A stretch of 64,000 nucleotides of DNA from Chelativorans petroleitrophicus (GTDB lineage: Bacteria; Pseudomonadota; Alphaproteobacteria; Rhizobiales; Rhizobiaceae). The DNA is taken from contig NZ_JAODNV010000016.1 of the NCBI RefSeq assembly GCF_025398195.1, forward strand, positions 1 to 64,000, in the 5' to 3' direction. The position numbers and the translations under genes were made by a program. Under the pieces are notes generated by a model, which was given only the letters and a program-made list of their open reading frames with translations, was not told the DNA's origin and ran no database searches. Below are positions 1 to 64,000 of the stretch, piece after piece (the stretch's first letter is position 1; each line of letters starts with the position of its first letter).

Positions 1-24
1 GGTATTGCCGTTCCGTTTCGTCAT
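1..24 (-). CDS. Start of an unidentified gene, cut by the window edge
   Basis: Only the first eight codons lie in the window: an ATG at 24-22 on the minus strand reading Met-Thr-Lys-Arg-Asn-Gly-Asn-Thr. An AAGGAG ribosome binding site sits about 5 bases upstream. It follows the truncated binding-protein gene on the same strand, so it may be the next gene of a transporter operon, but nothing in eight residues identifies it. Confidence 0.45.
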
Positions 25-74
25 GATGGCTCCTTAATCTCAAGAGGGGGAGCCTCCGGCAATCCCGGCGCGGT

Positions 75-812
75 TCAGTCATTGGGTGCGATGTTTTCGG
101 CCAAGTCAAGATCACCGGCGCGCAGGTTGAGCAGGCGCACATTGGTGTCGGTTATCGGCAGGTAGGTTACTCTGTCGAACGTGTACTCATCGGCGCGCCA
201 ATGGTCAGGAAACTTTTCAATGACCAGACGCTCTTGAGGGAGATATTCAGCAAGCTTGTAGGGTCCGGCGCAGACCGGCGCTTTCGCAAATTCCTCCGGG
301 GTCACGGCTTCGGCAGCGGTCGGCGATACCATCATGCCTGCGCGGTCGGTCAGCTGAGTGAGCAAGGACACGGATGGCGCGGAAAGGATGAACTTGACCG
401 TTAGGTCATCGATCACCTCAACCGTATCGATCACGGCCAACTCGGAAGCGCGGCGGGAACCGGGGAGCGTCCTGTAGCGTTCGATATTATACTTTACCGC
501 TTCAGCGTCGAATGAGGTTCCGTCATGGAACACGACGCCGTCACGAAGCGACAAAGTCACTTCCGTCCCGTCGTCTGACCATTCCCATCCGGTCGCAAGC
601 ATCGGAACCAAGTTGCCCATTGGGTCGATATCGACAAGTTTGTCGCAAATGGATTGGAGCGAGACCCGGCCCACGAAAGTCGCGTTGGTCGCAGGATCGA
701 GCGACCCTGGGTCGTCACGCATGCCGATGCGCAATTCGGTTTGAGCGTAACTGTTGCCGCTGGCGAGAACGCCCAGCAGCGCGACTGCAAGGGCGATGCG
801 TTTCTTGGACAT
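75..812 (-). pseudogene. Truncated peptide/nickel-type ABC transporter substrate-binding protein
   Basis: The 245-residue product starts with a clear Sec signal peptide (about residues 1-23, ending SYA) and continues as the N-terminal half of an SBP_bac_5 family periplasmic protein, with the typical opening LRIGMRDDPGSLDPA and the segment LRLNLRAGDLDLAENIAP-like near its end. Family members are about 500 residues, so roughly the C-terminal half is missing. A stop at 75-77 ends the frame, and a new start with its own ribosome site follows 50 bases later, so the missing part is not simply in another frame here. It would normally deliver peptides or opine-like solutes to an ABC permease. Transcription diverges from the GntR gene at 1072. 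Deletion remnant is the likeliest reading; a short functional protein is unlikely. Confidence 0.75.
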
Positions 813-880
813 GAAGAGCTCCCTTTGAATGATCCGGCCACAGCCCTGCTGGACGCCGTTGCCGGTGCCAGTTGACTTGA

Positions 881-994
881 AACCAATCTCATGATTGGTT
901 GCAAACCAATTTGCTTAAGCATAAAAGCGAGCAACTTCGTCTCCGTCAATAGGCGGATTGCACTGGATTATCCAAACCACTTAGGTATTGGTTT
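881..994. promoter_or_regulatory. Cluster of ATTGGTT/AACCAAT half-sites, putative GntR operators
   Basis: The divergent intergenic region carries three overlapping or nearby inverted repeats built from one half-site: AACCAAT-N6-ATTGGTT at 881-900, ATTGGTT-N3-AACCAAT at 894-910, and AAACCA-N9-TGGTTT at 974-994. FadR/FCD-type GntR proteins bind palindromes containing TGGT...ACCA, so the product of the adjacent gene at 1072 is the obvious candidate ligand. The sites lie between the two divergent starts (812 and 1072). Seen directly; the binding assignment is inference. Confidence 0.6.
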
Positions 995-1071
995 GATCTT
1001 TATTCATCGCAGCACTTCAGATCGTCCGAAACGGAAACGCCGCTACAGTTTGTCATGGGTGGGGATTCAAT

Positions 1072-1758
1072 TTGAGGTCGAAAGCCGCGGAGAATAGGGA
1101 CGCGCTGCATGCTCGCATCCTGGATGCCCTGGAGTCCGGGGAGCTCGCAAAAGGAGGGAGGCTTTTTCCCGAGCGCGAATTGTGCACGCGCCTTGACGTC
1201 GGGCGATATGCCCTGCGCCGGGCGCTAAGCAAACTCGAAGCCGAAGGCGTCATTTGGCGCCGGCAGGGACAGGGAACTTTTCTTTCGGCCGTTTATCCTC
1301 CCATGGGAGAAAACTTCCTCCAGCAGACTTCGGATACGAGTCCGGCTGATATGATGGAAGTGCGGATCGAGTTTGAGCCGATTTTGGCGCGGCTCTGTGC
1401 CCTGCGAGCCTCTCGCGAGCAAATCCGGGACATCCGTGAAAAGGCGGCAATCGCGGCCCAAGCGGATACATCGCGTCGCTTCGAAAATTCGGATTTCGCC
1501 TTCCACCGCGCCGTTGCCCGAGGTACCAATAATGTTCTCTTGCTGGCAATGTACGATCTGGCGACCGCAACGCTGAGGAGGGCCGACTGGCGCGTTGCGC
1601 GGCAAAGCACGTTTTCCCATTCCCGCCGCAGCGAGGTTGCCAGAGAGCATGATGACATCGTGACCGCGATCGTGGAGCGCAATCCCCGCGCCGCCGAAGA
1701 TGCCATGCGCAAACATCTGCAATCCGTTTACGACTATCTGCAACGCCAGCATATCTGA
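1072..1758 (+). CDS. GntR family transcriptional regulator, FadR/FCD subfamily
   Basis: A 228-residue protein with an N-terminal winged helix-turn-helix (about residues 8-75, including LFPERELCTRLDVGRYALRRAL and the WRRQGQGTF wing) and a C-terminal helical FCD ligand domain (about 90-225) with the characteristic metal-ligand pattern, for example FENSDFAFHRAVAR. Such proteins are metabolite-responsive repressors. The start is TTG at 1072, since the nearby ATG at 1054 runs into a stop; GGTGGGG lies about 7 bases upstream. It is divergent from the truncated binding protein, and repeated ATTGGTT half-sites lie between them, so it probably controls that transporter operon and itself. Confidence 0.88.
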   Translation: MRSKAAENRDALHARILDALESGELAKGGRLFPERELCTRLDVGRYALRRALSKLEAEGVIWRRQGQGTFLSAVYPPMGENFLQQTSDTSPADMMEVRIEFEPILARLCALRASREQIRDIREKAAIAAQADTSRRFENSDFAFHRAVARGTNNVLLLAMYDLATATLRRADWRVARQSTFSHSRRSEVAREHDDIVTAIVERNPRAAEDAMRKHLQSVYDYLQRQHI

Positions 1759-1927
1759 TCGCCTTTATTCCAGACGATACGGAGGAAGCGAAGGGATAGC
1801 CGAGCTACGGTTCCGGACCGTCCGAGAGAAGGCACGGGCCGATGATTATCGTGGCGTTGGAATCAACCTGAGCAAGAACTGAACGGCATCGTTGGCCAGT
1901 ACAGAGGGCCGGCCATTCAGCTCACCC

Positions 1928-2845
1928 TTACGGCAGCTGCAGATCGTAGACCCTGGCGATGTCGTCGAGCATAAGATTGGCCGCGATGACACCGCCAGCG
2001 GTGTTCCAAATCGCATCGTCCACGGGATAGACCTTGCCGGTCTTGACGGCCTCGAGGTTCTTCCACAGCGGCTCATCGGTCCACTCGGCGGCGCGCGCCT
2101 CAGCATCGCCGTCGCCGGTCTCGTAGACGAAGTAGAAGAGCCGGTCACCATCCATTTCCGGGATGCGCTCCTTGGTGACCTCGTCGGCAAAGGTGTCCTT
2201 GTCCTGGCTTGCGGGGCGCGCAAAGCCGATCTGGGACAGGATGATCCCCGCGAACGTATCCTTGTAGTAGATGCGGGTGCGGCCTGCCATGAAGCGGACG
2301 AGCGAGATTTTCTCCGCCTTGCGATCACCAAGCGCCTTCGAGAGCGCGGCAAGCTTGGCATCGAAACGGGCGAGCACGTTCTCGCCCTCGACCCTCTTTC
2401 CCACGGCCTCGGTATAGACCGCGAAATTGATCTTCCAGTCGCCGCGCAGCCGTTCGGAAAAGACCGTGGGCGCGATCGTCGAAAGCTGTTCGTAGATCTT
2501 CTCCTGGCGTGTCTTGTTGCCGATGATGAGGTCGGGCTGGAGCGCGGCAATCAGCTCGAGATTGACCGCGGACTCCTCGCCCACCACTTCGACGCCTTCC
2601 ATCTGTTCCGCGATGTGGTCGTACCACGGGTCGCCGAGCCAGGACCGGACAGCCCCGACCGGCTTGATGCCGACCGCCAGAAGAGCCTCTGTGCCTTCGT
2701 TCGTCAGCACCACGACACGCTGCGGGTTTTCCGGCACTTCGGTGGTGCCCATGGCGTGGGTGATCTCAGCGGCTGAAAGAGCCATCGCGGAGGCAAGAAG
2801 AAGCGGCAGGGCGGCAAACGCGGAAAGAATGCGGCGTGGGAACAT
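1928..2845 (-). CDS. Fe(III)-siderophore ABC transporter, periplasmic binding protein
   Basis: A 305-residue protein with a Sec signal peptide (about residues 1-25) and a type III periplasmic binding fold: TEVPENPQRVVVLTNEGTEALLAVG, then ALQPDLIIGNK, and a C-terminal lobe ending VYPVDDAIWNTAGGVIAANLMLDDI. This is the FecB/FepB/FhuD class that hands ferric siderophores or ferric citrate to an inner-membrane importer. The siderophore cannot be named. It is transcribed divergently from the permease and ATPase genes at 2939-5812, and a RirA-type box lies 14 bases before its start codon, so iron repression of both arms is expected. Confidence 0.9.
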   Translation of the reverse strand: MFPRRILSAFAALPLLLASAMALSAAEITHAMGTTEVPENPQRVVVLTNEGTEALLAVGIKPVGAVRSWLGDPWYDHIAEQMEGVEVVGEESAVNLELIAALQPDLIIGNKTRQEKIYEQLSTIAPTVFSERLRGDWKINFAVYTEAVGKRVEGENVLARFDAKLAALSKALGDRKAEKISLVRFMAGRTRIYYKDTFAGIILSQIGFARPASQDKDTFADEVTKERIPEMDGDRLFYFVYETGDGDAEARAAEWTDEPLWKNLEAVKTGKVYPVDDAIWNTAGGVIAANLMLDDIARVYDLQLP

Positions 2846-2858
2846 CTGGCACCTAACT

Positions 2859-2873
2859 TGACAACACCAGTCA
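2859..2873. promoter_or_regulatory. Putative RirA iron-responsive operator (TGA-N9-TCA)
   Basis: TGA, nine bases, TCA occurs inside a larger palindrome TTGAC-N7-GTCAA, in the 93-base intergenic region between the divergent siderophore-uptake genes. TGA-N9-TCA is the iron-responsive operator bound by RirA in rhizobia. Its location just upstream of both transcription units fits iron-dependent repression. Confidence 0.6.
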
Positions 2874-2938
2874 AAATTGAGACAGCAACCAACACCAGAA
2901 GAAACAGGACTGTCAAGGTCGTCTTTTAGGAATCACTG

Positions 2939-3940
2939 GTGCTTGTAGCCCTGCCTGCCGGACAAGGAAGGCTGCCGCTCCTGTACGCGGCGCTCGGCCT
3001 GACGCTCTGCCTCATGCTGCTTGGCAGCCTACTGCTCGGCTACAGGATCTATTCACCTGCCGAGCTCTGGGATGCTCTGGCCGGCACGGGCGGCGAGGCG
3101 GGAACGGTCATCCGGGAATATCGCTTGCCGCGCGCCGTCGTCGCCCCGCTGGTGGGAGCGGCCCTCGGTGTCTCAGGCGTCCTCGTCCAGACGCTTTCGC
3201 GCAACCGCATCGCCTCACCCGACACGCTGGGGCTCAATGCCGGCGCCTCGCTCGCGGTCGTGGCGGCAAGCGCCGGTCTCGGGATCAGCTCGCTTGCCGG
3301 TCTTTCCCTCGCAGCAGCGGTCGGCGCATTTCTGACAAGCGTGCTCGTATTTGCGGTGGCGGCGACGGCGGGCGGGCTTTCGCCGCTCAGGATCGTGCTC
3401 GTCGGCGTCACCTTCGCCGGGCTCATGAACGCCCTTGTCGAGGTCGTGCTGACGGTGAACGAGGCAGAGCTGCAACAACTGCTGTTCTGGCTCGCAGGCG
3501 CCTTCGTCGATCGTCCGCTGAACCTGGTGGCGAGGAGCCTGCCGCTCCTGGCGATCGGTGGAGTCCTCGCGGCAATGCTCGCGCGGCCGCTCGACGCGCT
3601 GCAGACGGACGACACGACCGCGCAAAGCCTGGGTGCGCCGATCCGCCTTGTCCGCATCGCAAGCTTCATTGCCGTTTCGCTGCTTACCGGCGCCTCCGTC
3701 GCAATGGCAGGGCCCGTCGGCTTCGTCGGCCTCGTGGTGCCGCATGCCGCTCGCGTGCTCTCAGGCTCGCGCCACAGCCGGCAGATTCTCGTCGCAGCGT
3801 TGATCGGCGCGATCTACGCGACCGGCGCGGACATCCTTGCCCGCTTCGTGATCTTTCCGACCGAAGCACCGGTCGGTGCGATCACGGCGGTGGTGGGTGC
3901 GGCGCTTCTGCTGGTGCTGTTGCGGAGGCGTGCCGCATGA
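2939..3940 (+). CDS. Fe-siderophore ABC transporter, permease (FecCD family) 1
   Basis: A 333-residue very hydrophobic protein with about 8-10 membrane segments. It matches the FecCD/BtuC permease family: a YRLPRAV motif near residue 62, the region GVLVQTLSRNRIASPDTLGLNAGA (about 82-105), and the conserved GPVGFVGLVVPHAAR coupling region (about 259-273). It forms half of the inner-membrane channel for iron-siderophore import. The start is GTG at 2939; the ribosome site is weak. It overlaps the next permease by four bases (ATGA), so the two are translationally coupled. Confidence 0.92.
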   Translation: MLVALPAGQGRLPLLYAALGLTLCLMLLGSLLLGYRIYSPAELWDALAGTGGEAGTVIREYRLPRAVVAPLVGAALGVSGVLVQTLSRNRIASPDTLGLNAGASLAVVAASAGLGISSLAGLSLAAAVGAFLTSVLVFAVAATAGGLSPLRIVLVGVTFAGLMNALVEVVLTVNEAELQQLLFWLAGAFVDRPLNLVARSLPLLAIGGVLAAMLARPLDALQTDDTTAQSLGAPIRLVRIASFIAVSLLTGASVAMAGPVGFVGLVVPHAARVLSGSRHSRQILVAALIGAIYATGADILARFVIFPTEAPVGAITAVVGAALLLVLLRRRAA

Positions 3941-4992
3941 GCAGCGCCGCGCTCGGCATGTCCAGGGAAAGCTTCGCCCGGGACCGTGCAAGGGCGGTGA
4001 TCGTGCTGCTTGCGCTGCTCGGCGCGGCGGCGGCTCTGCTGCTCGGCAGCACGGCATTCGGTTCGACCTGGATTCCTCTCGACAGGATTTTCGCCGTGCT
4101 GGTCGGGAGCGGAGAGCGCACCGATCAACTGATCGTCCTTCAGCTGCGTTTGCCACGCGTGCTATTGTCGGCCCTCGCGGGCGGTGCCATCGCGATCTCG
4201 GGCTACATGCTTCAGAAGGTGACGCGCAACGATCTCGCTTCGCCCAGCGTGCTGGGGGTCGTCGACGGCGCGGCCCTGGGAGTCGTCATCTTCCTGGCCT
4301 GCCTGTCGGATGAAAGCAACGCGCTCGTAACCAGCATCGCCTGGCAGCCGGTGGCTGCGGCGGCGGGAGCCGTTACGGCCGTCGTACTGGTCTTCGCGCT
4401 CAGCGGCAGCCAGGCATCCTCTGCTGTGCGCCTGCTCCTCTTCGGCATTGCAGTGGCTGCCGCAGCCAAAGCTGCCACGATGGTGCTGATGCTGATCGGC
4501 CCGATCTACCGCACCACGCAGGCCGCACGTTGGATTGCTGGCGCGGTCAATGAGACCAACTGGAACGAGGTGCAGCTCACCGCACTGCTCTTGGCGCCAG
4601 CGCTGCTTGCCGCGCTTTTACTCGCGCGGCAGTTGCCTCCGGCCGACCTCGACGAGATATCCGCCCGTTCGGTCGGCCTCAATCTTCCAGCCTTTCGGCC
4701 GCTGGTTTTCGCTCTGGCCGCCACGCTGACGGCGATCGCGGTCGCCTTCGCCGGCGGCGTCAGCTTTGTCGGGCTGCTCGCGCCGCACATGGCCCGTCTG
4801 CTGGTGGGCCGTTCGGTGTCGGCGGGTATCATTGCCAGCCTGCTTTGCGGCGCAGCCATGCTGATGGGCGCGGATCTGGTCGTCCGGGTGCTCTTTGCAC
4901 CCACGGAAGTGCCTGCCGGCACGGTCACGGCAGTGATCGGCGCGCCTTACTTCCTCTACTTGCTTTTGCGGAAAGACCAAATTCATGGATAA
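3937..4992 (+). CDS. Fe-siderophore ABC transporter, permease (FecCD family) 2
   Basis: A 351-residue FecCD family membrane protein and partner of the preceding permease. Visible family landmarks are LRLPRVLLSALAGGAIAISG (about residues 69-88), TRNDLASPSVLGVVDGA and GGVSFVGLLAPHMARLLVG, the region that contacts the ATPase. Having two distinct permease genes is typical of FecC-FecD or FepD-FepG systems. Its last codons overlap the ATPase start by eight bases, continuing a tight operon of permease, permease, ATPase. Confidence 0.92.
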   Translation: MSSAALGMSRESFARDRARAVIVLLALLGAAAALLLGSTAFGSTWIPLDRIFAVLVGSGERTDQLIVLQLRLPRVLLSALAGGAIAISGYMLQKVTRNDLASPSVLGVVDGAALGVVIFLACLSDESNALVTSIAWQPVAAAAGAVTAVVLVFALSGSQASSAVRLLLFGIAVAAAAKAATMVLMLIGPIYRTTQAARWIAGAVNETNWNEVQLTALLLAPALLAALLLARQLPPADLDEISARSVGLNLPAFRPLVFALAATLTAIAVAFAGGVSFVGLLAPHMARLLVGRSVSAGIIASLLCGAAMLMGADLVVRVLFAPTEVPAGTVTAVIGAPYFLYLLLRKDQIHG

Positions 4993-5812
4993 GAGGGTCG
5001 CGTCGGAAAGCGGCGTAAGCGTCGAGACGCTTTCGGTTTCCTATGGAGCCCGAACCGCGGTGGATGCCGTTTCGCTCGCTATTCCGAAGGGCAAGATCAC
5101 CGTCCTGGCAGGCCCCAACGGATGCGGCAAGTCGACCCTCCTGCGGGCGATCCGCCGGCTGCACCCCGCCAAGTCTGGCCGCGTGCTGCTCGACGGTTTG
5201 GAAACCGGCAGGCTGCGCGAGAAGGAAATTGCGCGGGAGATCGGCCTCCTCGGCCAGTCGCCATCTGCGCCGGAGGACATGCGGGTCGAGGAGCTGGTGC
5301 GCCTCGGCCGCTTTCCCCACCAGGCCATGATGCAGCCTTGGAGCGCTGAGGACGCGACCGCCATTGAGGACGCGATGTTCGGCACCGGCATCGGCCATCT
5401 GCGCGACAGGCGGCTCGGCTCACTTTCGGGCGGGCAGCTTCAGCGTGTCTGGATCGCCATGGTGCTGGCACAGGAAACCGACGTCATCTGCCTCGATGAG
5501 CCGGTGAACCATCTCGACATGGCTCACCAGATCGACTGCCTGGACCTTGTCAGCCGTCTGAACCGCGAGCGCGGGCGCACCGTCGTGCTCGTCCTGCACG
5601 ACCTCAACCTCGCAGCCCGCTACGCCGATCTTCTGGTCTTCATGAAGGAGGGCCGGATCGTTGAAGCGGGCCTGCCGCGGGATCTCATGCGGGAGGATCT
5701 GATCGCCTCCGTCTTCGGAATCCAATGCCGGGTAATCGAAGATCCCGTACATGAGCGCCCCCTATGCATACCCATGCGCAACTCCTCTCCCCGCTTCCGC
5801 CCGGTCGAGTGA
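4985..5812 (+). CDS. Fe-siderophore ABC transporter, ATP-binding protein
   Basis: A 275-residue ABC ATPase of the FecE/FhuC type that powers the importer. Walker A is GPNGCGKST (about residues 43-51), the signature is LSGGQLQR (about 144-151), Walker B is VICLDEP, followed by the D-loop NHLD and the switch histidine in LHDLN. The C-terminal region ends in a short arginine/proline-rich tail. It closes the iron-uptake operon and stops 10 bases before the convergent mutase gene; I see no clear terminator hairpin in that gap. Confidence 0.93.
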   Translation: MDKRVASESGVSVETLSVSYGARTAVDAVSLAIPKGKITVLAGPNGCGKSTLLRAIRRLHPAKSGRVLLDGLETGRLREKEIAREIGLLGQSPSAPEDMRVEELVRLGRFPHQAMMQPWSAEDATAIEDAMFGTGIGHLRDRRLGSLSGGQLQRVWIAMVLAQETDVICLDEPVNHLDMAHQIDCLDLVSRLNRERGRTVVLVLHDLNLAARYADLLVFMKEGRIVEAGLPRDLMREDLIASVFGIQCRVIEDPVHERPLCIPMRNSSPRFRPVE

Positions 5813-5822
5813 AGGCATCTCG

Positions 5823-7961
5823 CTAAAAATTCCGCCGTTTGCCTTCAAGCAAATCGAGGATAGTGTGTGCGGTATCGAGCACGTTGCTGCCGGGGCCGAA
5901 GACGGCAGCCACGCCGTGGTCGAGCAGAAACTGGCGGTCCTGCCTCGGGATCACGCCGCCGCAAACGACGATAATGTTTTCCGCTCCCTTGGTCTTCAGC
6001 GCCTCGATCAGGCTCGGCACCAATGTCTTGTGGCCGGCGGCGAGCGAGGAGACGCCCAACACATGCACCTTCGCGCGGACCGCCATTTCGGCGGCCTCCT
6101 CCGGCGTCTGGAAGAGCGGCCCGGCGAGCACCTCGAAGCCGATGTCGCCAAAGGCGGAGGCGATCACCTTGGCGCCCCGGTCGTGCCCATCCTGACCGAG
6201 CTTCGCCACCATCACCTTCGGCTTCTCGCCGATCCGGGATGAGAACTCCTTCAGCCGTGAGACGATCGTTTCGTATTCCGGCTCATCCTTGTAGGCAGCG
6301 CCGTAGACCGCTTCCACCACTTCCGGAACCGCATCGTATTCGCGGAAGGCGCGGCGCAGGGCATCGGAGATCTCGCCCACCGTGGCTCGGGCGCGGGACG
6401 CCTCGACCGCCGCTTCCAGTATGTTGCCCTCGCCGGAGCGCGCGACCTTCTCCAGCGCCTCCAGCGCGGCCTCCAAGCGCTTGGGATCGCGCTGCCGCTT
6501 CACCGTCTCGATGCGGGCGATCTGCGCGTTGCGCACCGCGGTGTTGTCGATGCTGAGGATGTCGATCTCGTCCTCGTTCTCGAGCCTGTATTTGTTGACA
6601 CCGACGATCACCGTCTCGCCGCGATCCACCGCCGCCTGTTTCCTGATCGTCGCTTCCTCGATCATGCGCTTGGGCAGACCTTCGGCCACGGCCTTCGTCA
6701 TCCCGCCCATGGCCTCGATCTCTTCCATCAGCGCCCAGGCCTTCTCGGCCAGCTCATGGGTGAGGCGCTCCACATAGTAGGAGCCGGCGAGCGGATCGAC
6801 GACCTTCGTCACTCCGGTCTCATGCTGCAGGATGAGCTGCGTGTTGCGGGCGATACGCGCGGAAAATTCCGTCGGCAGCGCGATCGCCTCGTCGAAGGAG
6901 TTGGTATGGAGCGACTGCGTTCCGCCCAGCACGGCGGCGAGCGCCTCATAGGCCGTGCGTACGATGTTGTTGTAGGGGTCCTGCTCCTGCAGCGACACGC
7001 CCGAGGTCTGGCAGTGCGTGCGCAGCATCATGGAGCGCGGGTCCTTCGGGTTGAATTCCTTCATGACGCGCGACCACAGGAGCCGCGCGGCGCGCAGCTT
7101 CGCCGCCTCCATGAAGAAGTTCATGCCGATGGCGAAGAAGAAGGAAAGACGGCCGGCGAAGGCGTCCACGTCCAGCCCCTTCCTCAGGGCCGCGCGCACA
7201 TATTCGCGCCCATCGGCGAGCGTGAAGGCGAGCTCCTGAACCAGCGTCGCCCCCGCCTCCTGCATGTGATAGCCGGAGATCGAGATGGAGTTGAACTTCG
7301 GCATCTCCCGCGCCGTATATTCGATGATGTCGGCAACGATCCGCATCGAGGGCTCAGGCGGGTAGATGTAGGTGTTGCGAACCATGAACTCCTTCAGGAT
7401 GTCGTTCTGGATGGTCCCGGAGAGCTTCCCGCGCGGCACACCCTGTTCCTCGCCCGCGACGATGAAATTGGCGAGAATCGGGATCACGGCCCCGTTCATA
7501 GTCATCGACACGGAGACTTTCTCCAGCGGAATGCCGTCGAAGAGGATCTTCATGTCCTCCACGGAGTCGATGGCAACGCCCGCCTTGCCGACATCCCCCT
7601 CCACCCGCGGATGATCGCTGTCATAGCCGCGATGGGTGGCAAGGTCGAAGGCGACGGACACGCCCTGCTGCCCGGCGGCCAGCGCCTTGCGGTAGAAGGC
7701 GTTCGATTCTTCGGCCGTCGAGAAGCCGGCATATTGGCGGATTGTCCAGGGCCGGCCGGCATACATGGTAGCGCGCGGTCCGCGCACGAAGGGCTCGAAG
7801 CCCGGCAGGCTGCCGAGATGCGGGACGCCCGCGACGTCCTCCTCGGTGTAAAGCGGCTTGACCTTGATGCCTTCCGGCGTGTGCCAGGTGAGCGTTTCGA
7901 GGTCCGCCTTGATCTCCTTCTCGGCGAGCGCGCGCCACTGGTCGAGCTTGGACTGGGTCAT
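5823..7961 (-). CDS. scpA: Methylmalonyl-CoA mutase (adenosylcobalamin-dependent)
   Basis: A 712-residue single-chain mutase that isomerises (R)-methylmalonyl-CoA to succinyl-CoA, the last step of propionyl-CoA assimilation. The N-terminal 550 residues form the CoA-binding TIM barrel ([20 protein letters not shown] near residue 70). The C-terminal B12 domain begins at about residue 580 and carries the base-off motif DGHDRG with His about 593, then [16 protein letters not shown] and the GG loop. Length matches the homodimeric family. It lies downstream of pccB-yghU-pccA on the same strand but behind a 379-base repeat-bearing gap, so it may have its own promoter. No epimerase gene is seen in the window. 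Confidence 0.96.
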
Positions 7962-7984
7962 GAGAGGCTCCTGCAGAAGGGCGC

Positions 7985-8330
7985 CTTATCCTCCCCCTCG
8001 TGAGTAGAGCAGTCGTATGTGGCGAATCTCCCCGCGCCGCCTCCCCCTCGATAAGCTAGGGGCAGGCATCTCTCCCACACACTGCAGGGGGGAGGAAACA
8101 CGGCGCTCGAGCCCAGCCCTTCCTCTGCCCCATTTAGTGGGGGAGAGGCGTCGAGGCGAAGCCGAGACGGAGAGGGGATGAACGGGCGGCTGCAGCCATA
8201 CGCAATCGCCCTGCACTTGCGGAGAGGATGACAGCGAAGCGACGGGGTGGGGATTGAGGCGGCACGGGTTTTCACACCCTCACCCCGGACCTTCGGTCCA
8301 ACCCTCCCTACAAGGGGAAGGGTGAAAGCA
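7985..8330. repeat. Extragenic G/C-rich repeat elements of rhizobial type
   Basis: The 379-base gap between the mutase and pccA contains no convincing gene. It holds several related C-rich and G-rich pieces: CTCCCCCTCG at 7990-7999 and again near 8041; CCCCATTTAGTGGGGGAGAG at about 8128-8147 followed by an AGGCGAAGCCGAGACGGAGAG stretch; and CCTCACCCCGGACCTTCGGT at about 8278-8297 followed by a CCCTCCCTACAAGGGGAAGGG hairpin. This style of mosaic element is common between genes in Hyphomicrobiales. Assignment is from memory. Confidence 0.55.
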
Positions 8331-8340
8331 TACCCCACCA

Positions 8341-10340
<2,000 letters not shown>

Positions 10341-10341
<1 letters not shown>

Positions 10342-11258
10342 CACTGCTGTGAAAGCTTGTCCTGCGTCTTCATCTCGAAATCGGACGCATCGTGACGCTC
10401 GCGCAGCTGCGTGGCCGGATCGCCGGAGGTTTTGTTGACCATGGCCCCGCGCTTCACCGCCGGGCGCGCGCCGATCTGCTTCGCCCAGCGCACGACATGG
10501 GTGTATTCATGCGTGCTCAGGAATTCGCCCGCGTTCGGATAGGACTCGTTGAGCGACAGCCGCCCGTACCAGGGCCAGATCGCCATGTCGGCGATCGTGT
10601 ATTCGCTTCCGGCCATGAACTCGTTCTGCGCCAGATGCCGGTCGAGCACATCCATCTGCCGCTTCACCTCCATGGCGTAGCGGTTGATGGCGTATTCGAT
10701 CTTCATGGGTGCGTAGGTGTAGAAATGGCCGAAGCCGCCGCCGAGATACGGCGCCGAACCCATCTGCCAGAACAGCCAGTTAAGCGCCTCGGTACGCCGC
10801 CGGATATCAGCCGGCAGGAAAGCACCGAATTTCTCGGCAAGATAGAGCAGGATCGAGCCGGACTCGAAAATGCGAATGGGTTCGCCGCCGCCCTTCGGCG
10901 CGCGGTCTAGCATGGCCGGGATCTTGGAATTCGGGTTCACCTTCACGAAGCCGGAGCCGAACTGCTCCCCTTCGCCGATGCGGATCAGCCAGGCGTCATA
11001 CTCCGCGTCCGCGTGGCCCGCCGCAAGCAGCTCTTCCAGCATGATCGTGACCTTGACCCCATTGGGCGTAGCCAGCGAGTAGAGCTGCAGCGGATGCTTG
11101 CCCACCGGCAGTTCCTTCTCATGCGTCGGCCCGGCAACCGGCCTGTTGATCGAGGCGAATTCGCCGCCCGACGGCACCTCCCATGTCCAGACTTTCGGTG
11201 GCACGTAGCCGGCGGGGAAGTTCTTCTCGGGAGGGAATTTCTCGTCGCTGTCGCTCAT
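10341..11258 (-). CDS. yghU: Glutathione-dependent disulfide-bond oxidoreductase, YghU type
   Basis: A 305-residue glutathione transferase-fold protein. The sequence is very close to E. coli YghU as I recall it: PPKVWTWEVPSGGEFA, INRPVAGPTHEKELPVGKHP, LYSLATPNGVKVTIMLEELL, the VNPNSKIPA cis-proline region, FESGSILLYLAEKFG, and GGGFGHFYTYAPMKIEYAIN. YghU-type enzymes bind two glutathiones per subunit and act as disulfide reductases. It sits between pccB (8-base gap) and pccA (one-base overlap), so it is co-transcribed with the carboxylase. Why a thiol enzyme belongs there is unexplained; protection of CoA or biotin chemistry is only a guess. Confidence 0.93.
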
Positions 11259-11266
11259 TATGACCT

Positions 11267-12799
11267 CTATAACGGCATCGTGTCGTGTTTCTTCCAGGGC
11301 GACTCGGCGCGCTTGTTCCTCAGCATGGCAAAGGCGCGCGCGATGCGCCGGCGGGAAGAATGGGTCATGATCACCTCATCGATAAAGCCCCTCTCGGCAG
11401 CAACGAACGGATTGGCAAAACGCTCCTCATATTCCCTGGTGCGGCTGGCAATCTTTTCTGCGTCCTCCAATTCCGACCGGTAGAGGATTTCCGCCGCGCC
11501 TTTCGCTCCCATCACCGCGATCTCCGCGGACGGCCAGGCATAGTTGATGTCGGCGCCGATGTGCTTGGAAGCCATCACGTCATAGGCCCCGCCATAGGCC
11601 TTGCGCGTGATCAGCGTCACCATCGGTACGGTCGCCTGGGCGTAGGCGAAGAGCAGCTTGGCGCCGTGCTTGATGACGCCGCCATGCTCCTGCGCCGTGC
11701 CGGGCAGGAAGCCGGGCACGTCTACGAGGGTGAGAATAGGGATGTTGAAGGCGTCACAGAAGCGGACGAAACGCGCGCCCTTGCGCGAGGAATCGATATC
11801 GAGGCAACCGGCAAGCACCATGGGCTGGTTGGCAACCACGCCCACTGTCTGCCCCTCGATGCGGATGAAGCCGGTGATGATGTTGCGGGCGAAAGCCTCC
11901 TGGATCTCGAAGAAATCGCCCTCGTCCGCCACGGCGAGTATCAGTTCCTTCATGTCGTAGGGCTTGTTGGGGCTGTCGGGGATGAGCGTATCAAGTGCCA
12001 TCTCGAGCCGCGCCGGGTCGTCATAGAAGGGCCGCACCGGCGGCTTCTCCCGGTTGTTGAGCGGCAGGAAGTCGAAGAGCCGCCGCACTCCCTCCAGCGC
12101 CTCGACATCATTGTCGAAGGCGCCGTCGGCCACGGACGATTTCTGCGTGTGCGTCTGCGCGCCTCCCAACTCCTCGGCGGTGACGATCTCGTTGGTGACG
12201 GTCTTAACTACGTCGGGGCCGGTCACGAACATGTAGGAAGAATCGCGAACCATGAAGATGAAATCCGTCATGGCGGGGGAATAGACGGCGCCGCCCGCAC
12301 AGGGGCCCATGATGACGGAGATTTGCGGGACCACGCCGGACGCATCCACATTGCGCTTGAAGACCTCGGCATAGCCCGCCAGCGAGGCGACGCCCTCCTG
12401 GATGCGCGCGCCGCCCGAATCGTTGAGCCCGATCACCGGCGCCCCGTTTCTCACGGCCATGTCCATGATCTTGCAGATCTTCTGCGCGTGCGTCTCCGAC
12501 AGGGAGCCGCCCAGAACCGTGAAATCCTGGCTGAAGACGTAAACGAGGCGGCCATTGATTGTGCCCCAGCCCGTCACCACGCCATCGCCGGCAATCTTCT
12601 TTTCCGCCATGCCGAAGTCCGTCGCCCGGTGGGTGACGAACATGTCGAACTCCTCGAACGAGCCTTCGTCGAGGAGCACTTCGATGCGCTCGCGCGCCGT
12701 CAGCTTCCCTTTGGCGTGCTGGGCCTCGATGCGCTTCCTGCCGCCGCCGAGACGGGCCTCATTGCGCCTCGCCTCGAGCTGATCGAGCACCTGACGCAT
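11267..12799 (-). CDS. pccB: Propionyl-CoA carboxylase beta subunit (carboxyltransferase)
   Basis: A 510-residue acyl-CoA carboxyltransferase that moves carbon dioxide from biotin to propionyl-CoA. Evidence includes [21 protein letters not shown] near the N-terminus, the acyl-CoA site with [30 protein letters not shown], and the C-terminal half-site [18 protein letters not shown] and [12 protein letters not shown]. The open frame continues upstream to 13102, but that part is low-quality sequence overlapping the divergent regulator. The family-like start [12 protein letters not shown] is the ATG at 12799. It leads the pccB-yghU-pccA operon and is divergent from the PccR-type regulator. Confidence 0.95.
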
Positions 12800-12998
12800 C
12801 AAAAACCCGCCTTCGATGCCGCCGCCGCAAGCGCAGCAAGGAGGGCTGAAGGCGAGCCTGTACGCGCCGCCGCATCCCGCTGCACCCTCGAAGCGCGCCC
12901 TACGGTTTCCAAAAACGTCACCATACCCTCCCGGCAAAACGGACTTCGGGACTATAGAACAACGGCATAGGCGGCAAAACCGTTGAAAATGCGCAAAA

Positions 12999-13041
12999 GC
13001 ATATTGTACGAATATGCAAACAGCGAATTGCGAAATTGCGA
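12999..13041. promoter_or_regulatory. Putative PccR operator sites upstream of pccB and the regulator
   Basis: Two structures lie side by side. A perfect inverted repeat GCATATT-GTACG-AATATGC occupies 12999-13017. Two abutting copies of AATTGCGA occupy 13026-13041, ending directly at the regulator's ATG. ScfR regulators such as PccR bind paired TTTGCAAA-like motifs (recalled from Rhodobacter work). The AT-rich TGC/GCA cores here resemble that, and AAAATGCGCAAAA lies just upstream at about 12986-12998. Binding is inference. Confidence 0.5.
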
Positions 13042-14448
13042 ATGGCGCGCGGGAAACTCTATATCGGCCGCAAGGTTCGCGAACTACGAGGCAAGGCGAC
13101 ACAGGCGGCCTTTGCCGAACGGCTCGGCATTTCCACGAGCTATCTCAATCAGATCGAAAACAACCAGCGCCCGGTCTCGGCCGCCGTGCTTCTGTCGCTC
13201 GCGGAGAAGTTTCAGATCGATATCGGGTCGATCTCGGGAGGAGACAGCGACCGGCTGCTTTCGGCGCTTGCGGAGGTGATGACCGATCCGCTGTTCGAGG
13301 GTCACGCGCCGGGCCTCCAGGAATTGAAGCTCGTAGTGCAGAACGCTCCGGGCCTCGCCCATGCGCTGATCCGCTGCCACCAGGCGTACCGGCGCAACAG
13401 CGAGCAGCTTGCCAGTTTCGACGACCAGCTCGGACGTGCGAACACGTTCTCCGAGCCTACAGCTTATGACGAGGTCCGCGACTTCTTTCACTTCGTCGAC
13501 AACTACGTGCACGATCTCGATGTCGCGGCGGAGCATCTGGCCAGAAAGCTCGGCATCCCGGAACGCGATGCCGGAGGCGCTCTCACCGAATATCTTGAAG
13601 CCGTCCACGGCGTGCGCGTGATGCGCGCGGCGCCGGAAGAGCAGTTCCTGCGGCGCTATGATGCGGCTTCACGGGCGCTGTTCCTTAATCCCTACTCGCC
13701 GGCCCCCACAAGAACCTTCCAAATGGCGTTCCAGATCGCGGCGCTGGAGCAGCAGGATCTGATGAACGGCATCACAGAAAAGGCCGACTTCCGCTCGGCC
13801 GAGGCGGCCGACATCTGCCGGATCGGACTGCAGAATTATTTCGCGGGTGCCCTGATCCTGCCGTACCAGACCTTCACGACGACCGCCAAGGAGCTGCGCC
13901 ACGACCTCGAACTGCTCGCGGCGCGCTTCGGCGCGAGCCTGGAACAGGTAGCTCACCGCCTGTCGACCCTTCAGCGGCCGGGAATGAAAGGCATTCCGGT
14001 GTTCTTCGCCACCGTGGACCGCGCCGGAAACATCACCAAGCGGCACAGCGCCGCGAAGCTGCAGTTCGCCCGGTTCGGTTCGGCGTGCCCTCTCTGGAAC
14101 GTCCATCAGGCCTTCGAAGCACCCGGCAGGATGGTTCGGCAACTGGCTGAAACGCCGGACGGCGTTCGCTATCTTTCGGTTGCGACCGAAGTCATCAAGA
14201 GCGGCGGAGGATACCGGGCGCCGCACCGCCGCTATGCCATCGCTCTCGGCTGCGAAATCTCATACGCTGAATATTTCGTCTATGCCGACGGCCTCGACCT
14301 GACCAACCGCGCAGCGTTTGACCCGATCGGCATCTCCTGTCGGATTTGCGAACGCATCAACTGTCATCAAAGAGCGGTGCCTCCGCTGAAGGCAAGGCTG
14401 AAGGTCGATCCCAACTTCCGCGCGGCATTGCCCTATTCCATCGAGTAA
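13042..14448 (+). CDS. pccR: Short-chain fatty acyl-CoA regulator (ScfR/PccR family), XRE-type
   Basis: A 468-residue regulator. Residues about 8-62 form an XRE helix-turn-helix ([21 protein letters not shown]). A middle region follows with an IrrE/ImmA-like fold, and the C-terminal DUF2083-type domain carries [18 protein letters not shown] with three cysteines. ScfR members sense acyl-CoA esters; PccR activates propionyl-CoA carboxylase genes in Rhodobacter. Position divergent from pccB supports that role. The ATG at 13042 has no recognisable ribosome binding site, being preceded by two AATTGCGA repeats, so leaderless translation is possible. Its stop overlaps the next start (TAATG). Confidence 0.88.
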
Positions 14449-15167
14449 TGGACATGCCGATGGAAACCGCACCGCCCCGGCATCTCACTCCCCGCAGAAG
14501 ACCGCGTCAGGCCCGCGCCACAGCCACGCTGGATGCGATCTTCGAGGCAACCATCCAGGTGCTAATTGCCGTCGGGCCCAACCGACTGACGACGACCCGT
14601 GTAGCGGAACGGGCGGGCGTTTCCGTCGGCACCATGTATCAGTATTTTCCCCACAAGCAGGCGCTCTTCTACGCCCTGAACGAGCGCTATCTGGATGCGC
14701 TCGCAGAAAGGGTCGAAGGCACCTGCCGGGCGATGCAAGGAGCGCCGATCGGCCAGATGGTCGAGGCGCTCGTGGCCACCTACTGGAGCGCGAAGACGGA
14801 GCGGCCCGAGGTGACCCGCGCGCTCTACCGGTCCGTTGTCGAGCTGGACAACGGGGCGCTGATCGACGCCTTCGCCCGTCGCGTCGACAGGGCCACCGCC
14901 GAGATGTTCGCCAGCGCGCCGGACGCCACCTTCGCCGACCTGCAGACCGTGAACCTGACGCTGCTTGCATCGATCTTCGGGACGGTCCGCAGCGCATTCG
15001 AGCGTAACCTGCCTGAACTGCAGGGCGAAGCGGTAAAGAGACAGCTCATCACCATGTGCCGCGCCTATATGGAGACGGTCAAACTGCCTTCGCATGAGAG
15101 TGAGGCGGCGAAGAAGAACCCATCGCCCGGGCAGGAAGCAGCGCTGGCAGGCATCGGGAAAAGCTGA
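14448..15167 (+). CDS. TetR family transcriptional regulator
   Basis: A 239-residue regulator with an N-terminal TetR helix-turn-helix at about residues 18-65 (ARATATLDAIFEATIQVL, then TTTRVAERAGVSVGTMYQYF and PHKQALFYAL). The rest is an all-helical ligand domain with no recognisable effector clue. The ATG at 14448 shares its first base with the stop of the PccR-type gene, giving translational coupling, so the two regulators are made together. The final 25 residues are polar and probably disordered. It may act on the propionate genes or on the broken SDR gene that follows after 153 bases. Confidence 0.85.
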   Translation: MDMPMETAPPRHLTPRRRPRQARATATLDAIFEATIQVLIAVGPNRLTTTRVAERAGVSVGTMYQYFPHKQALFYALNERYLDALAERVEGTCRAMQGAPIGQMVEALVATYWSAKTERPEVTRALYRSVVELDNGALIDAFARRVDRATAEMFASAPDATFADLQTVNLTLLASIFGTVRSAFERNLPELQGEAVKRQLITMCRAYMETVKLPSHESEAAKKNPSPGQEAALAGIGKS

Positions 15168-15320
15168 ATCCCTGCCCTGCGATCAGTTTCCTGTAAACCA
15201 GAAAGATCAGTCAGTACAACTCTTTAGGCCAGCCATGATGGCGAAAGCTGGATGCGAATCCCGCAACCGAAACATCCTTCATATATTCGCCCCGACTTCA
15301 GACCAGCAGAAGGGGCAGTC

Positions 15321-16050
15321 ATGGCCGACACGACACGCATTGCACTCGTCACCGGGGCGAACAAAGGCATTGGATTCGAGATCGCCAGGCAGCTTGGAGA
15401 GACCGGAGTCACGGTCATGCTCGGCACCCGCGATCCCGGGCGAGCGGAGGCGGCGCTGGCCGAGTTGAGGCGGACCGGCGGGGCATTCGAAAGCGTCCGC
15501 ATCGACGACCGATGAGGAGAGCATCACCGAAGCTACAAGGCACATCGAAGAAAAACATGGCCGGCTGGACATTCTGGTCAACAATGCCGGCATTGTCGAT
15601 GCCGACGACGGCCCTGCGGGAAAAGCTTCCATCGCCGCCATCCAGCGCATCATGGAGACGAACTTCATCGGCGCAGTCGCGGTGACGCAGGCCATGCTGC
15701 CGCTGCTCAAGAAATCCAAGGCGGCGCGGATCGTCAACCTCTCGAGCACGCTCGGATCGCTGTGGAGCAACAGCGACCCGGCCTCGCCGTACTATTCGCA
15801 GCGTCTGCTCGGCTACAACGCGTCCAAAGCCGCGCTCAACATGCTCACCGCTCAACTCAATGCGGAGCTGCGGGGCACGTCCATCGCCGTCAACTCCGTG
15901 AGCCCCGGCTTCGTAAAGACCGATCTTACCGACCACAGGGGTTTCATGACGCCCGCCGAGGGGGCGAGGCTACCGGTCCAATACGCGCTGCTTGAGGACG
16001 GCGCGGTTTCCGGAAAGTTCGTCGGGCCGGACGGGGAAACCCCGTGGTGA
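15321..16050 (+). pseudogene. Short-chain dehydrogenase/reductase with a frameshift
   Basis: The first 62 codons, from the ATG at 15321, give MADTTRIALVTGANKGIGFE with the TGxxxGIG cofactor loop. The frame then hits a stop at 15513-15515. The adjoining frame continues the same protein from about 15508 with DILVNNAGIVDADDG, the catalytic YNASKAALNM and a normal C-terminus ending at 16050. One extra G or loss of two bases at about 15504-15508 (where Asp-Val-Thr-Asp would be expected) explains it. Repaired length is about 243 residues, normal for a classical SDR of the carbonyl-reductase-like type. A sequencing error would look the same. Confidence 0.85.
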
Positions 16051-16071
16051 TTTAGAAGCCCCGGCGGGCCG

Positions 16072-16617
16072 CTATGCGGGCAGGCCCGCCACCATGAAGA
16101 ACAGCTCGGCCGAGGTCTTGGCTCCCACTTTCGCCATCATGCGGGAGCGATGGGCCTCGATCGTGCGGTGCGAAATTCCAAGCCGCTGGCCGATCTGCTT
16201 GTTGGTGAGCCCCTCGACGATCAGCATCGCGATCTGACGCTCGCGGCGCGTGAGATTGACCACCGGGCGCTGATGGGACAGGTCGACAAAAGACCAGACG
16301 CAATGGGCGAAGGGATCTTCCTTCGTCGTCGCCGTGCCGTGCACCTGGCACCAGAACTGGGTGCCGTCGCGGCGCTTCATGATGCGGTTGTCGCTGTAGT
16401 GCTGGGTCTCCTTCATCTGCACCCAGCCGCGATTGCCGATATCGATGAATTCCTGGGTCGAGGGATAGAGCAGAGCCAGAGACTTCCCTTCCAGTTCCTC
16501 AGGCGTGTAGCCGAACATCTGGGCAAAACGAGGCGAGCACTTCTCGATGAGCCGGTAGCGCGTGGCCACCAGGCCGATCGGCGCGTGCTCGACAATGAAA
16601 TCCGAGGTCCCGTCCAT
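16072..16617 (-). CDS. PAS domain plus LuxR-type helix-turn-helix transcriptional regulator
   Basis: A 181-residue regulator. Residues about 1-115 form a PAS sensor domain (VEHAPIGLVATRYRLIEKCS, then GYTPEELEGKSLALLYPS and MKRRDGTQFWCQVHGT). Residues about 118-175 form a LuxR/GerE DNA-binding domain (LTRRERQIAMLIVEGLTNKQ, then IGQRLGISHRTIEAHRSRMM). There is no receiver domain, so it probably senses a small ligand or redox state directly. The gene is divergent from the NmrA-LigM operon, and a repeated roughly 50-bp element starts 17 bases before its start codon. It is the best candidate regulator for the whole 16-40 kb regulon. Confidence 0.9.
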   Translation of the reverse strand: MDGTSDFIVEHAPIGLVATRYRLIEKCSPRFAQMFGYTPEELEGKSLALLYPSTQEFIDIGNRGWVQMKETQHYSDNRIMKRRDGTQFWCQVHGTATTKEDPFAHCVWSFVDLSHQRPVVNLTRRERQIAMLIVEGLTNKQIGQRLGISHRTIEAHRSRMMAKVGAKTSAELFFMVAGLPA

Positions 16618-16633
16618 TGTTCGCCAGTGCAGG

Positions 16634-16684
16634 AATAGCGTGCTCGCACTAATAGCGATTTTAGGTCACGTGTGCAAATTTTAG
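16634..16684 (+). promoter_or_regulatory. Regulatory element copy A, before the NmrA-LigM operon
   Basis: The element begins AATAGCGTGCTCGCAC and carries GGTCACGTG starting 30 bases in and CAAATTTT about 10 bases further on. The same layout recurs at 26979-27029 and at 26153-26104 (minus strand); 27 of the first 50 positions are identical in all three copies when lined up without gaps. It ends about 29 bases before the NmrA start at 16714. Internally AATAGCG occurs twice (16634, 16651) and ATTTTAG twice exactly 20 bases apart (16658, 16678). Confidence 0.7.
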
Positions 16685-16713
16685 CATCATTCCAGGGAGG
16701 TATAAGAGCGAGC

Positions 16714-17616
16714 ATGGCTGAGACGACCATTGCCGTCATCGGCACCACGGGCCGCACCGGCCGCCCCCTCGTTGCCGCGCTGGAAAGGCGCGGCGCGCAT
16801 GTCCGCGTTCTCTCACGCAAGCCGCAGAAACCGGACCTTTTTCCCGGCACCGTCGAATGGCGCCTCGGCGATCTCATGGACATCGGTTCCTTGATAGAAG
16901 CGTTCCGGAGCGCGAACGCGATCCACTACATTCCGCCTTCGCTCGACAAGCGCGACCCGGATTACATGGGCAACATCATCGCGGCGGCGGAGCGCGCTGG
17001 CGTTTCGCGGCTGGTCTATCATTCGGTCCTGCACCCGAATACGCCGGAGATGCCCCATCATATCCGCAAAGCGGGGTGCGAGCGGCTCCTGCGCCACTCG
17101 CCGCTCAGCTGGACCGTGATCCAGCCCGCCATGTATGTGCAGACGATGCTGGGCTATCTGGACGCCGCTGAAGGCGTGCTTGCTCCGCCCTTCGACACTG
17201 CCCGGCAATTCACGCTGATCCATGAGCAGGACCTCGCGGAAGCGGCCGCCATCATCCACACCACTAGGGGTCATGACTTCGCGACCTACGAACTGGCGGG
17301 CGCCGAGCGGCTCGATTCCATGGCGATGGCGGAGATGCTGGGCACCATTCTCGGCCGGCCCGTCACGGCCCGCAAGGCCGACGCGGAAGCCTATGTCGCC
17401 CGCTTTGCGGAAAAGCGCGGGTTGACGCCGGAGCAGGCGCGCGAACGCCGGCTGATGTTCGACTATTACGACCGGCACGGGCTTGTGGGGAACCCCAACG
17501 TGCTGCGCATGATCCTCGGACGCGAACCCGCCAGTTTCATGGAAGCCGCGCGACACAGCCTGCCTGGCGAACAGAACGGGCCGGCGGCCCGAACCGGAAA
17601 TGAGGGACGCCAATGA
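16714..17616 (+). CDS. NmrA-like NAD(P)-binding protein (paired with LigM-like protein 1)
   Basis: A 300-residue atypical SDR of the NmrA/HSCARG type. An N-terminal Rossmann motif IGTTGRTGRPL (about residues 9-19) and the arginine-rich RVLSRKPQKP favour NADP. Further on are RLVYHSVLH, MPHHIRK and QPAMYVQT. It lacks the catalytic YxxxK of classical SDRs, as NmrA proteins do, so it may be a redox sensor or a reductase. A paralogue at 38183 shares RLVYHSVLH, QPAMYVQT and the RHGL-GN C-terminal segment, and also directly precedes a LigM-like gene. The start is ATG 16714; GGGAGG is 13 bases upstream, rather far. It overlaps the next gene by four bases. Confidence 0.85.
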   Translation: MAETTIAVIGTTGRTGRPLVAALERRGAHVRVLSRKPQKPDLFPGTVEWRLGDLMDIGSLIEAFRSANAIHYIPPSLDKRDPDYMGNIIAAAERAGVSRLVYHSVLHPNTPEMPHHIRKAGCERLLRHSPLSWTVIQPAMYVQTMLGYLDAAEGVLAPPFDTARQFTLIHEQDLAEAAAIIHTTRGHDFATYELAGAERLDSMAMAEMLGTILGRPVTARKADAEAYVARFAEKRGLTPEQARERRLMFDYYDRHGLVGNPNVLRMILGREPASFMEAARHSLPGEQNGPAARTGNEGRQ

Positions 17617-19037
17617 TGAGTGAAAAGAAGCCTAAGTCCCTGCAGGACCTATTGGACGCCACGCCCGATCTCGTCAGCTACTTCTATAACGATACCCATT
17701 CGCCGCACGCCATGGCGACACCGGGCGCGGCACCGCTTCCGCCGGAATTCACCAACTGGCGGGACGAACAGCGCGCCTGGCGGGAATCGGTGCTGCTGTT
17801 CGATCAATCCTACCACATGCCGGAAACCTTCCTGCGCGGCCCGGATGCGCAGAAGCTCCTAAGCGACCTTGGCATCAACAGCTTCGAGAACTTCACCCCC
17901 CTGCGCGCAAAGCAGTATTTCTGCTGCAACCACCGAGGCTATGTCATCGGCGAATGCGTGCTGCAGCTTCTGGACGACGGCACCTACGAGCTGATCAGCG
18001 GAACTTATGTGCAGAACTGGGTCGAATACAACGCCAGGGCTGGCGGTTATGACGTGACCTTGGAGCGCGACCCTCCCTTTGCGGAAAATCCGCGGGGCCG
18101 CCGCATGTACCACCTGCAGCTCGAAGGCCCCTTTGCCCGGGATGTCTTCGCCGAAGCCATCGAGGGCGAGATGCCGGACATCCCCTTCTTCCGCATGGCG
18201 AAGGTAAAGATCGCCGGCAGCGACGTCTATGTGCTGCGGCACGGCATGGCGGGGCATTTGGGGGTTGAACTCTCCGGGCCTTTTGCCGAGCTCGACCGGG
18301 TCCGTATGCGCCTGCTCGAGGTCGGCGCAAAATACGGCATCAGGCGGTCCGGCACCAAGGCGCAGTATAGCGCTTTGGGTGAATCCGGCTGGTTCGGTTA
18401 TCCCGTGCCGGCGGTCTATACAGACCCTGAGCTTGCCGATTACCGCAAGTGGCTGCCAGCGGATTCCTGGGAAGGAAGGACGCAGCTCGGCGGCAGCCTC
18501 GTCCTGCCTAGCATCGAGCAGTACTACGTGACGCCCTGGGATTTGGGTGCCGACAAACTGCTCAAGTTCGACCACGATTTCATCGGCCGCGAAGCGCTTC
18601 AGGAGATGGCCAAGCGGACGGACCACCGCAAGAAGGTAACGCTTGTCTGGAACGAGGAGGACGTTGCCCGGGTCTACGCTTCGCTGATGGGGCCGGACCT
18701 GCCCTTCAAATACATGGAGCTGCCGAAGTCTTCCTACAGTTTCCATCAGCATGACGAGGTGCGCAACGAACGCGGCGACATCGTCGGCTTCTCCAAATTC
18801 GTGGGCTACACGGTGAACGAGGCGAAGTTCCTCTCCATCGCCATCGTGGCGCCCGAGGCCGCCGCCCCCGGCACCCAAGTCATCCTGACCTGGGGCGAGC
18901 CCAATGGAGGATCGCGGAAGCCGATGGTCGAGCGCCATCGCCAGACCACCATCCGCGCGACAGTGGCACCCAATCCTTACGCCAAAGCGGCCCAGCAGCA
19001 GAAGAACGCCGCCCTCATGAAGGCGGCGGCCGTCTGA
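17613..19037 (+). CDS. LigM-like tetrahydrofolate-dependent demethylase 1 (GcvT superfamily)
   Basis: A 474-residue protein of the aminomethyltransferase (GcvT) fold. Its layout and motifs follow LigM, the vanillate/3-O-methylgallate O-demethylase of Sphingobium: EFTNWRDEQRAWRESVLLFD, then LSDLGINSFE, LRHGMAGHLGVELSGP, REWLPA-like KWLPADSW, and LKFDHDFIGREAL. Such enzymes move a methyl group from substrate to THF. LigM Gln57 and His60 (numbers from memory) appear kept, whereas Tyr31 and the carboxylate-binding Arg122 appear replaced, so vanillate itself may not be the substrate. Translationally coupled to the NmrA gene; MetF- and PurU-type genes downstream support methyl-THF production. A glycine- or betaine-type methyl donor is the main alternative. 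Confidence 0.8.
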   Translation: MMSEKKPKSLQDLLDATPDLVSYFYNDTHSPHAMATPGAAPLPPEFTNWRDEQRAWRESVLLFDQSYHMPETFLRGPDAQKLLSDLGINSFENFTPLRAKQYFCCNHRGYVIGECVLQLLDDGTYELISGTYVQNWVEYNARAGGYDVTLERDPPFAENPRGRRMYHLQLEGPFARDVFAEAIEGEMPDIPFFRMAKVKIAGSDVYVLRHGMAGHLGVELSGPFAELDRVRMRLLEVGAKYGIRRSGTKAQYSALGESGWFGYPVPAVYTDPELADYRKWLPADSWEGRTQLGGSLVLPSIEQYYVTPWDLGADKLLKFDHDFIGREALQEMAKRTDHRKKVTLVWNEEDVARVYASLMGPDLPFKYMELPKSSYSFHQHDEVRNERGDIVGFSKFVGYTVNEAKFLSIAIVAPEAAAPGTQVILTWGEPNGGSRKPMVERHRQTTIRATVAPNPYAKAAQQQKNAALMKAAAV

Positions 19038-19058
19038 ATTCAAAGAGCGAGGAAGATT

Positions 19059-20006
19059 ATGAGGCTCGTAACGTTCCAGGAGATCGGCAGCTCGGAGGCC
19101 CGCCTCGGCGCGCTCTCTCCTGCCGACAAGGTGATCGACCTGCAGGAGCGCCACCGTGCGCTCTTCGGAGGCTCGCTGAGCGAGCTTGCATCGATGCTCG
19201 CCCTGATCGAAGGCGGGCCCGCCGTGCTTGATCTCGCGCGCTCGCTCGCGGCAAGCGAAGGCGAGGAGCTTTCTATCGGCAAGGATGTGCGGCTGCTTGC
19301 CCCGATCCCTCTGCCGCCGCAGATCCGCGACAGCATGAACTTCCTTGGCCACCTCGTGAACGCCATAGACGGCCGCAACAGGCGCAACGGCGTCACCGAG
19401 CGGACGAAAGCGCAGTAGGAGAGAATCGAGACCTTCCTGCGCCGGCCCTCCTGGTACAAGTGCAACCGTTTCTCGGTGGCTGGTCCCGACGTGGAGGTTA
19501 CGTGGCCGCACTATTCCAACTATGTCGACTACGAGCATGAGCTTGCCTGCGTGCTGTGGAAGGGCGGCAAGAACATTCCGGTGGAGGAAGCCGAAAACCA
19601 CATCTTCGGCTACATGAACTTCAACGATCTTTCCGCGCGCGACGTGCAGCCCGATGAGATGGCCATGTGTGGCCCCACCAAGAGCAAGGATTTCGACGAC
19701 GGGAACGTGTTCGGCCCGTGGATTCTCACGGCCGACGAGTTCGACCCGAAAACCGCGCGGATGCGCTCCTGGGTGAATGGCGAGCTCATCAACGAAGGGC
19801 GGATGGCCGACATGCACTACAGCTTCCCCCAGGTGATCTCCTATATGTCCCAGGACGAAACGCTCTATCCGGGCGAGATCATCGGTTCCGGAACGGTGGC
19901 GGGCGGCTGCCGGCTGGAGTTCGGCGAGCAGCTCAACTTCGGCGACACGGTGGAGATCGAGACGGACGGTCTCGGCCGGCTGAAGGTCAGGATCGCCGAG
20001 CGTTAG
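19059..20006 (+). pseudogene. Fumarylacetoacetate hydrolase family protein with an in-frame amber stop
   Basis: One frame of 315 codons from ATG 19059 encodes a complete FAH-family protein, interrupted by TAG at 19416-19418 in the linker before the catalytic domain. After the stop come RRPSWYKCNRFS, the metal-binding YVDYEHELACVLW and FNDLSARDVQ, and the C-terminal GTVAGGCRLEFGEQ. FAH-family enzymes cleave acylpyruvates or hydrate dienoates in aromatic catabolism. It lies in the same operon direction between LigM-like 1 and the MetF homologue. A single base change would restore it. Real decay, a sequencing error, or readthrough cannot be separated here; the second part has no good start of its own. 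Confidence 0.82.
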
Positions 20007-20169
20007 CCCTTTCCGCCCAGAAGCTTCCAGACCCAGCGGCTCGGCCGCACGATAGCCGCGGTCTTCATCGCCGCGCGGCTGCAAGGCCCGCCTGAGGCGG
20101 GTTGCCCGGTTGCGTTCGGGGCGGGCGCACGTTCTCCCGTCTCAATCTCTTTCCTCCAGGAGGAAACAG

Positions 20170-21066
20170 GTGACGACTCCGCTTATCCATCCCGGCTGGG
20201 CGCCTCCTGCGGCCAATATGCTCAGCGGCTATTCGCTCGAGATGACGGCGAAGGACATCGATTCGCTTCGCGCGGCAGCACCCGCCATCAGGCCCGGCGC
20301 ATCGGTCTCCATCGCCTTCCTGCCAAACGAGACTCTTGCCGCGCGCGTGGCCGCGGCGAAGGCCATACGCGAGCTCGGATTCGAGCCAATGCCGCATTTT
20401 GCGGCGAGGCGGTTCCGCTCGCCGGCGGAGTTTGAGGACTATCTTGCGGCAGCCGTGGCTGAGGCGGGCGTGCGGCGCTGTTTCGTGATCGCCGGTGATC
20501 CGGCAAACCCGCAGGGGCCCTTCGAGAACAGCATGGCGCTGATTGAGACCGGGGCGTTCGAGCGGTACGGAATTGCCGGCCTTGGCGTCGGCGGCCACCC
20601 CGAAGGTCATCCCAGGATGACCAAGGAGCAGAGCTTTGCGGTGCTTCAGGCCAAGTGCGCCGAAATCGTCCGTCGCGGCATGGCACCGTTGGTGGTGACC
20701 CAGTTCGCCTTCGATGCAGACCGCGTCCTTGCTTGGCTCAAGGCGCTGCGGGCGCGGAGGCTCGACGTGCCCGTGCGGATCGGAATACCAGGGCCGGCCG
20801 GCGTCAGCACACTCCTGCGTTTTGCCGCCCGCTGCGGCGTAGGCGCGTCTAAGACGGTGCTTGCGAAATACGGGATCTCGGTGGGCAAGCTTTTCGGCCC
20901 GGCGGGCCCTGACAAGCTTGTCGAGGCACTGGACCGCGGACTCGGCCCCGAACACGGGCCGGTGCGCCTTCACTTTTACCCGTTCGGCGGCTTAGAGAAG
21001 ACCGTCGAGTGGATCAATAGATTCGATCGGGCACACCCATCGCGCATATCGGAAAGGGAAAATTGA
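20170..21066 (+). CDS. Methylenetetrahydrofolate reductase homologue (MetF family)
   Basis: A 298-residue flavoprotein-type TIM barrel. Recognisable MTHFR elements are the GDPANPQGPF segment (about residues 115-125), GLGVGGHPEGHP, VVTQFAFDADRVLAWL and PVRIGIPGPAG. MTHFR interconverts 5,10-methylene-THF and 5-methyl-THF. In LigM-type demethylation it runs in the oxidative direction to regenerate THF, and the neighbouring LigM-like and purU genes point to that role rather than methionine synthesis. I start it at GTG 20170, eight bases after a strong AGGAGG; the frame is open upstream to 20110 without family-like sequence. It is rather divergent from E. coli MetF. Confidence 0.85.
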   Translation: MTTPLIHPGWAPPAANMLSGYSLEMTAKDIDSLRAAAPAIRPGASVSIAFLPNETLAARVAAAKAIRELGFEPMPHFAARRFRSPAEFEDYLAAAVAEAGVRRCFVIAGDPANPQGPFENSMALIETGAFERYGIAGLGVGGHPEGHPRMTKEQSFAVLQAKCAEIVRRGMAPLVVTQFAFDADRVLAWLKALRARRLDVPVRIGIPGPAGVSTLLRFAARCGVGASKTVLAKYGISVGKLFGPAGPDKLVEALDRGLGPEHGPVRLHFYPFGGLEKTVEWINRFDRAHPSRISEREN

Positions 21067-21067
21067 C

Positions 21068-21925
21068 GTGAGCAATTCGTATATCCTGCGTGTCGAGGCA
21101 AAGGACCGGCCGGGGCTGGTCGCCCGCGTCGCCGGTTTCATCGCCGGGCGGGGCGGCAACATCGTCGATGCCCAGCAGTTCGACGATGGTCTCAACGACC
21201 GCTTCTTCATGCGCGTGGCCTTCAGGGCAGCCGAGGACGACACGCTCGAGCGGTTCCGCGGTGCCTTCGCTCCTGTCGGCGAAGAACTCCGGCTCACCTG
21301 GTCCGTCCGAGACCAGCACCACCGAAGCAAAGTGCTGCTGATGGTCTCCAAATGGGATCACTGCCTCGGCGATCTGCTCTACCGTCACCGGATCGGCGAA
21401 TTGCCGATGGAGGTGGTGGGCATCGCCTCCAACCATCCGAGAGAAGCGCTCGTCACCTATCTGCCGGAAGAGATTCCTTTCCACTATCTGCCGGTAACGC
21501 CCGAAACACGGCCGGCTCAGGAAGCGCAGATCAAGCAGCTCGTGGAGGAAACGGGGACCGAGCTCGTCGTTCTGGCCCGCTATATGCAGATACTGTCGGA
21601 CGATCTTGCCGCGTTCCTATCGGGGCGCTGCATCAACATCCATCACAGCTTCTTGCCGGGCTTCAAGGGGGCGAAACCCTACCACCAGGCGCATGAGCGC
21701 GGCGTGAAGATGATTGGGGCGACCGCGCACTACGTTACCCGCGATCTCGACGAAGGCCCGATCATTCACCAGGACGTGGAAGCGATCAGCCACGCCGACA
21801 CGCCGGACGAACTCATCCGCAAGGGGCGCGACATAGAGCGCCGTGTGCTGGCCGAAGCGGTTCGCCTGCATCTTGAAGGCCGCGTCTTCCTCAATGGAAC
21901 GCGGACCGTGGTTTTCAGGGGTTAG
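21068..21925 (+). CDS. purU: Formyltetrahydrofolate deformylase
   Basis: A 285-residue PurU. The N-terminal ACT domain (about residues 4-80: SYILRVEAKDRPGLVARVAG) precedes a formyltransferase-fold hydrolase domain with LARYMQILSDDLAAFLSGRC, INIHHSFLPGFKGAKPYHQA and GATAHYVTRDLDEGPIIHQD, which hold the catalytic Asn, His and Asp. It hydrolyses 10-formyl-THF to formate and THF. One base separates it from the MetF homologue, so the pair is an operon; together with a FolD elsewhere they would turn methyl-THF into formate and free THF. Start GTG 21068. Confidence 0.95.
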   Translation: MSNSYILRVEAKDRPGLVARVAGFIAGRGGNIVDAQQFDDGLNDRFFMRVAFRAAEDDTLERFRGAFAPVGEELRLTWSVRDQHHRSKVLLMVSKWDHCLGDLLYRHRIGELPMEVVGIASNHPREALVTYLPEEIPFHYLPVTPETRPAQEAQIKQLVEETGTELVVLARYMQILSDDLAAFLSGRCINIHHSFLPGFKGAKPYHQAHERGVKMIGATAHYVTRDLDEGPIIHQDVEAISHADTPDELIRKGRDIERRVLAEAVRLHLEGRVFLNGTRTVVFRG

Positions 21926-21959
21926 AAGGCCGCAGCGGCGGCGCATAGCAGCAAGCAAC

Positions 21960-21992
21960 GAGGCTGAGGCGACAGCGCAGCGCCGCAGCCTC
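21960..21992. terminator. Possible bidirectional terminator hairpin
   Basis: GAGGCTG at 21960-21966 pairs perfectly with CAGCCTC at 21986-21992, with an internal CG/CG pair possible. It lies between the convergent purU and MBL genes and is followed by a pyrimidine run (TCTTCTCC) rather than a true U tract. Plausible but weak. Confidence 0.4.
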
Positions 21993-22021
21993 TCTTCTCC
22001 AGCTTTGTACCCAGGCCGGCT

Positions 22022-23044
22022 TCAGGCGTGCCCGGGAGGCGTAAAGGACCCCATCTCCACCGCCAGCGGCGCGATGAGCCTGTCCAACTCCGGCCGGCTG
22101 GTGGCCTGTTTGTCGCCCCTGAAATGACGGTAGCACGTGTCGACATTGATGAGGATGCGCTCCGGCGCCTTCCACGTGCGGAACTCTCCGAGATCGATAT
22201 CTCTTGCCGCTTCCGCGACGGACATTCCCTTCTTGAAGCGCAAGCGCGCTTCATGTTCCACCATTTCGAGATAGCGGCGCGTCGGCGCCAGCCCCGCCTT
22301 GTCCGTGATCGGTCCGTGGCCGGGAACGATGATATCGACGTCGAGCGTTTCCAGATAATCGAGCGCTTTAAGCCAGTTGCTGATCGGCCCGGCCCAGACG
22401 GCCGGCGTGTTACCCAGAAAAACGATGTCCGCCGCGTAGACGATGCGCCTTGCCGGCACATGGACGATGGTATCGCTCGGCGTGTGGGCGGGACCGAACT
22501 CGATGAACTGGACGTCGAGGCTTCCGACACGCAGATCCTTTCTTCCGGAAAAGGTGCTCGTCGGCATGGCTGGCTCGAAGCCCTCAATGTGAAAGGGCGG
22601 CCCCCACGTATAGTGAATATAATCGCCCACGATGCCCGCCGGCCTATTATTCACATAGTCCCGCATGCGCGCCACGGCCGGCGCCCGCTCGCGCATGTTG
22701 TTCGCCGTGGTCTCGGTTGCGATGATCTCGGCATGCTCTACGAGCCGATTGCCAAACGTGTGGTCGGCATCGCGATGCGTGTTCAGCACCCTGCGGATGT
22801 CCCTGGCCGCCACGCCCGTCTTTTGCTCGATCTCGCGCAGCATCGCCGCCGTAAGGCGCTCATCGCGCAAGGTATCGATCAGAAGCGTATCACCGTCATC
22901 GAGAATGAAGCCGGAGTTGCTCCAACCTGAATATGGCGGCCTGTCCGGCTGCATGTATGCGAAGCACCCGCCGCCGAGATCATGGAGACCCTGCGTGTAA
23001 GGCCATTTGCCATGGCCCAGGCTGCCCGTTGACGATGGCGACAT
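22022..23044 (-). CDS. MBL-fold metallo-hydrolase
   Basis: A 340-residue metallo-beta-lactamase fold protein. Motifs are DTLLIDTL, NTHRDADHTFGN (about residues 90-101), FGPAHTPSDTIVHVP, and VPGHGPITD. The usual zinc motif is HxHxDH; here it reads His-Arg-Asp-Ala-Asp-His, with Asp in place of the second His. The role is probably hydrolysis of a thioester, lactone or ester, unspecified. The start is ATG 23044, which has AGGAG seven bases upstream, not the ATG 15 bases earlier. It ends the minus-strand operon begun by the TRAP genes (33-base gap from DctM), so its substrate may be the imported compound or a derivative. Confidence 0.82.
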   Translation of the reverse strand: MSPSSTGSLGHGKWPYTQGLHDLGGGCFAYMQPDRPPYSGWSNSGFILDDGDTLLIDTLRDERLTAAMLREIEQKTGVAARDIRRVLNTHRDADHTFGNRLVEHAEIIATETTANNMRERAPAVARMRDYVNNRPAGIVGDYIHYTWGPPFHIEGFEPAMPTSTFSGRKDLRVGSLDVQFIEFGPAHTPSDTIVHVPARRIVYAADIVFLGNTPAVWAGPISNWLKALDYLETLDVDIIVPGHGPITDKAGLAPTRRYLEMVEHEARLRFKKGMSVAEAARDIDLGEFRTWKAPERILINVDTCYRHFRGDKQATSRPELDRLIAPLAVEMGSFTPPGHA

Positions 23045-23077
23045 GGTGCTTCTCCTCAACTTGCTTTTCCCGATGCT

Positions 23078-24397
23078 TCAGCGCGCAAGACTAGGTAGGA
23101 AGGTCACGATCTCCGGCACGAAAGTTAGGATGACGACGCCGACCATCGCGACCAGGATCATCGGAATGACCGCCTTGTAGATCTCGCTCATAGGCACATC
23201 CGGAGCGGCGGATTTGAACACGAACATCGTGTAGCCCAGCGGCGGGGTGATCCCGCCGAACATGAGATTGATCAGCAGCATCATCCAGAACCAGAGCGGG
23301 TCGAAGCCGAGCTGTTCGATGATGGGTGAGTAAACCGGCACCAGGATCAGCATCACCGCAAGCTGATCGATGAACATGCAGAGGATGAACACGGCGACCA
23401 TCATAACGAGATAGACAAGCCAGGGATCGACCGTCAGCCCACTGGCAAATTCGATGAGGCCCTGCGTCGCGCCTGTATAGGCGAGAAGCTGGGTGAACAG
23501 CCGGGAACTCGCAATGATGAAGAGCACCGTGCCGGTGGTGATCGCCGCGCCGTAAAGCGTCTGCCCGATCATCTTGAAAGAGAATGTCCCGAAGAGGAAG
23601 CTCATCAGGATCGCCCCAACCACGCCGACAGCGGCCGCTTCAGTCGGCTGCGCGATGCCCAGCATCACCAGTCCGAGCGTCAGGAAGATGATGCCGCTCA
23701 GCGGAATGATGGGCAGGATTGTCTTGAAGCGGGCCCTGGCGTCCATCGGCGTGTCTTCGACGGCGGCGCCTCCGTGGGAGTCAAGCTTGGGATTGATGAG
23801 CACCCGCACCAGCGCATAGGCCATATAGCAACCGGCGAGCAGCAGGCCCGGGCCGATGCCGGCGAGGAGAAACTTCTGAATGGAAAGATTGGCAAGCGTC
23901 GCCAGGATGATGGCGACGACGCTCGGCGGGATGATCGCGTCGAGCGTGGCGCCGGCGAGGATCGTTCCCACTGCCAGGCGTCGGTCGCAACCACGCTCCA
24001 CCATCGTCGGATAAACAAAGCGCCCGAGCACCGACACGGACGCCATGGTCGAACCGGAAATGGCGCCGATGAAGGCAGCCACCACCACGGCGATGAAATA
24101 GAGCCGGCCGCGGATCACGCCGATGAGCGTGTCGAAGGCCTTGAACAGGAGAGAGACGCCGCCTGTCCGGAACATCAATTCGCCAAGCAGAATGAACATC
24201 GGCACGGCGACAAAGGCCTCGACCGTGGTCGTGTCCAGCATCGAGTTGACGAAAAGGCCGAGCCCGTTCGGCCCTACGAAATAGATCACCGCCACCACGT
24301 TCCGGATCATGAAGCAGGCGAAGAGCGGAAGGCCGGAGGCGAACATCGCCAGCATGGCCGAGAACATGACGAGAAGGGTCAGCCACCACATGATCAA
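23078..24397 (-). CDS. TRAP transporter large permease (DctM family) 1
   Basis: A 439-residue protein with about 12 hydrophobic membrane segments, the ion-coupled channel of a TRAP importer. Family marks include FILLGELMFRTGG, GAISGSTMASVSVLGRFVYP, IIPPSVVAIILATLANLS, and the C-terminal FGGITPPLGYTMFVFKS. With DctQ and DctP it takes up an organic acid using the sodium or proton gradient. It overlaps the DctQ gene by four bases. Confidence 0.94.
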   Translation of the reverse strand: MIMWWLTLLVMFSAMLAMFASGLPLFACFMIRNVVAVIYFVGPNGLGLFVNSMLDTTTVEAFVAVPMFILLGELMFRTGGVSLLFKAFDTLIGVIRGRLYFIAVVVAAFIGAISGSTMASVSVLGRFVYPTMVERGCDRRLAVGTILAGATLDAIIPPSVVAIILATLANLSIQKFLLAGIGPGLLLAGCYMAYALVRVLINPKLDSHGGAAVEDTPMDARARFKTILPIIPLSGIIFLTLGLVMLGIAQPTEAAAVGVVGAILMSFLFGTFSFKMIGQTLYGAAITTGTVLFIIASSRLFTQLLAYTGATQGLIEFASGLTVDPWLVYLVMMVAVFILCMFIDQLAVMLILVPVYSPIIEQLGFDPLWFWMMLLINLMFGGITPPLGYTMFVFKSAAPDVPMSEIYKAVIPMILVAMVGVVILTFVPEIVTFLPSLAR

Positions 24398-24885
24398 AAT
24401 TCCACGGTGTCTTCCGGCGCCTCATCGGCCGGGGCGATAAAATTGAGGGCGGAAAGCACGAGGCCGAAGGTCATGACGGCGGTGAGCCACCAGCGCGGAA
24501 TCTGGTTCGCCATCGTCGTAAGCACGCCCTGATGATACTGCCGGATGCACAGATCGAGGACGAAAGCGGCGACGATCATCAGCACGGTCGCCGAAACGAG
24601 CTCCAGCACGCGCGTCACCTTGCGGAAAAGCGGTTGCGGAAGCGCTTCCAGAACCATGGTGACGGCGATATGCCCCCGCTGCCGGGTGACCAGCGGCAGC
24701 GACAGAAAGACCATCACGCACAGCATGTAGCTGCCGGTATCGCCCGACCAGTTGAGCGGATTGTTCAGGCCGTACCGGGCGACCACCTCAGCGACATAGA
24801 TTACCGCCGCGATGCCGACTGCAGTGGCGGCCAGGATCGCGCATGCTTTGGAGATGAACCGTAAAGCCGAGTTGACGAAATGCAT
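24394..24885 (-). CDS. TRAP transporter small permease (DctQ family) 1
   Basis: A 163-residue protein with four predicted membrane segments and the family motifs VARYGLNNPLNWSGDTGSYM and PLVTRQRGHIAVTMV. It is the small membrane subunit of the TRAP importer. I use the ATG at 24885, which has GAGAGG about 4 bases upstream, rather than the GTG four codons earlier. It lies between DctP (126-base gap) and DctM (four-base overlap). Confidence 0.9.
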   Translation of the reverse strand: MHFVNSALRFISKACAILAATAVGIAAVIYVAEVVARYGLNNPLNWSGDTGSYMLCVMVFLSLPLVTRQRGHIAVTMVLEALPQPLFRKVTRVLELVSATVLMIVAAFVLDLCIRQYHQGVLTTMANQIPRWWLTAVMTFGLVLSALNFIAPADEAPEDTVEF

Positions 24886-25011
24886 TGAACCTCTCACCCG
24901 CGCGCCGCGTGCGCACGGTCTGTTTCAGGTCGGCGGAGGATCCGAGCTTGTTTCGACGCTGTTATTCACGCGTCTTTCGCTGGCGGTTCGTCCGCCGGCC
25001 ATTCCGACCGG

Positions 25012-25992
25012 CTAGTTTTTGTCCGAAAGTTCGAGCAGCGCCTTTACGTCGTCGGGCCGCGAGCGCATTGCGATTTCGCGCTGGCCCGCGACGTACAGCT
25101 TATCAAGCTCGGGAGCGACTTCAGGGCTGAATTCGGTGAACTGGACGCCGTTCTCCAGCATGATCCTGGTTTCATCCGCCGCCTGCTTGGCGAAGAACTC
25201 CACCGCCCTGTGCTCAAGGTCGAGCCCTGCCTTCATGATCGCGTCCTGCTGATCCTTGGGCAGCGAGTCGAATTTGGCGGCGTTCATGAAGACGGCGTTG
25301 TGGCTCTTGCCGAATGTGGGCTTCGCCAGGAAACTGGTGACCTCGTAGAGCTTGAACTCGGCCGTAGCGATCTCCGGCCAGACGACGCCGTCAAGCGTGC
25401 CCCTCTGCAAGGCGGCGTAGGCGTCTGCGTGCCCCATCGACACGGGTGCACCGCCGAGGGCACGAACGATCCCTTCATAGCTCGCGTTCGAGCGGATTTT
25501 CCGCCCCTCAAGCCTAGTATCGCCGGTAAGCGGCTCACGGAAAACGAAGGTGGTCTCGCCGATCGCGAAAATGGCCAGGGGAAAGACGCCGAAATTCTCG
25601 CGGTAGTAGTCGTTCAGCCACTGCCTGATGCCGGAGGAAGTCAGAAGCTCCGGATCGGAAGTCTCGGGAATGGCGGAAATGCCCACGCCAATGCCGGTCT
25701 GCGCCTGATGATATGAGGGAGCCGTGTACATTATGTCGAAAACCCCCTGGGTGAGGGGCTCGAACTGCTCGAACGGCGGAACGGTTTCCGGGCCGTTGTC
25801 CTGAAAGGTAATCTCGCCGCCGGTCGCCTCGGTGACCGCCTTTTGAAAGCCGTAATAAAGTTCCGAGACCTGCTTCAGATTCTGCGGAAAGGCCCTGATC
25901 GACCGGAGGGTTTCGGCCGCCGCCGGGTTCGTGAAAGTCGCGACGGCAATTGCCGTGGCTGCCGCGAGAACGCAGGAAAGGTTGAGTCTCAT
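25012..25992 (-). CDS. TRAP transporter solute-binding protein (DctP family) 1
   Basis: A 326-residue periplasmic binding protein with a Sec signal peptide (about residues 1-25, ending PAAAE). The family region LEGRKIRSNASYEGIVRALGG contains the Arg that usually salt-bridges a substrate carboxylate, followed by AYAALQRGTLDGVVWP. It captures an organic anion for the DctQM pair downstream. The start is ATG 25992 with GGGAGG six bases upstream; the open frame runs further to 26106 without sense. A copy of the repeated regulatory element lies 111 bases upstream, linking it to the NmrA-LigM and thiolase operons. Confidence 0.92.
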   Translation of the reverse strand: MRLNLSCVLAAATAIAVATFTNPAAAETLRSIRAFPQNLKQVSELYYGFQKAVTEATGGEITFQDNGPETVPPFEQFEPLTQGVFDIMYTAPSYHQAQTGIGVGISAIPETSDPELLTSSGIRQWLNDYYRENFGVFPLAIFAIGETTFVFREPLTGDTRLEGRKIRSNASYEGIVRALGGAPVSMGHADAYAALQRGTLDGVVWPEIATAEFKLYEVTSFLAKPTFGKSHNAVFMNAAKFDSLPKDQQDAIMKAGLDLEHRAVEFFAKQAADETRIMLENGVQFTEFSPEVAPELDKLYVAGQREIAMRSRPDDVKALLELSDKN

Positions 25993-26103
25993 TTTTTCCT
26001 CCCAGAGATACTCTGCCTGATGGGGCCGGAAGCGGTTTTTCCTGTCCGGACGGAGCTCTTCTCCCAAGAACTCCGTCTGGCCCAAACACCGCAACTCGTT
26101 CGG

Positions 26104-26153
26104 CAATTTTGAGGCAGGTGACCAAGGGAAGGTAGTCGTGCGAACACGCTATT
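26104..26153 (-). promoter_or_regulatory. Regulatory element copy C, before the first TRAP operon
   Basis: Read on the minus strand from 26153 it begins AATAGCGTGTTCGCAC, has GGTCACCTG starting 30 bases in, then CAAAATT, with the same spacing as copies A and B. It lies in the gap between the end of the alpha/beta hydrolase gene and DctP. The hydrolase stop codon TAG is formed by bases of the element's AATAGCG. Confidence 0.65.
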
Positions 26154-26922
26154 TTTCTACGGGTGGCCGGACAATACCGCCTGAACGGCCGGCACGCCGT
26201 TCGATCCGCAGGAGAGCACCCGCAAGTCCCTCCGCGTTGGAGAGGAAAGGGGAATGATCGCAGTACAGTGTTTCAACCGCCTCCACCGGCAGAGATTCCT
26301 GCATCAGACGCTGTTCGGAAAGGGGGATCACGCGATCCTCCGTGCATTCCACGTAGAATCGGGGCACGGTTCCGAACCTGCCTTCGGAAAGGCGAAGCCG
26401 CGTGCGGGAAGGCTGAAAAGGATCGGCCATAAGGCGCCCGGCGGCCAAAAGCCGGTCCTCGGGAGCGCAGCAGTTGTAGAAGAACTCCGCGGCCGCGAGA
26501 GGGTCCACCCGTGTCCCGGCCTTCTCACCGATGACGGAAATGGCGTTGGCGCGGGAGAAGGGACTTTGCACCGGCTGTCTTGCCTTGAACGACGACGCCG
26601 AGTCGCCATCCGGAAGCATGAAAGCGGCGATGTAGACGAGCGCGCGTATGGCTTCCGGCGCGATTTCCGCTGCCGTGCTGATCACCACGCCGCCACGGCT
26701 GTGGCCGCACAGGATAACCGGCTCCGGCTGCACCCGCACAAGGCTGGCAACGAACCGGCCCCAGCCCTCAAGGGTGACGGCGGCAAGCTCCGCTTCCTCT
26801 CCGCCTATTCCCGGCAGGTCCGGCGCAAGGACGTGATGCCCCTCCCGGCGCAGGGCATCGGCCACCTTGGCAAAGCACCAGCCCGAATGCCACGCTCCAT
26901 GCACGAAGAGGAAAAACGCCAT
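26149..26922 (-). CDS. Alpha/beta hydrolase (esterase-like)
   Basis: A 257-residue alpha/beta hydrolase without signal peptide. It has the oxyanion HGAWHSGW near residue 8, the nucleophile elbow GHSRGG (Ser about 75), an acid in ECTEDRVIP, and a catalytic His in CDHSPF. The small, compact form and AFMLPDG cap resemble plant SABP2/EstC-type methyl-ester hydrolases. It is divergent from the thiolase operon across copy B of the regulatory element and upstream of TRAP operon 1. A role opening an ester of the imported compound is inference. Confidence 0.85.
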   Translation of the reverse strand: MAFFLFVHGAWHSGWCFAKVADALRREGHHVLAPDLPGIGGEEAELAAVTLEGWGRFVASLVRVQPEPVILCGHSRGGVVISTAAEIAPEAIRALVYIAAFMLPDGDSASSFKARQPVQSPFSRANAISVIGEKAGTRVDPLAAAEFFYNCCAPEDRLLAAGRLMADPFQPSRTRLRLSEGRFGTVPRFYVECTEDRVIPLSEQRLMQESLPVEAVETLYCDHSPFLSNAEGLAGALLRIERRAGRSGGIVRPPVEK

Positions 26923-26978
26923 ATCTGAACATCGCCCGCTTCACGTTCGGGATTATGGCCTACCCCTTCCTGCCGGGA

Positions 26979-27029
26979 AATAGCGTGCTCCCACGAATAT
27001 GCATTTCGGTTCGCGTGCGCAAATCTTCC
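26979..27029 (+). promoter_or_regulatory. Regulatory element copy B, before the thiolase operon
   Basis: It begins AATAGCGTGCTCCCAC, identical to copy A over the first 12 bases, and carries GCGTG and GCAAATCTT at the same offsets as GTG and GCAAATTTT in copy A. GCAAAT starts exactly 40 bases into both copies. It ends about 21 bases before the thiolase ATG at 27050 and 57 bases from the divergent hydrolase start. Confidence 0.7.
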
Positions 27030-27049
27030 ATGTCATGAGAGGAGGTGTC

Positions 27050-28225
27050 ATGACAGGCGCATTCATCATCGGCTGGGGCCACACCAAATTTGGCCGCCTC
27101 GAATCCAAGTCCATCGAGGATCTCATCGTCGATGCCGCCCGCGAGGCGATCGACCACGCGGGCATTCAAGCGTCGGACGTCGACGCCATCTTTGTCGGGA
27201 ACTTCAACAGCGGCCTGATACCTGACGGCTTCGTCTCGTCCATGGCGCTCGCGGTCGACCCGTCACTGCGCTTCAAGCCGGCGACCCGGCTTGAAAACGC
27301 CTGTGCTTCGGGCTCGGCCGCGGTTTATGCGGCGCGGGACGCCATCCGCGCGGGCTCCGTGAAGACGGCTCTCGTCATCGGCGCGGAGAAGATGACGCTG
27401 CGCGACACCGCCGGCGTCACGGAAGCGCTTGCCGGCGCCTCGTACCAGCCAGAGGAAGGCGGCGTCTCATTTCCGCAGGTCTTCGCGCGTTTCGCGCAGG
27501 CCTATTTTCAGGCCTACGGCGATCACTCCGGAACGCTCGCCCGGATCGCGTCCAAGAACCACCACAACGCGATGCACAACCCCCTGGCGCATCTGCACAA
27601 GCCGCTCGATTTCGAGTTCTGCAACACGGTGAGCGACAAGAACCCGATGATCGCGGCGCCGCTCAGGATGTCCGACTGCTCGCTGATATCGGACGGCGCG
27701 GCGGCCCTCGTCATGACGAGCAAGGAGGTGGTCGCCGAGCGCGAGACGGCCATCGCCTTCCGGGCAGCCGTTCAGGTGAACGACTATCTGCCGATGTCGC
27801 GGCGCGACCTTCTGGCCTTCGAAGGCCCCTCGGAAGCCTTTCGGCGCGCCTTCGACGAAGCCGGCATCACCGTTCATGACCTCGACTTCGCCGAAGTGCA
27901 TGACTGCTTCACCATCGCGGAACTCATGATCTATGAAGCCATGGGGCTTGCACCGAAGGGCCAGGGTCGCAGAGCCATCGACGATGGAACCGTCATGCGG
28001 GACGGGAGGCTGCCCGTCAATCTGTCGGGAGGCCTGAAGGCCAAGGGGCATCCGGTCGGGGCGACCGGCGTCTCGATGCACGTGCTTGCGGCCATGCAAC
28101 TCTCCAATCAGGCGGGCGCGATGCAGAAGCCGGGCGCAAGCCTCGGCTGCGTGTTCAACATGGGAGGGTCTGGCGTGGCCAACTACTGCTCGATCCTCGA
28201 GCCGGTCAGGGCGGCTTCCCGATGA
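27050..28225 (+). CDS. Thiolase family protein (acetyl-CoA acetyltransferase type)
   Basis: A 391-residue thiolase. The nucleophilic Cys sits in LENACASGSAAVY (about Cys 86). Later come HDCFTIAELMIYEAMGL and GGLKAKGHPVGATGVS with the active-site His, and the C-terminal GCVFNMGGSGVANYCSIL, where many thiolases have a second Cys in a CxG context. The pattern fits the SCP-x/3-ketoacyl-CoA thiolase branch that cleaves branched or bulky 3-ketoacyl-CoAs. The start is ATG 27050 behind GAGGAGGTG. It overlaps the acyl-CoA synthetase by four bases and leads the operon. Confidence 0.9.
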   Translation: MTGAFIIGWGHTKFGRLESKSIEDLIVDAAREAIDHAGIQASDVDAIFVGNFNSGLIPDGFVSSMALAVDPSLRFKPATRLENACASGSAAVYAARDAIRAGSVKTALVIGAEKMTLRDTAGVTEALAGASYQPEEGGVSFPQVFARFAQAYFQAYGDHSGTLARIASKNHHNAMHNPLAHLHKPLDFEFCNTVSDKNPMIAAPLRMSDCSLISDGAAALVMTSKEVVAERETAIAFRAAVQVNDYLPMSRRDLLAFEGPSEAFRRAFDEAGITVHDLDFAEVHDCFTIAELMIYEAMGLAPKGQGRRAIDDGTVMRDGRLPVNLSGGLKAKGHPVGATGVSMHVLAAMQLSNQAGAMQKPGASLGCVFNMGGSGVANYCSILEPVRAASR

Positions 28226-29760
28226 ACGTGGCACTCTGGCTGGAGCGGGCGGCCCGTCTTCATCCCGACGCGCCCGCCCTGATGACCGGTACGTCCCTCG
28301 TGGCGGATTATGCTGAGTTCTACCGCGGGGCGAAGGCGATCGCGGGGGCATTCAGATCGCGGTACGGCATCGAGCCGGGCGATCACGTCGCGATTTTCAT
28401 GGGTAACGCCACTCAGTATCTCGAAGCACTCTATGCAACGCTGATCCTGGGCGGCGCCATCGTGCCCATTAATGCCAAGCTGCATCCACGCGAGGCGGCA
28501 TGGATCGTGAAGAACTCTGAAGCCAAGCTTGTCGTCAGCAGCGGCAAGGAACTGGCCGGCTTGCAGGCGCAGCCGGAGGCGAAGAATCTGCCCATCATCG
28601 ACGCGAAATCCCGCGACTGGACCGCGCTTTACGATGCGGCGCCAGTCGACCGGCCGGTCCGGCGCAGCCAGGACGATCTGGCCTGGATCTTCTACACGTC
28701 GGGTACGACGGGCAGGCCCAAGGGCGTTATGCAGTCCCACGGAAACATCCAGGCGATGACCTTCGCCTATCTCGCCGATGTCGATCAGGCTGAGCAGACG
28801 GATTGCGCGCTCTACGCCGCTCCCATGTCGCATGGAGCGGGCAGCTACAATTTCGTCTTCACTCTCAGGGCGGCCCGGCACGTGGTGCCCCCCTCCGGCG
28901 CCTTCAACGCGGCGGAGATTCAGGAGCTCGCCCCGGTACTGCGCAACGTCTGCATGTTCGCCGCACCTACTATGATCCGCCGCATGATCGCCCATGCCAA
29001 GGAGACCGGTTATGATGGCGACGGCTTGAAGACCGTCGTCTATGGCGGCGGGCCCATGTATGTGAGCGATATCCTTGAAGCTGTCGAGGTCTTCGGCCCC
29101 CGCTTCGTGCAGATATACGGGCAGGCGGAAAGCCCGATGACTATCACCGCCCTGCCCCGCAAGCGGGTCGTGGACCGGGATCATCTGCGCTGGCGCGAAC
29201 GCCTCGGTTCGGTGGGAACCGCGCATTCCTGTGTAGAGGTCAAGATCGCCGACGCGGAAGGCAACGAGGTGCCGCAAGGTGAGATCGGCGAAATACTCGT
29301 CTCCGGTTCAACGGTGATGAAGGGATACTGGCGTAACGACGAGGCGACGCGCGAAACGATCCGCGACGGCTGGCTTTGGACCGGCGACATGGGCTCGATG
29401 GACGACGACGGCTTCGTCACGCTCCGCGACCGCTCCAAGGATCTCATCATCTCGGGCGGCACCAACATCTACCCTCGCGAGGTGGAAGAGGTCCTGCTCA
29501 GCCATCCGTCGGTGGCGCAGGCCTGCGTCGTGGGCGAACCGGACCCCGAATGGGGCGAGATCGTCGTGGCGTTCATCGTTCTGGAACAGGGATACACCAG
29601 GGATGACAAAGCGCTCGACGCGCATTGCATCGACAATATCGCGCGGTTCAAGCGGCCCAAGAAATACGTCTACATCGACGATCTACCCAAGAACGCCTAT
29701 GGCAAGGTTTTGAAAACCGAGTTGCGGAAGCTATTGTCGAAGGAAGCGCCTGGAGGATAG
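28222..29760 (+). CDS. Class I adenylate-forming acyl-CoA synthetase
   Basis: A 512-residue AMP-forming ligase. Motif A3 is FYTSGTTGRPKGVMQSHGN (about residues 157-175); then come IYGQAESPMTITALP, LWTGDMGSMDDDGFVTLRDR and ISGGTNIYPREVEE. The C-terminal catalytic Lys lies in PKNAYGKVLKTELR. It activates a carboxylic acid with ATP and CoA. Next to a thiolase and an enoyl-CoA hydratase it probably starts beta-oxidation-like shortening of an imported or produced acid. The chain type (fatty, aryl or terpenoid) is not evident. Confidence 0.92.
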   Translation: MNVALWLERAARLHPDAPALMTGTSLVADYAEFYRGAKAIAGAFRSRYGIEPGDHVAIFMGNATQYLEALYATLILGGAIVPINAKLHPREAAWIVKNSEAKLVVSSGKELAGLQAQPEAKNLPIIDAKSRDWTALYDAAPVDRPVRRSQDDLAWIFYTSGTTGRPKGVMQSHGNIQAMTFAYLADVDQAEQTDCALYAAPMSHGAGSYNFVFTLRAARHVVPPSGAFNAAEIQELAPVLRNVCMFAAPTMIRRMIAHAKETGYDGDGLKTVVYGGGPMYVSDILEAVEVFGPRFVQIYGQAESPMTITALPRKRVVDRDHLRWRERLGSVGTAHSCVEVKIADAEGNEVPQGEIGEILVSGSTVMKGYWRNDEATRETIRDGWLWTGDMGSMDDDGFVTLRDRSKDLIISGGTNIYPREVEEVLLSHPSVAQACVVGEPDPEWGEIVVAFIVLEQGYTRDDKALDAHCIDNIARFKRPKKYVYIDDLPKNAYGKVLKTELRKLLSKEAPGG

Positions 29761-29876
29761 CAGAGGCGGCAAGCAGTCATAATGGACTTCGGAGGAGGGG
29801 CCGCCGCAACCGGCCCTCGCAGCAGGCCGCGCCTGTTTGCCGGCAAGCGCGAGAACAAGAAAGGGGAGGCAGCCCG

Positions 29877-30866
29877 GTGGACGCACATGGCGGCGAACTG
29901 CTCGTGACCAAACACGGCAGGGCGGGAATCGTTGCGCTCAACCGCCCCAAGGCGCTGAATGCGCTGACGCTTCAGATGGTCGATGATTTCACCCGGGCCC
30001 TGGAGCACTTCGAGGCGGATGAGGAAATCGCGTCGGTCATCGTCAGGAGCGATGTCGAGAGTGCGTTTTGCGCCGGCGGCGACATGCGCGCCATCTATCA
30101 CGCGCGTAAAGAAGGCCGGCATGAAGAGGCTGATACATTCTTCGAGCGTGAGTTTGCCCTGAACCGGTTCATCCATGACTTTGCCAAGCCGTACATCTCA
30201 CTGATAGACGGCATATGCTTCGGCGGAGGAATGGGCATCACGATCCACGGCCGGCATCGCGTCGTGGGCGAAAAGGCCGTTCTCGCCATGCCCGAAACCG
30301 CCATCGGATATTTCCCGGACGTCGGGGCGAGCTTTTTCCTCAACAGGCTGAGCAGGCCGATGGCGCGATTCCTGGGCTTGACCGGTTATCGGCTCTCGCC
30401 CGGGGACGCGGTCTTCACGGGTCTTGCGACCCGGTTCGTCCCGGTGGACCGTCACCCCGAAATCGTAAGCCGCCTCGCGGCAGGAGCACCGGCCGAGGCT
30501 GTTCTGGACGAACTGGCGGAAGCTCCCGGGGACAGCAGCCTTGCCTGCCACATCGATATCGTCCAGCGCTGCTTTTCACTCCCCTCCATTGCGGACATGA
30601 AGGAAGCCCTCCGCCGAGAGAAAGGGGACTTCGCAGCCGAAGCACTGGTGAGGTTGGAGCGGGCGGCACCCTCCAGTCTCGCCGTGACGATGAATCTTCT
30701 GGACCGTACTGCCGGCCTGTCCTTGTCCGAATGCCTCGCGATCGAACTTGACCTTGCCAAACAAGTCACGCGCAGCCCTGACTTCGCCGAGGGCATCCGC
30801 GCTGTACTTGTCGACAAGGATCGCAACCCGCAATGGGCCTCCGGTGAAGCAGAGATGAGCCTATGA
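29877..30866 (+). CDS. Enoyl-CoA hydratase / 3-hydroxyisobutyryl-CoA hydrolase-like protein
   Basis: A 329-residue crotonase-fold protein. It has the N-terminal ALNRPKALNALTLQMV, oxyanion loops FCAGGDMRAIYH and DGICFGGGMGITIHG, and PETAIGYFPDVGASFFLNRL. The long C-terminal half with the FPDVGASF pattern places it in the ECH_2/HIBCH branch, which includes thioester hydrolases as well as hydratases. I start at GTG 29877, eight bases after GGGGAGG; the open frame reaches upstream into the synthetase gene without sense. A 116-base gap separates it from the synthetase; it overlaps the GMC gene by four bases. Confidence 0.87.
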   Translation: MDAHGGELLVTKHGRAGIVALNRPKALNALTLQMVDDFTRALEHFEADEEIASVIVRSDVESAFCAGGDMRAIYHARKEGRHEEADTFFEREFALNRFIHDFAKPYISLIDGICFGGGMGITIHGRHRVVGEKAVLAMPETAIGYFPDVGASFFLNRLSRPMARFLGLTGYRLSPGDAVFTGLATRFVPVDRHPEIVSRLAAGAPAEAVLDELAEAPGDSSLACHIDIVQRCFSLPSIADMKEALRREKGDFAAEALVRLERAAPSSLAVTMNLLDRTAGLSLSECLAIELDLAKQVTRSPDFAEGIRAVLVDKDRNPQWASGEAEMSL

Positions 30867-32482
30867 GTAGCGAACGCGATGCCCCGTTCACTTTCGATTA
30901 CATCGTCTGCGGCGCGGGATCGGCCGGCTGTCTGCTCGCCAACAGGCTGAGTGAGAACGGCCGCTATCAGGTCGCCGTGATCGAGGCTGGCGGCCGCGAC
31001 GGCTGGATCTGGTTTCACATCCCGGCCGGCTATCTGTTCGCCATCGGCAATCCCCGTGCCGACTGGCTATTTAGGACCGAGAAGATCGCCGGTCTCAACG
31101 GCCGGGATCTCGCCTATCCGCGCGGCAAGGTGCTCGGCGGTTCCACCGCCATCAATGCGATGATCTACATGCGCGGGCAGCGCGAAGATTACGATTCATG
31201 GCGGGATGCGGGCCTCGAAGGCTGGGGCTGGGACGACGTGCTTCCCTATTTCCTCCGCCACGAGGACAATTGGCGCGGCAAGGGACCCTTTCACGGTGTG
31301 GGCGGCGAGTGGCGCGTGGAACAGCCCCGCCTGCGGTGGGAGATTCTCGACGCCTTCCAGAAAGGGGCGGAAGAATGCCAGATTCCGCCAAGCGACGATT
31401 TCAACACGGGCTCCAACGAGGGTTGCGGCTACTTTGACGTGAACCAGAAGGCAGGCTGGCGGTGGAGCGCCGCCCGCGGCTTCCTTAAGCCCGCTCTCAA
31501 GCGAAAGAACCTGCACCTCTTCACCGAGACGCTGGTCGACCGCGTCGTACTGGAGGGAAAGCGGGCTACCGGTGTTGTGGTGAGAGGCCCGGGCGGTAAG
31601 AGAACGCTCACGGCGCGGCGCGAGATCGTGCTCGCCTGCGGCGCCGTCGCCAGCCCCGTCATCCTCGAACGCTCCGGCATCGGCAATGCCGAACGCCTGC
31701 GTCGGCTGGGCATCGAGGTCACGGCCGATCTGCCCGGTGTCGGCGAAAATCTTCAGGATCACCTGCAGATCCGTCCCATCTTCAAGGTTCGCAACGCTGC
31801 GACCATGAACACGATCTACAAGTCGCTGATCCGGCGCGGACTGATGGGGCTGCAATACGCTTTCCTGCGTCGCGGCGCGCTCACCATGGCACCGTCGCAG
31901 CTCGGGGCGTTCACCCGGTCAAGTCCGCGGCACGACAGGCCAAACATTCAGTTTCATGTTCAGCCCCTCTCGCTCGACAAGTTCGGCGACGCTCTGCACG
32001 ATTTCCCGGCGATCACCGTCAGCGTATGCAACTTGCGCCCGACCAGCCGCGGTTCCGTCCACATCCGCTCGGCTGACGCGACGGCGGCCCCCGCCATCGA
32101 TCCGAATTATCTTGCGACGGAAGAGGACAGACTGGTCGCGGCAGAATCGATCCGTAAGGCGCGCCAGATTATGGGAGCGGAGGCGCTCAGGCGCTATGAG
32201 CCCGAGGAGTACCGGCCGGGGCCGCAGTATCAGACGGAGGAGGAGCTCGCCCGCATTGCCGGCGAAATCGCCACGACCATCTTCCATCCGGTCGGCACGG
32301 CCCGCATGGGGCTTGAAACCGACCGCCTCCCGGTCGTGGACAGTAAGCTCCGGGTGATCGGGATCAAGGGCCTTCGCGTGGCCGACGCTTCCGTCATGCC
32401 GCTCATCATATCGGGCAACACCAACTCGCCAACCATCATGATTGCCGAAAAGGCATCCGAAATGATCCTGTCTGCGGCTTGA
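30863..32482 (+). CDS. GMC family FAD-dependent oxidoreductase (choline/alcohol dehydrogenase-like)
   Basis: A 539-residue glucose-methanol-choline oxidoreductase. The FAD Rossmann motif is CGAGSAGCLLANRLSE (about residues 14-29). The first signature YPRGKVLGGSTAINAMIYMRG is at about 76-96, SGIGNAERLRRLGI marks the second signature, and the C-terminal FHPVGTARMG and GNTNSPTIMIAEKA carry the catalytic His and Asn. It would oxidise an alcohol to aldehyde or acid. Being cytoplasmic and in an operon with acyl-CoA genes, it probably prepares the substrate of the synthetase. Start ATG 30863 in an ATGA overlap. Confidence 0.93.
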   Translation: MSSERDAPFTFDYIVCGAGSAGCLLANRLSENGRYQVAVIEAGGRDGWIWFHIPAGYLFAIGNPRADWLFRTEKIAGLNGRDLAYPRGKVLGGSTAINAMIYMRGQREDYDSWRDAGLEGWGWDDVLPYFLRHEDNWRGKGPFHGVGGEWRVEQPRLRWEILDAFQKGAEECQIPPSDDFNTGSNEGCGYFDVNQKAGWRWSAARGFLKPALKRKNLHLFTETLVDRVVLEGKRATGVVVRGPGGKRTLTARREIVLACGAVASPVILERSGIGNAERLRRLGIEVTADLPGVGENLQDHLQIRPIFKVRNAATMNTIYKSLIRRGLMGLQYAFLRRGALTMAPSQLGAFTRSSPRHDRPNIQFHVQPLSLDKFGDALHDFPAITVSVCNLRPTSRGSVHIRSADATAAPAIDPNYLATEEDRLVAAESIRKARQIMGAEALRRYEPEEYRPGPQYQTEEELARIAGEIATTIFHPVGTARMGLETDRLPVVDSKLRVIGIKGLRVADASVMPLIISGNTNSPTIMIAEKASEMILSAA

Positions 32483-32501
32483 GTCCGCTGTTCCCGCGGG
32501 C

Positions 32502-33299
32502 TCAGTTGCGGCGGGTCTTTCGCAAAGCCTTCCCCCCGGTGACGGCGGACGTGCGCTGTGCGCTCTTCCGCTCGCGTGGGGAAGACGGCTTTCCGGCACC
32601 GTCTGCCGAGCGGAGCGAGCCGCCCCGCCGCCTGCCGGCCGTGCTTTCGCGGCGCGCCCTTTCGGCCGCGTGCACGGCGCGAAGGCCGCCCGCGATAAAG
32701 GGAACCAGCAGCGAAACGGCCCGCGCGAAGTCTTGGGGATCGCACGCATCGTCGGAGAGCCGCTTCACGCGGTCCGTGCGCGAAATCGATGCCGTCATGG
32801 CCCCGACGGTAAAAATATAGATCCACGGCAGGCTTTTCATGTCGAGATCCGGCAGCGCCTTTGCCAGCGCGGCGATCGTGATGCGCGCGATGGGATCGAA
32901 AAATTCCCGTGAAATCCGTCGGGCATATTCGGCCGGCTCGTTCGAGACCTGGTTTAGGAGGGTCGCATAGTTCGCGCCGCCCGTCTCGTGGTCCCCTGCC
33001 CTCATCACCATGGGCTCGACGAGCGCGCGCACGATATCCTCCAGATGCGCATTGTCGAAGCCGGAATCCCGCTCGATCTTGTCGAGGCGCGAAAGCCGGT
33101 CTTCGTTTATGGCGCGGATACGCCGCTCAAAGACTGCGTGGTAGAGTTCTTCCCTCGTTTTGAAGTAATATTGCAGGTGGGAGATCCGGATGTCGGCCTT
33201 GGCCGCAATCTCCCGCAGCGAAACGCCGTTGATGCCCCGCTCAGTGAAGAGGCTTTCGGCGGCATCCAGGATTCGTCGGCGTGTTTCGGCGGGCGCCAT
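32502..33299 (-). CDS. TetR/AcrR family transcriptional regulator with basic C-terminal tail
   Basis: A 265-residue regulator. The N-terminal helix-turn-helix spans about residues 5-52 (ETRRRILDAAESLFTERG, VSLREIAAKADIRISHLQYYF). A helical domain follows (about 60-205) resembling TetR_C proteins of the RutR type. The last roughly 55 residues are Arg/Ser/Lys-rich and probably disordered, which is unusual. It is convergent with the GMC gene and divergent from TRAP operon 2, with a perfect AACGATCGTT palindrome between, so it likely represses that operon. Confidence 0.87.
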   Translation of the reverse strand: MAPAETRRRILDAAESLFTERGINGVSLREIAAKADIRISHLQYYFKTREELYHAVFERRIRAINEDRLSRLDKIERDSGFDNAHLEDIVRALVEPMVMRAGDHETGGANYATLLNQVSNEPAEYARRISREFFDPIARITIAALAKALPDLDMKSLPWIYIFTVGAMTASISRTDRVKRLSDDACDPQDFARAVSLLVPFIAGGLRAVHAAERARRESTAGRRRGGSLRSADGAGKPSSPRERKSAQRTSAVTGGKALRKTRRN

Positions 33300-33399
33300 T
33301 GTCTGTTACCTCCGTTGCGCCTGGATATCCTCCAGACAGCGCACACTGCTCATCCGGCCCGATGAGCGGCTTTGAACCTAAACGACACGGGCTCCTTAC

Positions 33400-33444
33400 A
33401 CGATTTTAGGGCATCCGTCCAAAATTTTTGTTGAAACGATCGTT
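33400..33444. promoter_or_regulatory. Partial regulatory element (copy D) and AACGATCGTT palindrome before TRAP operon 2
   Basis: At 33400-33429 the run CGATTTTAGG then CA and CCAAAATTTTT lines up ungapped with the right-hand part of element A (21 of 30 positions by eye); the left AATAGCGTG part is absent. Directly after it AACGATCGTT (33435-33444) is a perfect palindrome, a likely operator for the divergent TetR. The remaining 98 bases to the DctP start show no further clear site. Confidence 0.45.
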
Positions 33445-33541
33445 AGCTTGAAATATAGGTCAGTTGTCCAATGGATGGGCAGCCTGCTCGAGACCCGATT
33501 GGAGGCAGGGTCGATCCCGGGCTGCCCCGGGAGGAACAACC

Positions 33542-34627
33542 GTGAAAGAATATCTTACCGGACCTGTTCGGCGGTCCCTACTCAGGCCTGCCGTGAGAGC
33601 ATTGATTGTGGCTGCTGCGCTTGGTGCACAGATAGGGACAGCAGGCGCGCAGGAGATCGTGCTGAGATACAACAAATGGCTTCCCCAGACGCATCCGCAG
33701 GATGTGGAGGGCATGTTCCCGTTCTTCGAAGCGATCGAGCAGGTCACCGAAGGCCGCGTTCGCGTCGAGCCGACGACCGCACCACTGGCTCCGCCGCCGC
33801 GTCAGATGGAGGCTGTCCGCAATGGCGTGGTGGATATCGCCTATGGCGGACAGTCCCTTTCACCGGGTCTGTTTCCTCTGGCCGACATCGTGGCCCTGCC
33901 CTTCATCGGCGACTCAGCCGAGGCGATCTCGGTGGCGTTCTGGCGCACTCACCACGAATATTTCGCCGATGCGGAACCGTATGAGGGCGTGCATCTGCTC
34001 TCTCTTCTCGCCGTGGCCCCTTATCATGTCTATTCGATCGATAGGGAGATCGCGACGGTCGACGACCTCGAAGGCATGAAGCTTCGCGCGACCGGCGCGA
34101 TTGCGCCCAAGGTCGCCGAAGCGATCGGAACGGTGCCGGTCCCCATCGATATCACCGGGATGTATGACGCGCTCTCGAAGAAGATTCTCGACGGCGCACT
34201 CAACAATGACGACCAGATGCGCGCGTTCGGCGTAACGGAATTCGTCAAGTACCGCCTGGCAATCCCCGGCGGAATACTCGGAGCGCCCCTCTATGTCGTC
34301 GTCAATGAAGCGAAGTGGAACCAGATCTCGCCTGAGGATCAGGAGGCGATCATGGCGCTTGCCGGTGAGAAGCTGGCCGCCCAGGTGAGCCGCCTCGCGG
34401 ATATCAGCGCGGCCGAGGGCATCCGTCAAATGGAGGACGGCGGCACGGTCCTCACCACCGCAAGCGACGAAATGCTGGCCGAGCTGAAAGCGAGGCTGAA
34501 GCCCATCGAGGATGAATGGATCGCCAAAGCCGAAGAGCTCGGCGTGGATGGTCGGGCCGCGCTTGAGAGGATACGGCAGATCGCCGCCGAAGTCGAAGCG
34601 AATAAGGCACCGCTGAGGGTCGAATAG
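33542..34627 (+). CDS. TRAP transporter solute-binding protein (DctP family) 2
   Basis: A 361-residue periplasmic binding protein with a rather long Sec signal peptide (about residues 1-33, ending GTAGAQE). The DctP region LEGMKLRATGAIAPKVAEAI includes the substrate-carboxylate Arg, followed by GMYDALSKKILDGALNND. Substrate is probably an organic acid; it is not closely similar to the first DctP by eye. Start GTG 33542 behind GGGAGGAAC. It opens a plus-strand operon DctP-DctQ-DctM followed by flavin reductase, cyclase, NmrA and LigM-like genes. Confidence 0.91.
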   Translation: MKEYLTGPVRRSLLRPAVRALIVAAALGAQIGTAGAQEIVLRYNKWLPQTHPQDVEGMFPFFEAIEQVTEGRVRVEPTTAPLAPPPRQMEAVRNGVVDIAYGGQSLSPGLFPLADIVALPFIGDSAEAISVAFWRTHHEYFADAEPYEGVHLLSLLAVAPYHVYSIDREIATVDDLEGMKLRATGAIAPKVAEAIGTVPVPIDITGMYDALSKKILDGALNNDDQMRAFGVTEFVKYRLAIPGGILGAPLYVVVNEAKWNQISPEDQEAIMALAGEKLAAQVSRLADISAAEGIRQMEDGGTVLTTASDEMLAELKARLKPIEDEWIAKAEELGVDGRAALERIRQIAAEVEANKAPLRVE

Positions 34628-34772
34628 CCCCGTGATCACCCGCCCGGCTAGCAACATGGCGCATCGCGGCGGGTCGCATCAGGCAAACGAATTTCGCCAC
34701 GAGCAACACTTTCGCATGATTATGCTGGAGCCTGGCGGGAACTGAATCCCACTGGGCAGGAGGAATGGCATC

Positions 34773-35306
34773 GTGAGTGAATCCATACCGGATACCGGGA
34801 GGAGAACGATCCTCAGTCGTAGCATCGTGACCCGGCTGGACCGCACATTCGGCCTTGCGGCCGGAGCCGCGCTGTTCGCTCTGATGCTCGTAGTCGCAGT
34901 CGACGTAATCGGCCGCTACGTTTTCAATGCCCCGCTGAGCAGCAGCTTCGAATACGTCCAGATCTGCATGGCGCTTCTGGTATTCCTGGCCCTTCCGGTC
35001 GTTGTGGCCCGGCAGGACAATATACAGGTGGAGGTGTTCGAAGTCTTCATCCCCAGATCGTTCCGCCGTTTCACGCGCCTGCTCGGCTTCGCCATTTCCG
35101 TCACCATCGTGGCCGGTCTCGTCTGGGTGTCGTACGCAAGGGCGAGCAGCTTTCATGAATCGGGCGAGCGCTTCGTTCTCCTTCCGATGCCGCTTTATCC
35201 CGTCGCCTATTTCATCTTTGCGATGTGGGCGGTCTGCCTGGCGATCATGCTTTTCCAGTTCGTAAAATATGCAGGGTTCACCGGGAAATCGGAGGACCAG
35301 GAATGA
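34773..35306 (+). CDS. TRAP transporter small permease (DctQ family) 2
   Basis: A 177-residue protein with four predicted membrane segments and the DctQ features VDVIGRYVFNAPLSSSFEYV and PVVVARQDNIQVEVF. It is the small membrane subunit of the second TRAP system. The start is GTG 34773, eight bases after GGAGGA; the ATG 8 bases earlier is in another frame and stops at once. A 145-base gap with no obvious signal separates it from DctP. It overlaps DctM by four bases. Confidence 0.89.
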   Translation: MSESIPDTGRRTILSRSIVTRLDRTFGLAAGAALFALMLVVAVDVIGRYVFNAPLSSSFEYVQICMALLVFLALPVVVARQDNIQVEVFEVFIPRSFRRFTRLLGFAISVTIVAGLVWVSYARASSFHESGERFVLLPMPLYPVAYFIFAMWAVCLAIMLFQFVKYAGFTGKSEDQE

Positions 35307-36595
35307 TCCTGACCGCGATCGGTCTGGCAAGCCTTTTTCTGCTCCTCGCCCTCGGCGTACCGCTGGGCTACGCCATGGCGCTCGTGGGCTTCGCCGGGTT
35401 TGCGCTCCTCATCGGTCCGGACGCTGCAGTCTATTCCGCCGGCCAGGTTATCTTCGACAATGTCATGAGTTTCGACCTGTCGATCCTGCCCCTTTTCATT
35501 CTCATGGGCAGCTTCATCGCCCGATCGGGGTTGGCGGAAGACCTGTTCGGCGTGGCCGAAGCCTTTCTCGGCCATCGTCGCGGCGGCCTTGCCATGTTCA
35601 CTGTCGCGGCGTGCGGCGGGTTCTCCTGCGTCTGCGGATCGAGCATGGCGACGGTGGCCACGATGGCGAAGGTGGCGCTGCCTTCCATGCGGCAGAGAGG
35701 CTATGCCAGCTCCCTCGCATCCGCATCGATCGTTTCAGGCGGGACCCTCGGAATTCTCATTCCGCCAAGCACGACGCTCGTCATCTACGGCATCATCACA
35801 GAAACGAATATCGGCAAGCTTTTCATGGCCGCGGTGCTGCCGGGCTTGATAGCGGTAAGCCTTCTCATGCTCGCGGTCCTCACCACCGTTTTGCTGCACC
35901 CGGAAAGCGGCCCGCGCAGCGAACGGCAGGGCTGGCGGAAGCGCCTGTTCTATCTGCGCAGGACGGGCGGAGTGATTGTGCTGTTCGTTGGGATGATGGG
36001 CGGAATCTATCTCGGCGTCTTTACCGTCTCCGAGGCTGCGGGGATTGGCGCTGCCGGCTCGCTCCTGTTCGTTCTCTGGCGCCGGGCGTTGACGTGGCGG
36101 GTGCTGAAGGACGCGCTGACCGACGCGGCGCTTACGACCGCGACCATATTCGTCATTCTGTTCGGGGCATTGATCTTTGCCAACTTCATCGAAGTCACCG
36201 GCCTGCCGGGCGAGTTGAAAGCCTGGGTCGCAAGCTCCCACCTGACCCCAATCGCCCTCATTCTAATGATCACGGCGGTCTATTTCGTTATGGGAATGGT
36301 GCTCGAAATCCTTTCCATGATGCTGCTTACCGTTCCGCTTTTCCTGCCGATGGTCACGGCCATCGGATACGACCCCGTGTGGTTCGGCATCTTCGTGATC
36401 CTCGTCTGCGAGCTTGGACTGATCACTCCGCCCGTGGGGCTCAATCTTTTCGTCTTCAGGGCGACCGCCCGCGACATTTCCGTCGCGGCCATCAGCCGTG
36501 GGCTCATCCCCTTCATCATCGCTCTCCTCGCCGTGGTCGGGATCATCGTCTCGATGCCGGAAGTGGTCTCGTTCCTGCCGGGCATGATGGGCTGA
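35303..36595 (+). CDS. TRAP transporter large permease (DctM family) 2
   Basis: A 430-residue, about 12-segment membrane protein: FILMGSFIARSGLAEDLF, SCVCGSSMATVATMAKVALP, GTLGILIPPSTTLVIYGIIT, and C-terminal ELGLITPPVGLNLFVFRATA. It is the ion-coupled channel of TRAP system 2. The ATG at 35303 overlaps the DctQ stop (ATGA); the frame is open upstream but only through DctQ. Confidence 0.94.
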   Translation: MILTAIGLASLFLLLALGVPLGYAMALVGFAGFALLIGPDAAVYSAGQVIFDNVMSFDLSILPLFILMGSFIARSGLAEDLFGVAEAFLGHRRGGLAMFTVAACGGFSCVCGSSMATVATMAKVALPSMRQRGYASSLASASIVSGGTLGILIPPSTTLVIYGIITETNIGKLFMAAVLPGLIAVSLLMLAVLTTVLLHPESGPRSERQGWRKRLFYLRRTGGVIVLFVGMMGGIYLGVFTVSEAAGIGAAGSLLFVLWRRALTWRVLKDALTDAALTTATIFVILFGALIFANFIEVTGLPGELKAWVASSHLTPIALILMITAVYFVMGMVLEILSMMLLTVPLFLPMVTAIGYDPVWFGIFVILVCELGLITPPVGLNLFVFRATARDISVAAISRGLIPFIIALLAVVGIIVSMPEVVSFLPGMMG

Positions 36596-36674
36596 TGACT
36601 CCAACAATGGGCTTAAGCCGCACGGCGCGGGCCTGGCGGCCCAAACCACAAAGGCGAAGAAAGGAATGCAAGGA

Positions 36675-37361
36675 ATGGCGCAAATCGACCCTGGTCCGCA
36701 GACGTTCCAGGAGAATTACAAACTGATGACCGGTCTGGTCGTGCCCCGCCCCATCGCTTGGATCACGACCCTGTCACCGGAGGGAAAGGTAAATCTGGCA
36801 CCTTTTTCCGCCTTCACCTTCTGCGCTCACAAGCCGCCGATGGTGACGATCACGGCCGGACTGCATGAATACGACCGCAAGGGCCAGATGAAGGACACGG
36901 TGGTCAACATCCTGAGGAATCGGGAATTTGTGGTCAATATCGCCAACCGGTCGCTGCTCAGGCCGCTTCATGCGAGTTCTGCAGAATACCCCGCGGGTCA
37001 AAGCGAGGTGGAAGCACTGGGGCTGGAAACCTGCGCGAGCGCGGCAGTAAAGACGCCGCGCATCGCCGCGGCACCTGCCGCGCTCGAATGCCGGCTTCAT
37101 TCCACGATCGAGCTCGGCGAGGAAGGTGAGCGTATCGTGATCGGCCGGGTCCTGATGTTTCAGATCGCCGATCATCTTCTGCGGAACGGAAAGGTCGACA
37201 CGCGGGAACTCGATCCCGTCGCTCGGCTAGGCGGCCCCAACTACGCAACCTTCGGAGACATCGTCACGATGCCGGCGGCCGAGGTGACCGTCGCACCTTC
37301 TCCATCGGCCGACGATCCATTCTACGCTGACAGACAGGAAGGCTTCCATGAAACTCGTTGA
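36675..37361 (+). CDS. Flavin reductase-like domain protein (FMN-binding split barrel)
   Basis: A 228-residue protein of the DIM6/NTAB flavin-reductase-like family: LMTGLVVPRPIAWITTLSPE, NLAPFSAFTFCAHKPPMVTI, then KDTVVNILRNREFVVNIA. Members bind FMN and either reduce flavin for a monooxygenase or act on their own. No partner monooxygenase is seen in the window. I prefer the ATG at 36675, with AAAGGA nine bases upstream, to the one at 36666, which has no room for a ribosome site. It overlaps the cyclase gene by 14 bases. Confidence 0.83.
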   Translation: MAQIDPGPQTFQENYKLMTGLVVPRPIAWITTLSPEGKVNLAPFSAFTFCAHKPPMVTITAGLHEYDRKGQMKDTVVNILRNREFVVNIANRSLLRPLHASSAEYPAGQSEVEALGLETCASAAVKTPRIAAAPAALECRLHSTIELGEEGERIVIGRVLMFQIADHLLRNGKVDTRELDPVARLGGPNYATFGDIVTMPAAEVTVAPSPSADDPFYADRQEGFHETR

Positions 37362-38139
37362 TTTAGCGGTGACGCTGGATAACAGCCCCATCTACCCGGA
37401 AAATCACCGCCCTAAAATCGACTATTTCGATCACGAAGCGCCTTTCAACAACGGCGCCTTCGAGGCCGCCTTCCCGGGCGTCGGGCGGGAGGCGCTTCCG
37501 GAGGGGCAGTCCTGGGCCACCGAGCGGATCTATCTCGGCACCCACACGGGCACGCATATGGATTCGCCCTGGCACTATCATCCGACGACCGATCATGCGC
37601 TTCCAGACGGCCCGCGAAAGTCACCTGGGATCGACGAGGTTCCGCTCGAATGGTGTTTCCGGCCAGCGGTCAAGCTCGACTTTACCAGGTTTCCCGCGGG
37701 CTATGTCGTCACCGCGAAGGACGTGGAGGAGGAACTCGCCGCAATCGGCTATACGCTGAAGCCGCTCGACATCGTGCTCGTCCATACGCGCGGCGCCGCC
37801 CGCTATGGAGCGGAAGATTACGAAGACGCCCATTGCGGCATGGGCCGGGAGGCGACTCTTTACCTTACGGAGCGCGGCATCCGGGTCGTCGGTACGGACG
37901 GTTTCGGCTGGGACGCACCGTTCTCCTCGATGACCGCCGCCTATCGGAAGACCGGCGACAAGTCCGTGATTTGGGAAGGCCACAAGGCCGGCATCGAGAT
38001 TGGTTACTTCCAGATGGAGAAGCTCATCAATCTCGACAAGCTGCCTTCGCATGGCTTCACCGTTGCCTGCTTCCCCATCAAGATCGCCGGCGCATCGGCG
38101 GCATGGGTCCGTCCGGTCGCCTTCCTCGAGGAGGACTGA
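37348..38139 (+). CDS. Cyclase family hydrolase (kynurenine formamidase/isatin hydrolase-like)
   Basis: A 263-residue metal-dependent hydrolase with the family motif HTGTHMDSPWHY (about residues 69-80), matching HxGTHxDxPxH, which binds manganese or zinc. C-terminal GTDGFGWDAPF and GHKAGIEIGYFQMEKLINLD are typical of the larger cyclase members that open lactones or amide rings. Together with the adjacent flavin reductase-like protein it suggests oxidative then hydrolytic ring or ester opening of the compound brought in by TRAP system 2. No start ambiguity seen. Confidence 0.88.
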   Translation: MKLVDLAVTLDNSPIYPENHRPKIDYFDHEAPFNNGAFEAAFPGVGREALPEGQSWATERIYLGTHTGTHMDSPWHYHPTTDHALPDGPRKSPGIDEVPLEWCFRPAVKLDFTRFPAGYVVTAKDVEEELAAIGYTLKPLDIVLVHTRGAARYGAEDYEDAHCGMGREATLYLTERGIRVVGTDGFGWDAPFSSMTAAYRKTGDKSVIWEGHKAGIEIGYFQMEKLINLDKLPSHGFTVACFPIKIAGASAAWVRPVAFLEED

Positions 38140-38182
38140 TGAGGAAGCCTGGGAGCGGGCGAATTTCCTGGAGGTTTGAGAG

Positions 38183-39046
38183 ATGACCCGGAGCACCAGC
38201 AAAGTGGCCATCCTTGGCGCCGGCGGCCTGACGGGGCAGGCGCTCGCCGCAGCCCTCAAGGAGCATCGCATCGAGGCACGTGCCTTATTGCGCCGCGCCG
38301 AGTACGCCGGGAGGCTGCCCGAGGGCATGGAGACGGCGGTGGCCGACCTGGAGGACGTCCACGCCCTCACGGAGGCTCTTGGGGGCTGCACGGCTGTTTA
38401 TCTCATTCCTCCCTCCTTCAATGAGGGAGAGGAGCGTTTCGCCGCCAATGTCATGGCGGCCATGGCGCGAAACGGGATCGAGCGCCTGGTCTATCACTCG
38501 GTCCTGCACGCACCGACACCCGGCATGCCGCACCATCTGCGCAAATCGCGGGTCGAGCTGATGGTGCGGGAAAGCGATCTTATCTGGACGATCCTGCAAC
38601 CGGCCATGTATGTCCAGACCGTCCTGTCTTTTCTCTCCGAGGACGGGCGGACGCTCCGCCCCCCTTTCGACCCTGACCGCCCTTTCAATGTCATCGCCCT
38701 TACCGACCTCACCGACGCGATCGTGCGCGTCCTCTCCGATCCCGGTACGGCGTTCGGGACGTTCGAGCTTGCCGGCAAGGAGCGGCTTACCATACGCGAG
38801 ATGGCGACGGAGCTCTCCAGGGCTCTCGGGCGTCCGATCAGCGTAGAGGTGGCGGACATGGACCGGCAGGTCGAAATACGCTCGAAAAGGCGCGGATGGA
38901 CCGGCCCCCAGCAGGACGAGTACCGTGCAATGCTTGAATATTATGGCCGGCACGGTCTGCCGGGCAATGGTCTTACCCTCGAAATGCTGCTGGGGCGCGC
39001 GCCCACGCCATTCGCCAAGGCGGCTCTGCTGTCCGGCCGCTTCTGA
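38183..39046 (+). CDS. NmrA-like NAD(P)-binding protein 2 (paired with LigM-like protein 2)
   Basis: A 287-residue NmrA-type atypical SDR. The Rossmann loop is LGAGGLTGQAL (about residues 10-20). Shared with the 16714 paralogue are ERLVYHSVLH, MPHHLRKSRVE, LQPAMYVQT, a FELAGKERL segment and a YYGRHGLPGNG C-terminal region. It lacks the classical catalytic Tyr-x-x-x-Lys. It directly precedes LigM-like 2 (23-base gap), repeating the gene order of the first module, which suggests that the NmrA protein works with or regulates the demethylase. Confidence 0.85.
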   Translation: MTRSTSKVAILGAGGLTGQALAAALKEHRIEARALLRRAEYAGRLPEGMETAVADLEDVHALTEALGGCTAVYLIPPSFNEGEERFAANVMAAMARNGIERLVYHSVLHAPTPGMPHHLRKSRVELMVRESDLIWTILQPAMYVQTVLSFLSEDGRTLRPPFDPDRPFNVIALTDLTDAIVRVLSDPGTAFGTFELAGKERLTIREMATELSRALGRPISVEVADMDRQVEIRSKRRGWTGPQQDEYRAMLEYYGRHGLPGNGLTLEMLLGRAPTPFAKAALLSGRF

Positions 39047-39069
39047 AAAAGCTCTAGGAGACAGGTGCG

Positions 39070-40404
39070 ATGCAAACGCTCGAATCCCGTATCGCCCAAG
39101 CCGGCTCGGCTGCGCAAATGCTCTATCACAGCCAGGATCAGTCGGTGACCTTTCCCCTGCCGGCGGAATTCACCAACTGGCGCGACGAGCAGGAGGCCTG
39201 GCACAAGACCGCGGCCTTCCAGGACATGTCCTTCCACATGTTCGAACTCGTGCTCGAGGGCCCGGACACCATCCGCCTTCTTTCCGATTTCGGCATCAAC
39301 AGCTTCGCACGCTTCGGCCCCATGCAGGCGAAGCAGTATGTGGTCTGCAACAGTGACGGGTTCTATATCGGCGATGCGATTCTGACCTGCGAGGAGCCCG
39401 ACAAGGTTTGCCTCGTGGGTAAATCCGCAGCGCTGCACTGGATACGCTTCCAGCTCGAACGCGGGCACTATGACGCAAAGGTCACGCATTTCGGGACGCC
39501 CTCGCCGAGGCTCAGCGACCGCCGCCTGTTCCGGTATCAGGTGCAAGGTCCCGCCGCACTGCGGATTCTCGAGGAAGTGCATGGCGGCCCGCTTCCCGAT
39601 ATCGGCTTCTTCAAGATGGGCCGGTTCACGCTAGCAGGACATGAGGTGACGGCGCTCAATCACCGCATGTCCGGTGCGCCGGGGTTTGAATTCTGGGGTC
39701 CTTCCGAATGGGGTCCAGCCGTTAAGGAGGCGATCCTCGCCGCCGGACGCAAATACGGGCTGCGCCAGATCGGCGCCAAGGTGTTCCGGGTGACGGCGAT
39801 GGAGTCTGGCTGGATCGGAACGGCGCTGCCGGCGATCTACACGGGCGAGGCGACGCGGGCATTCCGCGAATGGCTGCCGGCCGACACATTCGAGGGGCGC
39901 GCCTCGTTCGGCGGCAGCTTCCCACTCGATGATTTCGAGGAGCTCTATGTGCGCCCATCCGAGATCGGCTATGGATTCATGACCAAGTTCGACCACGAGT
40001 TCTGCGGCAGGGCCGCCCTTGAAAAGGCCATGGGGAAGCCCATCAGAAAGAAGGTGCGTCTTATCTGGAATTCCGACGATGTGCTTGGCGTCCATGCGAG
40101 CATGTACGGCGAGAACGAGCGGGCCAAATATATGGAGATGCCTGTCGCCAACTATGCCAATTTCCTAGCCGATGAGGTGACGAAGGATGGTCGGCGTGTG
40201 GGCTTTTCCCTGCTTCCCGTCTATTCGGCGGCCGCGCGGGCGTGGATCTCGCTCGCGGTGCTCGATGAGAAGATTGCCGATTCCGCAGGCGAGGTCGTCG
40301 TTACCTGGGGCGAGCCCGACGGCGGCTCCACGAAGCCGGGAGTGGAAAGGCATGTGCAGCGCGCGATCCGGGCACGGATTGAGGAGGCCGTTCGCCGGGC
40401 ATAA
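39070..40404 (+). CDS. LigM-like tetrahydrofolate-dependent demethylase 2 (GcvT superfamily)
   Basis: A 444-residue GcvT-superfamily protein, paralogous to the one at 17613: EFTNWRDEQEAWHKTAAFQD, LLSDFGINSFARFGPMQAKQ, NHRMSGAPGFEFWGPSEWGP, REWLPADTFEGRASFGGSF, MTKFDHEFCGRAALEKA. The LigM carboxylate Arg122 position (number from memory) is Lys here (LVGKSA) and Gln57 is Met, so it should accept a different substrate from LigM and from the first paralogue. Last gene of the plus-strand block; the operon has no MetF or PurU of its own and would share those at 20-22 kb. Confidence 0.8.
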   Translation: MQTLESRIAQAGSAAQMLYHSQDQSVTFPLPAEFTNWRDEQEAWHKTAAFQDMSFHMFELVLEGPDTIRLLSDFGINSFARFGPMQAKQYVVCNSDGFYIGDAILTCEEPDKVCLVGKSAALHWIRFQLERGHYDAKVTHFGTPSPRLSDRRLFRYQVQGPAALRILEEVHGGPLPDIGFFKMGRFTLAGHEVTALNHRMSGAPGFEFWGPSEWGPAVKEAILAAGRKYGLRQIGAKVFRVTAMESGWIGTALPAIYTGEATRAFREWLPADTFEGRASFGGSFPLDDFEELYVRPSEIGYGFMTKFDHEFCGRAALEKAMGKPIRKKVRLIWNSDDVLGVHASMYGENERAKYMEMPVANYANFLADEVTKDGRRVGFSLLPVYSAAARAWISLAVLDEKIADSAGEVVVTWGEPDGGSTKPGVERHVQRAIRARIEEAVRRA

Positions 40405-40461
40405 GGGCGGTTACGCTCCGAGAATGGGGTAGCTGACGGCCGCCGGTAGTGCGACCGACGC

Positions 40462-41355
40462 CTATCGCGCAAGCACAGACGCGCCGCCTGCCGCCTGAAC
40501 GGAGCGGCTGCCGGCATCGATTGCGGCTGAGAGGCATTCGCCCGCGGGCCTGCCGTCCAGCCACGCATCCAGAAAGCCAGCGTTAAACGCGTCGCCGGCT
40601 CCGGTGGTGTCGACGACCGCGACCTGAGGCGCGGGGAGGGTCAAGATCTCCTGGTCCATGCTGAGCATGCCGCCATCGGCACCGAGCTTCAGCGCCACGA
40701 CCGGAAAATGCTCGGCGAGGAACGCAATGGCGCGCCGCGGTTCCGCCGCACCGGCCAGCACGCTCGCCTCCTCCAGATTGGGCAAAAACACATCGATCCC
40801 GGCGCAGCGGTCGAGAAACTGGGGATCCCTGATGAGAGTGTCATCCCAGCTCGGATCAAGGGAAACGGTCAAACCCCGCGCTTTCGCGCGCTCCACGATC
40901 CCCGGCATCTCCACCAGCGTGGCGTATTCGGCAATGTGCAGATGCCTCGCCTCAGACCATGCTAGCGCCGCCTCGAGTGTCGCCGGCTCCGCCTTGCCGG
41001 CCCGCCGCGAGAGGAAAGCTCTTTCCTCGCCTTCGATCATGGCCACGGTGACCTGCGGCCCTGCCTCGGGATGCCGGTCGAGAAAACGCAGGTCGATGCC
41101 CTGGATGGCCAGTTGCGGCTCCATAGCCGCCGACAGCGCGTCCGTGCCGAACCGTGCCACGAGTGCGGTGGTCCGCCCGTGGGCGGCGCTGTGCGCAGCG
41201 GTGATGAAAGCGCCCCCTCCGAGGGACAGGGTCATGCCCTCGGCAAAAACCTCGCGGCCCAACCGAGGCATGGCCGGCAGTCCAATGAAGATGAGGTCGC
41301 AATAGATGCGGCCGAGGCTGAGCACAGCCCCGCCACGCGCCTGCCCAGATGTCAT
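40462..41355 (-). CDS. PfkB family carbohydrate/nucleoside kinase
   Basis: A 297-residue ribokinase-fold kinase. It has an N-terminal glycine pair LSLGGGAFITAAHSAA and the C-terminal PfkB signature DTTGAGDAFNAGFLDAW (catalytic Asp in GAGD at about residue 250). It would phosphorylate a sugar or sugar derivative with ATP after import by the ABC system encoded upstream in the same operon. The exact sugar cannot be read. It overlaps the ATPase gene by four bases and is last in the operon. Confidence 0.9.
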   Translation of the reverse strand: MTSGQARGGAVLSLGRIYCDLIFIGLPAMPRLGREVFAEGMTLSLGGGAFITAAHSAAHGRTTALVARFGTDALSAAMEPQLAIQGIDLRFLDRHPEAGPQVTVAMIEGEERAFLSRRAGKAEPATLEAALAWSEARHLHIAEYATLVEMPGIVERAKARGLTVSLDPSWDDTLIRDPQFLDRCAGIDVFLPNLEEASVLAGAAEPRRAIAFLAEHFPVVALKLGADGGMLSMDQEILTLPAPQVAVVDTTGAGDAFNAGFLDAWLDGRPAGECLSAAIDAGSRSVQAAGGASVLAR

Positions 41356-42422
41356 GCCCGACCCAGCGCTTTCTCGGTCTTGGCGTCGAACAGGTAAAGC
41401 GAGCCCGGCGCGGCGTGCGCCGTCACCGTGCTGTTCACCGCAGGCACCACCTTCCCGGGCGCCGTGGCGATGACATCCGTACCTGCGATATCGAGATGCA
41501 CCAGCGTTTCAGCGCCAAGAGGCTCCGCTGCCGTGACGACGCCGGAAAGGGAGAGCCTGCCACCGTTATTTCCGTTGATAACGAGATCGTGCGGGCGGAT
41601 GCCGACCAGAACATCAGCGTTGGGCAATCCATGGGGGCCGACGCCTTCGAGCGTTGTCTCACCCACTCGAAGACCGCCCTCGCCTGCCATGCCTGGTATC
41701 AAATTCATGGCCGGGCTGCCGATGAAGCGGGCCGTGAATACGTCCACCGGGTTCTCGTAGAGTTCGACGGGCGTGCCGACCTGCAGGATGCGCCCGTCGC
41801 GCATCACCACGATGCGGTCGGCCATGGTCATCGCCTCGACTTGGTCGTGTGTGACATAGACTGTCGTCGTCGTCAGCCGCTGATGCAGCCGCTTGATCTC
41901 GATGCGCATGGCGGAACGAAGCTGCGCGTCGAGGTTGGAAAGCGGCTCGTCAAACAGAAAAGCAACGGGATTGCGCACCATCGCACGGCCTATGGCGACC
42001 CGCTGACGCTGGCCGCCAGAAAGCGCCGCCGGCCGGCGGTCGAGGAGATCCTCGAGCCCCAGCGTGGCCGCCGCCTCGCGGATGCGCGCCTCTTTCTCCA
42101 CCTTCGGCAATTTGGCCGTATAGAGGCCAAAGCCGATGTTCTGCCGCACCGTCATATGCGGGTAGATGGCGTAGTTCTGGAACACCATCGCGATGTTGCG
42201 CTGCTTCGGTTCGCGCTGGTTCACGACCTCGCCGCCTATCCTGAGCACGCCTGCGGAAATGTCCTCAAGGCCCGCGATCATGCGCAGCGTCGTCGACTTG
42301 CCGCAGCCGGAGGGGCCAACGAAAACCACGAATTCGCCGTCCTCGATGTCCAGATCGATTCCCTTTACCGCGGTCACTCGGCCGTAATTCTTCGTGAGAC
42401 CTTCGAGTTCGATCCGTGCCAT
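41352..42422 (-). CDS. Carbohydrate ABC transporter ATP-binding protein (UgpC/MalK type)
   Basis: A 356-residue ATPase: Walker A GPSGCGKST (about residues 35-43), Q-loop VFQNYAIYPHM, signature LSGGQRQRVAIGRA, Walker B VAFLFDEPLSNLD, switch His in YVTHDQVEAMT. A C-terminal TOBE/OB domain follows (about 235-350) with VLVGIRPHDLVI. It powers import by the two permeases encoded upstream. Start and stop overlap both neighbours by one and four bases. Confidence 0.94.
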   Translation of the reverse strand: MARIELEGLTKNYGRVTAVKGIDLDIEDGEFVVFVGPSGCGKSTTLRMIAGLEDISAGVLRIGGEVVNQREPKQRNIAMVFQNYAIYPHMTVRQNIGFGLYTAKLPKVEKEARIREAAATLGLEDLLDRRPAALSGGQRQRVAIGRAMVRNPVAFLFDEPLSNLDAQLRSAMRIEIKRLHQRLTTTTVYVTHDQVEAMTMADRIVVMRDGRILQVGTPVELYENPVDVFTARFIGSPAMNLIPGMAGEGGLRVGETTLEGVGPHGLPNADVLVGIRPHDLVINGNNGGRLSLSGVVTAAEPLGAETLVHLDIAGTDVIATAPGKVVPAVNSTVTAHAAPGSLYLFDAKTEKALGRA

Positions 42423-43930
42423 CAGGCCTGCTCCATCAGTGCAGCAAATCTTTCATTGAGCTCGCGCGCAGCCTTCGCCTTCCGCTCGGCAATACGCGTC
42501 ATCCTTTCGGCAAAATTCCGGGACTGCGCCTCGTAGCTTTCGAGCGCGGCATTAAGCGGCTCCGGGGCGGGGCCGCCAAAGCGGGTCCGCACGGCGACGA
42601 AATGCTCCGGCGAAACGAGTTCCGCGAAGGTCTCCGCATCGATCGCCGTCTTGCGTCCCACGGACTTCTCGAAAGCTTCGACAAAAGGCGCATAGCCGTC
42701 TGTCGCGAGATCGCCTTCGATGGCCACCACCGCCCGCGCCACGGCGGCGGCGATCTCGTGCCCTTCGCGGAAAGACAGGCCCTCGCGCCGGACGAGACTG
42801 TCGGCAAGCTCCGTGATGGTGATGCAGGAGCGACGGATGTTGGCGGCCACGCGCTTGGAATCGATCCTGATCTGGGAAACGAGCGCGGCAAGGAGATCAA
42901 GCACGCGATAGGCGCTGTCGAAAGCCTGATAACCCAGGCTTTGAGTCTCGCCTTCCGAATCGTTCATGTCGGTGAAGGGCGTGTTGTGCATCACGTCCAG
43001 CATCGTGCGGGCGCGGCCGAAGGTCTGGCTGGCGAGATGCCGCAAATGCTCGATCGGCACGGGATTGCGCTTCTGCGGCATGATCGAGGAGATCTGCACC
43101 AGTGCATTCGGCACGTAGACCTGCCCCACTTCGAAGGCCGTCCAGAATTGGAGATCCTGGATAGGGCGGCCCAGATGCAGGAACATCAGCTCCATCGCAC
43201 CATAGGTGGCGGTGGTGTAATCGACCGCAGCGATGCAGCTGTAGGAGTTCCGCAGCGGCGCCGAAAAGCCAAGGAGCTCGGCCACGCGTGCGCGGTCGAT
43301 CGGGAAGCCGGAGGTGGTGATCGCCGCCGCGCCCATCGGAGAGAGATCGACAATCTCGCGCGCCGCATGGACCCGCTCGATGTCGCGGATGAGCACTTCG
43401 ATCACCGCCGAAAGATAATGGCCGAAGGTCGTCGGCTGCGCCGGCTGGCCGTGGGTATAGGCAACGATGAGCGTATCCCTCTCACGCCGTGCCGCCGCGA
43501 TCAACGCTTCGAGAAGCTCCTGCGCTTTCTGGAGCAGGACGTCGATGCGCTCCTTCAGCGCCAGCTTGAAGAGCGTGTGGTCGATATCGTTCCGAGAGCG
43601 CGCGGTGTGCAGCCGGCCGGCGAGATCGGGCCCGAGCCGCGTCTTCAGCTCCTTCTCGACAAGGAAGAAGAAATCCTCCACCTCGCCGGTGTAGCTGAGC
43701 TTTGAAACATCCACATTGCGATCGATGTCGACAAGCGCCTTGGCTATCGCCGCCGCCTGGCTCCTGTCCAGAATCCCGGTCTCCGCGAGCATCACGAGAT
43801 GCGCCCGGTCGATGGCGCGGAAGCCCTCCACATGATGCAGCTTGGCGCCGTCGAACAGCGGCCTCAATACCGTCTCCTTGTAGACGGGATCGGGAAAAAC
43901 GCTGGTGTCGGTCTTGCGCGGATCGTCCAT
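42422..43930 (-). CDS. Argininosuccinate lyase-like enzyme of the aspartase/fumarase superfamily
   Basis: A 502-residue lyase. ASL-type landmarks are LHTARSRNDIDHTLFKLAL (about residues 98-116), THGQPAQPTTFGHYL and the superfamily loop SSIMPQKRNPVPIEHLR (about 285-301). The C-terminal region differs from housekeeping ArgH, and its place inside a sugar-type ABC operon, between permease and ATPase genes, argues against arginine synthesis. It probably splits a C-N bond and releases fumarate from an N-succinyl-type conjugate; EDDS lyase is a precedent for such a catabolic relative. I begin at ATG 43930; the frame runs on upstream over the permease gene without sense. Confidence 0.85.
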   Translation of the reverse strand: MDDPRKTDTSVFPDPVYKETVLRPLFDGAKLHHVEGFRAIDRAHLVMLAETGILDRSQAAAIAKALVDIDRNVDVSKLSYTGEVEDFFFLVEKELKTRLGPDLAGRLHTARSRNDIDHTLFKLALKERIDVLLQKAQELLEALIAAARRERDTLIVAYTHGQPAQPTTFGHYLSAVIEVLIRDIERVHAAREIVDLSPMGAAAITTSGFPIDRARVAELLGFSAPLRNSYSCIAAVDYTTATYGAMELMFLHLGRPIQDLQFWTAFEVGQVYVPNALVQISSIMPQKRNPVPIEHLRHLASQTFGRARTMLDVMHNTPFTDMNDSEGETQSLGYQAFDSAYRVLDLLAALVSQIRIDSKRVAANIRRSCITITELADSLVRREGLSFREGHEIAAAVARAVVAIEGDLATDGYAPFVEAFEKSVGRKTAIDAETFAELVSPEHFVAVRTRFGGPAPEPLNAALESYEAQSRNFAERMTRIAERKAKAARELNERFAALMEQA

Positions 43931-43932
43931 CG

Positions 43933-44790
43933 TCACCCCTTGAGCCCCGCTAGCATCACGCCGCGGACGATAAAGCGCTGAAGCACGAGAAACACGATCA
44001 GCGTCGGTATCGTGGCGAGCGCTGCTCCTGTCATGATCATCTCCCACTGGATCGACTGCTCTACCGCGAAGCTCGAAAGGCCCACGGGCAGCGTGTAGTT
44101 CTCGGGGCTGGTGACGACGATGAGCGGCCAGAAAAAGGCGGTCCAATTGCCGAGGAAGGTGAAGATGGCAAGTGCGGAGATCGCCGGCGTCACCATCGGC
44201 ATGGCGATCTTCCACCAGATGGTGAACTCGTTGAGGCCATCGACGCGCGCGGCCTCGAGGAAATCGTCCGGAACCGTCTCGAAGAACTGCTTCATGAGGA
44301 AGGTGCCGAAGGCCGTCATCATGCCGGGGAACATGATGCCCCAGTAGGTGTCGAGCCACCCGAGCTGGCTGGACATCAGGTACCACGGGATCACCAGCAT
44401 CTCCGTGGGGATCATCAGCGTGGACAGGATGGCCAGGAAGACAAGATACCGTCCGCGGAACTCGAACTTGGCGAGCGTGTACCCCACGAGGCTGTCGAAG
44501 AAGACATTGGAGAGCGTGACGGTAGCCGCGATGAAGATCGAATTCAGGAACCAGCGCAGAAAACGCCCGTCGGAAAGCACGCGGATATAGTTGTCGAGCG
44601 TCGGCTCCGCCGGAATGAGCCTCAGATCATAGACCTGACCTGCGGTCTTCAGCGATGTCGAGAACATGTAGAGCAGCGGCGTGACCATGATCAGGCCGCC
44701 GATGAAAAGCAGCGTCCACGCCAGGATGCGCCCGGGTCTGATCTTGCGGCTGTTGGCGGCCAGCTCCACGGAAGATGCGTCGGCAGTCAT
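43933..44790 (-). CDS. Carbohydrate ABC transporter permease (MalG/UgpE type)
   Basis: A 285-residue protein with six predicted membrane segments and the EAA coupling loop EAARVDGLNEFTIWWKIAMP (about residues 190-209). N-terminal text reads like the MalG branch (LLYMFSTSLKTAGQVYD). Start chosen as ATG 44790, in ATGA overlap with the preceding permease and behind GAGGGAG, not the start seven codons upstream. Two bases separate its stop from the lyase start. Confidence 0.92.
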   Translation of the reverse strand: MTADASSVELAANSRKIRPGRILAWTLLFIGGLIMVTPLLYMFSTSLKTAGQVYDLRLIPAEPTLDNYIRVLSDGRFLRWFLNSIFIAATVTLSNVFFDSLVGYTLAKFEFRGRYLVFLAILSTLMIPTEMLVIPWYLMSSQLGWLDTYWGIMFPGMMTAFGTFLMKQFFETVPDDFLEAARVDGLNEFTIWWKIAMPMVTPAISALAIFTFLGNWTAFFWPLIVVTSPENYTLPVGLSSFAVEQSIQWEMIMTGAALATIPTLIVFLVLQRFIVRGVMLAGLKG

Positions 44791-45722
44791 CTGCGCTCCC
44801 TCAGCACCCAAAGCTGGACCAGCGAAACGACAAGAAGAATGGTGAAAAGCACCACAGTCTGCGCCGCCGCGTAGCCCATGTCATAGGACGAGAAGGCCGT
44901 CTGGAAGATCATCAGCACCAGCGGTTTGGTCGAGTTCAACGGACCGCCGGGATCGTTGGTCGTCATGTTATAGACCTGATCGAAGATCCGCAGGAACCCG
45001 ATGGAGGAGAAGACGACCAGAAACACCGTGGTGGGCTTCAGGAGCGGCAGCGTGATCTTGCGCAGAATCGCCCATTCGCCGAGACCGTCGATGCGTGCGG
45101 CCTCATAGTAGGTGGTCGGGATGGCTCGCAGACCCGCCATGAAGATGATGATCTGGAAGCCCAGCCCAGCCCAGATGGCCGTCACCATGATCGCGGGCAG
45201 CGCCTGGTTCACAGAGCGCAGGAATGGCTGTTGCGGAAGGCCCATCAACTGCAGCACGTCGTTGATCACGCCGATGGGCACTGGCTGGTAAAACCACCGC
45301 CACACCCAGGCCATGGCCGCGGCTGTGGTGAGAAAAGGCAGGAAATAGAGCGCCCGGATAAATCCGTGCATGAACCGCACGCGGTCGAGATAAAAGGCGA
45401 TAATAAAGGAGAGCACCAGGCTCACCGGCGTGCCGATGATCAGATAGGTGAACGTATTGCGGAACACCTGCCAGAACAGCGGATCGGCGAACAGGCGTTT
45501 ATAGTTGTCGAGGCCGATGAAGGTGGCTGGCCTCAGAAGGTCCCAGTCCGTCAGCGAAAGCCAGAAGGCCTGCACGGTGGGGTAGAAGCGGATGGTCACG
45601 TAAAAGACGATCGGCAAGGCAAGGAAGCCCCAAGCCCAGATCACCCGCTTGGTGCGGATCGAAAAGCGATCCCAAAGCCCGGCGCTCTGCGCCGGGCTTG
45701 CCTGTCTCGCAACCGATACCAT
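44787..45722 (-). CDS. Carbohydrate ABC transporter permease (MalF/UgpA type)
   Basis: A 311-residue membrane protein with six or seven predicted segments. The EAA loop reads EAARIDGLGEWAILRKITLP (about residues 208-227). MalF-type features are YPTVQAFWLSLTDWDLL and GLDNYKRLFADPLFWQVFRN near the N-terminus. It forms the translocation channel with the following permease and lies 14 bases after the binding-protein gene. Confidence 0.92.
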   Translation of the reverse strand: MVSVARQASPAQSAGLWDRFSIRTKRVIWAWGFLALPIVFYVTIRFYPTVQAFWLSLTDWDLLRPATFIGLDNYKRLFADPLFWQVFRNTFTYLIIGTPVSLVLSFIIAFYLDRVRFMHGFIRALYFLPFLTTAAAMAWVWRWFYQPVPIGVINDVLQLMGLPQQPFLRSVNQALPAIMVTAIWAGLGFQIIIFMAGLRAIPTTYYEAARIDGLGEWAILRKITLPLLKPTTVFLVVFSSIGFLRIFDQVYNMTTNDPGGPLNSTKPLVLMIFQTAFSSYDMGYAAAQTVVLFTILLVVSLVQLWVLRERR

Positions 45723-45736
45723 GGCGGTTTCGGGTC

Positions 45737-46990
45737 CTATTTGTTGTAGAACCGGTCGAGAATCGCCTGTTCTTCTTCCGCCGCCTGCGCCAGGGACTCG
45801 GCGGGATCCTGCCCTTGCAGGAGAACGCGGTTAGCCATGTCGATGGCGACCTGGCGCTGGGCCTGCTCGTCGACGAAGATCGTCGTATGGGCGTATTCAA
45901 GCCCCTTCAGGAACGGCCCGTAGATCGGGTCCGCGAGATTTTCCTCGGTCAGGGCCGCGGCCTTACGTGCGGGAAGTTCGCCCACGACGTCGAGCCAGAT
46001 GTCCATCGCCTCCGGCGAAGAGATATAGGCCAGGAACTTCTGCGCCGCCTCCAGCTCCTCGCCTTCAGCCGTGGCGCCGATCGCATTCGCAAAGTAGCTG
46101 GCATAGTTGGAGCGCAGGCCGTCGGCATTGGCCGGCAGTTCCGTCACGCCCCACTCGAAGGGGTTATCGGCGAAGGCGCCGAGGCGGAACGTGCCGTCGA
46201 TGGTCATGGCCGCCCGGCCGGCACGGAACGCCGCCTGACCCTCGTCCATGAAGCCGGATAGGCCGACTTTATGCTCAAGCTGCAGGTCGGTGATGAACTT
46301 GAGCGCCGCAAGGCCGGCCTCGTCATTATATGCCACGGACCGTCCGTCGTCGGAATAGGGCTGACCGCCGAACTGACGGATCAGCACCTCGCGCCACCAC
46401 TGGTGGTCTTGTCCCTCCATCGAGACGGTAATGCCTTCGGATGTAATGTTGCCGGAACCGTCACGCTTGACTGTCGCCTTGGCTGCTTCGATGAGCTCAT
46501 CCAGCGTCTGTGGCGGATTGTTCGGATCGAGGCCCGCCTCCTCGAAAAGCTGCTTGTTGTAGAAGAGGGCCAGAGAACGGACCGCCGTCGGCAGGCCGTA
46601 ATACGAGTCCCCGCGCTTCATGGCCGAGACGATCGGGAAGAACTCGCTCTCGATCTGGTCATAAGGGAAGACTTCCGGGTCAAGCGGCTGGATCAGCCCG
46701 CCGGCAACGAAATTGTCCAGCCAGCCATAGAAAAGCTGCACGACATCCGGGCCCTGCCCGGCGACCTTCGCTGCCACCACGCGAGTTTGATAGTCGGCGT
46801 AGGGGAAGGTCACGTGCTTGACCGTGATGTCGGGATTAGCCTCCTCGAACTTGGCGATGAGCTGGTTCATCGCCTCCACTCTGGTGTCGAAGACATACTG
46901 CCAGTATTCGATCTCGACAGCCTGGGCCGAACCCATGGCCAGAAAGCTGATGCCGGCGGCGAGCCCGGCCAACCCGATCTTCTTGCGCAT
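45737..46990 (-). CDS. Carbohydrate ABC transporter substrate-binding protein (family 1)
   Basis: A 417-residue extracellular binding protein with a Sec signal peptide (about residues 1-24, ending GSAQAVE). Family 1 features include FEEANPDITVKHVTFPYADY, PTAVRSLALFYNKQLFEEAG and FRAGRAAMTIDGTFRLG. It starts the six-gene minus-strand operon, with AGGAGG nine bases before the ATG at 46990. Ligand unknown; the downstream lyase and kinase suggest a sugar conjugate. Confidence 0.93.
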   Translation of the reverse strand: MRKKIGLAGLAAGISFLAMGSAQAVEIEYWQYVFDTRVEAMNQLIAKFEEANPDITVKHVTFPYADYQTRVVAAKVAGQGPDVVQLFYGWLDNFVAGGLIQPLDPEVFPYDQIESEFFPIVSAMKRGDSYYGLPTAVRSLALFYNKQLFEEAGLDPNNPPQTLDELIEAAKATVKRDGSGNITSEGITVSMEGQDHQWWREVLIRQFGGQPYSDDGRSVAYNDEAGLAALKFITDLQLEHKVGLSGFMDEGQAAFRAGRAAMTIDGTFRLGAFADNPFEWGVTELPANADGLRSNYASYFANAIGATAEGEELEAAQKFLAYISSPEAMDIWLDVVGELPARKAAALTEENLADPIYGPFLKGLEYAHTTIFVDEQAQRQVAIDMANRVLLQGQDPAESLAQAAEEEQAILDRFYNK

Positions 46991-47106
46991 ATCAAGCCTC
47001 CTAGTTTCCGCCGGACGGCACTGGCCGCGGGCGAGTTCCCCGTGGAGCCGCCCATCCGGCCGCTCCGTCCCTCAACGTCATCCAACCATTCGTCGCTTGT
47101 CAATAA

Positions 47107-47126
47107 AATAATCTACTTGAGTTATT
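47107..47126. promoter_or_regulatory. Putative ROK operator, AATAA-N10-TTATT
   Basis: An inverted repeat AATAA (47107-47111) and TTATT (47122-47126) with a 10-base spacer lies in the 190-base divergent region between the binding-protein gene and the ROK regulator, in an AT-rich island. NagC/Mlc-type ROK proteins bind AT-rich palindromes with a spacer of similar length. Binding is inference. Confidence 0.45.
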
Positions 47127-47180
47127 CTTCGCGTGAAAATAGCCTCCCTGACAGTCACAGAAGGCGCCGAGGGCGTGCCC

Positions 47181-48446
47181 ATGCAGAAGCAGCACAGGAC
47201 GATCCGGCAGCGTGCGATTGCCATAGGCAGCAATCCCGAGCGCAACCGTGCGCACAACCGGCGCGTCGTGCTCGACGTGATCCGTATGCATGGACATCTC
47301 GGACGGGCGGAGATCGCCCGCTTTGCCCGCCTTACCTCTCAGGCGGTGGCTAACATCGTCCAGGAGCTTATCGAAGAGGGCATGCTGATCGACCTGGGGC
47401 GGCAGCGCAACGGACGCGGCCAACCGCCGATCCAGTTCGCGATCAATCCCGACGGGCCGGTGACGGCCGGGGTGGAGGTCGCGGCCGATCACATGGTGAC
47501 AGTGCTGCTCGACCTTTCGGGACGGCTGAGAGCGAGTGCCACGACGCCTTTGGAGCGCACCGATCCCGAAAACGTACCGAAGCACATAGCCGGCGAGATT
47601 CGCACGCTGCGCGGGAGGCTCGGTCCGAAGGCTCCTCGCCTGCTCGGCATAGGTGTGGTTATGCCGGGCCCCTTCGAGATCGAGGGCATGACGTCCGTCG
47701 GACCCGCCACGCTGCGCGGCTGGACCGGCGTCGACCCCGTCCCTCTTCTTGAGAAAGCGACGGGTGAGGCCGTAACCCTCGACAACGACGCAACGGCCGC
47801 GGCGGTTGGCGAACGGCTCTACGGCGCGGGAAGGCAGATCAGCAACTTCTGCTACCTCTATTTCGGCGTCGGACTCGGGCTGGGCGTGATCCATGAAGGC
47901 AGGCCGCTGCGCGGCGCCTTCGGCAACGCCGGCGAAATCGGGCATGTCGTGATCACGCCGCGGCACCGCCGGCCAACCTACGATCCGGACGCCCCGCTGG
48001 AGCGCGTCGCCTCGGTGCTTGCCTTGCGCGAGCGCCTGATGGCGGCGGGGATCGCCGCGCCCACCATCGAGGCCCTGGAGGTCCTCTACGAGGAACGCCA
48101 TCCAGTCATGATGGACTGGATCAGGGAAGCTGCCAACTATCTTGCGCCGACCGTAGCCATGCTGGAAAACATCTTCGACCCGGAGACCGTGATCTTCGGG
48201 GGCGGCTTGCCGGATGCAGTGCTCGATGCAGTCGTAAACGCGCTCGAGCCGCTACCCATGTCCGTCGCCACCCGCCGCAACCGCGGATTGCCGCGCGTGA
48301 TGCGTGGCCAGACCGGGCAACTCACTGCCGCCCTGGGCGCTGCCGCCCTGCCGCTGCTCAACGAGGTTTCCCCGCATCTGAGCGTAGCGCCAGCGCCGCA
48401 GCAGCCTTCAGCACCCCTTTCATCTATCGCCCTGAACCAGGAATGA
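47181..48446 (+). CDS. ROK family transcriptional regulator
   Basis: A 421-residue regulator. The N-terminal winged helix (about residues 18-70: NRRVVLDVIRMHGHLGRAEI, LTSQAVANIVQELIEEGML) precedes a ROK/sugar-kinase fold with GVVMPGPFEIEGMTSV, LDNDATAAAVGERLYGAG and the FGNAGEIGHV region. The usual ROK zinc motif CxCGxxGC is missing; PRHRRPTYDPD stands in its place. The frame opens at GTG 47133, but ATG 47181 has GAGGGC upstream and leaves room for the AT-rich operator. Divergent from the ABC operon and followed by the deacetylase after three bases. Confidence 0.88.
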   Translation: MQKQHRTIRQRAIAIGSNPERNRAHNRRVVLDVIRMHGHLGRAEIARFARLTSQAVANIVQELIEEGMLIDLGRQRNGRGQPPIQFAINPDGPVTAGVEVAADHMVTVLLDLSGRLRASATTPLERTDPENVPKHIAGEIRTLRGRLGPKAPRLLGIGVVMPGPFEIEGMTSVGPATLRGWTGVDPVPLLEKATGEAVTLDNDATAAAVGERLYGAGRQISNFCYLYFGVGLGLGVIHEGRPLRGAFGNAGEIGHVVITPRHRRPTYDPDAPLERVASVLALRERLMAAGIAAPTIEALEVLYEERHPVMMDWIREAANYLAPTVAMLENIFDPETVIFGGGLPDAVLDAVVNALEPLPMSVATRRNRGLPRVMRGQTGQLTAALGAAALPLLNEVSPHLSVAPAPQQPSAPLSSIALNQE

Positions 48447-48449
48447 GCC

Positions 48450-50834
48450 ATGCTGACGGATCATGAGCGCCTGCAGCGCCGCAAAGCCCGCCCTGCCCTT
48501 GTGGAACTTCATCGCGCCCTCTCGCGCCTCACGTCCACGCTGACCGTGATGAACACGGGCGCGCACCCCGACGACGAGCAGAGCGGCATGCTGGCGGCCC
48601 TGCGCCTCGCCTACGGGATGCGCGTCATCATTGCCTGCTCGACCAGGGGCGAAGGCGGCCAGAACAGCCTTGGATCCGAACGCACCGGCGCGCTCGGCGT
48701 GCTGCGCACGCGCGAGCTGGAAGAGGCTGCGCGCACGCTCGACGCCGATGTCGTCTGGCTTGGCCATGGCCCAGATGACCTGATACACGATTTCGGATTT
48801 TCCAAGAACGGCAAGGACACCCTTCAACGGTGGGGCCGCGAGCGGATCATCGAACGGCTCGTCCGCGCCTACCGCGCCGAGCGGCCGGATATCGTTATCC
48901 CCACCTTCCTGGATGTGCCCGGTCAGCACGGCCACCACCGCGCCATGACCGAGGCGGCGGAAGAGGCCGTGCGGCTCGCCGCGGACCCGAACGCCTTTCC
49001 CGAGCATCTGGCGGAAGGGCTTTACCCGTGGAAGGTCGCGAAATTCTATCTTCCCGGCTGGTCCGGCGGAGGCGGCACCTATGACGACGAAGTGCCGCCG
49101 CCGAACGCAACCGTGACGGTGAACGCACCCGGCCGCGACCCGGCGACAGGTGTTTCCTACTCGGAAATAGGCGAGTGGTCCCGCGCCTGCCACGCCTCGC
49201 AGGGCATGGGCTTCTGGAAAGCGGTGCCGCAGACGGAATGGCCGTTGCATCTGAAGCTTGGCGGCAACGGCGCGGAAAATGACATTCGCGATCACCTGCC
49301 GGCGACCCTGGCGGATCTCGCGGCGGGCCTGGACAGATCGATTGCCGATCAGCTTGAGGCTGCGCAGGCCCGCATCGAGGCGGCACTTTCAGCTTTCCCG
49401 CACCGCGAAAAAATCATCGAGGAGCTCACCGCCGCCGCCCGGCACATCGAAGAGACCCAGAAACAACTCCCGCCGGAAGAAGAGACGCGGTTCGGCCATC
49501 GCCTCACAAGGAAGCTGGCAGAAATCGACGCAGCTCTTGCCTGTGCCGCCGGGCTCATGGCGACGGTTTGGGCCGAGCCGGCCGCGGTGGCTCCAGGCGG
49601 CGGCACGATTCTGCACGTCCATGCCGATGCAGGCCTGCCCGTGAAAATCGAGCCGGTCCTGCCGGAATGGGCTTCTGCCGGCGCGGTCCGGCACGAGGAG
49701 ACGATCACGTCCTTCCGCATCACCGTATCCGGAAAGGCTCCGGTCTCGAACGCTTACCCGCCGGCCTTCTCGAGCCTGCTCGGCGGCGCTGCAATCCGGG
49801 TGAAGCTCGCCTCGCAGGTGGGCGGGCGAGACATACAGATCTTCGTTGATCCAGAGGAACCAGTTGCCGTCGTCCCGGCACATTCGGTCACCTTGTCTCC
49901 CGAGGCTTTGGTGATTTCGACCCATTCGGTTCCGGGACCGGTCCATGTGGCCGCCCGCATCGAGGGCCCAGAAGCGGAGCTCAGCCTGGCCGGTTTGCCC
50001 GGCATTGATGCTCGGCCTGACGAAGGCGGCTTTGCCGTCGCGGTTTCTTCGGGCATCCAGCCGGGGCGTTACACATTGCCTGCGACGATCGAGAATGCGC
50101 AGGCCTACCGGCAGACGCCGATCGCCTATCCGCATATCGGCCGCACGCGCTTCATCGAGCCGCAAAACCTCGACGTGCTGGTGCTCGACCTGAAGCTGCC
50201 GCAAAACGTGCGCGTGGGTTACGTCGGCGGAGGGACGGACCACGTCGGTGTGTGGCTCCGGCGCATGGGTCTCGACGTGACCATGCTTGACGAGACCGCG
50301 CTGCGCGACAGCCTTTCCCGTTTCACTACCATCGTGGTCGGCATCTTCACTTTCGGGCTGAGGCCTGATCTGGCGACCGCAACGCAGCGGCTGCGCGAAT
50401 GGGTCGAGGCGGGCGGTCACCTGGTTACCCTCTACCACCGGCCGACCGACGGTTGGTCGCCCGACACCACGCCCCCGCGCCGCGTGGTAATCGGCTCGCC
50501 TTCGCTGCGCTGGCGGGTGAGCGACCCGGCTTCGCCGGTCGAGATGCTGTTGCCGGATCATCCGCTGCTTGCGGGGCCGAACAGGATTACCATCGAGGAT
50601 TTCGCCGGCTGGGACAAGGAACGCGGTCTCTACTTCGCCTCGGTTTGGGATGACGCTTACGAGCCGCTGCTCGCCATGCACGACGCCGGCGAAGCCCCGC
50701 TCAAAGGTTCGCTCATCTCGGCCCGGATCGGCAAGGGCCGGCACACCCATACCAGCCTCAACCTGCACCACCAGCTCGACAGGCTGGTCCCCGGCGCGTT
50801 CAGGCTGATGGCCAATCTGGTGCAGCCAGCTTGA
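48450..50834 (+). CDS. Large PIG-L family deacetylase with C-terminal ThuA/amidotransferase-like domain
   Basis: A 794-residue protein. Residues about 30-200 form a PIG-L/LmbE N-deacetylase domain with the zinc motif GAHPDDEQSG (His-Pro-Asp-Asp), TRGEGGQNS and a later GQHGHHRAMTEAAEEA giving the third ligand. A helical linker (about 285-370) and beta-rich domains follow. Near 580-680 the sequence VRVGYVGGGTDHVGVWLRRM, ending in WVEAGGHLVTLYHRP, resembles a ThuA or glutamine-amidotransferase-like fold. No signal peptide, so it is cytoplasmic. PIG-L enzymes remove acetyl from GlcNAc conjugates; the ABC operon opposite may import such a conjugate. Confidence 0.85.
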   Translation: MLTDHERLQRRKARPALVELHRALSRLTSTLTVMNTGAHPDDEQSGMLAALRLAYGMRVIIACSTRGEGGQNSLGSERTGALGVLRTRELEEAARTLDADVVWLGHGPDDLIHDFGFSKNGKDTLQRWGRERIIERLVRAYRAERPDIVIPTFLDVPGQHGHHRAMTEAAEEAVRLAADPNAFPEHLAEGLYPWKVAKFYLPGWSGGGGTYDDEVPPPNATVTVNAPGRDPATGVSYSEIGEWSRACHASQGMGFWKAVPQTEWPLHLKLGGNGAENDIRDHLPATLADLAAGLDRSIADQLEAAQARIEAALSAFPHREKIIEELTAAARHIEETQKQLPPEEETRFGHRLTRKLAEIDAALACAAGLMATVWAEPAAVAPGGGTILHVHADAGLPVKIEPVLPEWASAGAVRHEETITSFRITVSGKAPVSNAYPPAFSSLLGGAAIRVKLASQVGGRDIQIFVDPEEPVAVVPAHSVTLSPEALVISTHSVPGPVHVAARIEGPEAELSLAGLPGIDARPDEGGFAVAVSSGIQPGRYTLPATIENAQAYRQTPIAYPHIGRTRFIEPQNLDVLVLDLKLPQNVRVGYVGGGTDHVGVWLRRMGLDVTMLDETALRDSLSRFTTIVVGIFTFGLRPDLATATQRLREWVEAGGHLVTLYHRPTDGWSPDTTPPRRVVIGSPSLRWRVSDPASPVEMLLPDHPLLAGPNRITIEDFAGWDKERGLYFASVWDDAYEPLLAMHDAGEAPLKGSLISARIGKGRHTHTSLNLHHQLDRLVPGAFRLMANLVQPA

Positions 50835-51697
50835 GCGTCGTGTCCGCGGAAAATCAGGCGACCAACAGGATTGCCGCGGCATGGCTCCTGACGGACATGA
50901 TCCTGGTTTCGGCCATGACCGCGCTCGTCAAGCTAGAGGGCGCGACCTACCCGGCGATCCAGATTGTCTTCATCCGGTCGCTGATAGGCCTAGTCAGCGT
51001 GCTTCCGCTCGCCTGGCGCTTCAGAAAAGAGGTCTTCGGCACCCGGCGCGCCGGCCGTCACGCTTTCCGCGTCGCCTGCAACGCCATTGCACTCACTAGC
51101 AATTTCCTGTCGTTGACGCTTCTGCCGCTGGCGCTCGTATCCGCCATCAGCTTTACCAGGCCGTTCGTCGTGATGATCTTCGCCGTCATCCTTCTCGGAG
51201 AAAAAGTGAGAGCCGTTCGCTGGGTCGGCACCGCGATCGGTTTTCTGGGCGTGCTCGTCATTGTCGCGCCCGGCAGCGTCAGCTGGAATATCGGCCTTCT
51301 CGCCGCATTCTCCTCCGTCGTATTCGGCTCTCTCGCCTCCGTCCAGATCCGGGCACTCAAGGACGAGAACACCGCCGTCCTTATGGTCTTCTATTCCGTC
51401 GGCCTCAGCGTCGTCACGGCGATCCCGGCCGTGCTCTACTGGCAGCCCGTCGCCCTGGCCGACTGGTCCATACTGTTGGCAATTGGCGTCTTGGCACAGC
51501 TCGGACAGTATTGCTACCTGCGGGCCTATCAAATGGCGCCCGCCAACTTCCTAGCCCCGCTCAGCTATCTCACGCTGGTTTTCGCAACCGCCACCGGATA
51601 CTTATTCTTCAACGAAGTGCCTGCGGGGACGACAGTGCTCGGCGTCGCCATCATCCTCCTTGCACTGCACATGACGAACCTTCTGAGCCGCTCGTAG
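50831..51697 (+). CDS. EamA/DMT superfamily transporter
   Basis: A 288-residue membrane protein with about ten predicted segments in two EamA repeats; LVSAMTALVKLEGATYPAIQ opens repeat 1 and SVVFGSLASVQIRALKDENT begins repeat 2. It belongs to the drug/metabolite exporter group and may export a by-product or take up a related metabolite. The start is uncertain: TTG 50831 overlaps the deacetylase stop, and GTG 50840 is an alternative; neither has a good ribosome site. It stops 24 bases from the convergent IalB gene. Confidence 0.87.
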   Translation: MSVVSAENQATNRIAAAWLLTDMILVSAMTALVKLEGATYPAIQIVFIRSLIGLVSVLPLAWRFRKEVFGTRRAGRHAFRVACNAIALTSNFLSLTLLPLALVSAISFTRPFVVMIFAVILLGEKVRAVRWVGTAIGFLGVLVIVAPGSVSWNIGLLAAFSSVVFGSLASVQIRALKDENTAVLMVFYSVGLSVVTAIPAVLYWQPVALADWSILLAIGVLAQLGQYCYLRAYQMAPANFLAPLSYLTLVFATATGYLFFNEVPAGTTVLGVAIILLALHMTNLLSRS

Positions 51698-51721
51698 ACA
51701 GTCGCCCGTCGGTCCCTAAGG

Positions 51722-52264
51722 CTAGCGTGCGGCGAGAGCGACCAGGCGCTGGTAAGCGGCCCTGAAGCCCATGAGCGAAATGTCGGCCTTGACCTGCTGG
51801 CCCGAAGTGGCCGTCATCAGTACGTTCGCCGTTTCGGCCGCTTCCAGCTTCGAGATCGTATCGGCCGGAATCTCCACTTCCGCTATGCAGCCGGCGGGCA
51901 GGCAGGTCCGGAAAGCCCCCCTAAGGATTTCTTCGTCAGCCATCTGGATGCGGAATCCTTCCGAAAGCAACAGGCCAAACGGGAGAACCAGGGTCGCTAC
52001 GGCGCGATCCTCGCTCCTGCGCAGAGCAAAGGTCAGCACACGCTGCTGCGATTCCTTCTGCAAGAGCGTCTGGGACATCTGGCAGACGCGCCGCGTCACC
52101 TCGCCCTGCTGCTGATTGACGCACTGGACGGTCCAGGCATCATAGGTTTCCGAAAGCGATGTGGGGCCTTGCATTTCGATTTCTTCCTGGGCAGACGCTG
52201 CGTTGAGGGTCAGCAGGCAGATTGACGAAACGAAAAGGCGAATGGCGAGCGCGGCTTTTTTCAT
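51722..52264 (-). CDS. Invasion-associated locus B (IalB) family protein
   Basis: A 180-residue secreted protein with a Sec signal peptide (about residues 1-25, ending NAASAQ). The mature region begins TYDAWTVQCVNQQQG and contains CQMSQTLLQKESQQRVLTF, then a C-terminal Cys pair in FRTCLPAGCIAEVEI, all usual for IalB family proteins of alphaproteobacteria. The family was named for erythrocyte invasion in Bartonella; in free-living relatives its role is unknown and probably envelope-related. It stands alone, convergent with the EamA gene. Confidence 0.9.
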   Translation of the reverse strand: MKKAALAIRLFVSSICLLTLNAASAQEEIEMQGPTSLSETYDAWTVQCVNQQQGEVTRRVCQMSQTLLQKESQQRVLTFALRRSEDRAVATLVLPFGLLLSEGFRIQMADEEILRGAFRTCLPAGCIAEVEIPADTISKLEAAETANVLMTATSGQQVKADISLMGFRAAYQRLVALAAR

Positions 52265-52329
52265 GGGGTGTCTCGATTGAAGAAGCTGGAGCGGCCGAGA
52301 GCGTGTCAGGGATAGGGGTTCGCCATTCG

Positions 52330-52801
52330 CTACCCCCTAGAACGCCACCCTGAGGGTTGCGTTGAGGGGGGAACGAGGCTGCCGAGTTCGTCGCCTTGGA
52401 CGGCGTAGGCCAGCCGGTAAATTGAAAGTGCATGGACGGTGCTTTCTGGTTGGCTGTCGGATAGCAAGCACATGAAGGCCGCCGTAGCGGCCGATAGACT
52501 GTTTTCGTCATGGCCTTCCAGCAAGGACGGCCCCCGCACGCGGAAAGTCCGGTGCCTTGCCGCCAATTTGAAAGGAGGCGTCCGGCACAGCCGGATCGCG
52601 CAGGATAAGATGGGCGGCAGCGAGGCCAGGCTCGGTCAGCGCCCCCGCAAGCGCATCACGCAACACGTTGATGCGGGCGGCCGCCGGCTCGTCAAGCATT
52701 GCCGCGGCGAGCACGCCTCCCGTTCCCCGCCCGCGGAGAACGCCCGCGTGCAGCGCAAGCGCTTGAAGCCGCGAAAGGAGGCGCGCATGCTGCGGCTCCA
52801 C
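52330..52801 (-). pseudogene. Frameshifted remnant of a small hypothetical protein
   Basis: The minus strand reads as one protein split over two frames. The first 97 codons from GTG 52801 give ALHAGVLRGRGTGGVLAAAM and LRDALAGALTEPGLAAAHLI and end at 52508. The neighbouring frame continues with SLLEGHDENSLSAATAAFMC and ALSIYRLAYAVQGDEL towards 52330. The join lies near 52510-52530. I recall similar small proteins near catabolic genes but cannot name the family. Low confidence that it was ever a stable gene here. Confidence 0.5.
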
Positions 52802-52817
52802 GCCGTTGGCTCCGCCG

Positions 52818-52969
52818 GCAGTCGATCAGCGGTTCGGCCGTCCGAATTGCCTCGTCAACAATGCGGGACGAACGGGCGCCCCACGGATCGACGAGGTCGA
52901 TCTCGACGAATGGCCTCGGTGCTTGCGATCAATCTCACGGCCCCCGTGGCGCTGGTGAAGGCGGTACTG
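52818..52969 (+). pseudogene. Remnant of a short-chain dehydrogenase
   Basis: AVDQRFGRPNCLVNNAGRTG is read from 52818 and continues to VDLDEW near 52913. The next frame then resumes with ASVLAINLTAPVALVKAVL up to about 52969. Together these are the NNAG strand and following helix of a classical SDR. The N-terminal cofactor loop and the YxxxK part are not found, so only the middle of the gene survives. Confidence 0.65.
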
Positions 52970-53367
52970 TCGCCATATCCAGGCAGGTGCGGGACAATGA
53001 GGGTATTGCATGCGAGCTCCGGAGCGACGAACCGCCATGCACTGCCACGTCCAGATTCGAGAAACCGGGAAAGACAGCGGGCCATCCGTTGCCGTAGTGA
53101 AGATGTCACTCGTCCGGATTTTCTTCCTCTCCCCGAAGACATGGGTAAAGCCGCCCGCAGGTCAACGCCGAATGGCATCCCACATCAGCCGCCGAGACAA
53201 TCCCTAAACCGTCAAGGTTAAGGTGAACCCGGATTGCTGGGACATCGATTTTCCCAAGTGACCTGCCGGCACGGATACCGAGCCGCCGCCGGTTGCCGCG
53301 ACGAGCTAGTAGGATCCGCCGCGCAGCTACTCGCGAGTGTCGTCGATGAGACGACCAATGTTTGGAG
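52970..53367. other. Stretch with no recognisable gene
   Basis: About 400 bases follow the SDR remnant before the convergent OtnC gene. The plus frame stays open to 53221, but the residues (Arg/Pro-rich, no family features) look like decayed sequence. Nothing resembling an RNA gene or a clear terminator is visible. Confidence 0.5.
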
Positions 53368-54006
53368 TCACGACCCGAAGCGCCTGCGAAGCTCCGACAC
53401 CACGTCCGACGGCAGGTGCCGCTGGGGCAAGCCGCGGGTGAGCAGCACGAGCTTCGCCGTTTCCTCTAGCTCTTCGGCGGCGAAGACCGCCGCCTCGAAG
53501 CTTTTGCCGGAGACGACCGGGCCGTGGTTCGCCAGAAGCACGGCCGGATGCTCGGCGGCCCGGGCGAGGATCAGGGGCTTCACGTCGGCCGATCCCGGAT
53601 GGGTGTAGGGGATCACCGGGACGCGGCCGACACGCATCACCATATAGGGCGTGATCGGCGGCAGGGCGTCCTCGGGATCCGTATCGGCCAGGCACGAGAG
53701 CGCCGTCGCGAAGGTCGAGTGGAGATGCACCACTGCGCCCGCTTCAGGGCGTGCCTCGTAGAAGGCCATGTGGAGCGGCACCTCCTTGGTAGGAGGATCG
53801 CCCGAAACCAGCCGGCCGGCCGTATCGAGCTTCGTCAGGCGGGAAGGCTCGAGGAAGCCAAGGCACGAATTGGTCGGCGTCACCAGAAAGCCGTCGGGAA
53901 GCCTCGCCGAGAGATTTCCCGACGAACCCGCGGTATAGCCGCGGTTGAACAGCGAGGCGCCCCAGCGGCAGATATCGTCCCGCAGGCGGCTTTCTTCCAG
54001 CGTCAT
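53368..54006 (-). CDS. otnC: Class II aldolase family decarboxylase (3-oxo-tetronate 4-phosphate decarboxylase-like)
   Basis: A 212-residue class II aldolase/adducin fold protein: GYTAGSSGNLSARLPDGFLV (phosphate site), then the metal-binding HLHSTFATALSC (His about 93 and 95), and LLANHGPVVSG with the third His. Size and its partner kinase fit OtnC, which decarboxylates 3-oxo-tetronate 4-phosphate to dihydroxyacetone phosphate. It overlaps the kinase gene by four bases. The first-step dehydrogenase of the pathway is not found next to it. Confidence 0.87.
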   Translation of the reverse strand: MTLEESRLRDDICRWGASLFNRGYTAGSSGNLSARLPDGFLVTPTNSCLGFLEPSRLTKLDTAGRLVSGDPPTKEVPLHMAFYEARPEAGAVVHLHSTFATALSCLADTDPEDALPPITPYMVMRVGRVPVIPYTHPGSADVKPLILARAAEHPAVLLANHGPVVSGKSFEAAVFAAEELEETAKLVLLTRGLPQRHLPSDVVSELRRRFGS

Positions 54007-55256
54007 AGCGATTCACCTCCCAACACGGCCACGGCCCTTTCGAAAAAATCCTCCGTGCCGAAATTGCCGGATTTGAGGGCGAGAGCAAGCCTCGGCTCGC
54101 CGTCGCGCAGAAGGGCTGGAACGCCCGGCGCGATCTCCGGCCCGATCTCAAAGGCGGTCGGACCGAGCGCGCCGGCGACCGCGCCCGAGGTCTCGCCGCC
54201 CGCCACCACGATACGGCGAAAGCCCATCTCGATCGCCGCAAGAGCAAGCTCGGCGAAAAACCGCTCGAAGAGGATGGCCAGAGCTTCTCGGCCGTGGCGT
54301 TCCTGTGCCGCCGTTACCGCCTCCGGATCGGCGCTGGAATAGACAAGCGGAACCTTCCCGCGGTTTTCCGCAACGAATTCCAAGATGCGCGGCAAAGCGG
54401 CTTCGGCTTCCATGGCGTCCGCGGCATCGACCATGAGGGACGGGCGGCGCGCCCGGTGGTATTCCACCTGCCTGCGCGTCGCTGACGAGCAGCTTCCCGA
54501 AATCACGAGAGCCGGCCCTGCCGCGCCCTCAAATTGCCGCTCGCCGGCGCGTTCCGGGAGGATGCCGAAATTCCGCGGCAGACCTTCCGCGATCGCCGAG
54601 CCGCCGGTCACCAGTCTGTGGTTCGCCGCCGCCGCAGCAAGCTTCAACAGATCTTCGTCTGCCACGGCATCCGCCACGATCAGCCGCTCCCCGCGGGAAG
54701 CCGCTTCGGCCAATGCCCGGTCGAGCGCGCCCAAACGCACGATCGGAAGGGCAATGTGGCCGACCTTCGCCTTAGTCTGGCGCGCGAGCCAGCGTCGGAT
54801 ATCCGGGTCGGTCATCGGGTTCAGCGGATGCTTCTCCATGCCCGACTCGCTCAGCAGGCGGTCGCCCACGAAGAGATGTCCCTGGTAAACCGTCCGTCCG
54901 TTCTCCGGAAAGGCCGGGCAAACCAGCGCAAGCGGCGCATCGAGCTCGGCAAGCAGTGCCTCGGCCACGGGACCGATATTGCCGCGGGGGGTCGAATCGA
55001 AGGTCGAGCAGTATTTGAAAACGATCTGGACCGCCCCGTTGGCCTTGAGCCAGCGACAGGCCGCCAGCGATTGCTCCACGGCGTCCGACGGCTCGATCGA
55101 CCGGGTCTTCAAGGAGATCACGGCCGCGTCGATGTTCTCCGGCGCAGCCTCGTCGGGAATGCCCCCGTACTGGATCGTGCGCGCTCCGGCCCGCGCCAGC
55201 GTGTTGGCGATGTCGCTCGAGCCTGTGAAATCGTCGCCGATGACACCGATCTTCAT
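54003..55256 (-). CDS. otnK: Four-carbon acid sugar kinase (3-oxo-tetronate kinase-like)
   Basis: A 417-residue DUF1537 kinase. The N-terminal substrate domain begins IGVIGDDFTGSSDIANTLAR and contains KYCSTFDSTPRGNIGPVAEA and CPAFPENGRTVYQGHLFVGD. The C-terminal nucleotide domain has GSCSSATRRQVEYHRA and VVAGGETSGAVAGAL. OtnK phosphorylates 3-oxo-tetronates, or related acids, at C4. It lies between GntR and otnC with four-base overlaps on both sides, a compact operon for tetronate (erythronate or threonate type) catabolism. Confidence 0.92.
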   Translation of the reverse strand: MKIGVIGDDFTGSSDIANTLARAGARTIQYGGIPDEAAPENIDAAVISLKTRSIEPSDAVEQSLAACRWLKANGAVQIVFKYCSTFDSTPRGNIGPVAEALLAELDAPLALVCPAFPENGRTVYQGHLFVGDRLLSESGMEKHPLNPMTDPDIRRWLARQTKAKVGHIALPIVRLGALDRALAEAASRGERLIVADAVADEDLLKLAAAAANHRLVTGGSAIAEGLPRNFGILPERAGERQFEGAAGPALVISGSCSSATRRQVEYHRARRPSLMVDAADAMEAEAALPRILEFVAENRGKVPLVYSSADPEAVTAAQERHGREALAILFERFFAELALAAIEMGFRRIVVAGGETSGAVAGALGPTAFEIGPEIAPGVPALLRDGEPRLALALKSGNFGTEDFFERAVAVLGGESL

Positions 55257-55975
55257 GCGTTCCGTCCTTCGCCCCGCTGGCGCCAGAACACCGAGGCGAG
55301 CTGCTCGAGATGTGCGCGCATTGCCGCTTCGGCCCGGTTCGGGTCACCGGCCTCGATGCCCTCGTAGATGGCGCAGTGCGCCTTGTAGGCCGTCTGCTCC
55401 TGGCCCGGAGCCGTCAGCGTCACAACACGCTGCTCCTTCAGCCATTCCGACATCTGATCGTGCAGGGCGAGGAAGACCGGATTGCGTGCAATCCGGGCGA
55501 TCTCGAAATGGAAGGCGATGTCGGTGTCGGTGAAGCGCTCGCGGTCTCCTATCGCCTGACCGTTCGCCTCCAACGCCGCTTTCAGCGCATCGAGATCCTC
55601 TCGCGTTGCGCCGCGCGCCGCCTCCCGCGCCAGCCCGACCTCGAAGAACAGCCGCGCTCCCTGGAAATGGCGCTGTCCCTCCTCCGTCGACAGCATCTGC
55701 CGCACCGCCGGCGCCATGCCTGTGAAGATGTGCGTGGCCGTCGGCATCACCACGCGCGCCCGGGCACCGTTGGTAAGCTCGACGAGGCCTGCCTTCTGCA
55801 GCGCGATCAGCGCCTCCCGGATGGCCGGGCGTCCTACGCCGAAGCGCATTTGAAGGTCGCGTTCGGGCGGCAGTTGGTCGCCGGGCTTCAGCTTGCCGGC
55901 CAGGATCTGGGCTTCGAGATGTGCGGCGACGTGCTCGAAGAGCTTCTTACGCTCGATGATCAGAGGGTCAACCAT
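55253..55975 (-). CDS. GntR family transcriptional regulator, FadR/FCD subfamily, of the otn operon
   Basis: A 240-residue regulator with an N-terminal winged helix (about residues 10-78: LKPGDQLPPERDLQMRFGVG, RPAIREALIALQKAGLVEL) and an FCD domain (about 95-230) with the metal-binding pattern TDTDIAFHFEIAR and a later HCAIYEGIEAGD. It heads the otnK-otnC operon, so it most likely represses it until a tetronate-derived effector binds. Start ATG 55975. Confidence 0.9.
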   Translation of the reverse strand: MVDPLIIERKKLFEHVAAHLEAQILAGKLKPGDQLPPERDLQMRFGVGRPAIREALIALQKAGLVELTNGARARVVMPTATHIFTGMAPAVRQMLSTEEGQRHFQGARLFFEVGLAREAARGATREDLDALKAALEANGQAIGDRERFTDTDIAFHFEIARIARNPVFLALHDQMSEWLKEQRVVTLTAPGQEQTAYKAHCAIYEGIEAGDPNRAEAAMRAHLEQLASVFWRQRGEGRNA

Positions 55976-55979
55976 AAAC

Positions 55980-56030
55980 CTTTCATACCATTATGCTTAA
56001 CAATCATGCAAGAGCTTGCAAGGATGAAAG
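55980..56030. promoter_or_regulatory. Putative operator region of the otn operon
   Basis: CATA-CCAT-TATG (55984-55995) is a small palindrome, and CTTTCAT (55980-55986) is repeated inverted as ATGAAAG at 56024-56030. These AT-rich motifs lie directly upstream of the GntR start at 55975 and would suit an FCD-type autoregulator. Weak evidence. Confidence 0.35.
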
Positions 56031-56276
56031 TATAAGACTGCAATCGCGACAGGGACCCTGACTAGCCAGTCCTCGACATTGCGGTGTGACACATGAGATT
56101 GCGCCCGGCGTCAGTGCAGAGTCGGGCAGACCACCCGAAGGCGAGCAGCCGATCGGAGCAGTTGTCGAGGCGGCGCGCAGGCCAGGGGCCAGCATCCGGC
56201 CCGATACGGGCAGCGTGGGCAAGAATGATCAAAACCAGCGGAAAGGCACTGCTATAACCCTCCGGGAAACATCCGC
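56031..56276. other. Intergenic stretch without a recognisable gene
   Basis: Between the otn promoter and the autotransporter fragment I see no credible start, RNA or repeat. The region may include decayed passenger-domain sequence of the autotransporter, but no stretch resembles one. Confidence 0.45.
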
Positions 56277-56987
56277 GTGTCAATTGGCGGCAGCCTTATA
56301 GATGGAGATTTCGATCGGAGCGGCGGTTATGACGGGCATGGCTTCTATTTGGGAGGCTACTTCCAGCACGCGCCTGAGGAGGGCTTCCAGTTTCGCGGGT
56401 CAGGCGTAGTCGGCCTGTTCGACCTTGATGTCGACCGGACCTATGCAAACGGCAGCGGCACGGCGACGTCCTCCGGTGAGACGTCCGGGGAAAGCTGGGG
56501 CGTCGATGCCCGGCTTGGCTGGTCGTTCAAGCTGGATGACGAGACCTTCCTCACCCCGTTTGCACAGATATCATACAACCATGCGTCTGTTGACGGCTGG
56601 ACGGAAAGCGGCGGTCTCTTCCCCGCGCACATCAATGGCTTCGAGTCGAGTACCACTATCAGCCGTATAGGCCTGTCCGCCAAGAGCTTCGTTTCCGAGA
56701 CGACGACTGTGTTCGGATCCGTCGCATGGGCTCATGTTCTTGATGCCCAAAACCCGACGGTGACGGGTTCACTGCTGGTTGCGGAATGCGACGACTCCAA
56801 CCCGCTGCAGGCTTTCTGCAACATCGGCGGCACAAGCGACGGAGTGATTGACGACTGGGCGGAGGTCACCATCGGCACCCGCGTTGAACTGTCCGCCGAT
56901 GCTGTCTTCGACCTGTCCGTTACCGGAATGCTGGGAGAAGATCTGCTCGGAGGGGCCATCAAGGCCTGCATAAGCAAGGCTTTCTGA
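56277..56987 (+). pseudogene. Autotransporter beta-barrel domain fragment without passenger
   Basis: A 236-residue open frame that reads as the C-terminal translocator barrel of a type V autotransporter: alternating hydrophobic strands (GYDGHGFYLGGYFQHAPEEG, FLTPFAQISYNHASVDGWTE, TTVFGSVAWAHVLD) and the outer-membrane signature of a terminal Phe. A full protein would carry a signal peptide and a passenger domain of hundreds of residues, which are absent upstream. The start (GTG 56277) is only the first available codon with no ribosome site. The two Cys in AECDDSNPLQAFCNIGG are unusual for a barrel and probably lie in a loop. Confidence 0.7.
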
Positions 56988-57114
56988 TGCGTTGGTCCCG
57001 GGCGCTGGCCGGATTCGGAGGCTTTCTGCGGTCTGGTCAGCGCATCGCAGACGTCCTTTGCCGCAGAGAGAGCAGCTGTACGGGCTCTGGACACCGCGAT
57101 ACGAACACCATCAG

Positions 57115-57801
57115 CTAACTCCACGGATCGGTGCTGTCCTCGTCATTGGCCGGCGTGGTATGAGCGCCAGCGGCGCTTTGGCTCACCAGCCCTGCATCCT
57201 CGAGCGCTTCGAGGTCCGGCAGGTCGCGCAGGCTGTCGAGCCCGAAGTGCTCCAGGAATTTCCGCGTCGTTACATAAGTGTATGGGGCTCCGGGCTGCGG
57301 CGAACGCGGCCCGGAGGCGATCAAATCAAGCCGCCGCAACTGTCCGATCGTGTCGCGTGACACCTCGCGGCCCAATATGTCGGACAGGCCCGCGCGCGTG
57401 ACAGGCTGGTGATAGGCGATCGTGGCCAGCACCAGCATTTCCCCCTCGGTGATGTCGGCGGCCATGGTGCTGCCGCCGAAGGCGGCCTTCAGCACGCCGG
57501 CCATGCGCGGCCGGGTGCGGAACTGCCAGCCGCCGGCGACAGCCACAATCTCGTAAGGCCGGCCGGCAAGCTCATTGACAATATCCTCGATCAGGAGATC
57601 GATGCTGCAGTCGCGGCCAACCAGAGGCGCCAGCATCTCACGGGTGACCGGCTCGGCAGAAGCGAAGATCACCGCCTCGACCCGCATCATCCATTCGCGC
57701 CAGCGCGCCTCGGGCGGCAGGTGGTCGAGCTCCCGGTCGAAGAGGCCGCCCTCCCCTGCTCCGTTCTGCAGTGTCCGGGCTGCCTTCGCCATGGCCGTCA
57801 C
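57115..57801 (-). CDS. scpB: SMC-Scp complex subunit ScpB (accessory paralogue)
   Basis: A 228-residue ScpB with its two winged-helix domains: RVEAVIFASAEPVTREMLAP (about residues 40-59), and later EGEMLVLATIAYHQPVTRAG, RRLDLIASGPRSPQPGAPYT and YVTTRKFLEHFGLDSLRDLP. ScpB bridges ScpA and SMC in chromosome organisation. The housekeeping copy normally follows scpA; here the partner is a DUF1403 gene with a four-base overlap and no scpA. This ScpB-DUF1403 pairing is known to me from rhizobial accessory regions and plasmids, so it is probably a second, mobile-element-linked copy. Confidence 0.88.
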   Translation of the reverse strand: MTAMAKAARTLQNGAGEGGLFDRELDHLPPEARWREWMMRVEAVIFASAEPVTREMLAPLVGRDCSIDLLIEDIVNELAGRPYEIVAVAGGWQFRTRPRMAGVLKAAFGGSTMAADITEGEMLVLATIAYHQPVTRAGLSDILGREVSRDTIGQLRRLDLIASGPRSPQPGAPYTYVTTRKFLEHFGLDSLRDLPDLEALEDAGLVSQSAAGAHTTPANDEDSTDPWS

Positions 57802-58751
57802 AACCCGTAGAGCCGGAATGCGGGTCGGCCCGTGAGCTCGCGGACGGCGCCCAGGCTCACGAGCCGGCCAAACAGGCGCCGGCTGGAGCGGTCGCTGGCG
57901 GCCCTGCCCTGCCGCGCGGCAAGCGCATCTTCCTTAAGCAGCGCCAGGACCGTTTCATCGGCATCCCTGCCGCGCAGCCTGGGCGCGATCGCCAGAAGCC
58001 GCTCGGCGCGTCGGGCAAGATCCGCATAAAGGTCATGGGCGAAAGCGGCGGCCTGGCCATAGGCGCGCGCGCAGGCCGCCAACCACCGGCGCGGGTCGGC
58101 CTGCGGCCCGGCAGCAAGGGTCAGGGAGCTTCGGTCGAGACGGATGGCAAAGAGCGGGACAGGCGCGGGCCAGTTAAGGCTGCGCGCTAGCGCGACGTCG
58201 GCCAGCCACAGCGCCAACGGCCGGCTATCCGGCCGGAGCCGCAGGCTCAATGCCGCAACGGAGATTGCCGCCTCGAGCGGATTCCCACACCTCGCACCTT
58301 CGGCAAACGGGGCATCGATCGCCTCTTCCGCCGCCTCGTCTATCGTGAATGACAGCAGATTGGCTAGTGTCTCACGCCAGTCCGAATCCGGCGCTGGCGG
58401 CCTCAGGATCGAACCCTTGGCAAGCATCTGCCAGGCAAGAAGCACTGAGCCCGCTGGACCGGGATCGTCGCCGGGCCGCGTGAAATAGAGATGGTCGCGC
58501 AGGGTTGCGGCATCTTCCCGACGTCCTTGCAGCCTGACAACGGCTTCGGCCGAGGCGAGCGCCAGACGCTGCCGCCAAAGCTCTGTTATAGGATGGCTGG
58601 CGCAAGCAATGGGATGGATCGCGGCAAGCGCCGCCCCGGCGGAAAACAGAGCGTCCTCAGGGCTTTCGCATTGGCCCGCTGTCCGCGTCCAGTCCGGCAA
58701 AGGCGGGAAAGCTGGCGGCGGCTCTGGTAGGTGATGGGGGCGCGGCGGCAT
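57798..58751 (-). CDS. DUF1403 family protein
   Basis: A 317-residue, Ala/Arg/Leu-rich helical protein of the DUF1403 family: PEDALFSAGAALAAIHPIAC, WRQRLALASAEAVVRLQGRR, EDAATLRDHLYFTRPGDDPG and DRSSRRLFGRLVSLGAVREL. The function is unknown. No membrane segments. It overlaps scpB by four bases, which implies joint production, perhaps a DNA-maintenance role. The ATG at 58751 or the one at 58763 may be the start; the frame runs upstream to 59054 but that stretch is Arg-rich and unlike the family. Confidence 0.8.
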   Translation of the reverse strand: MPPRPHHLPEPPPAFPPLPDWTRTAGQCESPEDALFSAGAALAAIHPIACASHPITELWRQRLALASAEAVVRLQGRREDAATLRDHLYFTRPGDDPGPAGSVLLAWQMLAKGSILRPPAPDSDWRETLANLLSFTIDEAAEEAIDAPFAEGARCGNPLEAAISVAALSLRLRPDSRPLALWLADVALARSLNWPAPVPLFAIRLDRSSLTLAAGPQADPRRWLAACARAYGQAAAFAHDLYADLARRAERLLAIAPRLRGRDADETVLALLKEDALAARQGRAASDRSSRRLFGRLVSLGAVRELTGRPAFRLYGL

Positions 58752-58783
58752 GATTCGGATCATACACCGGCGCGGCGCTTTAC

Positions 58784-58797
58784 GCCATTGAAATGGC
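58784..58797. promoter_or_regulatory. Small perfect inverted repeat upstream of the DUF1403 gene
   Basis: GCCATT-GA-AATGGC is a perfect 6-base inverted repeat 20-33 bases before the DUF1403 start. It could be an operator for the DUF1403-scpB pair; there is no regulator gene nearby. Confidence 0.3.
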
Positions 58798-58965
58798 AGA
58801 AAACCGCCGCGCCTTTTCCAGCCGCCACAAGTCCGAACCGCGCTCGCATCGCAGCAAGCAGGCCAATCCGCTGCCGGCCACCGCCCACGTCGCACAGCGT
58901 GTGGCGTAGCCCTGAAGTGGAAAAGCCTCGGTGTAAGTTTCCGGGCAATGGCGGTGGTTGAGGAG

Positions 58966-58981
58966 ATAGTCCCGGGACTAT
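58966..58981. repeat. 16-base perfect palindrome ATAGTCCCGGGACTAT
   Basis: A perfect 16-base palindrome sits at the broken 3-prime end of the GH42 remnant, at the border of the DUF1403-scpB segment. It may be a recombination scar, an operator or chance. The remaining bases 58798-58965 hold nothing recognisable. Confidence 0.5.
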
Positions 58982-59359
58982 GCCTCCGGGATGACGAGCA
59001 GCCCGATATCGCCCTTCGCCGGCCGCGCCTGGAAAAGTTCCTTCTGCTCGGCACGGCGTTGGCAGCCTCCCGTTCTGCGCACCTGCCGCGCGTGAGCGAA
59101 TTTGCGGTATGCCCAGTCGGGCACGGTGTGCGTCAATTCGTCGATGATGGTCTTGATGCCGTTTTTGGCGGTAAGATGCGTCTGCCGGTCGTAATTGTCC
59201 CAGTCGTAGTGACCAGGCCGTCTTTCGATTGCACTCCACATGAACCAGTGCCGGAAGACATTGAGCCCATCCTCCACCGCCGTCTGATAACCCACTTCCA
59301 GTCCTCCCGCGGTGGATTCGACTTGCGGAATAGACGGCCCCGAAGGAAATTTGCGGCAC
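58978..59359 (-). pseudogene. Glycoside hydrolase family 42 (beta-galactosidase) remnant
   Basis: Pieces of one GH42 N-terminal catalytic domain appear in three minus-strand frames: ISFGAVY near 59345, RKSNPPREDWKW near 59300, then GLNVFRHWFMWSAIERRPGH and GIKTIIDELTHTVPDWAYRK (59265-59110). A later-domain scrap, KGDIGLLVIPEA, ends at about 58978. Two frameshifts and a large internal deletion are needed. Lying downstream of the sugar-binding protein gene at 59654, it was probably once part of that beta-galactoside-type system. Confidence 0.78.
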
Positions 59360-59463
59360 CTTGTCCGTAGGTATGTGAAACGCTCCTTTTCGCGCGCATC
59401 ATTGGCAGACCGCAGTCCTGGCCATAATAGCCATAAGCCCTACTAGTCGTGGCGACGACGGGC

Positions 59464-59578
59464 ATTCGTAATGATCCTGAAGATTGGCGTCGACGCCGGG
59501 CCGCGCGAGCCGCACGGGAATGCCGTGGCGGAGAAGCTCTTCCTCCGGGCCGATGCCCGACAGCTGCCGAAGTCTTCC
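59464..59578 (-). pseudogene. GMC oxidoreductase fragment
   Basis: About 38 codons read [20 protein letters not shown] and then [18 protein letters not shown], the second GMC signature region (SGIGP...LPGVG-NLQDH). Nothing before or after in any frame extends it. The small gaps on both sides (59360-59463 and 59579-59653) hold nothing recognisable. Confidence 0.65.
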
Positions 59579-59653
59579 TAGGATTCGCTCCTTAGGAATG
59601 TTCGTCAGGCACAAGAAAAGAGGGCGCCGACTTCCCGGCGCCCGCACTCACTG

Positions 59654-60916
<1,263 letters not shown>

Positions 60917-61007
60917 CTAGATGTCGCCTCGCCCCGCGGCCGGTGGACATTGTCTGCCATGCATTATCGCACTGCCGAAGGCGCGAACCAAACGCATACG
61001 CATCAAT

Positions 61008-61110
61008 TCATAGCGCTACGAAATCGTGAATGTCAATCCGAACAACCTATCGGCTGATTTCCCACATGTGATTGACGAATGATCGAGCCGACAATATCGT
61101 AGCGCTACGA
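61008..61110. promoter_or_regulatory. Two LacI-type operators around TAGCGCTA
   Basis: TCGTAGCGCTACGA at 61097-61110 is a perfect 14-base palindrome with the CG centre GCGC typical of LacI/GalR operators. TCATAGCGCTACGA at 61008-61021 differs at one base. Their centres are 89 bases apart in the 251-base divergent promoter region, a geometry compatible with looping. No LacI gene is visible in the window; it may lie beyond 64000. Confidence 0.65.
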
Positions 61111-61155
61111 AACCGGCTCTGGTGAGCTGCACAATCCTGTTCAGGTGGAGGAGCA

Positions 61156-62265
61156 ATGTCGGCGGAAACAATAAGGTATGGGCTCATCGGCGCGGGCATG
61201 ATGGGCCGGGAGCACATCCGGAACCTTTCCGTGATCCCCGGATCGCGCATCGTAGCGATCGCCGATCCAAATGCGGAATCGCGGCGGACGGCAGCGGAAC
61301 TCCTGCACGAAAAGCCGATGCTGTTCGATGAGGCCGACGCACTTCTCGACAGCGACTTTTGCGACGCGCTGATCATCGCCTCGCCGAACGACACCCATGC
61401 GGGCCTGCTTGACCGGATCTTCTCGATGCAGAACCCGGTGCCGGTGCTCGTCGAAAAGCCGATCTGTACGGAGCCGTCCGATCTCGAAAGGTTACGCCGG
61501 GGTGCGGCCGAGTATCCCAAGCCGATCTGGGTCGGCATGGAGTACCGCTACATGCCACCAGTGGCCACACTTATCAAAGAAGTGCACGAAGGGCGGGTCG
61601 GCAGGCCTGCAATGATTGCCATGCGCGAGCATCGCCACCCCTTCATGCAGAAGGTGGATAATTGGAACCGCTTCTCCAAGCGCACCGGCGGCACGCTGGT
61701 GGAAAAGTGCTGCCATTTCTTCGATCTGATGCGATTTATCGCCCGTTCGGAGGCGGTCCGGGTGTACGCTTCGGGGGCAGCGGACTTCAACCACCTGGAC
61801 GAGCGCTATGACGGCCGGCAGCCAGACATCCTGGACAACGCCTTCGTCATCGTCGATTTCGCCAATGGTATGCGCGCGCACCTTGATCTGTGCATGTTCG
61901 CCGACGGCTCATGGTGGCAGGAAGCCTTCGCGGTGACAGGAAACAAGGCCAAGATCGAATGCCTGGTGCCGGCCTCCCGCGGCTACGAGGAAAAAGTGCC
62001 GGCCGAAGTGCTGTTCAGCCCGCGCAACGAGCGCAAGACGCTGGAGCGGAGGCTGGTGGAGGTTGACGAGGAGGTTCTCGCCGCTGGTGCCCATCACGGC
62101 TCCACTTATTATGAGCACCTGGGATTCCGCCGCGCGATCCTCGGCCAAGGCCCGGTGGAGGTAAGCGTAGAGGACGGGCTGAAGGCGGTCGCCATAGGCA
62201 TGGCGGCAGAGCTTTCCGTTCGCGAGAAGCGCGCGGTGGAGGTCGACGGGCTGCAGTTCGGCTGA
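61156..62265 (+). CDS. Gfo/Idh/MocA family oxidoreductase
   Basis: A 369-residue NAD(P)-dependent sugar or inositol-type dehydrogenase. The Rossmann motif is GLIGAGMMGREH (about residues 7-18), VEKPICTE (about 98-105) carries the catalytic-site Lys-Pro, and TGGTLVEKCCHFFDLMRFIA (about 180-200) contains the His-x-x-Asp pattern of the C-terminal sheet domain. It would oxidise a sugar or polyol taken up by the adjacent ABC system. ATG 61156 follows GGAGGAG; the ATPase gene starts 26 bases after its stop. Confidence 0.92.
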   Translation: MSAETIRYGLIGAGMMGREHIRNLSVIPGSRIVAIADPNAESRRTAAELLHEKPMLFDEADALLDSDFCDALIIASPNDTHAGLLDRIFSMQNPVPVLVEKPICTEPSDLERLRRGAAEYPKPIWVGMEYRYMPPVATLIKEVHEGRVGRPAMIAMREHRHPFMQKVDNWNRFSKRTGGTLVEKCCHFFDLMRFIARSEAVRVYASGAADFNHLDERYDGRQPDILDNAFVIVDFANGMRAHLDLCMFADGSWWQEAFAVTGNKAKIECLVPASRGYEEKVPAEVLFSPRNERKTLERRLVEVDEEVLAAGAHHGSTYYEHLGFRRAILGQGPVEVSVEDGLKAVAIGMAAELSVREKRAVEVDGLQFG

Positions 62266-62291
62266 ACGGATGCCGGGACAGGGAGGGACGC

Positions 62292-63404
62292 ATGGCCTCG
62301 GTCAAGCTGGAAGGAATCAGGAAGAGCTACGGCGCCGTCGAGGTCGTGAAGGGTATCGATCTCGAGGTGGCGGACAAGGAGCTGGTGGTGCTGGTGGGCC
62401 CCTCCGGCTGCGGCAAGTCGACGACGCTGCGTATGATTGCGGGCCTCGAATCCATCACCGCCGGGACGCTTACGATCGGCGACAGAACGGTGAACGGACT
62501 GCCGCCGCGCGAACGCGATATCGCGATGGTCTTCCAGGACTACGCGCTTTATCCGCACAAGACCGTCTACGAGAACATGGCGTTCGGGCTGAAGGTGCGA
62601 AATCACCCGCGCCATGAAATTGACAGCCGCGTCAAGCAGGCAGCTGAAACGTTGGGGATCGCGCATCTTCTGGACCGCAAGCCTAGCCAGCTTTCGGGCG
62701 GCCAGCGCCAGCGCGTCGCTATGGGGCGGGCGATCGTTCGCCGGCCGCAGGTCTTCCTGTTCGACGAGCCGCTGTCGAACCTTGATGCGAAACTGCGCGG
62801 CCAGGTGCGCACCGAGATCAAGAAGCTGCATCAGGACATCGCCGCGACGATCATCTACGTCACGCACGATCAGGTGGAAGCGATGACGCTCGCCGACCGC
62901 ATCGTGGTGATGCGCAATGGCGAGATAGAGCAGCTCGGCACGCCCGACGACGTCTACAACACGCCGGCCACCATGTTCGTGGCAAGCTTCATAGGCGCGC
63001 CGGCGATGAATTTCCTCTCCGCAACCGTGTCCGGCGGCCATGCGCGCCTTGCCGAGGGTGGCCGGGTGCCGTTGGGCGCGCTGGCAGCGATCCTCTCAGA
63101 CGGAGACAAGGTGAAGGTGGGCATCCGGCCGGAGCATTTTCTGGAAGAGTCGAACGGCGACTGCACTGTGACGGGCACGGTTCAGGTTGTTGAGCCGCTC
63201 GGAGCAGACACGCTGGTGCACTTCACGGTGGGCGGCGAGACGATGACGGCGCGCGTCGCGGCACAAACGCGGCCTGCACCCGGCACGAGAGTGACGCTCG
63301 GATGCGATCCCGCCCGCATCCATATCTTCGACCCTGTGAGCGAGCGGGCATATCGGCCGCAGGCAGCGCAAGAGAGGCACGGCTCCATGGCCGTGGAGGC
63401 ATGA
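62292..63404 (+). CDS. Carbohydrate ABC transporter ATP-binding protein (UgpC/MsmK type), second system
   Basis: A 370-residue ATPase: Walker A GPSGCGKST (about residues 37-45), Q-loop VFQDYALYPHK, signature LSGGQRQRVAMGRA, Walker B VFLFDEPLSNLD, switch His in YVTHDQVEAMT, then a TOBE-type C-terminal domain (KVGIRPEHFLEE). It is clearly related to the ATPase at 41352 but in a separate operon. One base separates its stop from the next start. Confidence 0.94.
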   Translation: MASVKLEGIRKSYGAVEVVKGIDLEVADKELVVLVGPSGCGKSTTLRMIAGLESITAGTLTIGDRTVNGLPPRERDIAMVFQDYALYPHKTVYENMAFGLKVRNHPRHEIDSRVKQAAETLGIAHLLDRKPSQLSGGQRQRVAMGRAIVRRPQVFLFDEPLSNLDAKLRGQVRTEIKKLHQDIAATIIYVTHDQVEAMTLADRIVVMRNGEIEQLGTPDDVYNTPATMFVASFIGAPAMNFLSATVSGGHARLAEGGRVPLGALAAILSDGDKVKVGIRPEHFLEESNGDCTVTGTVQVVEPLGADTLVHFTVGGETMTARVAAQTRPAPGTRVTLGCDPARIHIFDPVSERAYRPQAAQERHGSMAVEA

Positions 63405-63405
63405 G

Positions 63406-64000
63406 ATGAGCGGGGCGGTGCACTCCGCGCTGCGGCTTAAGCAGCGTCGCGACTGGGCGTCCTTCATGGACCCGTCGGATCGGGCGCTGGCGTTTTGGCT
63501 GCTTGCGCCGACGGCGATCCTCCTACTCCTGATCATCGTCTACCCGGTCGGGCGGCTGGTGTGGACGAGCCTCCACAACCTTTCGCTTACCTCCGGGCTG
63601 CCGGCAGAATTTGTCGGGCTCGAAAACTTCGAGATCATGCTGGATGATCCGATCTTCTGGGCGGCGCTCTGGAACACAGTGCTGATCACCATCATCACGG
63701 TGCCCGGCGCGCTGCTCGTCGGTCTGGGGCTGGCGCTCCTTGCCAACCTGCCCTTCCGGTACAGGTGGCCGGTGCGGCTCTCCCTGCTCGTGCCATGGGC
63801 GCTGCCGCTCTCGTTCGTGGGCCTGATCTTCGCCTGGTTCTTTCAGTCGCAGTATGGCGTCGTCAACGACATCCTGATGCGCTTCGGACTTCCGCGCATC
63901 ATATGGTTCAATTCGCCTGAATGGTCCTTTACGGCGATCTGCCTTGCCATCATCTGGAAGACCTCCTCATTCGTTGGTTTGATCCTCCTTGCCGGGCTGC
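63406..64000 (+). CDS. Carbohydrate ABC transporter permease (MalF/UgpA type), cut by the window edge
   Basis: The ATG at 63406 opens a frame that stays open to the window end (198 codons). The product begins MSGAVHSALRLKQRRDWASF and continues with a first membrane segment (LAFWLLAPTAILLLLIIVYP), then GLENFEIMLDDPIFWAALWN, WPVRLSLLVPWALPLSFVGL and YGVVNDILMRFGL, as in MalF-type permeases; the EAA loop would lie beyond 64000. It belongs to the operon of the oxidoreductase and ATPase just upstream. Confidence 0.9.
   Translation, partial: MSGAVHSALRLKQRRDWASFMDPSDRALAFWLLAPTAILLLLIIVYPVGRLVWTSLHNLSLTSGLPAEFVGLENFEIMLDDPIFWAALWNTVLITIITVPGALLVGLGLALLANLPFRYRWPVRLSLLVPWALPLSFVGLIFAWFFQSQYGVVNDILMRFGLPRIIWFNSPEWSFTAICLAIIWKTSSFVGLILLAGL

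Follow-up and report, generated by a model that had tools for sequence, protein, structure and literature searches.

The NmrA-LigM, TRAP transporter and thiolase operons of the 64,000-nucleotide stretch of DNA analysed here (the window) appear to form one regulon, with a PAS-LuxR one-component protein of 181 amino acids (16072..16617, minus strand) as the predicted regulator. The sequence evidence strongly supports this proposal, as put forward in the original prediction: exact boxes are specific to the cluster, the box is kept where its flanks have changed, a near copy precedes PurU-MTHFR in relatives and a core of the box recurs ahead of PAS-LuxR genes family-wide. The element repeated ahead of the three operons most probably (at roughly 80%) combines the operator and the -10 region of promoters that this PAS-LuxR protein activates, with binding, activation and signal all being predictions.

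The Repeated Element and Its Anatomy

Copies A, B and C of the element begin at 16634 (plus), 26979 (plus) and 26153 (minus), as originally described, and 27 of their first 50 positions are identical in all three without gaps (pairwise agreement: A-B 38, A-C 32, B-C 29). When scored against a 50-column profile built from them, the three copies reach 72.8, 67.1 and 61.9, and the next-best site in the window 6.4. Their distances of 21-111 bases ahead of the NmrA-LigM, thiolase and DctP operons were also borne out. The motif GGTCACSTG described within the element is real in the window copies, copy B carrying a variant, but relatives do not retain it in their DctP and PurU copies, and neither do four more distant thiolase sites.

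The notion of a single element of about 50 bp had to be given up, since offsets 21-41 are unconserved over 15 aligned sites, in which only a 21-base box (offsets 0-20) and a -10-like hexamer of the form xAxxxT (offsets 42-47) stand out. The A at offset 43 occurs in 14 of the 15 sites and the T at offset 47 in 13. The element is thus replaced by a proposed 21-bp operator with a GTG-N4-CAC dyad, ending 21 bp before the hexamer. Box A (AATAGCGTGCTCGCACTAATA, 16634..16654, plus) lies in the divergent gap between the PAS-LuxR gene and NmrA-LigM, with its hexamer at 16676..16681 and a predicted transcription start near 16688. Box B (26979..26999, plus) likewise occupies a divergent gap, between an alpha/beta-hydrolase gene (26149..26922, minus) and the thiolase gene, with its hexamer at 27021..27026 and a predicted start near 27033. 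Box C (26133..26153, minus), ahead of DctP, contains the stop codon of the same hydrolase gene; its hexamer lies at 26106..26111 and the predicted start near 26099.

Conservation of offsets 21-41 varies between promoters, with 11-19 of 21 positions kept at the NmrA and thiolase sites (six comparisons), and 6 and 8 of 21 at DctP relative to the window, where the two relatives agree with each other at 16 of 21. The better-kept spacers of the NmrA and thiolase promoters may be due to a back-facing promoter. The mean of the best back-facing score is about 4.9 for 10 divergent-gene sites vs 0.9 for five taken as non-divergent, which is a hint at most given that the sites are related, that single scores are unexceptional against shuffles and that the two PurU sites are placed provisionally, judging by open frames.

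Two other candidates were discarded, namely a sigma54 promoter (GG-N10-GC), on spacings read by eye, and a reading of GGTCACGTG as the box repeated in inverted orientation, at which weak matches of copies A and B to themselves on the opposite strand had hinted, but which failed because the stretch proved unconserved. The GGTCACGTG stretch occurs twice at the NmrA promoter in G045 and G497.

A Proposed Model of Activation

Both the -35 and the -10 elements of the box promoters have low scores (1.3-7.6), as would be expected of promoters that depend on an activator. In the family set of sites, the -10 score is highest at offsets 43-44 (z 3.9 and 3.5), barely above the control (95th percentile 3.4, maximum 4.2). 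In the proposed mechanism, a dimer of the GerE helix-turn-helix would bind the 21-bp box, whose core GTG-N4-CAC belongs to the family type GTR-N4-YAC and whose centre lies some 43 bp before the predicted transcription start, and the PAS-LuxR protein would thereby stand in for a good -35 element and recruit sigma70 RNA polymerase to the weak -10. The PAS domain would sense a signal, probably the pathway substrate or a CoA intermediate, upon which the three operons, within their presumed limits, would be switched on together for uptake (TRAP), side-chain and CoA chemistry (thiolase, ligase, ECH_2, GMC), and O-demethylation together with the handling of one-carbon units (LigM/DesA, MTHFR-like, PurU). 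Box A may in addition overlap the promoter of the PAS-LuxR gene itself, in which case self-repression would be expected.

The same protein could instead repress transcription by occupying the -35 region until an inducer releases it, an alternative that we regard as unlikely. A box at about -54 to -34, if the -10 assignment is right, would block RNA polymerase just as well, and the known ligM regulator, DesR of Sphingobium SYK-6 (ligM, desB), is described in the excerpted text of PMC6888825 as a repressor with its ligM site at -40 to -26. The low promoter scores argue against repression, however, and the Streptomyces PAS-LuxR proteins are called activators in published abstracts, with sites in the -35 region according to the extract of PMC9774167. 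Although DesR resembles the present system in governing a LigM-type O-demethylase, it is a MarR-type protein with the sites GTTTGTGTCACATAC and GTTTGTGTAACATAC in the same excerpt of PMC6888825, and hence differs in both regulator family and operator.

The Proposed Regulator and a Family-Wide Box Core

In the PAS-LuxR protein, Pfam assigns PAS_9 to residues 16-114 and GerE to residues 121-175, the remaining matches being overlapping PAS or HTH models; neither a receiver domain nor an autoinducer-binding domain is found among the Pfam matches, so that the single chain has the PAS-then-LuxR/GerE order, free of a receiver, that defines a one-component PAS-LuxR regulator.

Of 26 diverse PAS-LuxR genes, representatives less than 70% identical to one another, 22 have the core GTR-N4-YAC in their upstream region (60 of 70 loci), compared with 3.0 for shuffles (sd 1.6, maximum 8) and 3 for a coding control; other spacers give 0-6 of 26, none of which stands out. 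The core is missing upstream of the remaining four representatives (L097, L098, L101, L059), and the match of L064, about 184 bp from the start, may be due to chance. The GTR and YAC letters were picked after inspection of the sequences, a concern that the spacer and de novo tests lessen but do not remove. Among de novo trimer dyads, GTA-N4-TAC ranks first (z 18.7, the best of 60 shuffle sets reaching 5.6), and five more beat every shuffle set (GGT-N6, z 9.3; TAC-N12, 8.3; TAT-N2, 7.7; ACG-N10, 7.2; CGT-N6, 5.7), which we take to be putative inner or outer segments of these palindromes. Whether the half-sites read GTG/CAC or GTA/TAC may depend on the recognition helix. HRSRMM pairs with a GTG/CAC box in L035, L070 and L072. 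Exceptions are L073 (HRMRMM), with GTA/CAC, and L104 (YRATLL), whose GTG/CAC box already breaks the simplest helix rule.

Thiolase and/or AMP-ligase homologues adjoin the PAS-LuxR gene in 14 of the 70 loci, and the divergent partners of such genes include thiolases, acyl-CoA ligases, a CoA transferase, substrate-binding proteins and M20 hydrolases. It is conceivable, at just under even odds, that these proteins constitute a widespread, hitherto undescribed proteobacterial family of PAS-LuxR one-component activators that would share one operator code, GTR-N4-YAC at about 43-45 bp before the start, and be wired to CoA-dependent and aromatic catabolism, with the PAS domain sensing a substrate or CoA intermediate.

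Conservation in Relatives

The box itself is identical at 19-21 of 21 positions in all nine comparisons among three genomes. In the six that involve the window, the 40 bases upstream of it agree at 12-27 positions when gaps are permitted (6-17 when they are not). The contrast is moderate at NmrA, where the upstream flank contains the start of the PAS-LuxR gene and is identical at 26-27 of 40 with gaps. A near copy of the box (1 and 2 mismatches) precedes PurU-MTHFR in two relatives in which this gene pair stands apart from LigM. Four genomes have no LigM nearby. In these, the PAS-LuxR orthologue and thiolase-AMP ligase point away from each other across a gap that contains a degenerate box; in one of them, G544, this box is not the top profile match of its 20-kb locus (10.0 vs 10.6).

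These comparisons also bear on the idea that the box is read by the linked TetR-family protein (gene at about 14346-15167) or by some other regulator encoded in the cluster. Palindromes about as long as the box are bound by TetR proteins, and both relatives carrying three exact boxes retain a TetR homologue (77% and 71%) within the cluster. No match to this TetR (E up to 1e-3) is found, however, in the 15-20 kb around the PAS-LuxR gene of G544, G089, G607 and G046, yet a box lies between PAS-LuxR and thiolase there. The box core, moreover, accompanies PAS-LuxR genes across order and class, and reading by TetR is accordingly quite improbable.

Genome-Wide and Family-Wide Occurrence

In the 3.96 Mb genome from which the window comes, the 16-mer core AATAGCGTGYTCNCAC is matched exactly at three places, at none with one mismatch and at one with two; the hundreds of matches outside the gene set that had been named as the mark of a dispersed repeat are absent. 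Exact copies occur in only three of 388 family genomes, three in each, at the orthologous promoters ahead of NmrA-LigM, DctP and thiolase. The same site is found at several operons, lacks exact copies elsewhere and is kept in relatives, as befits a regulon. The motif scan of the genome and its relatives that had been suggested gave a similar picture, as a 48-position profile yields three sites in the window's genome (E at most 2.7e-6, next 0.245) and four each in G045 and G497, when, in each genome, the top 150 out of 726-1094 first-look candidates are scored. All 11 sites belong to the training set, so the informative point is the absence of further ones. A search of 151 genomes for the short pattern TAGCGTGYTCNCAC, one mismatch being allowed, was uninformative: 125 of them match, with at least as many for a reversed-pattern control judged by eye. 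Three near-identical copies inside 10.4 kb might suggest that a repeat has dispersed, or that a duplication occurred recently, to no regulatory effect. This is very improbable, given that the copies are the only exact copies genome-wide, are kept at orthologous places while their flanks diverged more, and are constrained in the operator and -10-like hexamer, not as a uniform block.

Comparison with Known Systems

The kind of regulator is already known from EL222, PimM and LuxR. EL222 is a light-driven activator that combines a PAS/LOV domain with a LuxR-type HTH, and its GRNCRFL motif holds the photoactive, FMN-binding cysteine. The 8a5r record names EL222 a light-activated DNA-binding protein; residues 8-174 of the PAS-LuxR protein align to it (whole-sequence E 1.5e-12) with the same domain order in one chain, but GRNCRFL falls opposite GKSLALL, and the LOV motif with its cysteine is absent from the protein in this alignment. 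Light sensing is therefore unlikely, and another signal and operator are to be expected. The lux box of LuxR is a dyad of about 20 bp near -42.5 ahead of a weak promoter, and the present box is a dyad of similar size and predicted place, both regulators having a GerE-type HTH; the autoinducer-binding domain, in contrast, is missing here among the Pfam matches, and the core is GTR-N4-YAC. PimM and PteF of Streptomyces, as described in the extract of PMC9774167, share the N-terminal PAS and C-terminal LuxR HTH; their palindromic operator in the -35 region and the use of one regulator for several promoters of one cluster resemble what is predicted here. Their operator, CTVGGGAWWTCCCBAG, is nevertheless not matched by the box AATAGCGTGYTCNCAC, and they govern antibiotic genes, whereas catabolism is proposed here.

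Neither the operator nor the regulon was found described in the open-licence literature searched, in keeping with the claim that no regulon with such a site is known; the same literature gave nothing relevant on proteobacterial PAS-LuxR catabolic regulators, the matches listed being almost only from Streptomyces. For a PAS-LuxR family of which no description was found, the analysis provides a predicted operator together with the layout of its promoters and a delimited set of targets, and the family-wide core offers a route to predicting PAS-LuxR targets in other alphaproteobacteria.

The Proposed Target Genes

Operon A opens with an NmrA-like NAD(P)-binding protein (16714..17613, plus), followed by a tetrahydrofolate-dependent O-demethylase of LigM/DesA type (17613..19037, plus). 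The latter falls below both curated NCBIfam cut-offs (505.7 vs 800 for DesA; 438.4 vs 580 for LigM) and is, by these scores, a relative of LigM/DesA assignable to neither. Further plus-strand genes encode an FAA-hydrolase-type protein in two frames (19059..20006, broken between about 19380 and 19476), an MTHFR-like protein of uncertain exact start (20110..21066) and the formyltetrahydrofolate deformylase PurU (21068..21925), which scores above its curated cut-off. Operon C (22022..25992, minus) comprises the DctP-DctQ-DctM TRAP transporter and a metallo-beta-lactamase-fold protein, and operon B (27050..32482, plus) encodes a thiolase-like protein, an AMP-dependent acyl-CoA ligase, an ECH_2 hydrolase-like protein and a GMC oxidoreductase.

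The proposed regulon joins uptake, CoA side-chain chemistry and tetrahydrofolate-dependent O-demethylation into one functional unit, which would restrict the probable substrates to methoxylated compounds whose side chain is activated as a CoA ester. In the beta-hydroxypropiovanillone route, as the extract of PMC11837543 presents it, HpvZ and HpvY (a predicted choline dehydrogenase) act before VceA/VceB. The GMC enzyme, ligase and thiolase could fit a route related to beta-hydroxypropiovanillone breakdown.

A shared element before three operons

The three copies that the original prediction had placed before the NmrA-LigM operon (copy A, 16634, plus strand), the thiolase operon (copy B, 26979, plus strand), and the DctP operon (copy C, 26153, minus strand) were confirmed when their positions were rechecked in the window. 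Its counts were likewise correct, with 27 of 50 positions common to all three copies and GCAAAT common to copies A and B at offset 40 from the first base. A 50-column profile, built from the same three copies, scores 62-73 at these and nowhere else in the window exceeds 6.4; their likeness is far above chance, and the repeated element is a genuine finding. Searching the 3.96 Mb genome for the 16-mer AATAGCGTGYTCNCAC gives three exact matches, and allowing two mismatches adds one further place, on another contig.

Two relatives, G045 and G497, carry the same cluster with PAS-LuxR regulators 86% and 84% identical to that of the window, respectively, and each has exact copies upstream of NmrA-LigM, DctP, and thiolase. 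Among 388 genomes of the family, just three have exact copies, namely these two and the source genome, with three copies apiece. The box (offsets 0-20), the proposed operator, is identical at 19-21 of 21 positions in all nine pairwise comparisons among the three genomes; when each relative is set against the window (six comparisons, gaps allowed), the 40 bases upstream of it agree at 12-27 positions and offsets 48-87 at 15-21 of 40. In both relatives, PurU-MTHFR lies on the opposite side of PAS-LuxR from LigM and is preceded by a near copy (one mismatch in G045, two in G497). In the window, the MTHFR and PurU genes follow LigM on its own strand; no separate copy with up to three mismatches was seen for them there, and copy A could serve both.

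On this comparison of sequences, the proposal that the LigM, TRAP, and thiolase operons form one regulon is well supported. A 48-position profile of 15 aligned sites, scored over the best 150 of 726, 1070, and 1094 candidates in the source genome, G045, and G497, finds 3, 4, and 4 places at E <= 1.1e-4, all 11 being its own training sites, and one extra weak place in the source genome (E 0.245).

The PAS-LuxR regulator as the proposed partner of the box

Orthologous PAS-LuxR genes (57-63% identical) stand divergent from a thiolase-AMP ligase pair in four further genomes (G544, G089, G607, and G046), with a box in the intervening gap. Within 15-20 kb around these genes, no match at E <= 1e-3 was found to LigM, NmrA, PurU, the MTHFR-like protein, or the linked TetR; for the TRAP proteins there are only distant matches, 28-31% to DctM and DctP of the window TRAP operon and 25-43% to the other DctP encoded in the window. 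The TetR homologue remains in the cluster in G045 and G497. At 13036-15167 of the window, the TetR-family frame is overlapped by that of a ScfR-type short-chain acyl-CoA regulator.

Anatomy of the site

The 15 sites comprise three from the window, four each from G045 and G497, and one from each of the four further genomes. The element had been described as roughly 50 bp long; conservation is instead confined to two blocks, offsets 0-20 (AATAGCGTGYTCNCAC-N-A-N-TA) and offsets 42-47 (xAxxxT, with A43 in 14 and T47 in 13 of the 15). Columns 0-17 are partly circular, because the sites of the four further genomes were found by a profile 18 columns wide made from the copies in the window, and columns 18-47 are not. 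The box is the top profile match of its locus in G089, G607, and G046, and the second in G544 (10.0 versus 10.6 for the best).

The two fixed letters correspond to the two most conserved positions of the sigma70 -10 element, and lux-box activators sit near -43. If xAxxxT is a -10 element, transcription would start near offset 54, placing the box centre near -43. Over the family set, the -10 score peaks at offsets 43-44 (z 3.9 and 3.5), barely above the control (95th percentile 3.4, maximum 4.2), so that the 15 close sites carry most of the weight for this geometry. The best forward promoter scores at the sites (1.3-7.6) denote poor -35 and -10 elements.

A back-facing promoter is possible at the divergent sites (16618-16713 and 26923-27049), for example TTGCAC-17-TATTAG at copy A; as it would overlap the box, the regulator could repress its own gene. 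The NmrA promoter of both relatives (L107, about 9660-9747; L108, 10186-10275) has two occurrences, about 23 bp apart, of an AGGTCA-type stretch with CAAAT or CAAAAA after it.

A core across the regulator family

A bolder claim is that of a family-wide operator code. The test covered 70 PAS-LuxR loci, part of them drawn from only the best matches of one homologue search, leaving out L063, which duplicates L068, and L067, whose match is short and partial. The core GTR-N4-YAC, present in the window box as GTG-YTCN-CAC, occurs within 235 bases upstream in 60 of the 70 loci and in 22 of 26 representatives (PAS-LuxR less than 70% identical), the latter against 3.0 (sd 1.6, maximum 8) in 200 dinucleotide shuffles and 3/26 in a coding control; spacers of 0-3 and 5-12 give only 0-6/26. 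When all inverted trimers with spacers 0-20 were searched, GTA-N4-TAC came out on top (z 18.7, against 5.6 for the best of 60 shuffle sets). GGT-N6, TAC-N12, TAT-N2, ACG-N10, and CGT-N6 also exceeded shuffles (z 9.3 to 5.7) and probably belong to the same palindromes or to neighbouring ones.

The distance from the core to the regulator start codon is at most 60 bp in 21 of the 26 representatives and about 184 bp in L064; in L097, L098, L101, and L059 the 235 bases upstream contain no core. A link between core letters and the recognition helix, with one exception, is only a lead. Strong palindromes like TACGGTATTGATACCGTA stand beside or over the core box at six loci (L045, L047, L048, L054, L055, and L106) and are perhaps a second operator.

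Thiolase and/or AMP-ligase homologues accompany 14 of the 70 loci, the fetched flank being mostly 1.5 kb. Divergent frames, scanned in 10 of the 26, encode substrate-binding proteins (5), M20 hydrolases (2), thiolases (2), and a CoA transferase (1). The gene divergent from the regulator in L044 and L045 is of M20 type by Pfam.

Proposed mechanism, known systems, and targets

PAS-LuxR (16072-16617, minus strand) would act as a one-component activator: its PAS domain would sense a pathway compound, and a GerE dimer would bind the box at about -43 and recruit RNA polymerase to promoters whose -35 and -10 elements are poor. EL222 works alike, although the window protein lacks its sensor motif. The Streptomyces PAS-LuxR regulators also work alike, and their operator differs from the window box (PMC9774167). 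The known ligM regulator DesR is a MarR repressor with a different operator (PMC6888825). The nearest solved PAS domain, 3mqo, is titled only as a LuxR-family regulator. The original prediction knew of no described regulon with such a site, and no account of either the operator or the regulon turned up in the open-licence literature among the matches listed; within a known kind of system, both appear to be new.

The putative targets fall into three groups: the TRAP transporter for uptake; thiolase, AMP ligase, ECH_2, and GMC for CoA side-chain chemistry; and the LigM/DesA-family, MTHFR-like, and PurU proteins for O-demethylation and the handling of tetrahydrofolate. Such a combination would point to a methoxylated aromatic bearing a side chain as substrate. 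The demethylase is LigM/DesA-like, falls under both curated cut-offs, and has LigM as its nearest solved relative (E about 4e-112). Between LigM and the MTHFR-like gene, an FAA-hydrolase-type gene (19059-20006) is broken into separate frames at 19059-19418 and 19476-20006, either by a real frameshift or by a sequence error. Its Pfam match lies in the second frame only; both parts nevertheless align, at a similar spacing, to a homologue at 14661-13840 of L111.
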